A stretch of DNA of 64,000 nucleotides, from NCBI GenBank assembly GCA_006384855.1, contig VCJN01000188.1, positions 186,001 to 250,000 on the forward strand, read 5' to 3'. This DNA comes from Tetraselmis striata (lineage: Eukaryota > Chlorophyta > Chlorodendrophyceae > Chlorodendrales > Chlorodendraceae). This document shows, one piece after another, positions 1 to 64,000 of the stretch. How positions within the stretch are numbered: position 1 is the first letter of the stretch; every line of letters starts with the position of its first letter. Below the pieces are notes generated by a model that saw nothing but the letters and a program-made list of their open reading frames with translations, did not search any database and had not been told where the DNA came from. The translations under genes were made by a program, and so were the position numbers.

Positions 1-90
1 GCACCAGCACCTCGTCCTCGCGCAGGCCGCCCTGCCCGGGAACCGCCACATCCGCGCGGACCTCCAGAACCTGGCGGTGGTGCGCCAGCG
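1..90. other. possible coding exon fragment at window edge
   Basis: Both strands are open and protein-like here. On the minus strand a candidate acceptor (CCGCCAG) precedes a frame reading VLEVRADVAVPGQGGLRED and running off the left edge. On the plus strand a frame reading HLVLAQAALPGNRHIRADLQ leads to a GTGAGC donor near position 88. Only one can be real and I cannot decide which; no family is recognised. Confidence 0.2.
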
Positions 91-429
91 GGGCGGTGGA
101 AGTGAGCACCGCACATCGATACGTCCCATCGGGACACGCCACCGCATGTGGCCCCGGGGGAGGCAGCATCGCCCATCAGTCGCACCATCCTGCGCCCCCG
201 CTGCTCTTGCACTTAGACGCCGATGGCCGATAATATCAATGCGCGCCATGTCTGGTCACGCGAGGGAAAAGACATTGACAATTACCCCGGTTCCCCAGTC
301 CGAGAGACTGCTGATGCACTTGGATGTCCGGTTGAAGCGATATCATCAGGGTATTTTGGGCTCGGTGCAACTACCCACATATTCCCGATAGGATGCGTGT
401 AACACTGACGGGGACTGACTGCCCTCCAA

Positions 430-451
430 CCCCCCCCCCCCCCCCCCCCCC
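430..451. repeat. poly(C) tract, 22 bases
   Basis: Uninterrupted run of 22 C, then T and seven more C. One of nine long G/C homopolymers in the window. Confidence 0.95.
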
Positions 452-983
452 TCCCCCCCGCCTCCCCGCCCCTCGTTTCCGCTTTCGGATTGACGTGTTT
501 GCAATTATCACCAGTCGCGGTGTGCACCTACGAGGCTCGCGGCCGGAGGTTGAAATAATAGAGCCGCGGCAGCGCACCTCAGACGGCGCGCCGTACGTGG
601 CGTAGCGCGCCGCAATCATGGTCGCAGGAAGTCCGGCAGCATCGGAGTCGTCGCCCTGGTGGGCACCCGGTGTTGATGCCACCGCCGCCAAGTGTAGTGA
701 CCTTCCCGAAGCGGCTCGCCGCCGGTGGGGGATCGGCGGGCGAGTGGCCGTTGGCGGCCGGCGAGGCGGGAAGCATCGGGCTTGGACGGCCGGTGTCGGA
801 GGGGTGGCGCAGCCGCGTGTGGCGGTCGAGACCGTGCCATAGGCGTGGTGGGGACAAAGCATGCTGCCAAATTTGGCGTGTTGGACGTGACAGGCACACG
901 CACCTTTGCCTGGCATGCAAGCAAGGGAGGTGCTCGGGGTCCCTCTCGGCCACAGAGTCATGAACCGCCGCGATCGTCATCGG

Positions 984-1014
984 TGCTGCTGCTGCTGCTG
1001 CGCTGCTGCTGCTG
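984..1014. repeat. CTG trinucleotide microsatellite
   Basis: About ten (TGC)/(CTG) repeats with one interruption (GCGC) in the middle. No convincing coding context. Confidence 0.9.
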
Positions 1015-1032
1015 ATATGCTGGGCGCTACTC

Positions 1033-1105
1033 GCGCGTATGGAGATTGTTTTTTTTCGCCCCCGGGACAGGACTACCTGGCACCAGAACAGGCGCGTATG
1101 GAGAT
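1033..1105. mobile_element. short insertion flanked by 14-bp direct repeats
   Basis: The 14-mer GCGCGTATGGAGAT occurs at 1033-1046 and again at 1092-1105. The 45 bp between them hold a T-run followed by a CCCCCGGGACAGGA..TGGCACCAG block. That block is the reverse complement of the repeat found at 9356-9420 and 11128-11190. This looks like a small solo piece of that repeat bounded by a target-site duplication. Confidence 0.55.
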
Positions 1106-3127
1106 GTCCCTACAGGGTACCCGTACGGTACCCGTACCCGGCCGGACAGCATGATGTAAGAAAATCTAAATAATTACATGAGCTAGCAGCAGAAGGCGAT
1201 ATCGGAAATCACCAAAATAAAAGGCAATCAGAAAGGTCCTCTACAGCGACTGCGGGGTGGAAGCAGTAACATGAGAAGACGCAGAGTGGGCACGAGCACA
1301 CGCATCAGACTTGGCCATCTGCACACCGGCAGAGAGAATGCCGCCCAGGGTACCATGCACGCAAGCCGAGACCCGCTGCAACAGCCCCCGCCGTGTGCGC
1401 GACAGGTGACGGCGGAACTCAGCAGGTTGGCCGGCGACAAAGTTTCGAAGTGCCTGAACGGATTGACCACGAAGAAAGCAAGAGGTCGGGGCGGAAGGAC
1501 CGCCAGGGAAGTTGCGCACAGCCAACAGCACCGCGAAGATGTAAGAAAATCTCAAATGGGGATAGAGAATAGCACACAGCTACTTGGTTTTGCACCCTTG
1601 CGCACTCAGAGCTCGGTTTTATTTGCACTTTTGCTCGCGAGTTTGTGCGCGCGTGATGGTGTGATGATGTCACAAAAATCCAGCAGTTGTTGCAATCAAT
1701 ACTCGTAGAAGCGGTCCAAAATTTAATAATTTGGAAGTAGTGTTTCACAAGAGGCCGCAAGTATACTCTCCCACAAAAGCTTAGCCCTATATACACCAAT
1801 CTGCATATTATGAGGGGCGCATCCCTGCGCACTAGCATATAGCCAAAACCACGTGCAGTCTTTTACTTATATCGAAGCTTTGTTTCCATCATCTTGGTTG
1901 CAGCGTACTCTCCGACACTACGTTGCGCTGATGATTATTTTACACAGTGCTTTTTCCCACTACTCACAGTGAAGAAATGCCGCTTTTCAACAGAAAAGCC
2001 ACAATGCGATTGCACGTGTTTCGGCTTCATGGGGACGTGCATGCCCCCGAGCTTATACGCACGGACAGCATGATATAGCAAATGAAGAAACCGTGGGAGC
2101 GTCGTGCTATATTTGGGTGATGATGTGGCATCGAAGCCCTGCACGCGCCACTAGCCCTAAAGTGTTGTCAGTGCTCGAAAAGTCTAAATCCGCCGCAGTC
2201 CATCGGTAGCATGAGACGCGACACGCTATATGGCCCAAGCTTCACCATGTGTATAGCCCATATCAAAGTCCTTCCGACGCACTACTGCCACGACGCAGCG
2301 CGGGAGGTGTGGGAGGAAATAAGATAGGCATTATTGTGCCTAAGCACCGATTACTGCGAAATGAATCGCAGAAATGTCTACGCAGAGCAAAAATGTCTGC
2401 TAACTTTGGGGAAACGCTATAATCATTATGCAGAGTTTTTCGCTGACTTCAGACCTATAGTGGGTTGGAGCCTGAGGCACTATGGATTGCACCTAGGTGC
2501 TGTTACGGGGCCTAACATGGGACTCCTAAGTTTGAAAACAATATCATGGGCCTCCTACGTCAGGTTTCTGGGCTCGCAGACCCCTGAAACGTTACCAAAC
2601 GGCTATTCCGATCGCGAAAAACCCGGGAAATGTAGGAGTTCCCTGGCTTGGATTCAAACGCTTTAACCATGCGGTTTCCAACGCGACCTTCGTACGCCTC
2701 AATACGACACCGTTTCGCAAACATATGCCTCTTGGCACACCTCCCAAAACTGCGATTGCATCAATTTTTCCAACACTGACAGCGCTTAGATTCATGTATT
2801 ACCCTCTCGCGCAGAGACTCATTTTTTAAAAATTAAAAACACGGAGTGGTCGCATGACACCACTACTATGTCGAGGAATGTGGAAGAAAATCGCACCTAT
2901 TATACTGTTGTCTATATGCTCCGAACCCGCTTACAGTGCTAAAATGGGGCACTGTTGCAGCTGTTCTACCACTTAATCACATACTTCTCCGCGCCAAAAT
3001 AACCGACATATACCAACTATTCAAAACAATGCACCCAGTAGCTATTGCGTGTACCTGCGGTTGGTTGACTGGCATCTAATGATATTGTCGTATACCCGCG
3101 CAACAGTGAATGCCTGCGTGTTGATTC

Positions 3128-3150
3128 GGGGGGGGGGGGGGGGGGGGGGG
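3128..3150. repeat. poly(G) tract, 23 bases
   Basis: Uninterrupted run of 23 G in non-genic DNA. Confidence 0.95.
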
Positions 3151-3218
3151 AGGGACTTATGTGGGGGGTGTAGTCTGCAATAGTTCTGCTACAACTCAAT
3201 ATCTCCGCCACCCAGACT

Positions 3219-3340
3219 CAGTTGTCCTGAGGGTCTGCTATCTCTCAACCGCGACGGGAAACACAATGTTATTACAGTGTACGCTACCGGCCTGCCTCCT
3301 GTGTTGCCCAACCCCTCCTTCATGCAACCCGGGACTGCCC
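3219..3340. repeat. interspersed repeat copy 1
   Basis: Similar to 14818-14940. Shared blocks include the TCTGCTATCTCTCAACC-like block, GGGAAACAC versus GGGAACACT, GCTACCGGCC, and TGTG followed by CCAACCCCTCC. Part of the same block recurs at 22497-22550. The family is unknown. Confidence 0.5.
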
Positions 3341-5145
3341 CTCAATTCTGCTAACGATGCATGTCTGCGCAGCTCGTCTCCATCTTCCACGCCTAGCCCA
3401 ACTTAGAGCTACATGCGGCCTCTGTTTGTTGGTGCTCTAGGTGCAAGCCTCGGCCCGTTGCTCGGGTAGGCGTCGAGCCAGGGCGGCGCTATGTTGCCGC
3501 CCATTCCCATCGGCGAATTTCCCGCAGAGGAAGCGCAAAGGGCCTGACAGACGCAACTGCCGTGGGCGGCGTCCGGCCCGCCCTCTGCTCCGTACATGGG
3601 CCTCCACCACCGATATATGCCGCCTCTGGGCAGCCTTATGGGGAATAGTGCTTGGTGGCGTAGTGGTGGATTGTTTCGGTGTATGTGTGACTGCAGTATT
3701 TCGGTATCTGTATATCCAGCCGCCATTTGCATGCTCCTGATAAGTGCGCCACCATGGGATCCGCATACTTTGCGACCCTACAGGCAGCGCAGTGGTGGCT
3801 GCCCGGCTTCGCGTACCACTACCGTTGTCAACACAATACGAATAGCAAATGCAGAGGGCGCGCACGACGGGGCCTTCAAAGGCGCTCGTACTATGGGAGG
3901 CGTCATCACGCTGCGAAGCGCTTCTATACACGTCAGTGATTCGCACGTTCGATCACAATTTGCGCCTGGTGACATGACGCCCATTCTAGGGGGAAGAGAA
4001 AGATCAATTACAAATAATGTTCAGAACGTAACAATCCCCTCGCTGCTCTACTAGATGTTGATGTGCCGAGTAGGGATGCGGGGGCGGAGGGGGTGGGATT
4101 CCTCCGCGCAAAGCGGGTTGAGGGGCCGTTACCCTCACAACTTCCCTCACACCAAGGAGAATGGGCGCGTGGAGCTTGGGCATGGAGTTGTATATAAGGG
4201 GCACGGCCCACGAGGAGTCGCTATGCGAGCCGTTGGGATGGGGGGAATGGGGACATGGCCTTCATCTAAGGTCTGCATGCTACAGGCGACGGGCATGGGG
4301 CATGCATGTTGAGTCCGCGGCCGTGCGTGAAGTAACGACTCAAAGCCACTTGACCTTGCTCCGCCGCGGCTGTGAGCATATATGGGGGACGAGCACCTAA
4401 ATGGCTCAACCGCGGAGGTGAGGGTGACTGGAAGTGCTCGGAGCATCTTACAGTGGGAGTAGCAGCGAGCCGGGCTCGAGCTGCGGGGACTGCGGACATG
4501 AAGAGAGTGGAGGCAGAGCGCCCGGCGGGCCGGGAGACAGGTGCGCCCGACATGTGCCTGAACAGTGCTGTATCGGCCGGTGCTAGGGTATCGGGCAGAT
4601 TCCAACAGCACCATGCCAAAGCGTTACACCGTATGCGGGCTCATGCAGCCGGGCTGTAAGACAGCTGGCCTGCGTTGCTTTTAAAACACCGGCAGGAAGA
4701 AAGCTGTGAGCAACTGCAATTTCAGTACGCCTAATCATGGACGATGGCGTTGTTGGTTTAGGGTTTCTGAGCCCTTGACAGAGAGTTGCGGACTCTCTGG
4801 GCACTGAGGCACTCGGAGACTGATCCTCATTTTGAATTTCCTGGGTATACTCATACTAGTGCCGGGTGCGAAGCTGTACACGAGTACCCTGCACGGGGTA
4901 CAAGGAAACTTACTCGGCCAGCCACTCTGTGGATCGCAGTCCTAACAATGATTCCACAATGAACTAGCGACTATGGCCGCTTGGTTCACCATCCTACACA
5001 GAGAGGGGATCCCCCGCTGATGACCCGTTGCTCGTCCAAGCTTGGAATAATTCCGCCGGGCAGCATCGGCGCTGCAGGAGTGCATGCCCTGGGTCCCTCT
5101 CCTCCATTTGCAGTATATTCGTCATACGCGACGACACAGCTTTCA
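3341..5145. other. no gene recognised
   Basis: Several short frames overlap on both strands (for example 3437-3946 minus and 4147-4614 minus), but none shows a domain, consistent codon preference or splice pattern. Nothing else stands out. Confidence 0.45.
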
Positions 5146-5455
5146 TCCGAGTGACGTATTGCCTGGACAGCCTGAACTTAGCGGTGTCGAGATGATTCAA
5201 GATTGATGAAATAAATATTTTAGTATGAATAGACCTAGCAGGAAATTCAGCAAAATGAGGTTAATTTCCCCAATCCCCTATTAGAGCCCTGAGATTCCGC
5301 ACTTTTGCGGCCCATCGTCCATGATTAGGGGTGGCATCTCGATGGGACGGATGTGACTCAGACTGACTGAGCCATGCCACAGCATCCAATTCATCAGTCT
5401 TGAATCATCTCGACACCAAGTTCAGGCAATAGGTGCAGGCAATGAGTCACTCGGA
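5146..5455. mobile_element. MITE-like hairpin with long inverted arms
   Basis: The arm at 5146-5211 is an imperfect inverted copy of 5390-5455. Both share a TCCGAGTGAC start, then TTGCCTG, TGCCTGAACTT and a GGTGTCGAGATGATTCAAGA core. The 178-bp loop carries a further imperfect palindrome around GACTCAGACTGACTGAG. No coding capacity is seen, which fits a miniature inverted-repeat element. Confidence 0.6.
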
Positions 5456-5660
5456 ACGCTTCATGTACACTCGCTAACTAGTACGGGCGCCAGAGCACAT
5501 ACGACAAACCTATCCGGACACCCGATAGACTTCGAAACGCAGTCGCTGTGCACTGGTTTCATTCCGCGTGGATGAACAGCGGGCCCTCTTCCAAGGTTTT
5601 TGTCTTTGGAGGGGCATCGGCACCCGGAGTCGTGCGGCTTGACTCAAGCCGCAAACAAAG

Positions 5661-5684
5661 CCCCCCCCCCCCCCCCCCCCCCCC
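5661..5684. repeat. poly(C) tract, 24 bases
   Basis: Uninterrupted run of 24 C, about 330 bp beyond the 3' end of the ARL5-like gene. Confidence 0.95.
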
Positions 5685-6014
5685 GGCGTACCTCCCCCGC
5701 TACTCAAACACTCCACCAGACTCCAGGGAAAGTGCCGTATAGTGGCGAAGCTCACGGCCCTGCCGTATGCACCAACACGGCATGGCGGCACTTCAGCGGG
5801 TTCCGTCGGTCTGGACACTCGCCGGCATCCCGACCCACCCACGGGGTTTGGGGCACTCTTTGACGGCATGCCGACGACGCGAGACCGTGGGGCTGGATGC
5901 AGCGGTTACACGGGCCAAGCGGCGGCGCCAGCATGGCCAGGACCCGCGAGCGGTTCCCCATGGCGGCTCGTCCCTGGCATATGCGCCCAACAGGTAGCCA
6001 TTGCCCGAGCGCGC

Positions 6015-7731
<1,717 letters not shown>

Positions 7732-8306
7732 CCCGACGTGGCCTCTCCGCAACTGCCCGCCCCTCTACCCGCCCCCTTATGCCGTCACCCCGGACCAGCG
7801 CTGACCGGAACCGTCCTCACGACTCTGGGCCTCCGTACTTCCCCCGCGTTGCCGAGGGCAGCCTCATGTGTCGGTGGGCGCGTCCATGGGGGCGCGGCGC
7901 CACCGGCGCGAGCGCAGCCACAAGAGGGTCAACTTATTCGGAGCTGCTGCTGGCTGCGGCTGACAGCGCGTCAAGAGGCCGGGAAACCGGCGCCGCGAAG
8001 CAGGGCTGGCGCGAAGCCTGGCTGACGCTGATATAGAGGGGCACACGGGTGATTTTGGTGGGCTGCGGCTTGGCCTCGTCTGGCTGAGCGCCGCTGGGCG
8101 TTGTAGGGATGACCACCTGCGCACCGGAACGGCCGGCTGCGCCGCGATGGACGACGACTAAAGGGTATATATAATTACCCGTACCAGTATTTCGTGCCCG
8201 TACCAGTATTCCATCCCGCCTACTACAGGGATGCGGGCCGCTTTTAGGCGGCTTGCTGTGTTGATTTTCTAATTCTGGGGAACTGCCCTTTTTGTAATTC
8301 ACACCA
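7732..8306. other. ARL5 upstream region, no other gene seen
   Basis: GC-rich DNA upstream of the ARL5-like start, presumably holding its promoter; no core element can be assigned. Frames at 7779-8036 and 7864-8124 look like shadows. A short CCCGTACCAGTATT direct repeat lies near 8180-8213. Confidence 0.4.
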
Positions 8307-8365
8307 GTATTTCGTAGGATTTATACCCCGTATTTATACGACAGGGTATAAACCCTACGAAATAC
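8307..8365. repeat. hairpin, 21-bp arms
   Basis: Positions 8307-8327 (GTATTTCGTAGG..) and 8345-8365 are inverted copies with one mismatch, separated by 17 bp. It stands 124 bp left of the palindrome-filled element. Confidence 0.8.
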
Positions 8366-8488
8366 TAATACAGGTAATACCCTATATGTACTACATGTGT
8401 CAAAAGTAATATGGACGGGTTTTTGCCTGACGGCTCAACTTAAAATCAGTGCCCCACGCGGTACAGCGAGCTGTTCGGTATTGGGTGT

Positions 8489-9344
8489 ATATGTTAAGAC
8501 CCAGGTACGAAAATGCCCTGATGTGTATACACAGGGCATTTAGGTGCCCATTGTATACACAGGGCATTACCTTGTATGCCCTATGTACACACAGGTCACT
8601 TGCTTGCATTGACGTGTGTACACGCAGGTCACTTTGACCATGACATGTGTAACAAAATGCCCCCGCACACAAATCATATACCATGCCACATAAGTCTTGG
8701 CATGCAGAAAATTCGTGCCTGTCCTTACCTTGACGCCCAAGAAACATGTTTTGGCGCCATGGGGCATTCTACAGTGTGCAAGCCTCCCGTTGAGGAGGCG
8801 GCCGCTTCTTGCGGCTATCGCACGTGTATATATAACTATACACGGGTCACTTACAATCGCCATGTGTACACATGTGCACAGGTCATGGAAAATGACCCAA
8901 GTGCGAACATCGCTGCCTTGTTTGTACACAGGTCATATGACATATGACCCGCCAAGTACATGTTTTCACCCAGACCATTTCACAGATCCCCATGTGCAAA
9001 CAAGGTGTCGGGCTTTAGGTATCGTTGGTGACCCGTGTATACACATGTCGATACCGTAATGACCTGCGTGTACACGGGTCATGATCACTTTGACGTGTTT
9101 GTACACGGGTCATAAAAAGTAACATGTGTGTACACAGATCAAAGTAAACATGACCCGTGTACACACAGGTCATTACGGTATCGACCTGCTGTCTATACAC
9201 AAATACAGGCAAAATAATGACCTGTGTGTACACATGTCAATTAAAAATATGACCTTTGTATACACAGGTCAAATTGATGACCTGTGTATACACAGGACGA
9301 CCTGTGTGTAGACAGGGCATTTTCGTACCTGGGTCTTAACATAT
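8489..9344. mobile_element. TIR element packed with 22-bp palindromes
   Basis: Perfect 32-bp terminal inverted repeats lie at 8489-8520 and 9313-9344, starting ATATGTTAAGACCCAGG. The 856-bp element holds about 18 copies of a 22-bp palindrome built from half-site TGACCTGTGT meeting its complement at a central RTAC. Clear copies start at 9029, 9060, 9091, 9120, 9151, 9218, 9250 and 9278. The first five are spaced 31, 31, 29 and 31 bp. In the left part a variant half-site GCCCTGTGT is used. No protein is encoded. The structure fits a non-autonomous DNA transposon with subterminal protein-binding sites. No target-site duplication is evident. Confidence 0.75.
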
Positions 9345-9355
9345 GTAACAAAACT

Positions 9356-9420
9356 AAACGGCCGTCGTAGAGACGCTGCAAGGGTTTCACTACTGGTGCC
9401 AGTCCTGTCCCGGGGGCGAA
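9356..9420. repeat. flanking repeat of recombinase element A, left copy
   Basis: About 63 bp starting AACGGCCGTCGTAGAGACG and ending CCCGGGGGCG. It is repeated in direct orientation at 11128-11190 and, shortened and inverted, at 1050-1089. It immediately follows the palindromic TIR element. Confidence 0.8.
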
Positions 9421-9442
9421 AAAAAATTAATAATGCTTTAAT

Positions 9443-9758
9443 ATTTCAAAGTTGAGTCTGGTTTTGCCAAAAAAGTCGTGCAGGCTGTTGTACACGGATA
9501 GGAGCCGAAACTGGCAGGAAGGTTAAGTGAAATAAGCGTGGAGGGAATGCGGAGTATGCGAAAACTGGAAGATGGCAGGCTCAGCTGTTCTGGCTGCTTT
9601 TATGTCTACTCGTGCTGCACCTACCCAAAAAGGGCGCAACAACAGATGCCTAGTTCCCGTACCACTGAGCAACACTTGTAGCTAAAAAGCGGTTAGGTCA
9701 AGGGAGGAAACCCCATAAACTAGTTTAGATCATTTCAAAGTTGAGTCTGGTTTTGCCA
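9443..9758. repeat. pair of identical 27-bp direct repeats (9443-9469, 9732-9758)
   Basis: Both copies read ATTTCAAAGTTGAGTCTGG and continue to GTTTTGCCA. They lie past the 3' end of the recombinase remnant and resemble the B1/B2 pair of the element at 23-27.9 kb, which also ends in GTTTTGCC or GTTCTGCC. A near copy sits at 19194-19221. Confidence 0.8.
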
Positions 9759-10956
9759 GTCTTGAGCAAACGGAGAGAGCGGTGGATTGACGGAGAAGAG
9801 GTAGCGCCAAGTCATGAAGGGGGCATCGGGAAGGCCACCGCTGCGGAGTCTTGTTGGACTTGGAAGTGGCGTAGGGGGGCGACTTGGCCAAAGAAGAACC
9901 ATGCGCCAGGTGAAGGAAGGACGTTGGGGTCGATGTAGTCCGGAACGACGTCTGAGTTAGTGGCTCAACCGCCTTGGTAGCGAATGTGGGACAATGGAAC
10001 TCCGATGGCATTGGCAGCATACGCTGCTCCCTTGCGAAGACTGTGTGATGTCCATGAAGTGCCGGTGATGGGAGGGGCAGCACCGACAAGACGGACGGCT
10101 GTACCGCAACGGGGGCACCGGGAAGGCCACCGTTGCGGAGTCCTGTTGGACTTGCTTTGGAAGTGGCGGAGGGGCGCGATGTGACCGAAGAAGAACCACG
10201 CGCCAGGTGAAGGAAGAACGTTGGGGTCGATGTAGTCCAGAACGACGTCAGAGTCAGTGGCCCAGCCGCCTTACCTTGGCAGCGAATGTGGGACAGTGCA
10301 GCTCCGATGGCATTAGCGGCAGACGCTGCTCCCTTGCGAATAAGGCTGTGTGAGCTCCGGGAAGTGCCGGCGGTAGGGGCAGCACCGACAAGACAAACGT
10401 GTGTAGAGAGCCAGTCCGACATTGTAGCGGCGGTCCAAGATTTGGACTGCTCGCTTGGGGTGACCGCCCAGAAGTTTGTCTCGGCCAAGGCAACCGGAAC
10501 CAGGGAGCAGAATGTACATGGTCGATGAAGTGGTGCAGGAGACGTGCAACGCGGGGGTGTCTTGACACTGGAAGGAGCAGCACGCGCACGTCGCCGGAGC
10601 CCCATCGACCAGCGCGGCCTTTCTCGCGGTACACATTCAGGGTAATGTTGTATTCGTCGACCATGCACATCCCGCACTCGGCAAGACACGCCAGTAAGTC
10701 CCCTGGCAAAGAGCATGAAGTTGAGAACCGAGGCCACCGGGGCTCGGAAGTTGTACTGGTACTCCGGGGTGGGAGCAGACACAATCAGCAACTCTGCCTG
10801 CTCGACGAAGCTGTAAGCGACATCAGCGGGCAAGGGGACTCGCAATGGGGCAGCCTCCAGGCGGCGCTGCCGTAGCATTAGCCCACGACGAGCTGCGGTA
10901 AGGTGCGGGCTGTCCTTAGCGATCGGGTCGAGGTTGTGCAGCTCGAATGTCGGCAT
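9730..10956 (-). pseudogene. decayed tyrosine recombinase, element A
   Basis: Minus-strand remnant of a DIRS-type tyrosine recombinase (site-specific DNA integration and circularisation). The N-terminal part from Met at 10956 reads in one frame (PTFELHNLDP...); the core EYNITLNVYREKG lies in a second frame, and the HSLxRKGAASAANAIGAALS catalytic block (family motif H-x-x-R) in others. The C-terminal block DPNVLPSPxAWFFFG matches the intact element at 23.4 kb. Several frameshifts and a 292-bp internal tandem duplication make it non-functional. No reverse transcriptase is present between the flanking repeats, so it is either a Crypton-like element or a deleted DIRS. Confidence 0.75.
9819..10402. 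repeat. tandem duplication inside recombinase remnant, 292-bp period
   Basis: The stretch beginning GGGGGCATCGGGAAGGCC at 9819 recurs at 10111 as GGGGGCACCGGGAAGGCC, and similarity continues for the full 292 bp. It duplicates the recombinase catalytic and C-terminal blocks. Confidence 0.85.
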
Positions 10957-11127
10957 GTAACCAGATCATACTCCACCATCACACCAGTGGAATAGCACTC
11001 ACTCTCTCCACCACGCGCACCTTCCCTCACACAGCAGTAGTTGATGTCTTTTCATCCCCGGAACACGACAAACAATAGTGTGTACCGGTACTCTTTCGTA
11101 ATTGGATCGCTGCCGTTGTGAAACTGT

Positions 11128-11190
11128 GAACGGCCGTTGTAGAGACGCTGCTAGCGTTTCATTGGTGCCAGTCCAGTCCCGGGGGCGGGA
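11128..11190. repeat. flanking repeat of recombinase element A, right copy
   Basis: Direct copy of 9356-9420 with a few substitutions. The two copies bracket the recombinase remnant, 1.77 kb apart. Confidence 0.8.
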
Positions 11191-12640
11191 AAGTACAGGT
11201 ACGGACGGCCTCGTATTTTTATATTTTAGTAGGGGGCCTTCGCGGAAATTGGACGCTCACTTTGGATCAACAGATTCGCGTCCCAAGTCTCGCGCGGGCC
11301 TAGTCAGCATGTAATCGTCACATGCTGAGGCGGATTACCAGCGCCACCACCGCGCCGCCCACCACACCGGCGCAGACGCCCACATGCACACGCACTCCAC
11401 TCTCAGGTCCCCGTACGTCCGCTGCGCAAGCGCCGACGCGCGTAGGTATCTGTCGCTAGCGTCACCATGGTCCGCCGGGTGGGAAACGGCCGGCAACAGC
11501 TTGACGCATTGCATGAGTTTAAGACGGTGGCGGCCATCTTCGCTACGAGTGCACGCAAACCGCGGCTCGCATGAGTATGCATGCCGCACCTTATCCAGCA
11601 TCTGCGGATCTACCTGCGGCTGCAACAGCGGGCTTTTAGAGCATGGACGGCACATTTGAGGTAGCTAGAACTCGATCTCGACGCGGAGAGCGCTAGCGAG
11701 CGGGTTTCTCAAGACACGTTCCGTGTGAAGCCCGAGGAGTTCTGCAGAATACGCGACTCGCTACATGTGCCAAGCGTAATGCGCTACCCCAATCGCGGCG
11801 CCAAGTTCACATGCACTACGGCGCTGCTGGTTTTGCTGGCTCGACTCGGCACTGCCGGCGCGCTGCATAGTCTACCCCGGAAGCTGCGCATGAACCCGGA
11901 GCGCACACGGCGTACCAGTACCGGGATAGTGCGCGCGAATTGCTAATTATGTACGAGAATGCTTTATACGGGCCGCGCGCGACGCGTCCAGCACACAGCA
12001 AACTCCCTCACGCACCCCGAGCTGCACATAGTGCGCTCGCCGCCAGTGCGCGCAGCCAATGCGCATCACGACCCCCGGAGCGCGAACCCCATCCCTTGGG
12101 TACACATAGCTGGCGGTGGTCGGGCAAGTGGCGCCCACAGTGGTCAACACCGGCTGCGCACTCGGCCGCATCAATTACGGATGCCGCCCTTTTTGCCCAC
12201 TCACGCACCTCAGCCCACCCACGCCAAACAAAATCGGAGACAACTCGGCACCGATCTCACCCGACACGGACCCGATATCGCTAGAGGGAGGGGAAGATGA
12301 AGTCGTTACCGTGGCGGATTTTTTAGTTACTCCGATGTTCTCTCGCACTGTCCGTCGATGCTACATGGGGTAGGAGGCTGAAAACCCGGCGCGTTGACGC
12401 AGCGCCCCAACGGTATGGCGCGGCGCGAGAACTGCGCTTTGTGCGTTCTAGACATTTCGGCCAACCAGCCCGCCGCCTCCGAATTCTACCGGCATTGTGG
12501 CAAGTCAGCCGCAATAGACGGATTGGCAGTGTTAGGCGAGGAGGCGCTGCACGACCGAGGCAATGTACGGCCGCTTTGAACAGCCGCCACAAGCGGGGAG
12601 GCTTGAAGCCCGTGACAACGACCTTTCGCGGCGTGCCAGC
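11191..12640. other. no clear gene; weak coding traces
   Basis: Short frames occur on both strands. A plus-strand frame at 12116-12373 contains an acidic segment (SLEGGEDEVVTVADFLVTP) that looks like real protein but matches nothing I recognise. It may be the upstream part of the remnant at 12.6-13.2 kb. Confidence 0.3.
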
Positions 12641-13225
12641 GGACCTCCTCATCTCGTTCTGCGAGGCACGACCGGACAGTCATATGGCACAAGGTGCGCG
12701 TCACAGCCCACGGCGGGAGCAAGAAGGCCAGATACATGACCACCTTTCGCGAGGGAGTCGAGTCGGTCGCCGTCTTCAAAGACGTGCACGGCGGGCCGCT
12801 GAAGGTTCGCACTCACATGCGGCTTGTGAAAAAGGCACGGGCTGATGCACGCGCGGAGCGGCATGCGCGGAGCGCACGGTGGGGTCAGGATAACCGACAG
12901 GGGGACATCGTGCTCACGTTGTACCCTCGCTCAGTCCCTAGAAGTGAAGGAAGAGCCATTCCGGGGCCGTGGCAGCACGCTGAAGGTAGTGAAGGGGACT
13001 GTGTATCTCCACATCGGAGTGGTGGTAGCGAAGGAGGACACCGACTTGCAGCTACTCAGTGGACCCAAGTGATCCAAAGGTATCGCCCTTCCTCCCTACC
13101 TTTGATGATCCGCCCAAAGCATACGCAATGTGCAAGCTGCCTGCACTATGTGCGATGCGCATTTCATGCACCACGTGGGACCAATGGACGAAAGGGACGC
13201 TCTGCGCGATGTGTTGGGCTTGAAC
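12640..13225 (+). pseudogene. unrecognised coding remnant, probably transposon-derived
   Basis: Protein-like reading in alternating plus-strand frames. One segment at 12694-12870 reads KKARYMTTFREGVESVAVF. Another at 12940-13072 reads LKVVKGTVYLHIGVVVAKED and ends in a stop. A third at 13060-13227 reads LPTFDDPPKAYAMCKLPALC. No single frame stays open, which suggests frameshift decay or unresolved introns. No family is recognised. Confidence 0.35.
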
Positions 13226-13288
13226 TGATGTAGTGCACCCGTCCTGCCACCGCTTCCCGGACAGATAGATAGGTGGCTCTGTATTCCG

Positions 13289-13552
13289 GTGGGAGGGGCC
13301 ACCAGGCGAGAGCGAGGCAGACGGGATGCGTTCTGGACTGTGCGCTCATGGCGAGCGCGCGAGCTGCGTGAGCGCGCTTGGAAGCTGCGCGCTAAGGAGC
13401 GGCAAGAGCGCACGGAGCGAGATCCGCGGCGGGTACCTAAGACAATACCAGCGGAGGTAGCTATTCAGCGCCAACAAGCCCACATCGGCGCAGCCCTGAA
13501 AGCTAAGACAACATTGACAGTTGGGATGCGGCAAACTGTTGGCCAGATGTGA
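13289..13552 (+). CDS. hypothetical Arg-rich frame
   Basis: An 87-residue frame, highly basic in its first half (RRERGRRDAFWTVRSWRAR) and then AEVAIQRQQAHIGAALKAK. It may be the tail of the coding remnant just upstream. No domain is recognised, so this is a weak call. Confidence 0.2.
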   Translation: MGGATRRERGRRDAFWTVRSWRARELRERAWKLRAKERQERTERDPRRVPKTIPAEVAIQRQQAHIGAALKAKTTLTVGMRQTVGQM

Positions 13553-13679
13553 GGAAGCACGACATGCGGAGGAAGGCGGAGCATGAAGCGGGAGGCGAGG
13601 CGGGCGACATCGGTGAGGGGGGGGGGGTGGCTGAGGGCGGGGGTGAGCCGAGCACCCGCCGCTCACGTTACATGGCTAT

Positions 13680-14861
13680 CTATGGTAATCCAGTAAGGGC
13701 GAGAAGGGGAAGGGGAAGGGGCACGCTCACTAGATGTAAATAATGCATCCACATTTTCCTTCGCTTCGCCGCTTTCTCTGCCATCTTTGCCTTTATGGCA
13801 TCTACCTTTGCCTTGGGTAGGTGGGGCTGTGCATGATGGGCTGGTCCGTGCATGTCATGGGGGTGCGCCATCAAGGTGCTGCACTTCATTACTTGGCCGG
13901 TCTTGCAGAGGGTCACCTTGTCGGACTTGAGAAGGCGCTAAGGCTGATGGTTGCTGCCCTTGCGGAAGCCCTCCTTGATCTCCCTGTTGCAGTGCTTCCC
14001 TGCACTAAGCGCTCAGCGCGTCAAGGTTGCCATGCATCTCCATCCATCGGGGGAAGTGGCATGCATGCAACTTCATGCATGTACAGAGTACGGAGTGATG
14101 TCCTTTGCGGTCGCGATGTCCAGGAAGGTTGCGAAGAACATCTCCGTAGCAGTCCGCAGCGTTTTGGCTGCTGCCAGCCCGTCAGCCGTGAGGCCGCAAG
14201 GCTCTGCACTCTATGCATGTTGATATGCCGTCGTACTTCTCCCACACCGCTAGAATCTTGACTATGCCAGCGTGTGACGCAAGGATCACGGCGTCAAGCA
14301 CAAGCTGGCGGCGGCCCTCCGGCATCTTTTGCACTTCATGCCTGTTGAGGGCAGGGAGATGTGCCTTGGTCATGGCCTTGCTCTTCCTACTCTGCACCTT
14401 TGTTCACCTCTCCGCTTGGTAGCCCGATGAGCTCCACCGCATCCATTGCCGCATGGGCATTGTCTGCATGTCCTCGCACCGCTTGTGCACGGTGTGCCAC
14501 GCCACATGCGGACATATTTGAATGCATGCATGCATGGTGTCCCCGATCATGTCCTCTGGCTCGATGCACATGAGGCCAGCCAGCATTTGTGACGCTGGCC
14601 GAACGGCGCCAATTGATAGGTATGCATGTCCTCCTTGCTGTCACCAGGCCATGGCTCGCAGCAGCTTCCGCTCCTTAATGGCGGCCCGAGCTTTCGCTCC
14701 AGCCCAATTCGAAGCCTCGCTGCCCATGATAAACTCTCTCTTTGCTCGCCGAACGGCTGCCTTGGCAAATTGAAATTGATTACAATTGCGAATCTGCTGC
14801 TTCCCTTGCCCCGACTGAGTTGTTCGTAGGGCCTGCTATCTCTAACCATGGTAGGGAACAC
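13680..14861 (-). pseudogene. unrecognised minus-strand coding remnant
   Basis: Overlapping minus-strand frames at 14861-14547, 14586-14404, 14397-14182, 14245-14021 and 13916-13680 read as pieces of one protein. Examples are GRRQLVLDAVILASHAGIVK, AVWEKYDGISTCIECRALR and the basic helix KAKMAEKAAKRRK near the end. Stops and frame changes separate them. No domain is recognised; a decayed transposon protein is the simplest reading. The interspersed repeat at 14760-14940 borders it. Confidence 0.35.
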
Positions 14862-14940
14862 TAGGTGTAATTACAGCTCAAGCTACCGGCCGTTCTCTTG
14901 TGTGTCCAAGCCCCTCCTCCCTCCAACGGGCTGTAGCTAG
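14760..14940. repeat. interspersed repeat copy 2
   Basis: Contains an AAATTGAAATTGATTACAA block and a CTGAGTTGTTCNTAGG..TGCTATCTC block also found at 22436-22550, plus the extension shared with 3219-3340. Confidence 0.55.
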
Positions 14941-15337
14941 GACAGCAACGCCCCCCTGCTGTCCCTACCAAAGACAAGCATATCCCATTCAGAGCTCAGC
15001 GCAGGCAAGCTTAGGCAGCCGAAGCGTCCCGCCTACAGCTACTAAGGTGAGATGGGGGAAGGAGGCTGACCGGAATAGCTAAGTGTTGCTCAGTATTTAT
15101 CCACCGCTGAGCCGGCTAGTAGGATTAGTGGGGGCTGCAATGCCCTCCTTCACGACACTGAGTATTTGTTGTTTGTGGCGGGTTGTGGTAATCAGCGATG
15201 GGGATGTCCTGTGTTTTTGGGATGTGTTGTCATGATTGTGTGATAACTTATTAGTTGCACCGGGCACATGGGTTAGTAGTGGCCGGTGTTCTTGAGTCCG
15301 CTGGCATGCTCTGTTGCTGCGGTGGATCGCGCGGCAG

Positions 15338-15835
15338 TTACTGATGCGAGCTGCCAAATGGTCGGGCTGCTTCGTCGTCCGTTTCCCATTCGCTGTCGGA
15401 GTCGTGAGTGCCAGAGAGGCGCGGCTTGCTCCTACTGCGGTTGCGGGTGGTGCCGCCTGACCGGCTACGACCGATGGGCTGCTTCTTCTTGTGCTTGGCA
15501 GATGCAGCTGCCTTGCCCTTGTCTGCTGGGAGGGGCTGGCGGGGGTGGTGTTCGAGGTGGATCGAGTGGCGTTGTGGGTTACGCAGTCGATGTGACTCCG
15601 CTGCGAGTCTGGCTAGTTCGGCCGCGAGTGCAGGCTGACTGGCTGGGGAGGACTGGGCGAGCAGCTCTGTGGTTGTGGTGGTGAGGTGCTGGAGCTCGAC
15701 CAGTCGTTCTGTGGTGCCGTCAGGTGTGCCTTTGCGGAATGTGCGTTGCACTATTGAGCGTTGGGGGGAGTCGAGGGTAATGTCAGCCAGACCTGGTGCC
15801 TCCGCTGCTCCGCGCTGGGCGCTGTCCACATCCAT
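15338..15835 (-). CDS. hypothetical protein, acidic/basic low complexity (165 aa)
   Basis: An intact 165-residue frame from ATG. The first half is Thr/Gln-rich (ERLVELQHLTTTTTELLAQ). The second half is strongly basic (AKHKKKQPIGRSRSGGTTRN) and then acidic (DSDSEWETDDEA). The composition resembles a nucleic-acid-binding tail or a retroelement gag. It is the last of a series of minus-strand frames from 18.7 kb and may belong to one decayed element with them. Confidence 0.35.
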   Translation of the reverse strand: MDVDSAQRGAAEAPGLADITLDSPQRSIVQRTFRKGTPDGTTERLVELQHLTTTTTELLAQSSPASQPALAAELARLAAESHRLRNPQRHSIHLEHHPRQPLPADKGKAAASAKHKKKQPIGRSRSGGTTRNRSRSKPRLSGTHDSDSEWETDDEAARPFGSSHQ

Positions 15836-16225
15836 GGTGTTGTCGTTCTCCTCGTAAGTTCAGTTCAAGCTCGTCCTAGTCTTCCGCATGCACTCCGGTC
15901 ATGGTGGTTGCCGCTGGGGCTGTGGCTGTAGGTGTAGGGGCTGGGTGGGCTGCTCCGGGGGCGCGCTCCGTTGCTGCTCGGCGCTGGTCGATGGCTGCAA
16001 CGGCATTAGCGACCGCTCCTCGCCTCATCCGTATCATGTGCTCGAACCCAGGGGGGGAGTGTCGTGGATCTGGGGTTCGGCCTGGGCTGTTGGGGTCATT
16101 GGTAGTGTCAGTTGGGCTTGGCCGGCTGGTGGTGGTGTTGACGTGGTGCCCGCAGTTCGCCCCTCGGCAGATACCTCAGCTGGCGCGGCCTTGATCTTCC
16201 CGCACGCTGTCGAGACTCTCTTACG

Positions 16226-16840
16226 TCACTGCTCCGTTCTGTGAGTCCCGCGGGTGCCGCCGATGATGCTGTGGTGGAGGGCGGTCAACTGCAATGTGAG
16301 AGTGTAGACTTGGCGTTGTTCGACCCGAAGGGCGAGGGATGCGGGAGGGGTCTTTCGAGCCTTCTTGAGCAAGCCCATCGCTGTGCGTCGGAGCTCGTTG
16401 TGGCCAGTGTTGCCGCCGAGTTCTCCCGCCTCCCTGACCGTCCGGCTGAAGGGGTGTACGAATAGTTCCGTGGGATCGAACTTTGACTCCGTGAGGTAGA
16501 TGACGATGGTTATGAGGCGTACCGCCCGCAGTAGTGCGACATCAGAGGTGAGGGCCACTGCCATGCGTAGGGTATCCGCGAACTCCTCGTCCTCTTTGCC
16601 GGGGGAGATGGCGCGGAGATTGTCGTCTCCCACGCGCAGCAGTGTCGGCTCGGTGTGGTGTTGCTGCATCTCAACGCCAATAGCCATCATGGTGTCCGTC
16701 AGCCATTGGGCGTGCTGCAGCCCGGGGGTGTGTTGATACGCTCCCTGGCTGATTGTGGCTGCAATGGCCTCTGCTAGCTGCTCGACAGCTCCAGGTTGGC
16801 TAGGGGGCCGGTGCACATCGCTTTGGCCGTCAGCGCGCAT
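16226..16840 (-). CDS. hypothetical protein (204 aa)
   Basis: A coherent 204-residue frame with helical, globular-looking sequence: QLAEAIAATISQGAYQHTPG, then RMAVALTSDVALLRAVRLIT, a Phe-containing stretch and an Arg/Lys-rich RRTAMGLLKKARKTPPASLA. No family is recognised. Neighbouring minus-strand frames on both sides suggest a larger multi-frame unit, either intron-split or decayed. Confidence 0.4.
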   Translation of the reverse strand: MRADGQSDVHRPPSQPGAVEQLAEAIAATISQGAYQHTPGLQHAQWLTDTMMAIGVEMQQHHTEPTLLRVGDDNLRAISPGKEDEEFADTLRMAVALTSDVALLRAVRLITIVIYLTESKFDPTELFVHPFSRTVREAGELGGNTGHNELRRTAMGLLKKARKTPPASLALRVEQRQVYTLTLQLTALHHSIIGGTRGTHRTEQ

Positions 16841-17025
16841 CGGAAGAACTGCTTGGACAAGGCTGGGGGCAGCACTCCATGGTGTGGGGTGGTTGGGGGG
16901 TCCTCGCGTTCTTCGGTGTGTTAGACGATGACCAGGACCACCGCTCGGCCCTACTTAGACCGCCAAACGGCAACGCCAATACGGCATCGCGGCACACATC
17001 TTGTAGTAGGCGCGCCGCATCGGGA

Positions 17026-17520
17026 TCAAGGTGTTCGAGTCGCACCGAGTCGGCCGAACGGCGGGCCTTCCACACCTCGCGGCGGGACCTCCATGAGGGC
17101 CGATAGGGTGCGGGTCGGGGGGCAGATGACGGCGTCGTCTGCGTCTGTGTCGGCCTCGTACTCGGCCCATGCTCGTCTCACGCCGGCGCGTGCCAAAGTG
17201 TCTGCTGGCATTTCCGCCGATTGGTCTACCGTCCGCTTCGCCAAATTGAGGTGGTCGTACGCCGGGAGGAGGCCCTCCGCATATGTCGGCCTCTGTAAGG
17301 CCCCTAAACGAGGGGGAGCGGAGCCACATCTGGTGTACCGGGCGCTCGATGTCGTCGAGGTGCGGCGCTCCGAGCAGGCGGGTGGAGCATGGGCGGCCCT
17401 AACGGTCGAGGATCGCTGTGCCCTCTCCTGTCCATTGGATCTACAATACGCTAGCGGCCGTTTCTCGGCGGGCCAATCGCATGATGACGGACCCAATGGT
17501 AGTGGGAAGTCTGATGCCAC
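17026..17520 (-). CDS. hypothetical protein fragment (164 aa frame)
   Basis: Minus-strand frame whose middle reads TYAEGLLPAYDHLNLAKRTV and AWAEYEADTDADDAVICPP. The ends look out of frame. It lies between two other minus-strand frames and is probably part of the same decayed or spliced unit. Confidence 0.3.
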   Translation of the reverse strand: MASDFPLPLGPSSCDWPAEKRPLAYCRSNGQERAQRSSTVRAAHAPPACSERRTSTTSSARYTRCGSAPPRLGALQRPTYAEGLLPAYDHLNLAKRTVDQSAEMPADTLARAGVRRAWAEYEADTDADDAVICPPTRTLSALMEVPPRGVEGPPFGRLGATRTP

Positions 17521-17534
17521 TCGATCCGGTTGGG

Positions 17535-18062
17535 TCAGTGACGGTGGATTTGGGTGGATTTGGGAGGGCGCCGAGTCACCACCCGGTCTGCCGGTAGGAG
17601 TTGGACACCGATTTTGGGGCTGAGGGCGCGGATCAGATTCGTCACAATCCGGCCGCGCGACTCTTCGTCCACTGCTTGATGTTGGGCCACCAGACCGCCG
17701 AAAAGTAGGGCCACATGGGGAAAATCGTCCGTGCCGGCGGGGAGACCGGTGAGGGGCAGGTGGGGTGGGCGTTGCAGTACGCGTATGTGGCGGCGGGTTG
17801 TTGGTGGAAGCTGGGTGCCTGCGAGTTTTTTTGTATTTGCGATCGTGTAGATCGCTGGTTGTTGTACTCTGCCGCCCCTCAACGCGGCCAAGAAACGTGC
17901 CGGCCCCGGCGTCATGTTGCTCCTAAGATCTGTCGGTGTCCATGGTGGCGCATGGAGGGCCTGCTCTTCTCGCCACTGTGGGCGCATGCCGGCAGTTGGC
18001 GTGGTGGTGCGTCGTCCGGTCGTCGGACGGTCCACCGTTTCGCGGGAGGAACACGCTATCAC
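17535..18062 (-). CDS. hypothetical protein (175 aa frame)
   Basis: Starts at ATG and is rich in Pro/Arg/Thr. A hydrophobic, conserved-looking stretch reads FPHVALLFGGLVAQHQAVDE and then RIVTNLIRALSPKIGVQLLP. No domain is recognised. It is probably the upstream end of the minus-strand unit covering 15.3-18.1 kb. Confidence 0.35.
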   Translation of the reverse strand: MIACSSRETVDRPTTGRRTTTPTAGMRPQWREEQALHAPPWTPTDLRSNMTPGPARFLAALRGGRVQQPAIYTIANTKKLAGTQLPPTTRRHIRVLQRPPHLPLTGLPAGTDDFPHVALLFGGLVAQHQAVDEESRGRIVTNLIRALSPKIGVQLLPADRVVTRRPPKSTQIHRH

Positions 18063-18243
18063 TCCCAGTAGGCGCGCTGGCTCGCCCGTATTTAGTACAT
18101 ACGCAGTACTTCGCCCGGTGTTAAGGGCCGGCTTGAAAGTGAGGAAAAGCCTGCCTTGGCATTGTTGCGTTGAGTTACAACCTTTGCGTGGCTGCTTTTC
18201 GCATGCGCAGACTCCGCATGTACGGCGGCCGCACGAATATACT

Positions 18244-18687
18244 TTATAGCCTCTTTCTTAGCCCAGGAGCGCACCCGCTCCGCCTCGGGCGGACTTGTAG
18301 CGACTCGACGTTCTTGTCGAGCTTGTCAACACGTTTGTTCAGCATGTCACCGTGGCTGCGAAGCGCGACTATCTCCGCTGCCGTCCGTTGTGTCGCCGCC
18401 GCCGCTCGCTCGCTGGCATTTTGCGGATGAGCAACCGCGGCTTCCGCCGCTGTCTGGCGCTGCTCCGCCTCCTCCACTCACCGACGGCTACCAAATCTAC
18501 CCCGCTTCCCTGCGCGTGCGGCTTTGCCGCCGCTAGCAGCGGCGGGCTGTTGCGAGTATGGCTCGTCGCCGGGCTTGGCGGGCTGCGATAGGTATGCTGG
18601 TGATACCGCCGCCGCCATGCCGCCGCGTACGCCCACCCACATCATGTCCACCGACCCACCCACACCGCCGCCTCCCGAGCGCCACAC
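18244..18687 (-). CDS. hypothetical frames with a short coiled coil
   Basis: Two adjoining minus-strand frames separated by one stop at 18478-18480. The upstream one is Gly/Ala/Pro-rich. The downstream one contains a heptad-like helix (AAEIVALRSHGDMLNKRVDK). A GTGAGTGG donor-like site overlaps the stop, so an intron could bypass it. Function unknown. Confidence 0.25.
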
Positions 18688-19050
18688 ACGCCACTTCGCC
18701 CGCCTGTGCTGGCGCGCATCAACCCGTACATGTCACATACGAGGTCCACAAGGCTTTTGGGTAGGCCATGAGGTCGTGTGGTAGCCAAGCACCGCTGATA
18801 GGTGGTGTTGTGTTACAAGGACGTACAAAAAGCGCGTTTTTCGCGTGTCGGGAACGCCGTGCATATCAAAGATATCTGTGGTGATGGTGCAGTGGTTGCG
18901 GAAAGCGCTAGGTGACTACCCCGACCTGCGGCTTGGACGAGTCGCGGCTGCCCTTGTACGTGGACGCAATCCAAGCTAAGACGGGCATCAACCTACATGT
19001 CTTCGGCTTCATCGACTGCACCACGAGAGGCACTCGTCGGGTAAAAATAG

Positions 19051-19890
19051 GCCAGGCTACCATATATTCAGGTCAAAGAACAACACAGCCTGAAGTATCA
19101 AATCGTGGCATCCAACCCGTACCACTTTGGAGCAGTACATGTCGTGCCGGAAAAGCGGTTCGGAAAGGAGGAAGCCCCATAAACTAGTTGATATCATTTC
19201 AAGTTGAGTTTGGTTTTGCCAGTGAAGAGCGCGAACAAATAGAGCGGCAGATTGACAAAGTAGGAGTAGCGCAAGGTCACACAGGGGGCACCGGGAGGGC
19301 CATTGCTGTAGTGGAGTCTTGTTAAACTTGCTGTTGAACTTGCTGAAAGTGGGCGCGATGTGGCCAGATAATAAGAACCACGCGTCAGGTGAAGGGAAGA
19401 CGTTGGGGTCGATGTTCTCCATGACGACATCGGGGTTGGTTGCCCACCCGCCTTGGAGGCGAATGTGGGACAACACGACTCCAATGGAAATGGCAGCAGG
19501 AGAGGCTGTACCCGTACACGGGCTATGGGAGGTTCATGAAGTACCGGCACGGGGGGGGGGGGGGGGGGGGGGGGGGGGCGCACCGACAAGACTCGCTAAT
19601 GGCCGTATATAGAGCCAGTCCGGCATCGTAGCGGCTCTCCACGACTTTGCAGTGCTCGCTAGGGGGGATGACCGCCCACCAGTTAGTCTCGGCCAACGCA
19701 GTAGGGAGCAAAGGGGTCGAATGGACGCTGTCCATGAAGTGTTGCAGAAGACGGGCGACGCAGGGGTGCTCCGTCATGGGGAGGAGCACTAGACGTAAAT
19801 CGTCGGGGCCGCGCCGGCCGGAGCGGCCTTTCTCGTCGCGGTACACATGCAAGGTAATCATGCGTACGAGTAGCGCAAAGCTTGTGGGAT
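19051..19890 (-). pseudogene. decayed tyrosine recombinase, element B
   Basis: Second remnant of the recombinase family seen at 9.7-10.9 kb. Minus-strand segments include DLRLVLLPMTEHPCVARLLQ, HFMDSVHST and the C-terminal block GGWATNPDVVMENIDPNVFP. They align with element A and with the 23.4-kb element. A 28-base G tract interrupts the reading frame where element A has a short G run (GTAGGGGC). The 3' flank keeps the CCCCATAAACTAGTT and ATTTCAAGTTGAG sequences of element A. No reverse transcriptase is seen. Confidence 0.75.
19551..19578. repeat. poly(G) tract, 28 bases, inside recombinase remnant
   Basis: Uninterrupted run of 28 G between GTACCGGCAC and CGCACCGACAAG. The homologous spots in element A (about 10063-10084 and 10368-10384) have only short G-rich stretches. 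Confidence 0.95.
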
Positions 19891-19944
19891 AATGACCAAA
19901 TCCTGCAAAACCTAGTATCCCTTCAATTTGTAGTATTTAGACAT

Positions 19945-22770
19945 AATGACATGGGTACTTGTCACCCGTTGCGCATTTTCACCCGATCGTCCGGCTCACA
20001 CAGCACAACATGTCACCATTCTTCCACCTTCCACAACGTTCGTCTCATGGCAACTTCTCTCTTGTGCCCTACTAGCACTCACACCCCTTCTCGCCACAGG
20101 TGCTTCGATCGTCACTTTCGTAACCTTGCGCGCACATATAGCGATATGTTTGCCGACCTGTGTCACGTGCCGACACTTGAAGATGACTAGACGGCAACAT
20201 ATATCCCCTTTCGATCCTACCGTGAAAAAACACCACCCTCAACCACCGCCTTTTGGATCGCTTCTTCCTCCATGTTGGGGTCGAGATCATAGCTGGCCAG
20301 TATGACCAGATCCCTTTCGGAAACCTTACGAGTTGTTCTTTTGCGAGGGCGAACTCGGATAGTACGGCCCGACGACTAGGTCACTTTTATTTTTGACGAC
20401 ACTCACAGCAACGCGTTTGACACCAGGAACGAGCAGTCTAGACGAAGTTGCGTCGTTCACTTTTCGTCCTTACCCTTCTCCATAAAGCTTAGCACATGTA
20501 TATATGTGTCCACTAGCATTTAGCGGCTTTTGGTTCCTCGTCATTGGCCACCCATAACACGGCAATTACCGTTTTGGTGACCTCATATTGCGCGCCTATC
20601 TGTTTTATACGTCCGGACTACAAAACTCGGCGACCTTTCGCCACCTCACCTTACCACCAATAAATACCTCTACGACCTTACCCTCAAATCCGTAGCGTAG
20701 TCGCGCGTTGCGACTTACTACATATGAATTCTACAAAACCTCGTCGCGTGCGTCTTCGCACCTAGGACCCTCAGTAAACCTACAACCCAACATCAAATTC
20801 GTCGTCGGTAGCGCCATCACTGTTGCTGAGATGTTGCGGGAAATGGCGTTTATAAAAACCGCGGAGCTATCGACGACCCTACACCGATAGTGCCAGTTTA
20901 CACTATGAACCTACTGTCTCCACCTTTCTTGCATTCCGGGCGCGACTTTTCCCGTGATCTCGACAACAACATGTCGAGCCACCCTGCAACGACCTACCCT
21001 GCAAATAATGCGCAATTGCGGCTAGTGGGACATTCTCACTTTTTCGATTTATGTCACACCAATCACTAAACCATGCAAAACATGCGCATATATGTCAGAA
21101 TACGCCATAACCAACATAACCTCGACTAGTTGTTGAAATGTCGGCATTTTCAACATCGACCATAACCAACCTCGACCAATTGTCGAGACGTCGCCGCCAA
21201 CTAAGTGGTAACGATAACCAACATACCCTATTTTGTAAACCTGCACATGGACCTTCGCATGGATGATCTTGACAAAGGCATCCAATAAACTGAACGTAAC
21301 CGCATGCGTACCGACTTACCTACCAACAACCAACTTGCAACAATAAACCTCTAACAAGCCTACACTCAACCTGCAACCAGGTAATCAACGAACCAACCAC
21401 CTATATTTGTTGTTTGTATATACATAACCTTTAGACACCACTTGTACCAATGCTGTCACAATAATCACGTGATACCGATGAGGTCTCTTCATCTAACATT
21501 TGAACTCATAGTGAAGTTGTGTTTACACCCCAACACCTCTTATCTTGTGCTTATTTTGTTATATGGAAAGAGCCGAAGCTTAAGCTATATCTGAGGTACT
21601 CCAACTCATAAATTCACTAAATACCGTTTGATATCTTCCAAAATATCATTTACACACTGGACAAATACCATTTGTTGTCACACCAACCTGTTTGCCCTTC
21701 ACTGTTTAAAGTAATGTCCTTATCAACACCTCGTCAAACACCTCGCAGTCACACCAACCTTCAGGCAATAGAAACTGGCCTGCCGAAGACTGCCGAAGAT
21801 CTTGACAAAGGTTTGAACATATATCCTCTCTGCCGACTATTTGCCATGTAATTGTTTAACCAGCAGAAAACTAGAATTTATCTATCTTGTTACAACATAC
21901 TGTTTGCAAACAAACCTCAGCAAATAAGCATAGAAAAAGATCAGAATCAGGAATGTATATTGTTATGATGTGTTGTGTAGTAACTTTCCTAATGTTTTGT
22001 CTTTAAAAAACATTGTCTGCATTTCTAATCGGCACGTGCATGAACAAAGGGGATGCATGATGACATGGCAAACCCTGCTCAGTGGTGATTTGAATTCTGC
22101 TCGGGCGGTTGTATCCCCTAGCGGACGCCCTAGGTGTGCGGGTCCTTGTGCTGACTACCCTTGCGCAATTCTTGTAAATTCACCAATGGCCTGGGAACTA
22201 ATCGGCCAATAACGAGCATCATTGTGAAATAATGTATGTTGCTACCGTATACTATGCAATACAAGTAGGGCGGGTGATATGATTAGGCTATGTCATTCAC
22301 CGATCATACAACAAACTGCAAAACATACGATTACATCAATCCCAACTGATCGCCTGAAATGGCTGAAACAAAACAAACCAATCTAATCGCCTTAACTCGT
22401 TGAACCAAACAAATCAATTTCAATTTCAATTATCGCCTTTACATTGAAATTGAAATTGAGTACAACGTGCTAGCCTTCTTTTCTCCACCGCTCAGACTGA
22501 GTTGTTCTTAGGCCATGCTATCTCAAACCCTAGTCACCCCTCAACCAATACCCTGTAGACATTATGACCCGGGTACCTTCCACCCGATGCGTCGGTGTTT
22601 TTTTCGTCCCCGGGACCGGATGCGCAGTATCACCCAGCGACAGTTGTCTAGCCCACCCCCGCAACAAAACGTGTAACCATTCTTCCACCTTCCACAATGT
22701 TCGTCTCCTGACAACCTCTCGAACTCCGCTGGGTCTCACACCCCTTCTCGCCACAAAGCTCCATTAGCAA
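19945..22770. mobile_element. AT-richer segment bounded by direct repeats
   Basis: The left block (about 19949-20104) and right block (about 22566-22757) share GGGTAC..CACCCG, ACCATTCTTCCACCTTCCAC, GTTCGTCTC and CACACCCCTTCTCGCCACA in the same order and orientation, 2.65 kb apart. The DNA between is AT-richer than the surroundings, and in its first half the plus strand is C/A-rich and poor in G. Minus-strand traces such as SSRLLVPGVKRVAVSVVKNK (about 20390-20450) and the 78-residue frame at 21049-21285 suggest a long-decayed coding region. Family unknown. Confidence 0.45.
22436..22550. repeat. interspersed repeat copy 3
   Basis: ATTGAAATTGAAATTGAGTACAA followed by GACTGAGTTGTTCTTAGG and TGCTATCTCAAACCCTAG, matching 14760-14860. 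It lies just inside the right boundary of the AT-richer segment. Confidence 0.5.
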
Positions 22771-22991
22771 ATGAAGCCTAGCAGCAGGTACATGGTATGA
22801 AGGTACGGGTAGTTTGCTCGGGGTTTTCTCGCGTGGTCACGACGCTAAATCTATTTATATATATATTTATATATACATATGTAGTTTATGGGGCGAAGAC
22901 TGAAGTAGTGCTGCTGGTGAATAGTCGCTAATATTCTTATCTTATGTTCAAGCAAGAAGCTCTATAAGTACTTCAGTTTTCGCCGCACAAC

Positions 22992-23026
22992 GACCATTAG
23001 CAAAGCAGGGGGGTCGCAGTTCTGCC
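22992..23026. repeat. split direct repeat B2
   Basis: 35 bp, GACCATTAGCAAAGC..GTTCTGCC; matches B1 at 23300-23334 with a few differences. Confidence 0.85.
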
Positions 23027-23109
23027 AAAAAGATGTCAGATCTTTTACAACATTTGGCACATGGGCTCAGTCCCCAAAGCACGCATGAAAGGGTTGGGAA
23101 GGGTGGGTT

Positions 23110-23299
23110 GCGCTGGTTGGAAGCTGGCGCAAAGGCAGAAGGTGGAGACACCGCCGCGTTGCGGAGCGTCATATCGGGGTGAGGGATGGACGTGGGCACA
23201 CGGCAGTAGCGTACTAGCCGCGTATGGCGGAATTGTAACGTCGGGTAACACCCGTCGTACTTAGCCCCGTGCAAATCAAACCTCGATAATTCTCAATAT
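23110..23299. repeat. split direct repeat A2
   Basis: About 190 bp, from GCGCTGGTTGGAAGCTGG to TTCTCAATAT. Highly similar to A1 at 27701-27887, including a CACACGGCAGTAG..TACTAGCCGCGT block. It abuts B1 directly. Confidence 0.9.
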
Positions 23300-23334
23300 G
23301 ACCATTAGTAAAGCGAGGGGCTCGCAGTTTTGCC
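23300..23334. repeat. split direct repeat B1
   Basis: 35 bp, GACCATTAGTAAAGC..GTTTTGCC. It lies directly between the recombinase end and A2. Confidence 0.85.
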
Positions 23335-23339
23335 ATCAT

Positions 23340-24460
23340 GTCGCCACTTGGCGTGGCAGCCTGGCTGGTTGACCGCCCCAGGGGGTCATCCAACCAAAGA
23401 GGTGCCATGCTTCCGGACACGGCAGCACTGTTGGGTCGACGTAGTCGAGCACCACGCACGTTGGACTCCATCGCCCAGCCGCCGAAGTACTTGATCTTCG
23501 GCATCGTCACGCCGATCACGTACGCGGCTGTTGTGGCCCCCTTTCGGAGGGAGTGGGACGTCCACGCGAACCCCGCTGGGGGAGCCTCTTGCACTGCTGT
23601 CAGCACCAGTTGCAGCCAGCTGGTGAGGGTGTCCGCCGTCCATTTCGCCTGCCCCTCGCGCCGGCTGTTGGCCCATCGCGCCGCTGGCACGTGGCCGCCG
23701 GCGAACACCTGACGGGCGGCATCAAAGTAGTGCAGCAGCTCCGCGATGTCGGCATGCGCCGACGCTGGCAGCTTGCACAACAACTTCTTGCTTGCATCCG
23801 CGCCACGCTGACCTTTCCAGGTCACGATGGTATAGGAGGATGCCGCCGTCCGGGCCGACCGCGAGGTCGCCCGTACGACACTCCACCCCCGCTCCTCCGC
23901 GGCAGAAAAACATACAAAGCACAACGACTGCCAGGCTGGCGCGGAACAGCTCCATGCGCACCACGGTACTTGGGTCCGTGCCCCAGGTAAGTCCCAGCTC
24001 CAGCCGTAGGGCTTTTGCAAGGGTCAGGGCTTTCAGCACCACACGCGCGGGCAATGGGGCCCGCATCAGCTCGGAGTGTAGCGTCACCTGCGACGCCGGA
24101 AGGCCCTTGCGGACCCGGCTCACCAGATCGCCCAAAGCCATCGGCTCCCGGCCGTGGTCCTTGAAGAAGTTGTTGACGGCGGACAGGTAAGGCTGCAAGG
24201 TGGAGGCCTTGATCGTCCCCAAGTTGCCCAACCACGTGACGTACCGTGCCATAGTCCCGGGGTCGGCAGCCAGGGCCGGTCGCCGCTCCTCTTCGCAGAA
24301 ACGGAAATATTGCTTCATGCAACTGGCGTAAGACGCCGCAGTGGCCGGCGCCCACGCAGCTGATAGGAGCTCCATAATTTGGACGCCAAGGGTGTCACAC
24401 CCTAGCACCCGTGTCATGTACGGGCGCATCGAATCAGCCCATGGTGTCGTACAGCTCGGG
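23340..24460 (-). pseudogene. tyrosine recombinase of the DIRS-type element
   Basis: Integrates and excises the element's DNA by the phage-integrase type mechanism. The N-terminal part (24460 to about 23850) reads AWAPATAASYASCMKQYFRF and PYLSAVNNFFKDHGREPMAL, a SAM-like core-binding domain. The catalytic part continues in a second frame from about 23850 with YTIVTWKGQRGADASKKLLC, then HSLRKGATTAAYVIGVTMPK (H-x-x-R) and KYFGGW. A third frame near 23450 gives the C-terminal block VDPTVLPCPEAWHLFGW. Two frameshifts therefore break it. I did not confirm the catalytic tyrosine. The nearest relatives in the window are the remnants at 10 and 19 kb. Confidence 0.85.
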
Positions 24461-24469
24461 ACCTCGACG

Positions 24470-25398
24470 CGGTACTTCACCGTTGCAATTCGTACTGGTG
24501 CCGCACGTACAGCCGATAGTTGGTGGCCGTTGCCCAGAAACATGGATAGCGTAGCACATACGGCCCCTCGGCGCAGGTAGACCCATGCCGGAAGGGAACG
24601 TGGAATACAGTCACGGGCCATTGAGGCTTGCCGATCATACCTCGCCCGTCCCGCCGTCCCGGCCGGAACAAACCGGCGCGCGGCGCCACCGTGAGGTCCT
24701 CCACCGCCATCTCGGTGCGTGCATGGTGCCACGCCTTGCCCTCCCATCGCGGGGCGACGACGGTCGCGGCCGCGCCACTCTGCTGCAGCTTCTGCACGAG
24801 GTCGGGTAGCATGGGCCAGGGTGCGTTGCACCAGTTGTTTTCGCGGCGCCAGTCCACATCCGGCAGGTGCAACGAGTCCACCGCCTTGCACGTAGGGTCC
24901 AACCACGCCGCGTGGTAGCGGGGGAGCAGGGTGTTGAGGGCGGGCGCGAAGCGGTCGATGGAGTGAGGGTCGAACCGGCTCTCTAGTTCCGCGAACATGA
25001 GGGGGTCGAGTTGCCAATCGTCGCTGTCGAGGTGCTGGCTTAGACGGTCCACCCAGATATTCGCTGCCGAGCGAATGTACCGCGCGCGCAGGTGGATGCC
25101 GTGCGCGTCCAGCAAGCACCAGAGTCGTCGCAGCTCGGCCATCATCTCGGGAGAGCGTGAGTTTAGGCCCGACAGAACGTGACATACCGGCTTGTTGTCC
25201 TCGTGCATGAGGACGTTGCGCCCGGCGAGGTGTGGGAGGAAACTTTCCACGGCAAGTCGGACCGCTTTGAGCTTCTTCCAGGTGATGTGCTGGCGCTCGT
25301 CCGCCGAGCTCTAGAATCCCTGCGCCTCCAGCCTGCCTGTTCAACACCCCGCACCACCCGTAGCCTGATTTGTTGGTGCGTAGATAAGCCGTCTCCAT
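24470..25398 (-). pseudogene. RNase H domain and linker of the DIRS-type element
   Basis: Degrades the RNA strand of the RNA:DNA hybrid in reverse transcription. An upstream frame (to about 25315) reads TNKSGYGWCGVLNRQ, resembling the first RNase H strand. The frame at 25250-24477 continues ESFLPHLAGRNVLMHEDNKP (acidic D in the HEDN motif), then ARYIRSAANIWVDRLSQHLD with the last acidic residue. A Trp/Pro-rich linker to the recombinase follows. At least one frameshift separates the halves. Confidence 0.8.
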
Positions 25399-25620
25399 CG
25401 GGCGGTGGATGGGCTTGCCGTTGGACTGACTGGGGACCGATGTCCACTACTGTGGGTCGCGGCGGAGCTTTGGCGTCATCCGGACGCGCCCGCCCCACCA
25501 GTCGCCAACCACGGAGTGGAGCTCCCGCAGGAAGAATCTTGCGGCCAGGATCGCCAGAAAGAGGTACTGCGCCTGCCCTGTTAGTGACTGCAGCTCGCGC
25601 AATGGGAGCCACCCGGCGTT

Positions 25621-26552
25621 CTACGTGGCGCGGCCGATGCGCTGGGTGGCCTGCCGGGAGAGCCGGCTCAGCTTGCCTGCCGGTGTGTAGAACATGCCGG
25701 ACGCTGAGTCGATGTCCACCCCCATGTGCCAAACGAACTGGCGGGGCTCCCAAAAGCCCTTTGTGGGGTTCCGCTGCAGCCCCAAGGCGTCGAGGAGGCT
25801 GGCGAGCCGTTGACGGACGTGGAGCGCCTGCTCCATCGATGCGGAGAAGAGGAGAAAGTCGTCAACGTAAGGTAGGATGCGCGCTCCCCTCCACCTGGTC
25901 CGCATGAGGTAGCGCTTGCTCCGCGTGGGCTGCGTAGACGATGAGGGGGGCTCGAGCTCGGGTTTCCGCAGATGGGTGATGAATACTTGGGTGAGCGTGA
26001 CGAAGTAATAGGGCGAGAGCCTTCAGCCCATTGGCAGACCCGCGAGCTTGCAGAGCTGACCTCGGACGTCCACGGTGAAGTAGTCTCGGTCCGCCTCTGC
26101 GATGCATGGACCATAGAAACCGTCTTGGAGGTCGAAGGAGAACATGTAGTCTCCCTTTTTGGTGAGGTGGCGCACTTCTAGTAGGGTCTCCATATTGAGC
26201 CGCTTGCGCACACAGAAAGAGTTGAGCACGCGGAGGTCGATGATGCAACGCCATTGCTTGACGCCGGGCTTGGGCATTAAAAAGAGTCTTAAAACCCACG
26301 TGTGGCAGGTGCCAAACTCCCACGCGCCGGACGCCACGAAGCGAGCAAGCTCGCCCTTGAGGAAGGTGAGCTGCGCTGGGTAGCGTCATGCATGCTGATG
26401 CCGTTATGGAAGTTGGGTGGGGGGCGGTTGTGCTTGAAGGGGATCCGGACGTTCTCCTGGATCCACGGTAGGACTTGATCGCCCCGATGTCTTGCCATTG
26501 CTGCCATTGCCGCCGCACACCGTGTCACATGTAGCTTGAACTTGGGTAGCAT
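25621..26552 (-). pseudogene. reverse transcriptase of the DIRS-type element
   Basis: Copies element RNA into DNA. A leading segment PWIQENVRIPFKHNRPPPNF lies at about 26470-26415. After a frame change, the finger/palm region 26337-26023 reads LMPKPGVKQWRCIIDLRVLN and FSFDLQDGFYG, with the first catalytic Asp. The LPMG motif is followed by a frameshift. The frame at 25905-25621 then carries ILPYVDDFLLF, the YVDD catalytic box, and GLQRNPTKGFWEP, the thumb-side block. Motifs are intact, the reading frame is not. Confidence 0.88.
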
Positions 26553-26798
26553 GACTCGGAACGGCGGGGCACACCGTCAAATTTGCTCCTCGGTTTGCGG
26601 GGTACTAGTCTTCCTCGAATGGTTGCCGAGCCGAGGCTTGCCCTTGATCTTGTCTTTGTCCTTGTTCTTGTCCGCCCTCTCCTTTGTGGCGCGGTCCGGG
26701 TGTTCTGCGCGTTCCTGCTCCATGATGCGGATGTTGCCGCTGCTGCCGCCTCCGCTTCCTCCGCTGCCGTTGCCCTTGAACTGCGTAGCGGCCTGCGC

Positions 26799-27590
26799 CT
26801 ATGTCGCCTGGTGGAGGCTGACCTCGAGTCTTTTGTCGTCCAGGGCGTTGAGGAGGCCGTCGACACCATTGCTAGAGCGCTCGGCGGCGGTGGTGTCGAA
26901 GAAGCGGGAGTAGACGAGGCGCTCGGCGACTCGCTCCTCGCCGGTAAGCGCCTTCTTGCACTTGAAACGCCGGAGGTAGGGGAGCCTGTCTTCAGCAGCC
27001 AGCCTGCCCGCACGTCGCGATCGTGCGAGTCGCGGAGTCGAGTAGGTCGTTGGCGTCCGCGGTGTTGCGAGCGGTGGCGTTTGTCGCGCGAAGCGTTGCC
27101 ACAGCGTCGTGAGCGCCGCGTGCGCGGCGGCGGTTAAGACTCCATAGCACAACATGTGGCGATACTCGTCGCGCGTCGCGTGCTTCATCTCGTCGGTGAG
27201 GTAGCGGTCCCACTCGTCGTTGCGTGGGTTCCACAGCCCGGGGGTTGGTGAGTCCTACAGGGGGCATAGACTCGGCGTATGCCCGCAGCATAACGTAGTC
27301 ACGCGGGTCGATGAACGTAGCGTGGCCTGGAGATTTTGCAGGGAAACCGGGGGGAGGGTCGTCCTCCTCGTCGTCACCCTCAAGGCCGTTGGCTGGCGTC
27401 GCAGGAATAGGTTTCTGCGGCGGTCGTGGTTGTTGAATGGAAGAGGTACGGGAGTCTAGCTCGTCGAGTCGCAGCAACATCCTTTGCACTAGCGCAGTGA
27501 GGCTAGCGGTGTCAGTCGCCGAGCTCGCGGCGTTGCCTCCACCGCGCCTCTTTGAATCGTACAGGTCGTCAGGCAACCGTGTGTTGTCCA
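26799..27590 (-). pseudogene. gag-like first ORF of the DIRS-type element
   Basis: Starts at Met near 27590 (MDNTRLPDDLYDSKRRGGG). A short helical segment LTALVQRMLLRLDELDSRTS and a Pro-rich acidic linker follow. Around 27237 the frame changes and the product continues LWNPRNDEWDRYLTDEMKHA and DRLPYLRRFKCKKALTGEER to a stop at 26799. Position and composition fit the structural ORF that precedes reverse transcriptase in DIRS elements. No zinc knuckle is seen. Confidence 0.65.
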
Positions 27591-27700
27591 TAGTACAACA
27601 TGCTGTCGTTATTGCAGTCGCGGCGAGCGGCTGGCGTCGAACGTCGTTATGAGATCGGGTGTCACCTTGCTTGCGAGACTGCGAGAGTCTCGATGCCGTA

Positions 27701-27887
27701 GCGCTAGCTGGAAGTTGGCGCAAAGGCAGGTGGAGACATCGCCGCGCCGCGGGGCGTCATATCGGGGTGAGGGATGGACGTGGGCACACGGCAGTAGGGT
27801 ACTAGCCGCGTGTGGCGGAATTGTAACGTCGGGTAACACCCGTCGTACTTAGCCCCGTGCAATTCAAACCTCTATAATTCTCAATAT
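27701..27887. repeat. split direct repeat A1 (5' end of the element)
   Basis: Direct copy of A2 (23110-23299) at the upstream end of the minus-strand element. Confidence 0.9.
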
Positions 27888-28538
27888 CACGAGAGAGAAA
27901 AAAACGGCCAGTGATTAGCCACGCTGGTCTACTGGCTACCCGTACTAATCGTCCTAACTGCTGGCCTTAATTTTACTGCTGGCCTGCGTGGGGCTATATT
28001 CACCCGCGTTTTTCTATCCTGAAACAACCTGTAGTTTCTCGTATTGGTACACTCGTCGTCTATGCTCGAGCACCCGTAGCTCGCGAACGACTCGCAGAAT
28101 ATATACGACGCAGCGTACAGGTACTGGCACTCCGAGTATGGGTAGCCCGCGCATTGATATTAATAGCGCGCGCATGATGCCTGACGATGATGATGACGAG
28201 CGCAGCAGCAGAGTATGGGGATACTGTACTACCTGGTAAGGATCGCCTTCTGCTGCTAGCTCATGTAAGTAATGTACCTGGTGAGAATTACCTGGTACAG
28301 GTACTGATATTATGTAGTAGCGACGAGGTATCACTATATCAGTATCATCAAAGCACGGTACTAGCATACACTACTCGTACTCGCTCGAATACTGCTGGTA
28401 CATGCAGCAGAGCGCGTTATTCGACACAGCAGAGCGCGCGGATTGCGGGATTGGTATTTTGCTGCGCTCATTAACCCCTCCCAGCTCGCCCGTCGGCTTC
28501 ACAACACCTGAAGATTCCAAAAGCAAAGCTCGACAGAG
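27888..28538. other. upstream region of the F-box gene
   Basis: No gene is recognised. The DNA is rich in GTAC/CTGGTA motifs and has a short ATGATGATGACG run. It presumably includes the F-box promoter and 5' leader; no core element can be assigned. Confidence 0.4.
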
Positions 28539-30637
28539 GTGCAAGGGGCGCTGGAGAGAGAATCCCTGACCAGCTTTATGGCTATGTCCGCCGCTGCGAC
28601 CTCGGACGCGCCCGCAGCGGCGATCCCGGCCGCCTCCGGCAGTGGCGAGGGCTTCGCTGGAGCGGATAACCGAGACTCGGCGCTTGTCGACGGCAACGGA
28701 GCGGAAGCGGCGAACCCGAGCCCGCCATACGGCCGGCACGCCCGTGATGCCTCCGTGCCAGAGTCTGCTAGAACCCAGGCGCATGGGGAGGCGTCTTCTC
28801 AAAGGGAGAGTGTCGGAATCGCGGTCAAGCGGCCGCGGCTGGATGCAGGGGTGGTGTGGGCCAAACCGCGGAAGCTGGCGCCCTTCACTTCCGCTCCGCA
28901 GGGGGTTCCGATCCCTCCCGCCTCATCGAACTCGAAACAGGCGCTGCTGGCGCTTCCGAAGGACGTGCTGGTGAGCAACCTATTTGCACGCCTGGACGGT
29001 GCCAGCCTGGGCCGTTTGGCGTGCGCGTGCCGGGCACTAAACCCCCTCGCGGAGGACGCGGCGCGCACTGCCTGTGGGCAGACCCTCGGCGCGCTTGAGC
29101 GCCCGCAGCACCTGTGGAGGTGAGCACCTACCGAGGCCGACGGTGGTCGAGAGAGTGGGGTGTATCGTGTCATGCGCTGTCCGCCCCGGCCTGCGTATGG
29201 CTTAGGCGAGCTGCAGATCGGCAGTAGAGCTTGCCAAGCAGGGATTCCATTGCCCAATTGGGGACGCCGGCGCCGGCGTCGGCACCGTCTGATCGTATCT
29301 TATTCTGTCGAATAATATCTATGTACAAAATCTTGTGTGGACCAAACCCTATAGAATAAGTGGCTGACAGGAACGTGCCGACTACTAGTTGTAGTACAGC
29401 ATGGCGAGGACTGTTTTGGGACCGCCGATCCCGCACCCCTCGCATTTAGCACCGTCCCCTCAGGATTGCTCCATACTTGTACCTGTACTCGTCCGAAAAC
29501 AGTCAGCGGCAGGCCTCCCCAACACCCTTCGCTTTTCCGAGCGCGTTCTTGTCGAGGCGCCCGCTCGCAGCTGACATGCCGGTGCCCACGCTCGCCCGCC
29601 TTCCAGCAACAGCGGCCTGTCGTGGAAGCAACGCCTCGACCTCGAAGACTCGTTTGCCGGCTTCGACCTCGACCGCGGCGAGCGGGGACTGTTTCAGCTG
29701 GGCGCCGTTGCCGAGGCGGAAAAGGGCCCCACTATCAGCCTGCTGGGTATGATGCTCCGCGCCGTGCATCGTGCAATCGTACTCCACCGGTGTGGGCGAT
29801 AACGCCCCATCCGTATCAGCAGTATCTTTTCTTGCTTATAGATGCGGCTTCTCACTCGGCTTGGCGCTGCCGCAGGCATGGGCCCGAAACTGCTGGTCTC
29901 CAACGTTTCGACAGCCGAGCAGCGAACGCTCCGGTGGTGCGTGATGGTGGAGGGCAACACTACCATCGAGTTTGGCGTGGTGCCACTGGGACAGCAGGTG
30001 GGCGCTGTGCGCGTTCAGGATTTTGCGGCGCTGCCTGTGTTGCGACATGCCCTTGTGTGCAGCGATGTTTTTTTAACCCGCCCATGCGCATGCTTGGGTA
30101 CGCGTGTGGTCTGACATGCTCAACGTCAACTCTAACCAGTGTGGGTGGCTGCCCTGCCTGGTGCACAGGATACCGACACCTCGTTGCACAAGGCTAACAA
30201 GGAAGAGCTTTCCGATGGATCTCGTGCGGTCGGGTTCGCTTCTGAATACACGTATGGCAGCGAGCTGAGTCACCGGGCGCCCATCTTCCGTGGATCGGTA
30301 GTGGACATTGTTGCCCGGCAGGGCCGAGTAGATTACCGCATATGGCACCCAGGTGGGACGCTAAACTTTACCTGCCTGACACCAGCAAGGGTCTTCCTGA
30401 TGTCACACTGTTGCCTAATGCTTGTCTGTCAGCAACTGACATGCCCTCGCCTCCCACGCAGATGATGCGAAGATGTTATGCCAAGGCGATGGGTGCAGCT
30501 TCATGGCGCCATACATGGGGCCAAAGCTGATGGAGGTCTCGCAGACCTTCCCTGGTCATTACCCGGTGAAGCTCGCGTGCACCCTGTGGGCAAGGTGCCG
30601 CATGCGGGTGCTGCAGCCGCTGCCCGAATGCAAGTGA
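28539..30637 (+). CDS. F-box protein with SPRY-like C-terminal half (5 exons)
   Basis: Probable substrate adaptor of an SCF ubiquitin ligase: the F-box would bind Skp1 and the C-terminal half would bind a target. Exons: 28539-29119, 29607-29746, 29876-29997, 30169-30352, 30462-30637. All are GT-AG with agreeing phase and give 400 residues. Residues 1-125 are Ala/Ser/Pro-rich and disordered-looking. The F-box (about 135-192) contains LLALPKDVLVSNLFARLDGA, LGRLACACRAL and HLW. After the second exon (SNSGLSWKQRLDLEDSFAGF), exons 3-5 give TIEFGVVPLGQQ, SRAVGFASEYTYGSEL and GSVVDIVARQGRVDYRIWHPG, a pattern like B30.2/SPRY (as in FBXO45). That second assignment is less sure. The alternative start at 28578 (MSAAATSD context) is also possible. 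Confidence 0.82.
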
Positions 30638-31445
30638 GGGATGTCTGAATAGGTAGGCGCGCAGGTAGGGTAAATGTATTGCAGTAGCTGTATAGCCAGC
30701 CGCGGCTGTATTTGGCCACGCTCTTGGCGTTTGCAAGCTTAGTTTTTAATTCATGCCGGATGTGATGACAGCGCCACGGAGTGCCCGTGCACTCGGCAAT
30801 GAGGCATGCAGGCACAATACGGCAGAGTCCACAGCTGCACGGCAGGATGCCGGTGCCGTTAATTATTCCATCTCAAAGACATTGGAGGTCGCGACTGTAT
30901 CATAAGTATTGTACACTGGCGTATCAATCACATGTGTACACAATGCTGCAGTGTTTGTTGGCAACGAGGGACTGCTTTCTTTATCTATCGGGGGTTTAGG
31001 CAAATCTTGGTCATCTAGCACACAGATGGCATTGAATCCCACTCGGCGCGATTGAATATTGAGGCGAAACGTTGTTCTCTTTCCCCTGCTCGCTCCACCA
31101 TTGCCCCGGCCCGTCTGCTTCCCTGCGTACACGTAGGCCGCATTTGCCCTGCCCATGTGGGCAATGTTTCAGTGAGGCCGTAAGTGTATTCAGTGGGTGC
31201 TCTCTTCTTCGGCCACAGCGCACACAAACTTGCTTCACTATGCGGCATCCGTTTGGTTCGGGTAGCAGGGGGATTCTGGAGATATAACACATGCGAGCAT
31301 GCCAGCACACACTATTGCGGTGCCTATCTGACATGAGAGGCGATTCTGTGCGTGTGCCTGCACTCATGGTTTGCACTAGAGTTACCTTCGAATTAGAAAG
31401 ATGCCGGCAACATATGTCTACCTTCAAAATACTCGTACATATCCC
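30638..31445. other. no gene recognised
   Basis: 3' flank of the F-box gene. Frames on both strands at 31011-31427 overlap and show no domain. Confidence 0.4.
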
Positions 31446-31787
31446 CTATGAATGGATGCCCGAAGCACCCTCGCAGAAGCGGGACCGCAGACTCCTGGTT
31501 GCCACCCGCCTGGAGACCATACGGACGAGGGGATTCGGTATATCAAACGGTCGCAAGCAAAGCTCCACATTCTCTACCCCTTTGCTGCTCGCCAGGGGGG
31601 CAGGAATTCGCTGTTGCCGTTGCTGCGGCGGCTGTTCTTGTTGCGGAATAGTCAAAGCGTAATGATCTGGTACCGTAACTACAAATTGTTGCCACTGGTC
31701 TTTCGTGCTACCTAGCTCCTGGAAATGGACGTCATCCCAACCAGGATGCAGCGTTTGCGTATGGCCCGTCGCCTTCCGCCTATACAC
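31446..31787 (-). CDS. hypothetical frame (113 aa)
   Basis: The minus-strand frame reads KDQWQQFVVTVPDHYALTIP, then a Gln/Pro-rich stretch (QQEQPPQQRQQRIPAP). It looks protein-like but matches no family I know. With the next frame (31833-32087) it lies downstream of the inverted MYB exon 1, so it could be part of a chimeric transcript; no splice path could be confirmed. Confidence 0.25.
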   Translation of the reverse strand: MYRRKATGHTQTLHPGWDDVHFQELGSTKDQWQQFVVTVPDHYALTIPQQEQPPQQRQQRIPAPLASSKGVENVELCLRPFDIPNPLVRMVSRRVATRSLRSRFCEGASGIHS

Positions 31788-31832
31788 GAGCTGGCTGGCC
31801 GGCCGCTGCCGCCCTCCCTGGCGCTCCGCATC

Positions 31833-32087
31833 TCACACACGGGCGTCATAGTGTGGAGGCCAGTAGTTCCGGCCGCTGGATCTCCAAGGCATGGTTGGGT
31901 GCAACGAAAGACGGGCGGGCCGCTCAGCGATGCTGATTTGCATAGACGAGTACGTCAGCAGGCTGGACATGGGTGGATGCACATCTACAATCTGAGCAGT
32001 GCCTGTACCTAGCACTACATTTTGTGCATATTGTTGACGACGGTACAGTGCAATGATTTCCATCTCACATAGCCCAGTTGGACACAT
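31833..32087 (-). CDS. hypothetical frame (84 aa)
   Basis: Minus-strand frame (EIIALYRRQQYAQNVVLGTG, then SIAERPARLSLHPTMPWRSS) with no recognised domain. It is not homologous to MYB exon 2, which would be expected at this distance from the inverted exon 1. Confidence 0.2.
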   Translation of the reverse strand: MCPTGLCEMEIIALYRRQQYAQNVVLGTGTAQIVDVHPPMSSLLTYSSMQISIAERPARLSLHPTMPWRSSGRNYWPPHYDARV

Positions 32088-32244
32088 TGGGAGGGCATGA
32101 GTCGATGCAATACATGGTCGCGGCCTCTCTGGTCAGACAAGTGACAATCTGCTGGCAAGGGGGCTCGTCAATAAACCTGAAGTGAACCCCCAGCAGGCAC
32201 CTATTTAGGCAGGGGCTCTGATATTGGTGGCAGGATACACTCAC

Positions 32245-32297
32245 TGTATCAGCCTCTCATCTTCCTCCGGACTGAACATTGAGACTTTGTAGCCCAT
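32245..32297 (-). pseudogene. inverted third copy of MYB exon 1
   Basis: ATG at 32297 opens MGYKVSMFSPEEDERLIQ, the start of a MYB repeat, and ends in a phase-2 GTGAGT donor exactly as in the two complete paralogues. No exon 2 (GKKWKRIAEM...GKQCRERF) follows on the minus strand within 800 bp. The copy is therefore promoter plus first exon only. Confidence 0.75.
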
Positions 32298-33816
32298 GAG
32301 AGGCTCGTTTTACGGCTTGTCCTTGGTGGTTTGCGCAGCCATCATATTTGGAAAATTCGTGTTCATGTGTGTGTCACTGCCCTGCAAAGATGGGGATCCC
32401 AGGATCATGGTCCACTTCTGGCTGGCCACGGTGGATTGCATGCGCATACGAAATGACGCAAAAATGTGGCGGTGTTCAAGAAGTTCAGGCAGTAGAAGAT
32501 GGGTGACATCACAGCGCATGGACACCACCAGAGGTTTTTTACAACCGGGTATCGCTTGTCAGCCACGTATTAAAGGTCCGAAGTTGAACGAATAGCGGCA
32601 GCTGAAACTGTAATGAATACAGTGACTCGCCCGGTTGATATGATGCGCATCATATGGATTCTGAGGGCGACGGCAACACTACACGGGCAGAGATACCTGC
32701 CGTGCGTCTGCAGCCTAAATTGTGCAAAGTGGCGTTTTTCGAGGTGAACCGGGCGACGTACTGCACGCGCGCTGTACTTAGTACTCTCTGCTTACACTCC
32801 CAAGTGCGAATGCTGCAGTTCGAGTGGTCATAGATTACTACGTAGACTGTAAAGGCCTCTGTCCCGAGGGCGGAAAAACTGTAAAGGCCCGCGAGATACT
32901 TCCGAGTGTTGACGTTCGGAAAACCGTGCTTGATTACCGAGATGTTCCAGTGGCAGGGCCGACAGTCTCAGACATGCATGCATGGGGTGGTAAATTTCCA
33001 GTAAGGCATGTCGTAAAGTTCGAGGAAAGGTAAGGATGCGAAGCGGTTGCGGTGTCGAACATACGGGACGCGACCCTGCCCTCAAGCCGTCGAGAAAGGC
33101 AAATAGGTCGGAACGTCGCAGCAATATCTTGCGCCCGATGGGCGGTCACGCTATACTACTCGGTCACGATCGATCCTTGCGGTTGGTAGTGGCCGTCGTA
33201 ATCTGACGAGTATTACATCGTTGATGTCGACTACCACGACCCTACCAGTCTAGCCACTGCCACTGACACTGATATACCACATCCACGACACCCCACAGTG
33301 TACCGACTATCATCCCCGTATGCGGCGTTTCTCAACCATGCGGCGTTTACTCTCAGCGCGGCGCGCAGCTATCGGGGCTCTGCTGCCACTCGTACTCGTA
33401 CCAGTACTGGAAGTTTGCCGCGCTTTCCTTACTATTCTAGATGTCCGGAGACAAATATATTTTATTCGTCGGGATAGTAGTCGATATGCGAGCAAGGATT
33501 AATAGTTAGTACGCGGTACACGAATCTATCTTGCACATTGTCCATACCGGTACGTTTTCGCGCAAACTTGGCGGGGATAACAACGACCGCGTGCTGGCAC
33601 CCCCTCCCGGACCTGCTCGCGCATTTGCTCACACAGCTTGCTTATAGAAATATAAGTAAAGTAGAGTATATATATGTATACATATATATTAAAAAGCAAG
33701 TACCGGTATCTCGTGAGTGTCACGATGTCAAACGAGGGCAAAGATCAGTATTGCCCACGCCGCACCTCGACACACACGGTGTTAAACGCGTCAATAACAC
33801 AGAAAGCGACCCCCCC

Positions 33817-33817
<1 letters not shown>

Positions 33818-33848
<31 letters not shown>
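33818..33848. repeat. poly(C) tract, 31 bases
   Basis: The longest homopolymer in the window, preceded by CCCCCCCT. It lies in the spacer of the MYB inverted duplication. Confidence 0.95.
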
Positions 33849-33849
<1 letters not shown>

Positions 33850-34980
33850 CTCTGCCGTTATCTTGGAAAGGCAAATGCGACCCGGTTATTATCCCCCGTC
33901 GATAATAAGTGCGAGATAAGTAGCGAACGCGTTTACGGAGGCAGCTCGAAGGGGGAGCTGGTACACGTACGGTACATATCCAGGCTCGCATGAACACCAC
34001 ACACACCACACACACCAGTTCCTACTCAGTATGGCATTCTTGGTCGCTACTTGATGTCGCCACGCCTCGCGGCTCGCGCAAGGACAGACAGTCGTGTACG
34101 TTCCTGGAACGGCCGCTTCAAATAAAGAGTCACCAACCGTCTGTTTCCGGAAGTATCTGTGCTGTAAACGCCGCCGCGCTTGCGACATTTCACAGACTGA
34201 TCTAGCCCGACGTTCGCCGTGCGTACGGTGACGATTACCACTCGCAAGGGTGAATCGCGACCAAGTGACCGCTCACAGGTCGCTGCGGCATTCCAATTTC
34301 GTTTACATTCTTGACAGCTCGAGGGCAGCAGGGTCGCGTCCCGGATGTCCGCCACCGTAACCGCCGCTCCGCCTCTCTATCGATCCTCGTGCCAAACGAC
34401 CCCCTCTGCCTGATACTTTTCGACTGATCAGCCTATCGACTCTCGGCCCTGCACCTGAAACATCTAGATAATCATGCACGGTTCTCCGATCGCCAACACA
34501 CGGAAGGATTTTGCGGGCCTGTACAGTCTACATAGCACTTCACGATTCCTCGAGCTGTAGCATATTCGCCGTTTCGAGTGCAAGTAGACAGAGTAATAAT
34601 ATATTAAGCACAGCTTGCGTGTACTACGTCGCCCGGTCCACATCTAAGCCACCATGCACAATTCGATTGCAGACGCACGGCAGGGATAGTGTTGCCATCG
34701 CTTTGAGAATCCATTTGCTCATCGTATCAACCGGGCGAGTCGTAACTATTTAGTATGAGCGGTTGACACGCGATACACGGTTGTGAAAAAAACTCGTCTC
34801 TGCTAGAGCACCGCCACAATTATTTGCGTTATTTCATGCGGCATGCAATCCACTGTGATCAGCCAGAACTAGACCATGATCCTGGGTTTCCCATCCCTGC
34901 ATGGCAGTGACACGCATGCATGTACACGAATCTTCCAGATATGATGAGTGCGCAAACCACCAAGGGACAAGACGTACAAC

Positions 34981-36196
34981 ATGCCTTTCATGGGAGAGAG
35001 CTTAATGTTCAGTCCTGAGGAGGATGTGCGGCTGATACAGTGAGCTCTTGCCAGACTGTTTCCTTGGCACATGGCGGAACAGACTTTCTGCCTGGTGAGC
35101 CGGTAGGAGTGGACATATCTGAAATGGCGTTGCGTCCGAATGCAGGCGTGTGGAGCTGTATGGAAAAAGATGGAAGCACATTGCCGAGATGCTAAGCTCG
35201 GAGTTCCTGGCTTCGTCTGGCTATGAAACCAAAAACGGCAAGCAATGCCGGGAGCGCTTTGAGCACTACGTAAGACTCCCTCCACCATTGCGCCTCCATG
35301 CCGTTGCTCTAGCTCTTTGTGGCGGCTGGATATGTCGGCGCACCACCACTGCTTGACGAATAGGCTAATGTCATTCCCAGATGCATGCACTCATGATGCC
35401 TCTTGTTGTTTTGAAAGCAATTCGTTCGAATGGTTGTTGGCAGCAGCAAACATTAATATTGACCTCCCGTGGCCCTTCTACCTGCAGGTTAGCCCCGAGC
35501 TAGACAAGTCGCCCTTCACAGACCATGAGTACAAGGCGCTGATGCAGCTGCACAAGGAGATGCTTGCGGAGTTTGGGCAGAACAGATGGGCGGAGCTGGC
35601 CAAGCGCTTTCCGCGCACAGCAAAGGGAAAGCGCTCGGAGAACGACATCAAGAAAATCTTCAGCAGCGTGGCGCGCATCAAGACTTGGAAATACGACCCG
35701 GACATGCCAAATGCCCGAAGGTGAGCAGACTCCTGACTCGAAACAATTGAGCTGCATTTGGCTCTATACCTTCGACTGGTTACTATCACTGAGTCGGTAA
35801 TTTGATTAGTCCACTCAGAGGTAGATTAATACCCCGGGTTTAATAGCTACCCCCCAAAATTGCCCACAATGTGCCAACTTGGGTGTCAAATCCGTCGGTT
35901 TGTAAATTGGAGAGGAACATGGCTCAAAACACCACAAAAGTATCGGGTATGCACCCCCCCCCCCCCCCCCCCCCCATTATCGAAGCCGCCGGCGACACCA
36001 CAATTGTAATTGCGCCGTGCACCTAGCTTGAGTAGCGGCTGACTCAACATGTTCCATCCCCCTTTCCAGGCTGCGAAAGTACGTGCATGATCTCGCCAAA
36101 CGCACCGGCAAAAATAGGAGCTGCTATCCTTGCTTTGCTTGGTCTTCGCCGTTTGAAGCTTTTCACAAGTTTGCTCTTTGTGGACGCAAGATTTGA
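34981..36196 (+). CDS. MYB-type transcription factor, shortened paralogue (4 exons)
   Basis: DNA-binding regulator with two MYB repeats. Exons: 34981-35039, 35146-35269, 35488-35720, 36070-36196. Phases agree and give 180 residues. Repeat 1 spans exons 1-2: FSPEEDVRLIQ, RWKHIAEML, then GKQCRERFEHY. Repeat 2 is in exon 3: FTDHEYKALMQLHKEMLAEF, NRWAELAKRFPR and SENDIKKIF. Repeat 1 contains an insertion between helices 2 and 3 (SSEFLASSGYETKN), as in its paralogue. Exon 4 starts like the paralogue (LRKYVHDLAKRTGK) but runs into an unrelated 26-residue end, so the C-terminal effector region is missing. The start is the first Met after an upstream in-frame stop at 34945. It could be a competitor of the long form or a decaying duplicate. 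Confidence 0.75.
35954..35975. repeat. poly(C) tract, 22 bases, in intron 3 of the short MYB gene
   Basis: The homologous place in the long MYB gene (about 40438-40446) has only CCCCGCCCCC before the shared GAAGCCGCCGGCGACACC, so this tract expanded after duplication. Confidence 0.95.
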
Positions 36197-37385
36197 TGGC
36201 AGCAACCTGAGCCTCATGCACACAAAGCTACATGGCATGTAGTCAATGGACAGAATCCAAGGCTGCCGACCACATGCAGTCTTAACTTGCGTAACTCAAA
36301 GAAAGGTCATTCAAAAAAATGCTTTGAAAATGAGATGCTGACGGGGCCGTGAGTCATCCAGTTCAGGCAGGCTTCCACAAGTCTCAAGCAATGGCACTGT
36401 GATAAATATTGAAATAGAGCTGCCCCTAGCTCCCCAAATTTGAAAATTATGAATTGAATGTGTGTAGTGCTGCCTCGGTTTCTGCTTGTACTTTTGGCGC
36501 ATCTCGCGGTGGAACTCTCCGATGACTTTGTGCCTTTACTGTGTGGGAAAAGGGCCCAACGCATCTGCCATCTCGCTTGCTGACTTCTGTCTTTAGCGCC
36601 GAAAGCATACATGCAAAGAGACATATGTAACACGCAACACAGCCGCGCGCCGCTCGGAGTGAATAAAATGATTAAAAAGACACATTCGCGAGCGCACCAG
36701 CCTGCGCATATCTTCTCGAGAAGAGGCCGCGTCGGCATACCTATGCAGAGTGATCAAGTGGACGTGTGTGCTAGTGCCGCCGGTCTATCGAGGAGTCAGT
36801 GACGGGTGCTGACGGGAGTCGGTAGAGGGATGTACCGTACCAGTAGTGCAATATCGCGACAGCACGGCCACATGCTAGGAAGTTTCGTCGCCACTAGCTA
36901 GTAGGCAGTACCCATGAGAGGACTAAGCTGACACTAATAGCCGCAAACAGCGGCGCAGCTCGACTTCCGTTCGCGTCGCGGACTTGCGACTTCTGTTCGT
37001 GTCGCGGAATCCTCATCGTCTCGTGCCGCGTGTTCTCGCTTGCAGCGCTAGGGTCGCTGTACTACTGGTGTGGAGGAATCATCCCCATATACGGGTGCTC
37101 GTAACAGGGTACAAAGACAGAGGGACTACTGATACCGGAACGAGTCGAGGTTGTGCATATCCGAAAATGTGGCGAATACACGAATCGCACTATCCTCGGG
37201 TAGTTTGACCGACTCGTGTGGCACAGGTCGCAATACTCGTACAAAAACTTGCATTATATTTGACTTCTTCCCGGTATTATCCCGTACATATGTGCTGTAT
37301 TTGCAATTGACGAGGACCAGCGACGTCGTAGCGATCGTGAGCTAGTAGTTAGATCGATAATATATCAATGTCGTCCGCATCACCA
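36197..37385. other. no gene recognised
   Basis: 3' flank of the short MYB gene. The 143-residue minus-strand frame at 36307-36738 shows no domain and lacks splice support. Confidence 0.4.
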
Positions 37386-37530
37386 CCACAGTATATAAAT
37401 ACAGTATAAAGTAAGCGGCGCGTCTCAACGGCCCCGCACTGGCGCCGCGCAACCCGACCACAGTATATAAACACAGTATTTAATAAGCGGCGATTCTTAA
37501 CGGCCCCGCACTGGCGCCGCGCAGCCCGAC
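37386..37530. repeat. two tandem copies of a 72-bp unit
   Basis: Copies start at 37386 and 37458, each beginning CCACAGTATATAAA and ending ACTGGCGCCGCGCAACCCGA (second copy CAGCCCGA). They contain TATATAA boxes followed by a GC-rich block and could be duplicated promoter elements. Confidence 0.85.
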
Positions 37531-38229
37531 TATCTGGATCCTTCGGAGCACGGTGTCACCACGAAGGTGATGCGCGGAAATTGCATAATTTGTTTCCTGT
37601 ACGTTTTCGCGCAGATATGGCGCGGAGTACAACAACGATCTCGTCAACAACGCGACCAGCACATCACAACTACAGGCCGGCCTGTTTTTGAGAGTAACGC
37701 CTCCGCACAGGCAGGCAGAATCCCTGTAACCGGACAACAGTCGTCTCGATCGCGCAACGCTCGCTGGCCGACGCCCTATCCGTTGTCAACCCAACCTTAT
37801 GTCACGGTGACGTGAGGAGGTGCAGCTTCGAGCACGCTGCTGCTTGGCATACGGCGTGAACGGCGTCAACACCGCGCGCCGGCTCTCCGAGTAGCGAATC
37901 CGAGTGGCAGTGACGCTTTATCCCTCATCACCGGAATTGACGACTGCCGACAGCGTGTATCTCTGCAAGGGAACTCAGCCCCACACATATTCGACAGCAC
38001 GTCCAGATCGGTGGGGCCCGTGACTGGCAGAGGTATCTCCCCATGCTCACTTCGATAGACGCAAACTGCCCCCCTTGGTCGGCCGGATCGCCTGCCCCGT
38101 TATGCCACGACGCCCCGGACGGACAGACGGCGGCAGCTGTGGTAGAATAAATAACGCTTCGAAATTAAAAGTCAACAAACGGGCGGTTTCCGGAAGTATT
38201 TGCGCTAACCCTGCCGATGCCATATCGGC

Positions 38230-39215
38230 ACACACTTGGCATCTCCCGGCGCTCATCGTGCAGGGCTTGACAATACCGAGTACCTGGTGTGACCGAAATC
38301 TCGGTCGCGCTTGTTGCACGTCAAGATTCCCCAGCACTTACCATTCGACGGCTGTGCAGTCTTTTGGCGTATGGTAAGCAACTTACCATCTGTGCCGACC
38401 GCTTCGGATCCCGGAATCTCGTATGCGCAACTACTATGTTTCGTCGACGAGCTTGCCACGACTTCCACCTGCTGACATGGCTCAGCGCATGCAGATGATA
38501 CCCCGGTCATGGTCAACCAACCGCAATGCTCGTGAAGCCAGTGTTTGATGGTCGTCCCCCCTCTGGTCACCCCTTTCCTTATCGTCGATACGTGTTTCTC
38601 GACCTCGCGGCTGGTTCGGCTAACTCCACATGACGCCCTGTTTTCATAGGTTCATAGGCGATGTGGTACCCCGTTTCGTTGGCCGATCTAGCCCTTAACG
38701 AAATGCCCCGCGTGCTTTCGACGCATCGACCTGCTGTCGACTATCTGTCCAGGCGCTGGAAGGTCGGGCATATTATTCGACACCCCGGCTCCCTGCGGTC
38801 GGATAAAGCAGCCCGCAGACTACCGCAGTCCGTAGTCTTGACGCAGTCCGGCTCCCTGCGTCACAAATTAACACCGCGTGACATCGCAGCTCGACCTGCA
38901 ACATCGAAACGGTTTGACGTCCGTGGGAGCGTGGGCGTTAAAAACGAGACTTTGCGTTTGCACCATGTCGCCAACGACGTCCGTATCTTCGATGCCATGC
39001 ATGATTGAATACTGTCACCCCTCTAAGCTGCTGAGCATAATCACCGGGCGTCTCTCTGTGCTAGAGCTCAGTCTGCAAATTTTACCAGCGTCTTTGTGCC
39101 TGGTTTGAAATCCCTGCATGGTTACTGAAATCCATTGTTGGTTCCTTTGCAGCAGGCTATTGACAGTCCTTTGCCGCAAGAACCCCTGACGCTGCATCGC
39201 CGCAAACTCCTGCGG
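38230..39215. other. upstream region of the long MYB gene
   Basis: A 115-residue plus-strand frame at 38661-39008 (VGHIIRHPGSLRSDKAARRL) shows no known domain; GGCTCCCTGCG occurs twice within it. Nothing else is recognised. Confidence 0.35.
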
Positions 39216-39289
39216 CATGCAATCCGCGGGCTCAAACCAGGGGCTCCATCCTGGATTTCCCATCCCCACAAAGCAGCAGCGACACGCAG

Positions 39290-41208
39290 ATGTCCATAGC
39301 GCTGCCGGACATGGTGGGTGCGCAATCTTCCGAGGATGCGACTCGCAGCAGAGCCGCAAAGAACAACAGCTCAAACTTCACTCCGGAGGAAGATGTGCGG
39401 TTGATACAGTGAGCTCTTGCCAGACTGTGGCATTGGCACATGGGCCAGACTGCCTTGCATGCAATTCTGCCCGGTGAATCGGGAGTGGACATATCTGAGA
39501 TGGCAATACGCCCGAATGCAGGCTTTTGGAGCTGCATGGAAAGAAATGGAAGCGCATTGCTGAGATGTTGAGCTCGGAGTTCCCGGCTTCGTCTGGCTAT
39601 AAAACCAAAGATGGCAAGCAATGCCGGGAGCGCTTTGAGCACCACGTAAGACACCATTCATTGTCATGCCTTCTCCATGCCGTTGCTCTAGCTCTTTGTG
39701 GCGGCTAGATATGTCGGCGCACCACCACTGCTTGACGAATAGGCTCATTCCCACATGCATGCACTCATGACGCCTCTTGTTGTTTGGAACGGAATTCGTT
39801 CGAATGGTTGTTGGCAGCAGCAAACATTAATACTGACCTCCCGTGGCCCTTCTACCTGCAGGTTAGCCCCGAGCTAGACAAGTCGCCCTTCACAGACCAT
39901 GAGTACAAGGTGCTGATGCAGCTGCACGAGGAGATTTATCGAGAGTACGGAAAGAACAGATGGGCGGAGCTGGCCAAGCGCTTTCCGCGCACAGCGGACG
40001 GAAAGCGCTCGGAGAACGACATCAAGAACATCTTCAGCAGCGCCGCGCGCAACAAGACCGAGAGAGACGGCCCGGACATGCCAAATGCCCGAAGGTGAGC
40101 AGACTCCTGACTCGAAACAATTGAGCTGCATTTGGCTCTACACGTGCGGCCGGTTACTATCCCTGAGTCGGTAATTTGATCATTCCACTCGGAGGTAAAT
40201 CAATACCCCGGGGCTAACAACTACCCCCTAAATTGCCCCAACACTGCCCGACATGTGGTTACTTGGGTGACAAACCCCGTCCGTCAGTGAGTTGGAGAAG
40301 AACATGGCTCAAAACAGCCCAAAGCCACTGATGTTAATTGAACTAAGTGAAGTCTCCCATAACTCCAGAGTTAATCAATAGATAATCAAACATGCTGAAT
40401 ATTGATAAGTATCAGCTATTATGACCTGTTATTGACCCCGCCCCCGGACTAGAAGCCGCCGGCGACACCACAATAATAATTGCGCCGAGCACCTTGAGCG
40501 GCTGACCCAACACGTTCCGCCCCCCCTTTCCAGGCTACGAGAGTATGTGCATGCTTTCGGTAAACGCACCGGCAAGATATCGAAGCCACGCAAGCGGAAT
40601 TCAAAGGGCGGTGCGCGCAGCAGCCGCAGCAAGCCAAGCGGAGTCGGCAAGAGGACGGCAGCCCCCCGCGCAAAGTTTGTCTTCCCAAAAAGCTGCGCTC
40701 GCCGCGACAGCGACGACTCAGCAGCCGTGCCAACGCCGAGCGGGAGCGAGATGGACTCCGCTGATTTTACATCGGTAGGCTGCTGCCCGCTGCACACTGC
40801 GCGTGTCGCTCGTCCCCGCCTTGTGCTTTGAGCCCACGCTTCGTGCCTCGGTTTTGTATCGCCACTCACTGTCGGCCGTCTGACGCCATGCCGCAGATCC
40901 CGGACGAAGAGGAAGGTTTCCCGGAGGCGGACAGCCTCGGAGAGCTGGACCACGTATTCCCGGCGGCCATTAAGTCGTTCAAAAGCGCCGACACGGTCGA
41001 TCAGTCATCGTTTCTGGTGAACATTCTGGGATACGCTGGCCCAAACCCCCTCCCTCTGCCGGAGGACCCCTGCCTCCAACATGAGGGGTCATGCGACTAC
41101 GATAGCGCCTGCATGGACGAGTTTGACGTGATCAAAAGCCTCTGTCAGCTCTACCCCAGTTTCTCGAGCCCTCTGGACGACCTCACGCTTCCCTATTGCA
41201 ACTTCTGA
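39290..41208 (+). CDS. MYB-type transcription factor with two repeats (5 exons)
   Basis: Sequence-specific DNA-binding regulator of the R2R3/3R-MYB class, expected in the nucleus. Exons: 39290-39408, 39522-39645, 39862-40094, 40534-40774, 40897-41208. All are GT-AG with agreeing phase and give 342 residues. Repeat 1 (about 29-81): NFTPEEDVRLIQLLELHGKK, WKRIAEML and GKQCRERFEHH, the classic third helix. Repeat 2 (about 82-140): KSPFTDHEYKVLMQLHEEIY, NRWAELAKRFPR and SENDIKNIFSSAARNK. The core Trp of repeat 2 helix 1 is replaced by Phe, a common plant-MYB change; repeat 1 also starts with Phe. A 13-residue insertion (SEFPASSGYKTKD) separates helices 2 and 3 in repeat 1. Exon 4 is basic (KPRKRNSKGGARSS), likely a nuclear localisation region. 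Exon 5 is acidic and Pro/Leu-rich (EEEGFPEADSLGELDHVF), fitting an activation domain. Confidence 0.9.
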
Positions 41209-41911
41209 CCTTCGACGCCACGGCGCATGGCGATGCGGCCAGCGCTCCATTGGTGCGCAGACGAAGCTGCCGAGCCGCAACAAAGACGCTCCCTGCCAGC
41301 TAGACAACAATAACAGGGCTGCATCCAGGCTACAGCAGCACCGTACCGGCCGGTCAGACACGCGCCCCATTCCTTGATTTGTCAATGCATCCCCTCCCTC
41401 CTAGTAGCCTGCAGAAGCAACCCGGCAATTAGCTCGGCTGCCACCATCCCTGGCCCAATTCCCGTCCGGCCCACTGCACACAATGAAGTGTGCATTGTCT
41501 CCAACAGCCCCTAATAGCGCTGACCCGCGACTCTATCAACAAGTAGTATCCCCCCCCCCCCCCCCCCCCCCCCCGCCCTGTTTCTTAATTCCCTCCGTCC
41601 GCAAGAAGGCTACGCGCCTGGCATTTTGAAATTCATTGCTCCCTCTCCCTCACTCTGCAGCTGCCCGACCTGTGCGAGTGCTGCGCCTGTCAGCGCAGGG
41701 CACCAGCCATCTCAGCATTGTCACCCGGATGTTCGGCGAACGGACCCTGGCTGCCTTGACTCGCTTTGCTGAGTGTCCGCGAGAGGTTATTGTTGTGCTT
41801 AAGGGATGACCGAGCCCTGACGATACCATTCGCTGTTACAATTTCCAGGCGGGCCTACTGTTACATGTACCCGGGTGCCGGCGCGGTCGTACAAAACCAC
41901 AGCGAATGTCC
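41209..41911. other. 3' flank of the long MYB gene
   Basis: No coding region is recognised. It contains the 25-base C tract at 41550. Confidence 0.4.
41550..41574. repeat. poly(C) tract, 25 bases
   Basis: Uninterrupted run of 25 C. Confidence 0.95.
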
Positions 41912-42540
41912 ACCGGCCCTGCCTGCCAGGTGAGATCAGATGTAGACAAACTACAGCGGATAAATAACTTCTAACCCTTAATATGGTGGATGTTCTCATA
42001 GGTTGTTAGCAAGCCCAAGTGGACGCTTACCATAAGAAATGTAGTAATATCATTACGGATGCTAGAAGCGGTAATACATTGACGCTAGCTGCTGATACGA
42101 ATCTGCCCTATACCTGTCAGATCAAGATCAAAGGCAGACAACACTATAGCGGAACTACTCTTGTATGGAAAATGTTCTCATAGGTTGCTACCAAGCCCAA
42201 GTCCAGGCGCAATATAAGGACTCTATCAATACAGGTGCCAACGCAGCAATGTAGGAACGCTAGCTGCGGCTAAGAACCTGCCCTATACCTGTCATGCACC
42301 TATGCATTTATGAGATCAAACGCAAACAAGACTAAAGCGAAACTGCCCTTAATATGGCAACTGTTCTCATCGGCTGCTAGCAAGCCCGATTCCAGCAGAC
42401 TTACAACAATGATCTTATTATACAGTAGTGGGTTGGGGGGATGCGGTCGTGTAAGAGCATTTCGAATAAGGCCCCACCCTGCCTGTCACGGGTCAGTCTA
42501 GACAAAACTATAGGGGAACTCTAATAGCGAATGCACTTAA
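41912..42540. repeat. degenerate tandem repeat, about 180-190 bp unit
   Basis: Four diverged units begin near 41912, 42103, 42282 and 42471. Each has a CCT(G/A)..CCTGTCA-like start, then GACAAACTA-like, then (in the first three) AATATGG..TGTTCTCATAGGTTG..AGCAAGCCC. No coding potential. Confidence 0.65.
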
Positions 42541-42927
42541 CATATATAGGTTCCATGCAAGCCAAACGAGAGGCTGGGGATATGGGTTCTTCCAGGAGCG
42601 TCGCGACCGCCGCAATCGTCAATGCATTATTTGATTGGTCTGCGCGGTGCGAGCTGATCGCCACGTGCAGACTGGGACAGATAGCTGCGCTGCCGCACTG
42701 CTGAATGAATGGTATAAGCACACCGTTTATAGATTAAAACTGGGGTCTAGATCTCAGGGTGCGGGGGGACCTCCGGCAGGGTGGACAGCCCGCCGTTGGG
42801 ATTCCCTCAAACGCACTGAGGTCCCGACCGAGTTCCCGACGCGGCAAAAACCGGCAGCAGCTGCGGGGCGCTACAGTGGGGGGCAGGACAGCACCCCTTG
42901 GGTTTTAGGGTTTGGGGCGGAGGGGGA

Positions 42928-42947
42928 GGGGGGGGGGGGGGGGGGGG
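42928..42947. repeat. poly(G) tract, 20 bases
   Basis: Run of 20 G just past the 3' end of the giant gene, preceded by AGGGGGA and a GGTTTTAGGGTTTGGGG stretch. Confidence 0.95.
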
Positions 42948-42971
42948 AGGTCGACCGCAACGGCCCTCTCC

Positions 42972-45900
42972 TCAGTCGAACATGCTGTGGGCGAGATTGG
43001 CGGCCCGCGCCGACTGCTTCTGCCGGGTCTCGTCGCTCGACTCCTTGTAGTTCTGGTTGTGGAAGCGCGCAACCGCAACGTTCTTCTTGGCACGCATGCG
43101 GCGCTTGAGCATGGCGAGGTCGTTGCCCGGGCCCGCGGGGCCGCCGGGGCCGTGTCGGCCCGGCACCCGCAGGTCAGGCATCTGCTCCCACAGGTCGCGC
43201 AGCTCGCCGGCGGTCTCCTCGTCGCTGCTGCTGGCCGAGCGCCGTGACACGTGCGTCACCGTCTCCTCGCGCGTGATATTGATGCCCTTTCGGAGCGCCG
43301 AACTGCTGCTGGCCGACTGCTTCTCGGACGCGACTCGCGAGTAGGTGCTGTCGTCTTCGCTGGAGGAGGCCTCCTCCACGGTGTACGACTTCTGTGGAGC
43401 GGACTCCCTGTGCAGCGGCGGGACATTCCAGGCCACAAGCAACGTCAGAAGGGTATAGTAATTGAGGTGTTGAATCAGCATGATATGACACAAATAAGAG
43501 TCTATATTATAATAAGATATATATACTTACCAAAAATGGTATCATAGATAAACTCTTGTATTGTACTGTATTATATATTAAAACATTAAAAAGCAAATAC
43601 CAGTGAATAAATCAGATGTGCACGGTGCTTGAATGTTACTCTTACTCGTGCAGTCCAGTACACAGAATTGAAACGCGGGTCAGTGGACTCAAACACCGAT
43701 TTGGTGTTTTAAAAACGCGGCCAGTGAGATGGGGCCAGTGCGCGGGGGCACTCACTTGGAGCTGCGCATGGCGGCCGAGGCGCGCGCGCGGATCTCCGCC
43801 TCCTGGCTGGCCAGCGACGCGCGGCGCGCCTCCGCGGCGCGGCTGGCGCTCGACTCGGCACTGCGCGCCGATGCGACGCGCTCCCCCTGCAGCGCCGCCA
43901 CCGACGCCTGCGCGGCGGCAAGCTCCTCCATCGCCGTTGCCAGCTCGCCTTCCAGCTCGTCGATGCGCGCGTCGCGCTTGGCCAGCCGCTCGTTGGCCTG
44001 GCGCACCATCGTGTTGTACGCGCCGTTGGCCTCGCTCGCGCTGTGAAAGCTCGAGTTCTGCGCCTCGGCCAGCTCCGCCTGCGCGGCCTGCAGCCGCTGG
44101 CGCGCCGCCGCGAGCTCGCTGATGGCGGCGCCCTCCGCGGCCTTCAGCCGCTTGTTTGCCTCCGCGGCGTCGCTGAGCGCGCGGTCGCGCTGCTCCAGCT
44201 CCGACACGCAGTGCTCCACCTGCCACAGCACAAAATACATGCACGCTCGGTCGGGAGCCAGCCTCGACACCCTGGCGAGATTCGCAATAAGAATAGAATT
44301 ATCATACCATCAACAATCCGAGCAGCATAAATATTCTTGTTACACCATTGTATGCCATTTGTAGTCATATTGTCCTGGTTGTCCAGGTCATCATTAAAAT
44401 TGCATTCATCATATAATGTATGTCCTTCATTCTAATCCATCAGTCATAATTCCATCCATAATCATACATCTTTAAGGGGTTATCATAGAAAGGCAGCACT
44501 ACGGGTGCCGACGCACTTATAACAACCATTTTTCATCAGCTCGAACTGGGCTTGCATGCAACTTTAATAAGACAATTCACCGGCTATAGTTTTGTCTACA
44601 TGTGACCTCTAACAGGCAGGGTGGGTCCGTATTTACAGTGCTGCTATAACCGCGCCGGCAGCCGTGAGATTATGCGACATATGCCACATCATATGGTTTG
44701 GCATATGATGTGGCCATATCATATGGCCACATCACTCGGTTTAATGTAGTCACACAATTCTGCCCAATAAGCCTGTCCTGGAAACGCCCGAGTCGTGGGT
44801 CGAAACGCGCGACACACCTGCGCCTGCAGCCGCGACTCGGCCGACTCCTTCTCGGCCAGCCTCGCCTCTAGCGCGTCGATGTTCTCCTCCAGCGCCGCCA
44901 TCTGCTTCTCCAGCTCCCCGCTGGCCGCGTTCATCGCCTCAATCTCCGCCTGCAGCGACGCGGCGCGCGCGCTCGCCTCGGCCGCCTCCTCCCCGCGGCT
45001 CGCCAGCGCCTCGCTCTTGGCCTTCACAGCGGCACTGAGCTCCGCCAAGCGCGCCCCCGCCTCGTCCTGTGGCGACACCACAGGCGGCAGATCCCCCCAA
45101 AATGTCAGCCTCGGATGCGGCAAAAGCTTTCGGCGCGTATACTGCCGTCAATCAAGCAAATGACAGATCAAATCAATGAGCGGATCCGTTTATTATCTAT
45201 TTCCGACAGTACTCGGTACCGACATATTACTCGTACGGAGTGTACTCTTGCCGACATGCATCTCGACAGGTACCGGGCGGGAGAGTAGTATTGTACCGCC
45301 GCAACGTTAAAGCACGAGACGCCAGGGTTTGGGTGCCGACACTCACCTCCGCTGCCTCGAGCGCCGCCTCGGCCGCCTCGGCGCGCTTGTTGGCGGCAGC
45401 CGCCTCGGCCTCCGCCGCCTCGCGCTCTGTGGTCGCCCGCTTGCGCACCTCCTCCAGCGCGGCGCGCGCGCGGGCCGCCTCCTTGTTGGCCGCCTCGGCC
45501 GCCAGGGCGCCTTCGTGGCCTCCCAGCTGCAGGTCGTGCAGCTGCGCCTCGAGGGTGCGCACGCGGGACGACGCGGCGCCCGCCTCGCGCTCCAGGTCCT
45601 CGCACTCCGCCTCCTTGCGGTGCGCGTCGGCCATTGAGTCCTCCAGCTGCGCCGTCAGCCGCGCCACCTGGGCGCGCATGGCGGCGAGGTCGTCCTCGCC
45701 CGCCTCCAGCCGGCTCTCGAGGCGGCTCTCGTTACGTTCCGTCGCCGTCAGCCGCTGCTGCAGCTGCTCGGAGCTCCGCTTCATGCTGGCGAGCTCCGAC
45801 TGCAGCCGCGCCGCCTCCGCCTTCGCGGCCTCCAGCCGGTCGGCGCTCTCGCGTGCGGCGCGGCGCGCCTCCGTCGCCGCCTCCGCCAGCCGCGCCTCCA

Positions 45901-48900
45901 GGGACTCCACCGCGGCCGACGCCTTCTCGCCGGCGGCGCGCTCCGCCGCCAGCTCGCGCTGCGAGGCGGCCAGGGCGGCGTCGGCGGTGGACCGCGCGGC
46001 TTGGAGGCTGCTCGCCTCGCGCCTCAGCGCGGCGCGCTCGCCCTCCAGCTCCGCCACCATCGCCTGCATCTCCCGCGCGCGGCTCTCGGCGCGCGCGGTG
46101 GCCGCGTTGGCGCCCTCCAGCCGGCTCTCTGCGCGGCCGCTAGCCAGCTCCGCCTCCGCCAGGCGATCCTTCTCGCCCGCGCGCTCCGCCTTGAGGCGCG
46201 CCACCTCATCGCGCAGCCACGAGCGGTCGCTGTCGGCCGCCTCGAGGCTCGCCTGCGCGTGCGCCAGCTCCGCCTCCATCGCCGCCTTTCCGCTCATCGC
46301 GCTCGTGTGGTCGCGGGTGGCGCGCGCCGCAGCGGACGCCGCCTCCTCGCGAGCGGCGGCGTCGCGGGCCAGCTGCGCCTCCAACTCCGCCACCTAGCGC
46401 ATACCCACCAACGTCAGATCGACCACATTGCGACGGAAGACGGCAGCAACAAGCGACCGACTATCGTCTTCGGTCGTCGGACGGAGCCCGAACACAAGCG
46501 TGGCGGCCGTGCAGAGCAGAGGACAAAAAAGTTGCGCCGACCGGGCTACTTCGCCTACTAATTCACTATCGGGAGGCGAGGAGGTACCTTGTCGCGCGCT
46601 GCGCGAAGCTCCTTCTTGAGGGTATCCTTCTTGAGGCAAAGCTCCTCGATGGTCGACTTGGCCAGTTCGCTCTCCTCGTCCAGCGTCTCGAGGTCCAGGC
46701 GCAGCGCCGCGTTGGCGCTCTCCAGCTCGCCGCGCTGCTTGAGCAGCGACATGAGCTCCGCGTTGATGCCGTCCAGCTCGCCGCGCCCGGCGCCGGTCTC
46801 CTCGCGCAGCGCGTCGACCTGACCCTGCAGGTCCGCCACCTACACGACAAGCGGCGCCGCCATCGAGTCATTCCCGCGTAGAGGCACTTCGACGGCGGAA
46901 CAATCTCCCATTTCCCAGTGTTGGCGCAGCTGACAAAGTGTTTTTCATAAAACACATAGTTGATATCAGATTAATATATAATTCTATGCCTGATGTACAT
47001 GTATGTTAATGTAGTATCCTTCTGCAGACATCAAGATGCGGCGTCCAGCTGGGTTTGACCGCACCTGAGCCTTGAGCCGCTCGCCCTCGAAGCCCTTGTC
47101 GGACAGCTCCGACTCCAGCTCCGCCACGCGACCCTCCAGGCGCGCAGCCATGCTGGACATCTCGCCCTTGGCCCACTTGAGCGTCGCCTCGCTCTCCGCC
47201 AGCTTGGCGCGCGCCTCCTGCAGCTCGCGCCCCAGCTCGCCGCGCGCGGCGGCCGCCTCGGCCTTGGCGGCGCCCGTGGCCTCAGACGCCTCGCGCTTGG
47301 CCGCCAGCAGCTGCTCGCCCTTGGACGCCAGCGACTCCTCCAGCGCGTCGCGCACCTCCACCAGCCGCTGGTAGTCCGCCGCCTGCCGCTCCATCGCCAG
47401 CTTCATCTGGTGCTCGCCGCGCTTCAGGCTGTCCACGTCCTCCGCCAACGCCTCCCGCGCCGCGCGCACCTCCTTTAGCTGCGTCTCCTTCGCCGCCCTG
47501 TCCTGGCTGGCCTGCGCCGCCGTGTCCCGCAGCCGCGTCACCTCCTCCTCCGCCGCCGCCAGCCGGGTCTTGAGCAAGCGCTCCGCGCCGCTGGCCGCGT
47601 CGCTGGCGCCGCGCGCCTCCGCCAGCCGCGCGCGCGCCGCGGCCAGGTCCTCGCGCAGCCCCTCCTCGCGCTTCCCGGCAAACTCCAGCTGCTGAGCAGC
47701 GAGAGCGGCCTCCGACTCGGCGGCCGACCTGTTGCAGGGGGCGCAACACGCATGGGACGCACTCAGTGCCGCGGCATCGCATCGTGGTTTCGGAGCACAC
47801 ATTGTCAGTGCACTCCGCGCTGCCAATGGACCATCAGTGATACGTATTATGATTATGCCCCCAAGCCTGCCACCAGTTCAAGGCGGATAAAGTCCTTTGC
47901 CGCAACTTTGGCGCTGGGGTTAATAATTGCCGTACTCAGGATTGGCACCATAGAAATGAAAACCAACATGTCAGCCATCGGAGCTCCATGCAGGAAGCAT
48001 CGCAGCTTCAGTGTAACAGTCGGCAGCATTTATTGGTGCAGTGCATCGTCGAGCTCGGTGAATGCATTGAGACCTACTAAGACGTGGGGACCGAAGTCAG
48101 TGGGGATGGATAAAGAGGGCGGCAAAGGCGGAGGGAAGAAAATGCTGTGAAGCTGCTGTGAAGGGAACAGTGAAAGGAGTCGGCTGTCCCCGGCTGCCGG
48201 TCGCCCGCGCGCACCTGGCGGACTTGGCCTGCCGCGCCTCCTCACTCGCCGCGTCCCGGTCCGCCTGCACGCGCGCCAGCTCCACCTGCAGGGCGTCACA
48301 GCGCGCCGTGGCGGCGCTCAGGCCACGCGTCGCGACCTTGAGCTCCGCGTCCCCCTCGCCCACCGCCTGCCGCGCGTCCGACAGCTGGCTGCCCAGCCGG
48401 TCAATCTCCATGTCGGCCGCCTCCAGCGCCGAGTGCAGCCGGTCGACCTCAGCGCTCAGCCCCTCGTTGGCCGACGCCAGCTCGCGCTGCGCGGCACTCG
48501 CGGCACGCGCGCCGTCCTCTGCAGCGGCCTTGCCCTGCCGCAGCTCGCCCTCCAGGCGCGTCACCTCCGCCTGCGCCTCTGTGATCAGCTTGCGGATGTC
48601 CGACTCGCGGTCCGCCGCCGCAGCCGCGTTGCTGTTCAGCTCAACCTCCAGGCGCGCGATGGTCGCGTTGGCGGCGTCCACCGTGGTGTTGGCCTTGCCC
48701 ACCGCCGAGCGCGCCTCCTCCCGCGCCTCCGCGACCTGCTTCTCCAGCCTGGTTATCATGCCCTGCGCCTCGGTGTGCAGCTTGGCCTGCCGGCCTTCTG
48801 CCTCGTCCTCGACCCTGGTGATCATGGCCTGCGCCTCGTCATGCACCTTCTTCGTCTGCGCACGCGACTCCGCCAGCTGCTCCTTCAGCTTGCTAATCGT

Positions 48901-51900
48901 GGCCGACTTGCTGTCCAGCGCCTCCTGCGCCTCCGCGGTCGCCGCCTTGAACTGCCGGCGCAGGTCCTCCAGGTCGTTGCGCAGCTTCTGGATGGACGCC
49001 TCCTTGTCCTTGGCCGCCTGCTGGGAGCTCGACAGCTCACCCTTGAGGTTGCTGATGGTGGAGGTGTGGCTGTCAATGGTGGCCTGCGCCTGGCTGGCAG
49101 TGGACTTGGCCTGCCGGCGCAGGTCCTCCACCTCATCTTGCAGCTTCTGGATGGACGCCTCCTTGTCCTTGGCCGCCTGCTGGGAGCCCGACAGCTCACC
49201 CTTGAGGTTGTTGATTGTGGAGGAGTGGCTGTCGATGGTGGCCTGCGCCTCAGTGCTGGCCGCCGTTGTCCGTCGGCGCAGGTCCTCCACCTCGGCCTGT
49301 AGCTTCCCAATGGCAGCCTGCTTGGTCGCCACCGTCTGCTGGGAGCTCGACAGCTCACCCTTGAGGTTGCTGATGGTGGAGGTGTGGCTGTCGATGGTGG
49401 CCTGCGCCTCAGTGCTGGCCGCCTTGGCCTGCCGGCGCAGGTCCTCCACCTCATCCTGCAGCTTCTGGATGGACGCCTCCTTGTCCTTGGCCGCCTGCTG
49501 GGAGCTCGACAGCTCACCCTTGAGGTTGTTGATTGTGGAGGAGTGGCTGTCGATGGTGGCCTGCGCCTCAGTGCTGGCCGCCGTTGTCCGTCGGCGCAGG
49601 TCCTCCACCTCATCTTGCAGCTTCTGGATGGCTGCGTCCTTGTCCTTGGCCGCCTGCTGGGAGCTCGACAGCTCACCCTTGAGGTTGCTGATGGTGGAGG
49701 TGTGGCTGTCGATGGTGGCCTGCGCCTGGCTGGCAGTGGACTTGGCCTTCCGGCGCAGGTCCTCCACCTCGGCCTGCAGCTTCTGGTTGGACGCCTCCTT
49801 GTCCTTGGCCGCCTGCTGGGAGCTCGACAGCTCACCCTTGAGGTTGTTGATCGTGGAGGAGTGGCTGTCGATGGTGGCCTGCGCCTCGCTGGCAGTGGAC
49901 TTGGCCTGCCGGCGCAGCTCTTCAACCTCGGCCTGCAGCTTCCCGATGGCCGCATCCTTGTCGTTGGCCGCCTGCTGGGAGCTCGACAGCTCACCCTTGA
50001 GGTTGCTGATGGTGGAGGTGTGGCTGTCGATGGTGGCCTGCGCCTCGCTGGCAGTGGACTTGACCTGCCGGCGCAGCTCTTCAACCTTGGTCTGCAGCTT
50101 GCGCAAGGCCGCCTCTCTGTCCTTGACCCTCTGCTGCGACTCGCCAAGCTCGCTCTTCAGCTTGTTGAGGCTCGAGGTGTGGGAGTCCGCAATGGAGCGC
50201 AGCTCGAATTGGGTGCTGCTGGACTTTCTCCGGAGAGCGTCAAGCTCCTCCTGCAGCAGCTCGCGCGCCGCCTCCTTCTCCTGCACCACAGCGTTGGCAC
50301 TGTTAAGGTCGCGCTCCAGCTGCCGGATCGTGCCGAGGTGCGACTCGACGGTGGAGCGGCTCTGCGCCGCGGCTGACTGCGCCTGCCTCTCCGCCTCGGC
50401 TAGCGCCTGCTGCAGCGCCGCCATGGCGTTGTCTCGCAGCACACCAGCCTCTTGCGCCCGGCCCAGCTCCTCCCGCAGTTGGCGGATGGTGTCGTCATGC
50501 CCTGCCGCAATGACCTGCGCCCCGTCAGCCTGCCGACACAGCGCCTCCAACTCCTCGCGGAGCTTGCTGATGGCCGCCTCTTTGCTCTGGGACGCCTGCT
50601 GGGCGCCGGCCAGGTCGCCCTCCAGGCGCCGTATGGTGGAGGTGTGGCTGTCGATGGTGGCCTGCGCCTCGTTACTGGCCACCTTGGCCTGTCGGCGCAG
50701 CTCCTCCAGCTCCTCCTCCAGCTTGGCAATTGCCGCCTGCTTGGCCGCCACCGCCTGCTCAGCGCTGCCGAGATCGTCCTTTAGCTTGCTGATGGACGAG
50801 CTCTGGCTGTCGATGGTGGACTGCAGCTCGGCTTGGGTGCGCCGCGACAGCTGCTCCGCCTCGGCTGCGTCACTCCTGACAGTGGCCAGTGAGGCCTCCC
50901 TCTCGCGCACAGTGTTCTGAGCGTCCGCAAGGTCAGTCCGTAGCTTCTCGATGGTCAAGCCCTGGCTGCCAATGGTGGACTGCGCCTGGCTGGCAGTGGA
51001 CTGGGACTGCCGCTTGAGCTCCTCCAGCTCCTCCTCCATCTTGCCAATGGCAGCCTGCTTTGCCGACAAAGTTCGCTGGGAGTCGCTGAGGTCGGCCTCG
51101 CGCTTGGCGATGGTGGCGGTGTGGGAGTCGATGGTGGTCTGCATCTCCTGCTGGGTCCGCTTGGATTGCCGCTTGAGCTCCTCCAGCTCCTCCTGCAGCT
51201 GCTTGACGGAGGTCCGCTGGGTCTCCACATCCCGCTGAGACTCGCCCAAGTCGGCGCGCAGCCTCTCGATGGTGGAGGCATGACTGTCGATGGTGGACTG
51301 CAGCTCAGCCTGGCCGCGCTTGGCCTGCCGCTTGAGCTCCTCCAGCTCCTCCTCCATCTTGCCAATGGCAGCCTGCTTTGCCAACAAAGTTCGCTGGGAG
51401 TCGCTGAGGTCGGCCTCGCGCTTGGCGATGGTGGCGGTGTGGGAGTCGATGGTGGTCTGCATCTCCTGCTGGGTCCGCTTGGACTGCCGCTTGAGCTCCT
51501 CCAGCTCCTCCCGCAGCTGCTTGACGGAGGTCCGCTGGGCCTCCACCTCTTGCTGAGACTCGCCCACGTCGGTGCGCAGCTTCTTGATGGTGGAGGCATG
51601 ACTGTCGATGGTGGACTGCAGCTCTGCCTGGCCGCGCTTGGCCTGCCGCTTGAGCTCCTCCAGCTCCTCCTCCATCTTGCCAATGGCAGCCTGCTTTGCC
51701 GACAAAGTTCGCTGGGAGTCGCTGAGGTCGGCCTCGCGCTTGGCGATGGTGGCGGTGTGGGAGTCGATGGTGGTCTGCATCTCCTGCTGGGTCCGCTTGG
51801 ATTGCCGCTTGAGCTCCTCCAGCTCCTCCCGCAGCTGGTTGACGGAGGTCCGCTGGGTCTCCACATCCCGCTGAGACTCGCCCAAGTCGGCGCGCAGCTT

Positions 51901-54900
51901 CTCGATGGTGGAGGCATGACTGTCGATGGTGGACTGCAGCTCAGCCTGGCCGCGCTTGGCCTGCCGCTTGACCTCCTCCAGCTCCTCCTCCATATTGCCA
52001 ATGGTGGCTTGTTTCGCTGACACCGTCTGCTGGGAGTCGCTGAGGTCGGCCTTGAGCTTGGCGATGCTGGCAGTCTGGGCATCAATTCTGGACTGCAGCT
52101 CTGTCTGGCTGCGACCGGCTTGCCGCTTGAGCTCTGCCAGCTCCTCCTCACGCTTCGTGACGGAAGCCTGCTTGGCTGCCACCGCCTGCTGGGCCGCGTG
52201 CAGGTCGGCCCTGAGCTGCTCGATGGTGGAGCTGTGCCGGCTTATGGTGGACTGCAGCTCCGTCTGGGCGCTTGCCGCCGAGCGCCGCACCTGGGCCAGC
52301 TCCTCCTCCAGCCGAGCCACCTCCGCCTGCGCATCAGCATTGCGCTCCTTTAGCGCCACTGCCGCCGCTGCCGCCGCGGTGGCCATCTGCCGCTGCAGCT
52401 GGGCCAGGTCGGCCTCCAGCGTGGCAATGGACGCCTGCTTGCTCTCCACGGTGCGCTGCGAGTCGCCAAGATCAGCACGAAGGTTGACAATCGTCGAGGC
52501 ATGGCTGTTGATGGCGGACTGCAGCTCGGCCTGCATGTGATTCGCCTGCCGCCGCAGCTCCTCCAGCTCCTGCTCTAGCTTGGCAATGGTGACCTCGCGA
52601 TCCCTAATCGTGTGTTGTGCGTCGCCAAGTTCCTCCTCCAGCTTGACGATGGCAGCCTGCTTGGCAGCCACCGTCTGCTCAGCGCTGCCCAGGTCGGTCT
52701 TGAGCTTGCTGATGGACGAGCTGTGGCTGTCAATGGTGGACTGCAGCTCGGCCTGGGTGCGTCGCGCCAGCTGCTCCGCCTCGGCTGCCTCGCGCTTCAG
52801 GGTAGACAGCGAGGCCTCCCGCTCAAGCACGGTCTTCTGGGAGTCCCGGAGATCAGCACGCAGCTTCTCGATGGATGAGCTGTGGCTGTCAGTGGTGGAC
52901 TGCAGCTCGGCCTGCATGTCATGCGCCTGCCTCTTGAGCTGCCCCAGCTCCTCCTCCAGTTGGACGATGGAGGACTCGCGCTGCTTCACCGTGTTGTATG
53001 CGTTGCCAAGTTCCTCCTCCAGCTTGCTAATCGCAGCCTGCTTGGACGCCAACGCCTGTCCAGCGCCTCCCAGCTCGATCTCAAGGTTGTTGATGGTGGA
53101 GGCATGGCTGTCGATGGTAGCTTGCAGCTCGGCCTGGGTGCGCCGCGCCAGGTGCTCCGCCTCTGCAGATTCGCGCTTGAGGGTAGACAGCAAGGTGTCC
53201 CGCTCTGCCACAGTGCCCTGTGCGTCGGCGATCTCAGCGCGCAGCATCGCGATTGTGGAAGCACGGCTGTCGATGGTAGCTTGCAGCTCGGCCTGGCTCC
53301 GCTTGGCCTGCCGCTGGTGCTCCTCCAGCTCCTCCTGCAGCTTACCAATGGCGGCCTGCTTTGCCGACACAGTCTGCTGGGAGTCGCTGAGGTCGGCCTT
53401 GAGCTTGGCAATGGTGGCAGTCTGGGCATCAATGCTGGACTGCATCTCCTGCTTGGTGCGCTTTGCCAGCTGCTTGAGCTCCTCTAGCTCCTCACCGAGC
53501 TCAGCCAGTGAGGTGCGCTTGGTCTCCACCTCCAGCTGTGACTCACGCAGGTCAGCGCGCAGATCCTCAATGATGGAGCCCTGGCTGCTGATGGTGGACT
53601 GCAGCTCAGCCTGGCCACGCTGCGCCTGACTCTTGAGCTCCTCCAGCTCCTCCTGCAGCTTACCAATGGCGACCTGCTTTGCCGAAACAGTCTGCTGGGA
53701 GTCGCTGAGGTCGGCCTCGCGCTTCTCGATGGTGGAGGCATGGGCGTCAATGGTAGACTGCAGCTCGGCCTGGGTGCGCTTGGATTGCCGCTTGAGCTCT
53801 TCCAGCTCCTCCTGCAGCTGCTTGACGGAGGTCTGCTTGGTCTCCACATCCCGCTGAGACTCACCCAAGTCGGCGCGCAGCCTCTCGATGGTTGCGGCAT
53901 GGTTGCCAATGGTGGACTGCAGCTCGGCCTGGCCCTGCTGCGCCTGCCGCTTGAGCTCTGCCACCTCATCCTCCAGCTTGCCGATGGCGGCTCGTTTTGC
54001 CAACACAGTCCGCTGTGCATCGGCAAGCTCCGCCTCGCGCTTGGAGATAGTGGAGCTGTGGCTGTCAATGGTGGACTGCAGCTCCGCCTGCGTGCGCCGC
54101 GCCTGCTGCTCCGCCTCGGCCGCCGCCAGGCTGGTGACCGCCAGAGAGGCCTCCGTCCGGCGGCCGGCGTCCTCCGCCTCGGCGAGGTTGCCCCGCAGCT
54201 TGTTAATTGTCAGGCTGTGTGCGTCGATGACTGACTGCAGCTCGGCCTGGCTCCGCTGCGCTTGCCGCTTGAGCTCCCCCAGCTCCTCCTCCAGCTTGGC
54301 AATTGCAGCCTGCTTGGACACAACCGCCTGCTCGGAGCTTCCGAGGTCGGCCTTGAGCTTGCTGATGGTGGAGCTGTGCCTGTCAATGGTGGACTGCAGC
54401 TCGGCCTGCGTGCGCCGCGCCTGCTGCTCCGCCTCTGCGGACTCACGCTTAAGGGAAGACATCGAGGCATCTCTCTCTAGCACAGTCTCCTGAGAGTCCC
54501 GAAGGTCAGCGCGCAGCTTGTCCATGGTGGAAGCATGGCTGTCGATGGAGGACTGCAGCTCGTCCTGAGAGCGCTTTGCCTGCCTCTTGAGCTTCTCCAG
54601 CTCCTCCTCCAGCCTGCCAATGGAGGCCTCGCGCTCCCTAATGCTGCGCTGCGCATCGGTAAGCTCCGCCTCACGCTTGGTGATGGTGGAGGCATGGCTG
54701 TCAATGGTGAACTGCAGCTCGGCCTGAGAGCGCTCCGCCTGCCGCTTGAGCTCCTCCAGCTCCTCCTCCAGCTTGACGATGGTGGCCTGCTTGGACACAA
54801 CCGTCTGATCAGAGCTTCCGAGGTCGGCCTTGAGCTTGCTGATGGTGGAGCTGTGGCTGTCAATGGCGGACTGCAGCTCGGCCTGCGTGCGCCGCGCCTG

Positions 54901-57900
54901 CCGCCGCAGCTCCTCCAGCTCCTCCCGCAGCTGGACGATGGAGGCCTCACGCTCCCTCACTGTGTGTTGCTCATCACTAAGCTCCTCCTTTAGCTTGCCA
55001 ATGTCAGCCTCCTTGGAGGCCACCGTCTGCTCAGCGCTGCCCAGGTCGGCCTTGAGGTTGCTGATTTTGGAGCTGTGGCTGTCAATGGCGGACTGCAGCT
55101 CGGCCTGCGTGCGCTGCGCCTGCCGCCGCAGCTCCTCCAGCTCCTCCCGCAGCTGGACGATGGAGGCCTCACGCTCCCTCACTGTGTGTTGCTCATCACT
55201 AAGCTCCTCCTTTAGCTTGCCAATGTCAGCCTCCTTGGAGGCCACCGTCTGCTCAGCGCTGCCCAGGTCGGCCTTGAGGTTGCTGATTTTGGAGCTGTGG
55301 CTGTCAATGGTGGACTGCAGCTCGGCCTGCGTGCGCCGCGCCTGCTGCTCCGCCTTGGCTGCCTCGCGCTTGAGGGCAGACAATGAGGCCTCCCTCTCGA
55401 GCACGGTCTCCTGGGAGTCACGGAGGTCAGCGCGCAGCTTCTCGATGGTGGAAGCATGGCTGTCGATGGAGGACTGCAGCTCGTCCTGAGAGCGCTTTGC
55501 CTGCCTCTTGAGCTCCTCCAGCTCATTGCGCAGGTCCGTGAGTGAGGTCTGCTTGGCTTCCACCTCTTGCTCAGACGCACTCAAGTCTGCCTGCAGCTTC
55601 TCAATGTTGGAGGCGTGGCTGTCGACCGCCGAGTGTAGCTCCTGCTCAGAGCACCGAGCCTGCCTCCGCGCATCCTCGAGCTCGGCCTCCAACCTGCCAA
55701 CAGCAGCCTTCCTGTCTAGCAAAGACTCATGGGAGTCCCGCAGGTCAGCGCGCAGCTTGTTGATCGTCAGGCTGTGCGAGTCGATTACGGACTGCAGCTC
55801 TGCCTGGCTGCGCTGCGCCTGCCTCTTGAGCTCCTCCAGCTCCTCTTCCAGCCTGTCAATGGCGACCCTGCGGTCCCTCATGCTGCGTTGGGCATCAGCA
55901 AGCTCTGCCTCGCGCTTGAGTATGGTTGAGGCATGGCTGTCGATGGTGGACTGCAGCTCGGTCTGTGTCATCTGCGCCTGCCGCTTGAGCTCCTCCAGCT
56001 CCGCCTCCAGCTTGGCGATGGTGGCGGTGTGGGAGTCGATGGTGGTCTGCATCTCCTGCTGGGTCCGCTTGGACTGCCGCTTGAGCTCCTCCAGCTCCTG
56101 CTGCAGCTGCTTGACGGAGGTCCGCTGGGTCTCCACCTCCCGCTGAGACTCGCCCAAGTCAGCGCGCAGCTTCTCGATGGTTGCGGCATGGTTGCCAATG
56201 GTGGACTGCAGCTCGGCCTGGCCCTGCTGCGCCTGCCGCTTGAGCTCTGCCACCTCATCCTCCAGCTTGCCGATGGCGGCTCGTTTTGCCAACACAGTCC
56301 GCTGTGCATCGGCAAGCTCCGCCTCGCGCTTGGAGATAGTGGAGCTGTGGCTGTCAATGGTGGACTGCAGCTCCGCCTGCGTGCGCCGCGCCTGCTGCTC
56401 CGCCTCGGCCGCGGCCAGCCTGGTGGCCGCCAGAGAGGCCTCCGTCTGCCTGCCGGTGTCCTCTGCCTCGGCGAGGTTGCCCCGCAGCTTGTTGATTGTC
56501 AGGCTGTGTGAGTCGATGACCGACTGCAGCTCGGCCTGGCTCCGCTGCGCCTGCCGCTTGAGCTCCTCCAGCTCCTCCTCCAGCTTGGCGATTGCAGCCA
56601 GCTTGGTCACAACCGCCTGCTTGGAACTTCCGAGGTCGGCCTCGCGCTTGGCAACGGCAGAGGCATGGCTGTCGATGGTGGCCTGCAGCTCGGCCTGGGT
56701 GCGCTTGGACTGCCGCTTGAGCTCCTCCAGCTCCTCGTGCAGCTGCTTAACGGAGGTCCACTTGGCCTCCACCTCTTGCTGAGCCTCGCCCAAGTCGGTG
56801 CGCAGCTTCTCGATGGTCAAGGAGTGACTGTCGATTGTGGACTGCAGCTCCTGCTGGGTGCGCCGCGCCTGCCGCTTCAGCTCCTCCAGCTCCTCCTGCA
56901 GGTCCACAATGGACGCCTGCTTGGTCTCTACCTCACGTTGAGACTCACGGAGGTCAGCGCGCAGCTTCTGGATCGTCAGGCTGTGCGATTCAGTGGCGGA
57001 CTGCAGCTCAGTCTGGGATCGCTGCGCCAGCCGGCGCAGCTCCTCCACCTCCTCCTCCAGCTTCCCAATGGCAGCCTGCTTTGTTGATACCGTCTGCTGG
57101 GCATTGGCGAGCTCAGCCTGGAGCTTGGAGATGGTGGAGGTGTGGGCGTCGATGGTGGACATCAACGCGGTCTGGGTGCGCTTTGACTGCCGCTTGAGCT
57201 CCTCCAGCTCCTCCACCAGCCTGCTGATGGAGGCCTCCCGATCTCTCACTGTGGACTGCGCATCGGCAAGCTCCGCCTCGCGTTTGGCAATGGTGGAGGC
57301 GTGGCCATCGATGCTGGCCTGCAGATCCTGCTGCGCCCGGCGCGCCTGTCGGCGAAGCTCCTCCAGTTCCTCCTGGAGCCGGGACAGCGCGGCTTCACTC
57401 TCGGCGAGCTGGCCGTTGGCGGCCTCAAGATCGGCAGCCGCCCGCCGCAGGCGGGCGTGACGCTCCTCTGCCTCGCCCTCCAGGCGCCGCACCGCAGCTG
57501 CGGTATGGTCCGCGGCCGCCTGCAGCTCCGTCTGCCGCACAGCGACCATCGCGGCGTTGCGCTGCCGGGCGGCGCTCTCGTCGTCCAGAGCGGCCAGGGC
57601 GGCCTGCGAGAAAGTGGCCGTCTGTGCTCAGAGCACAAGTGTGTGGGCGGCCATCCGCGCTCAAAGCACAAGGATGGTGTGGCTTGGACCAGGCGCTGGT
57701 GGCGGTGCGCCCATGCAGGTCTCCCCCAGGAGAAGGACCGAAACCAGAGGAACCAAGAGAACTCGGCTTCGGTGGCTGACGCAGGCTGGCTGGCTGGCTG
57801 GCTGGGTGTGTCACACCAAGCCCACGGCAGCCTCGTGGACAAGGGGCCACCAAGGCGGTGCAGTGCAATGCAGGCAGGGCGGCTGGCAGGGCAGGTAGTG

Positions 57901-60900
57901 AGGGAGGCGGAGGCAGCCATTACCTTCAGCCGGCGGCTCGCCTCCTGCAGGTTCTCCTCCATGTCGACCGCGCAGCGGCGCAGCCGCTCCAGCTCCTCGC
58001 GTGATGTCGCCAGCTCGGCGCGCAGGGCGCGCGTTGCAGCCGACTCCTCCGCCTCACGCTCGCGCGACGCGGCCAGCTGGCGTTGCAGGTCAGCCACGCG
58101 CTGCTCCAGGTCCGCCTTTGCCTGCAGCGATGAGCCAGCAAGATAAAGAGCGCGTCAATGTCGTGGGTGGGCCTCCAACACTCGAGCCGCAATAAAGATC
58201 GATTAGTAAGCACCAATTAAAAATCTTGCACTAACAATGGACAATAAGACAATGGAAGAATAACACTAACTAATAAGGCGATAGAGCAATAGACAACAAG
58301 ACAAGACAATACAGGAAAAATAATGGTCTATGAGACAACGATAGAGGAATCACAGATAGGCGCTTGAAAGTGGCATCGACAATGCAAAAGAGGGTGTGGT
58401 GGGGTTTCCCTACCCGCTGCAGCGCCGCCACCTGCCGGCCAGCCTCGTCAAGCACAGCAGTCTGCGCCTCCAGCTCGCTGCGCAGTATCTGGCCGCGCCC
58501 GAGGGCAGCGTCTAGCGCAGCGCTCGCCTGGGAGACGGTGGACTCGAGGCTGGAAGCCAGCTCCGCGGCGCCGGCCTTCTCGGTTGCCAGCGCGCGCTCC
58601 ACGCCGTCCATCTGATCCACGTAGCGCTGCACCTGCAGCCCCAGCTGGACCGCCTGCGCCTCGGTGTCTGCCAGCCGGCTGGTGGCGTCGCCCAGGCGAC
58701 GATCTGTTTCGCCGTGGGCGCCCTCCTCCGCGGCCAGCGCGGACCGCAGGCGCGCCACCTCGTCCTCCATCGCCGTGACTTGGCTGCGCAGCGCCGCGGT
58801 GCGGCTGCGCGCAATCTCCAGCTCCATGCCGGAGTCCATCCGGAGGTTGCGCAGCTCGCGGCTGAGCAGGTTGCGATCGGCCTGGAAGCCGTCCGTGGCA
58901 CGGCGCGACGCGCGGAGCCCGTCCTCCGCCATGGCAAGCTGGTGGCGCAGCCCGCCAAGTGCGGTCTCCTTCTCGCGAACGCGGCCCTCCAGGTTCATCC
59001 AGTCCGCTGCCGCCTTGCGGTGCAGCGCGTCCATCTTTGCCGATAGCTCGTCGCGCTCCTGCGCCGCGGCGGCTAGCTCGGCGCGCAGCTTGGTGGACGC
59101 CTCGAACTCGGCGGCGACAATGTCGCGAACGGCGGCGCACTCCGCGGTGACGCCCTTGGCGATCAGCTCCGCGGCGGTGCCGTCGGCTGCCAGGCGCAGG
59201 CCGGGGAGGATGACTGGTTCCGGGATCGCAGCCGCCAATACCTCGATGTCACGAGTGAGCGCCTGGAAGTGCCGCAGCTCATCTACCATATGGCCCAGGC
59301 TGGCCTTATCCGCGACAATGGCCTCCACTAGGCCCACGGCCTTTGAGGCACGCGGACTGCCGCTGCTGCCATCCGCCGTGGACACGCGGCCGTCCGGACG
59401 GACATGGCTCTTTCGCACCGGGCTGTCCACCGTGTCCTCGCCAAAGTCGGCAAAGGACTTGGGGCCGCTACCGCCGCGCGGCAGGGCACCCGGCGAGCCA
59501 AAGGCGTCGCGGCCCGGCTCGTGCAGCTCCAGGGCCGGCAGCTCGCCCTGGTTGGAGCCGCGCGGGAAAGCCTTACGGCGCGCCGAGGGCGAGGTGGCGA
59601 GCGCGGTGGTGGGCGACGCGGGCGGCAGCCCGGCATCTTCTGCCGCCAGGTCGTACACCCCGTGCACAGCCTCCTTGTAGGGCTGCAGCTCCGCCACCTG
59701 ATAACAGCGACAAGGGAGAGGCGCTGGGCATCAGATATAGGGAAAGCACCTCAAGGGCAACGCGGAGGGTAATGAGGGCTTGGTCGAAAGCTGTCCTTGC
59801 TGTCAACTTGCATCCAGGCATGGTTGGGTGGGGTACGCGCATAGAGTAATGTCAAAGCGGCAATAACAAGACAACTCACTATACCTCATTCCAAATGACA
59901 AACGTCGTGCTTTATAATTCAACACCTTGCAAAGCTATATATATATATCCGTATATAATATTTGTATGTACATATACACATGTATACAATATATATACAT
60001 TTAAAAAAATGTATATATATATCAGTCAAACAGTGCGATGATATACAACGGCACCAACTGGGCATTATGGATGCAGATGATATGGCTAGCAAGTGATGGG
60101 GTACTAGCCATCACCTGATCAAGCAGCTCCTCGCGGCTGGCCAGCGCGGCGGCGAGCTCCTCGCGCAAGCTGTCCACCTCATCAGCGACCATGTCGCGCA
60201 GCGCGGCACACTCGGCGGCGCTGTCGCCGCCCGAGGCTGCCTGCGCGCTGTCCGAGGCCTCGCCGCCCGCGCCGGGCGGAAACACCACCTCCGGCAGGCT
60301 GCGAACAAAGTCCTTGTACGGCCGCAGCGCCGCCGTCTCCGCCTTGAGCTTGCGCTTGTTCTCCACCTCCTCGCGCACCATCTCCACCGTGCCTGCCTCT
60401 TTGGGGTGTGCGCTCCAGTCGATGGCGCGCCCGCGGCGGTGCAAGGCCGCGCACGGCGCGCGTCTCTTCGGAAGCTGAGCCCGACGTTGGCATCACGCCC
60501 ACGTCGGCCGCCTCGACGTCGTCCTCATCTGCGTCCACTTGCGCATGCACCTGCAGCACAATCTGCCGGAAGGGTGCAAGCGCCGCAGCGGCCGCCAGGG
60601 CGGCGTCCAGCTCTTTCTGCAGGCGCTCCACGTCCTCCTGCGCCGCCGAGAGGTTGTGGCTAAGGCGGGCGCCCTCGTTCTCGGCGGCGGCGCGCGCGGC
60701 AGCCTCTGCCGCGAGGTCGTCCTGCAGGCGCGCTAACAGGCGGCGCAGCTCCGCGCCCGCCGACAGCTCGTCTGCCACCCATGGCGCCGTCATGGCAGAG
60801 CGCGGGGAAAGTGTGTCGATGCTAGCGTTGAGCAGGTCGGATGCCTCGGGGGAGTGGCTACCTCCCGATACACTGTGTTTGGCACACTCATCCGCCACCT

Positions 60901-63900
60901 GATGGCACAGGAGGACAGTGAGCATGCTGAGCCAAACTCGATACAGCATTCATGTCAAAAAAGAAGTTCAGCCAGAGATAATGTTGCGGCAGCCACAAGA
61001 AAGCATCAATTATATTTCCCTATTCGTTTAGTATTTCCATTACAGAGTCACCACTGTAATAAAGACTTAGAGTGATAATTAAATTATAACAAGCATATGT
61101 AGAATCCAATGAGCGGAGTAGCTGTGTGATACGGGTTTGCGACAAGGACAAAAACAAGAAGTGGTTAAATGATAACAAAGGGGGCAAGGAAAGGTGCGGC
61201 CCTCGCCTGGTGCAGCGCGTCGCGGTAGGCCGCCAGCCGCGCGCCCTCGCTCTGCAAGTCGAGGCGCGTCTCCGCAAGCTCGCTCTCCAGCTCCGCCACC
61301 CGGCTGTCAAGCCGGCTGACGGCGCCCTCGCGGTCACCCAGGTCCACGCGCAACGCGCGCAGCTCGTTGAGCAGCTGCTCGATGCGCTCGCGCGCGTCGT
61401 CCAGCTCGCCCTGACGCGCCTTCAGCGCCTTGAGTAGGTCGGCCTTCTCGCCGAGCGCGCCGCCAAGGTCGTCGCGCACCTGAAAAAAGAGGCATGAAAG
61501 TAGGCTGTCAGAACACAGGAACATACCTGAAAATACCGTACCCTGATCCGATGATACCGCCGAAATTAATGCAGTCGATGATTCGGACTCGCGGGTGGAT
61601 ATCATATCGAAGTCAATGATACGGGGTAGTGTGTAGTCCGAGCAGCAGGACTCGTCATCATCGAAGTCGGCAGGCGCTCGAGCGAGGTGGCCAAGAAGAT
61701 ACGGCACGTGGTCGTCGAGGCAGGCTGTCTCACCTTTAGGGCGTACTCCAGCTCCTGGCGCACACTGCCTGCGAGGTCCTGAGGGCCACCCGCGTGGCCG
61801 CCATAGCCGGCCGATGGGAGAGCGCGCGACGAAAGGTCGGAGCCGCTGCGGGGTGCGATGCCCAGGTCGGCCAGCGCGGGGCCGGCGGTGGCGGCGTCGG
61901 TGCGCACGTCGTCGTGGATCTGGCGCACCGCGTCGCGGAAAATGCCGAGCGTGCGCACCTCCGCGGCGCGGTCGTCGGCCTCGCCGCGCGCGCCATCCAG
62001 GTCGCCCAGCAGGCCGGCCAGGCTGGCGCGAACGCTGTCGGCGTACGCCTCGGCCGCCGCGATGTCGCCCGCGGCCTCGGGGTCGTCCGAGGCACGCGAG
62101 ACGCGCCCGGCCAGCGCGTCGTCGAGGAAGTCGCGCAGGGCGAGGCAGCGGTCATCCATGGCTGCCTGCAGCCGCGCGGCGCGCTCGCCCGGCGGGGCGC
62201 CCGCGCCGCCCGTCAGGATGTCGGCGTGGCAGTCCTCCAGGCCGGCACGGAAAGCGGCCAGCACCTCGGTGAGGTGGCGGGTGCCGGCGAGTGCCGCCTC
62301 CGCGCGTGCGGCGCGCTCGGCTAGCACCTCCGCTGCGTCCATCTCGTCGTCGACGTCGCGGAGGACAGCGTCGCCGAGTGCAACGCCCCGGAGGCCGTCT
62401 GCACCCATGGCGGCGCGGCCGAGGCGGTCGGCGGCGCTTCTCAGAGCAAGGCGATACGTCTCGGCGATATCCTCGCTCTCCGCGCGGGCAAACATCTCGG
62501 CGCGGGCGGCCTCGGCGGCGACGCCGCTGCGGTGCAGTAGCGACAGCAGGATGGCCTGCGTTAGCGCCTTCTCCCCTCGTGCCAGCGATAGGCGGCGTGC
62601 GAGGTCGTCCATCTCCGCTTCACGCTCCATCAGATCATCGGCCGCCTGGCGCAGCCCCTCCTTCACGGTCTCCAGGCCGGCGACGGCCGAGTTGCGCTCA
62701 TCGGCGGCCGACCCGAGCGCGGCCAAATCCTCCGTCGCAATGCCGAGCGCCTCCTGCAGCTCCATCGCACGCGCTAGCAGGTCTGCCTGCTCTTCGCGGA
62801 GGTCGTCGTTCTGCGCTTCCAGGGCTCCGGTGTCGTCCGCCAGCCGGTCGAGCTCGCCCGCCAGCGCGTCGATAGCTTCGCCGGCGGCTTGCAGTGTGCC
62901 TGCTACCGCCTCGGGCGCCCACGGGTCGGCGCCCACCTCCACCTTCTCCGCCACGGCGGGCACCGCATTGCGCAGCGTGTCGGCTGCCTCACCCACAAGT
63001 GCACGTCCTGCTGCGGCGTCTGCCAGAGCAGCCTGCGCAGCTGCGAGCGCCGCCGCCGTGTCGCTCAGGCGGCCCTTAAGGGTCAGCAGAATGGCCTGAG
63101 TGATGATCTTCTCGCCAGCAGTGCGCGTCAAGCCGCTGCGCAGATCCTCATTCTCGCCCACTAGGCCCTCCAAGTCACCAAGCATCGACTTTGCCTGCCC
63201 ACGTAGCTCCGCCAGCTCCGCCCGGCGACCCTCCAGCTCCATCATCAGCTTGTTGTTCGCCTGGCATAGCTCCTCACGCTCGCCATCCAGGCCGCCCATT
63301 GCAGCCTCCATCTCCACAAGCTGGCCCTGCAGGGTGTCGCACACCTCGTCCGCCGCACGCAGGCGCGCCATCGCATCCGCCAGGCCCTCTGGCGTGGCAT
63401 TGCCGCCAACACCCCTCTCCATGGCGCCATTGGCCGGGGTGCTGTGCGCCGCCTCCAGCTGCTCCGCCAGTCCGCGCATGCTGGACATGCGGCCCAGCAG
63501 CAGCGCCAGAGCAATCGTCTTCTCTGCCTGCATGCGCTTCATGCGGGCGTCATCGCCCGCCACATTAGCCGCCTCGGCGTTCACAGCGTTCAGGCGTGCC
63601 ACGGTGGCCGTTGCCTCGTCCTGAAGCTTGCCAAACTCGCTGGCCAGACGCTTGGTCGCTTCCAGATCGGCGTCACCACCGTGTGCATTGGCCGGCGCCA
63701 CGGGCTTTGCCCTGGCACGCCCCGCCTTGGTGGGGCTTGACAATAGCGTTTCCACCTCAGGGGAGTGCAGCTCCGGCAGCGGCCCGCTGAAGGTGGCTGC
63801 ATCGTAGCGGTAATCCTCAATCTCGTCCGGCTGCAAGGTGGTGCCGTACGGGATGGGTGCGCCCGCCTTGGTCAGCGCATCCACCAGCTTGCTGTTGCGC

Positions 63901-63944
63901 TGATGCGCATCGGCCTCGCGGCCCAGGATGCCCTTGATCTTCGC
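42972..63944 (-). CDS. giant coiled-coil protein, partial at N terminus (13-14 exons)
   Basis: No family is recognised; the protein is almost wholly predicted alpha-helical coiled coil. Exons on the minus strand: 63944-61734, 61479-61207, 60898-60455, 60396-60115, 59697-58414, 58121-57924, 57603-48215, 47728-47065, 46839-46588, 46393-45347, 45066-44818, 44219-43756, 43407-42972. Phases agree throughout, giving 5,730 residues in the window. The donor after 61207 is GC. The 58-nt gap 60397-60454 is either a very short intron with acceptor AAAGAG or a frameshift. The first exon begins at a phase-0 acceptor, so the N terminus lies beyond the window. Regions: Ala-rich coil with three EKxxxxAxLL motifs, linker with Ser/Pro (LLSSPTKAGRARAKP), a low-complexity Gly/Ser/Pro segment (around 59400-59640), a 51-copy repeat rod, more Ala/Glu-rich coil, and a Ser-rich basic tail ending AHSMFD. 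A cytoskeletal, rootlet or cortical scaffold is an inference from architecture only. Confidence 0.85.
44681..44734. repeat. nested palindromes in an intron of the giant gene
   Basis: A perfect 13-bp stem (44683-44695 against 44702-44714, GCCACATCATATG) with a 6-base loop overlaps a second palindrome centred at 44720 (ATGTGGCCATAT-C-ATATGGCCACAT). Both arms use the same CCACATCATATG word. Possible cruciform or MITE footprint. Confidence 0.9.
48940..57333 (-). repeat. 51-copy, 53-residue (159-bp) coiled-coil repeat array
   Basis: Within the 9,389-bp exon, 51 consecutive units can be aligned by eye. The consensus starts QAELQSTIDSHSSTI, then KLRADLGDSQ, then KQAAIGKLEEELEELKRQ. Forty-four units are exactly 53 residues. 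Unit 9 is 32 (minus 21); units 14, 15, 27 and 29 are 74 (plus 21); unit 30 is 89; unit 42 is 49. The summed lengths predict the array end exactly at 48940. 53 equals six heptads plus one hendecad. Units 33-38 alternate two subtypes, making a 318-bp dimer. Units 14 and 15 are a near-identical 222-bp tandem pair. Units 44-51 form a distinct subfamily (EAQATIDSHTSTISNLKGEL). Confidence 0.88.
57787..57806. repeat. GGCT tetranucleotide microsatellite in an intron
   Basis: About five GGCT repeats in the 57604-57923 intron of the giant gene. Confidence 0.85.
59935..60027. repeat. AT-rich dinucleotide-like tract in an intron
   Basis: TA-rich stretch (TATATATATATATCC, then GTATATAATATTTGTATG and TGTATATATATAT) in the 59698-60114 intron of the giant gene, standing out against GC-rich exons. 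Confidence 0.85.
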
Positions 63945-64000
63945 CTGAAAGATTGCGAGCGCACCGCAGCACCGCAAATTAGTGCTGGCGCCAGTGCCCA
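63945..64000 (-). other. intron of the giant gene (partial)
   Basis: The minus-strand sequence ends CGCAATCTTTCAG directly before the exon at 63944, a good acceptor with pyrimidine tract. Upstream exons lie beyond the window. Confidence 0.7.

Follow-up and report, generated by a model that had tools for sequence, protein, structure and literature searches.

A 51-unit array of 53-residue coiled-coil segments in a predicted giant rod protein

The locus described here raises the question of what kind of protein is built from one coiled-coil unit repeated fifty-one times, and of whether the lengths of its units obey a rule. The array lies in the window, the whole 64,000-nucleotide stretch of DNA that was analysed, and was derived from a minus-strand open frame of 3,176 aa (48097..57627). 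Units were cut out of this frame with a cyclic 53-column profile and numbered 1–51 downward from position 57333. They fill positions 48940–57333 exactly, which is the extent given by an earlier sequence-only reading, and their 2,798 residues comprise 44 units of 53 residues, four of 74 and one each of 32, 49 and 89. That reading had counted the units of 53, 74, 32 and 49 residues correctly but had omitted the 89-residue unit, which is required for the total of 51. Residue identity is 0.458 at lag 53 and 0.469 at lag 106, and because these values lie far above the shuffle maximum of 0.116 (200 shuffles, lags 20–399) the repeat is not a product of chance. The 51-unit array is genuine, with these exact coordinates:

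48940..57333, minus strand: tandem array of 51 units of the 53-residue segmented coiled coil, from the cyclic profile cut
55966..56061, minus strand: 32-residue unit, 21 columns missing
54886..55329, minus strand: units 14 and 15, two tandem 74-residue units, DNA 99% identical
52915..53136, minus strand: unit 27, 74 residues
52534..52755, minus strand: unit 29, 74 residues
52267..52533, minus strand: 89-residue unit (53+36, no multiple of 7) with an alanine-rich stretch
50371..50517, minus strand: 49-residue unit with the four stutter residues gone, second part of a 102-residue row in the profile cut

The 53-residue unit comprises seven heptads and a four-residue stutter, which equals the six heptads and one hendecad proposed at the outset. 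The core columns (3, 7, 10, 14, 17, 21, 24, 28, 31, 35, 38, 42, 45, 49 and 52) fit this arrangement, with the stutter at columns 52-3-7, where two four-residue core steps follow one another once per 53 residues. The hydrophobic Fourier peak falls at the 3.53–3.535 grid points, matching 53/15. Stutters are a standard coiled-coil discontinuity (part of PMC4786415) and, as in segmented long coiled coils, the heptads here give way at regular spacing to a discontinuity that is tolerated. What the 49-residue unit lacks is precisely the stutter, which bears out the suggestion that this unit consists of seven clean heptads. Three core positions are polar, namely H10 (38 of 44 units), S/A24 (44 of 44) and K/R31 (38 of 44), while columns 7, 14, 17 and 21 are among the best conserved of the unit. 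There is no proline in the 2,798 residues. The array would form a straight rod, and its computed length of about 0.42 micrometre agrees with the ~0.4 micrometre first estimated.

The charge pattern of the unit was considered next. At the third harmonic (53/3) the opposite charges are in antiphase, at 179 degrees (permutation p 0.0017, best-of-7 p 0.013), whereas at harmonics 1 and 2 (53 and 26.5 residues) they are nearer phase than antiphase, at 13 and 50 degrees. Parallel staggers of 26–27, 7–8 and 45–46 residues modulo 53 are favoured and a stagger of 0 is the worst; the best antiparallel stagger scores 1.27 versus 2.02 for parallel. The 53/3 antiphase is reminiscent of rods that pack sideways.

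The open frame is itself improbable at the composition of the array (3,129 codons, ln P about −80). Across unit pairs, pN/pS is 0.52, 0.51, 0.59 and 0.70 at DNA identities of 90–100%, 80–90%, 70–80% and 60–70%, respectively. For pairs at 80–97% identity pN/pS was 0.99 and 1.67 in the shifted sense frames, as against 0.91, 0.49 and 1.63 in the antisense ones, the antisense frame at 0.49 being the one that shares its third positions with the coding frame. Among the five most similar pairs, changes by codon position number 7, 5 and 5, with no third-position excess. The pN/pS values point to moderate purifying selection on the array frame, which favours synonymous change.

The sequence-only reading had also proposed that unit length changes by exactly three heptads, as if selection or the recombination machinery preserved coil phase. 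Five of the seven odd units fit this rule; those of 49 (−4) and 89 residues (+36) do not. Moreover, the fitting units are not all independent. Units 14 and 15 stand in tandem as copies with 99% identity, units 27 and 29 lie within a 53+74 double unit, and the nearest relatives of the unit 27 tail are the tails of other 74-residue units, so that the four 74-residue units probably had one birth and were then copied. With one shared birth, about two of four independent length changes are ±21, and for two of four length classes to be multiples of 7 has a probability of ~0.10 by chance alone (binomial, by hand). The unit also contains a 21-residue quasi-repeat, its self-identity peaking at shift 21, and therefore unequal exchange at IxKLxxxL yields ±21 without any phase-keeping machinery. 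Selection or machinery that preserves exactly three heptads is weakened as an explanation by the copied 74-residue units, the 89-residue unit and this quasi-repeat; the apparent rule is mostly shared descent and ordinary unequal exchange, and what remains may be filtered by selection against coils that break. Array length would evolve by exchange both between units and between the quasi-repeats within a unit. Recent duplications are evident in units 7 and 21, which are identical in DNA, and in units 34 and 36 (99.4%). The length analysis is a caution that copied variants are no independent evidence for a rule.

The array belongs to a predicted gene of 14 exons encoding ~6,183 aa, whose exon joins were placed by eye. 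The array exon is the largest, and 11 of the 13 introns are in phase 0. The exons are:

L002:909-1610 and 110-709, beyond the window end: exons 1 and 2
61734..63944, minus strand: exon 3, N-terminal part, 737 aa of mixed sequence containing Pro and Gly
61207..61479, minus strand: exon 4, GC donor assumed
60115..60898, minus strand: exon 5, 784 nt, one internal frame break left in place
58414..59697, minus strand: exon 6, within which the proline-free run begins
57924..58121, minus strand: exon 7, rod
48215..57603, minus strand: exon 8, whole array, 9,389 nt open, starting after AG and stopping before GT
47065..47728, minus strand: exon 9, rod, heptad periodicity
46588..46839, minus strand: exon 10, rod
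45347..46393, minus strand: exon 11, rod, strong 3.51 periodicity
44818..45066, minus strand: exon 12, rod
43756..44219, minus strand: exon 13, rod end
42972..43407, minus strand: exon 14, tail, no clear heptad periodicity, net +6 over its final 75 residues, stop codon TGA

In the predicted protein an N-terminal region of mixed sequence is followed by 4,354 consecutive residues without proline, which would measure ~0.65 micrometre were they entirely helical, and by a short tail that is basic at its end. The proline-free rod is longer than the 53-residue array, and heptad periodicity is present in exons 9–13. Since the frame of exon 5 is broken in this assembly, the N-terminal third may be damaged or separate from the rest.

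Known families were sought with pieces of exons 1–14 (all of exon 5 but 85 nt). Among these pieces Pfam gave no match to SF-assemblin (PF06705), to Rootletin (PF15035) or to a motor family such as the myosin II motor domain. For exon 8, where the cut-off was E 0.01, the TMF_DNA_bd match is a sum over seven coil stretches, and eight further families exceeded the cut-off (ATG16, Fez1, Filament, Bacillus_HBL, AAA_13, GAS, Lebercilin and Golgin_A5). These nine matches cannot all be true; they are generic coil matches. Five pieces searched against NCBIfam gave nothing beyond such matches, and a 1,534-residue piece of exon 8 matched no PDB sequence at 0.001. A profile of three-unit rows found 23 PDB chains at E ≤1, the best being Huntingtin-interacting protein 1 (E 0.0081). 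Foldseek with a three-unit model gave 587 matches at E ≤10, with none at 0.001 among the best 50 of the 587. Searches of the open-licence PMC literature, as worded, found no paper on a 53-residue coiled-coil repeat or on a giant green-algal coiled coil. Thus no specific known family for the unit was found in the libraries searched, and the early impression that no described protein is known to have this period stands after the profile search, the Pfam, NCBIfam and PDB searches having returned only generic coiled coils. Genome searches for rootletin and SF-assemblin found neither, but their controls were equally empty, so that these two negatives carry no weight. Scans of places with short query patterns found no relatives in 248 stretches of viral contigs or 593 of prokaryote genomes, an absence expected of a eukaryotic gene.

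A second gene, present in two near-identical copies, carries degenerate units of the 53-residue family together with a pure-heptad 28/35-residue array. On the 53-column profile the 28/35 array scores 59.1, inside the shuffle range (maximum 73.7), so only the other parts of this gene count as family members. The copies differ by 64 mismatches and one 4-nt gap in BLAST; in a MAFFT pairing whose gaps are apparently spurious, the codon-position differences are 51, 24 and 59 (50 synonymous, 57 nonsynonymous), which would indicate little constraint but are set aside in favour of the BLAST figures. The 51 stuttered repeats, the stutter-less 49-residue unit and the stutter-free 28/35 array form a natural series for the effect of the stutter on pitch, stiffness and lateral packing.

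Among known systems SF-assemblin is comparable as a green-algal segmented coiled coil with heptads broken at a fixed period. It is a 34-kD protein (from a reference title in PMC8435291) with 29-residue segments of four heptads plus a skip residue (part of PMC8435291), whereas here the period is 53 with a four-residue stutter, the hydrophobic peak matches 53/15 and the predicted length is ~6,183 aa. Rootletin likewise forms a long coiled-coil rod, and a human fragment (CROCC) is a parallel homodimer (part of PMC8435291). SF-assemblin builds striated fibres of 2-nm filaments and rootletin a parallel homodimeric rod at rootlets. No tandem 53-residue unit is known in rootletin. The myosin 28-residue repeat reportedly carries a 28/3 charge harmonic (McLachlan and Karn), and the present rod shares with the myosin II tail a charge pattern of the kind that may set lateral stagger; it differs in having no motor domain listed and a stutter in nearly every 53-residue unit, where myosin has 28-residue units and rare skips. 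The myosin II tail has zones of negative charge along its length and a tip that is positive, a pattern thought to fix lateral stagger (part of PMC7365473). In chicken BG cytoplasmic tails coil length also varies by heptad steps, through numerous small exons that each encode 7 or sometimes 8 residues (part of PMC4046983), but there the step is an exon, whereas here steps of 53, 21 or 4 occur within one exon. The array protein looks like a new variety of segmented coiled-coil structural fibre or tether.

We give about an even chance that the gene encodes a giant cytoskeletal rod, a stuttered parallel two-chain coil that packs sideways into a fibre or bundle. As to assembly and location, we infer that two parallel chains would wrap around each other as a left-handed coil, relaxing slightly wherever a stutter falls, about once in 7.9 nm at a rise of 0.1485 nm per residue, and that charge bands on the 53/3 harmonic would let neighbouring rods pack laterally with an offset, in the manner of myosin tails. 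The product would be a fibre or bundle, plausibly belonging to the flagellar base or to some other strut of the cytoskeleton; if it builds a flagellar-base fibre, this would be a new class beside SF-assemblin and rootletin. Rather doubtfully, the two genes could be an undescribed fibre-protein family restricted to one flagellate green-algal lineage, in which the stutter per 53 residues sets supercoil pitch as well as a lateral stagger of 3.9 nm, roughly half a unit, giving a striated fibre distinct from SF-assemblin, centrin or rootletin, and unequal exchange tunes length, its products surviving only where the coil tolerates them (changes by a multiple of 7, or a four-residue stutter lost or gained). 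The genome is probably that of a green-lineage flagellate.

It is possible, with less than even probability, that the long dimer instead works as a single-molecule tether or strut, connecting two structures of the cell through its ends without sideways packing, the repeat only setting its length. Golgins, CENP-E and cNAP-type linkers work in this way, and both the less coil-like ends that flank the proline-free run and the generic golgin-like Pfam matches are in keeping with it. However, the antiphase charge harmonic and the strong 53-residue regularity exceed the needs of a tether. Golgins of the TMF/GRIP type have a C-terminal GRIP or similar Golgi-targeting domain, whereas the Pfam-scanned pieces contain no GRIP, motor or membrane-anchor family and exons 9–14 no Golgi-targeting family.

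That the units fold as antiparallel, spectrin-like helical hairpins, giving a compact bundle instead of a rod, is improbable. Five AlphaFold2 monomer models of three units had mean pLDDT values of 83, 70, 57, 57 and 55, and the best breaks its helix at residues 104–108, at one unit boundary, which would suit hairpins; coiled-coil monomer models often fold back when no partner is present. Against hairpins stand the lack of proline, the single continuous core track through the unit, which the ±21 and −4 changes keep, and the absence of the spectrin family from the exon 8 Pfam list at E 0.01.

More improbable still is an axial ruler along microtubules or an axonemal filament with one unit per tubulin dimer. 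The dimer repeat is 8.2 nm and 53 residues span ~7.7–7.9 nm at 0.1456–0.1485 nm per residue, the 28-residue units of the second gene span ~4.1–4.2 nm, and dynein heavy chains are present in the genome; but the ~4–6% mismatch would add up to a drift of some 17–25 nm over the whole 51-unit array, register would be lost at the ±21 and 89-residue units, and the Foldseek matches to axonemal doublet entries, at E 0.26 and above among the best 50 of 587, are not significant. The lower of these rises is given in part of PMC7365473. Equally remote is neutral tandem-repeat expansion with little function, by DNA exchange in a GC-rich exon with a chance open frame, for although pN/pS is only ~0.5, duplications are recent and the most similar pairs show no third-position excess, older unit pairs are constrained in a frame-specific manner, the open frame is improbable, core columns 7, 14, 17 and 21 rank with the best conserved, and diverged units retain their geometry.

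Among telomere-type patterns in the genome, CCCTAAA gave 3 matches and CCCTAAAA 5, partly overlapping.

The 3,176 residues encoded by the minus-strand open frame 48097..57627 were segmented with a cyclic 53-column profile in which jumps are free. It cut the array at 48940-57333 into 51 units, of which 44 are 53 residues long and four are 74; the lengths 32, 49 and 89 occur once each. The unit tables derived from this profile show that the array coordinates of the sequence-only reading were exact; its counts of unit lengths also stood, but the 89-residue unit (52267-52533) had been left out. Identity was 0.458 at lag 53 and 0.469 at lag 106 (maximum 0.116 over 200 shuffles), the higher value at lag 106 arising from two-unit higher-order copies, and Tandem Repeats Finder also reports periods of 318, 381 and 477 bp for the array.

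When the profile consensus of the 53-residue unit, QAELQSTIDSHASTIEKLRADLGDSQQTVEAKQASIGKLEEELEELKRQAKRT, is set out as a column table, core columns 3, 7, 10, 14, 17, 21, 24, 28, 31, 35, 38, 42, 45, 49 and 52 follow a 4-3 alternation all along, with consecutive four-residue core steps at 52-3-7 only. This table bears out the earlier proposal of six heptads plus one hendecad, which is equivalent to seven heptads with a four-residue stutter. Moreover, the 49-residue unit, previously read as seven clean heptads, does have a pure-heptad core, its four missing residues falling exactly at the stutter (register judged by eye). The LIVM Fourier power of the array tops out at grid points 3.535 and 3.53 (53/15 = 3.533). 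Polar residues occupy three core positions, with His 10 and Lys/Arg 31 each present in 38 of the 44 units and Ser/Ala 24 in all 44; proline is absent from all 2,798 residues of the array. An AlphaFold2 model of three units has helices at 2-103 and 109-158 (mean pLDDT 83 in the best model, 55-70 in the other four).

Searches of PDB sequences and folds with array material gave no specific match. On exon 8, which holds the array, nine of the 16 Pfam families listed passed the cut-off; these were coil matches only, mutually exclusive and summed over the repeats. With pieces of the other exons (85 nt around the exon 5 frame break excluded) all listed Pfam families fell below the cut-off, and NCBIfam on five pieces placed SMC-like and other coils far under it and gave none for exon 14. 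According to PMC4786415 stutters are a standard coiled-coil discontinuity, and SF-assemblin is a segmented coil with which green algae already build striated fibres (PMC8435291). The array protein would therefore be a variation on an established type of coil.

The earlier claim that unit length changes by exactly three heptads holds for the +21 and -21 classes, which are multiples of seven, but not for the -4 and +36 classes; two such classes in four have a chance probability of about 0.10 (by hand). The four +21 jumps and the single -21 jump share one neighbourhood pair in the cyclic profile, columns 19-21 and 41, which is where the unit resembles itself: its internal self-identity peaks at shift 21 (0.186), followed by shifts 44 (0.162) and 42 (0.151). 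The 74-residue units look like chimaeras from unequal exchange rather than fresh local duplications, because their two 21-residue stretches are merely 51-59% identical in DNA and their heads and tails have different 53-residue units as best matches. Counted from 57333 downward these are units 14 and 15, which are 99% identical, and units 27 and 29, each preceded by a similar 53-residue unit. The tail of unit 27 is nearest to those of 29, 14 and 15; that of unit 14, its copy in unit 15 aside, is equally close (0.76) to unit 1 and to the tail of 29. A single origin is the simplest account of the four, though not a proven one.

Unit pairs with 80-90% DNA identity gave a pS of 0.232 and a pN of 0.118 (ratio 0.51), and the ratio was 0.52 at 90-100%, 0.59 at 70-80% and 0.70 at 60-70% identity. 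For pairs at 80-97%, the shifted sense frames gave 0.99 and 1.67 and the antisense frames 0.91, 0.49 and 1.63, the frame with 0.49 having its third positions in common with the coding frame. In the five closest pairs (95-100%) differences by codon position were 7, 5 and 5, i.e. no third-position excess. Selective constraint on the array frame, as judged from these comparisons, is real yet moderate.

The predicted gene starts with an ATG at L002:1610, in DNA beyond the window end, and runs through 14 putative exons to a TGA ending at 42972; it would encode approximately 6,183 residues. Its exons were joined by eye at splice-like GT donors (one GC) and AG acceptors. Exon 5 (60115-60898), whose 784 nt are not divisible by three, contains one frame break in this assembly, retained as is, which may be an assembly error, an unusual splice or a real break. 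From exon 6 onward, the longest stretch free of proline extends over 4,354 residues, of which 419 precede the array and 1,137 follow it; helical throughout, at 0.1485 nm per residue, this stretch would measure about 647 nm. Its net charge is -164, that of the last 75 residues of the predicted protein +6. Best periods were 3.49-3.56 in exons 9-13, with no clear one in exon 14 (power 1.9). The same eight bases, GTGGCGGA, open four exons (46393, 46839, 59697 and 60898) directly after the acceptor AG. Eleven of the 13 introns are in phase 0, and intron donors vary; a blastn comparison of the 13 introns with one another showed no similarity at E 0.001.

At the period 53/3 = 17.7 residues, plus and minus charges are in antiphase (179 degrees), while at 53 and 26.5 residues they are nearer phase (13 and 50 degrees apart); of these three harmonics, 53/3 is the strongest. 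Permutation of non-core columns gave p 0.0017 for the 53/3 harmonic and p 0.013 for the best of seven harmonics. Two parallel arrays score worst at register 0 and best when displaced by 26-27, 7-8 or 45-46 residues (modulo 53), the parallel-shift average omitting shifts 0-4; antiparallel arrays reach 1.27 at best, against 2.02 for parallel ones. The charge harmonic of myosin tails is 28/3. The array's pattern resembles the charge-set stagger of myosin tails described in PMC7365473, and for this reason a rod that would pack sideways into a fibre is the favoured reading. Its main rival is a tether acting as a single molecule.

The genome searched comprises 224 Mb in 2,903 contigs. It holds 63 chlorophyll a/b-binding matches (the control scored in one cyanobacterium too). 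The dynein AAA_6 domain is matched 57 times, across 21 contigs (best E 5.4e-161; three prokaryote controls also scored, below the cut-off). One open frame matched 91 PDB chains at E <=1e-60, mostly chlorophyll a-b binding proteins by name among the 60 matches listed. These matches point to a flagellate that carries green plastids; a green alga is the simplest candidate, an alga whose green plastids are secondary a less simple one.

A four-unit query found at least 32 matches in this genome, 24 in the window gene and 8 in a second gene, and a query from the latter at least 24, all in these two genes; both counts are lower bounds as only the best candidates were scored. Exon 3 matched nothing in the genome besides itself. 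Two stretches of the second gene score 59.8 and 108.1 bits on the 53-column profile, where 60 heptad-preserving shuffles of each reached at most 21.8 and 21.9; in the better stretch the units are spaced 39, 46 and 53 residues apart. This gene thus carries degenerate members of the 53-residue unit family. The profile takes jumps of 7, -4, 4, 14 and 7 columns there, but the aligner favours core-to-core steps, hence these jumps are not independent proof of a rule for length changes. Of five other window-gene exons, four lay inside the shuffle range on this profile and exon 3 barely above it (22.7 versus 22.4).

The second gene, with copies C1831 and C1756, is itself a giant coiled-coil gene, and contains a pure-heptad array built on units of 28/35 residues. 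That array scores 59.1 on the 53-column profile, within its shuffles (maximum 73.7). Its frame has a Fourier peak at 3.500, and the spacing between anchors is divisible by seven in 45 of 47 cases for C1831 and in 45 of 49 for C1756. Identity between the copies is 99.2%, their alignment has a single 4-nt gap, and the C1756 frame is split.

Elsewhere in the window, open frames at 23214-25446, 9730-10965 and 16226-18257 resemble, by eye, recombinase, RNase H and other parts of putative DIRS-like retroelements. Short palindromic tandem repeats lie at 9211-9316, two tandem copies of a 72-bp unit (matches 89%) at 37385-37530, and an open frame with one stretch F-box-like by eye at 28512-29123. Upstream of the window gene, a reading-frame fragment of the VNYKKGSSPELEN type occurs three times as a short dispersed repeat (L002-L004, DNA beyond the window end; positions counted on from the window):

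69935-70366, VNYKKGSSPELEN-type fragment
84815-85171, VNYKKGSSPELEN-type fragment
91053-91415, VNYKKGSSPELEN-type fragment
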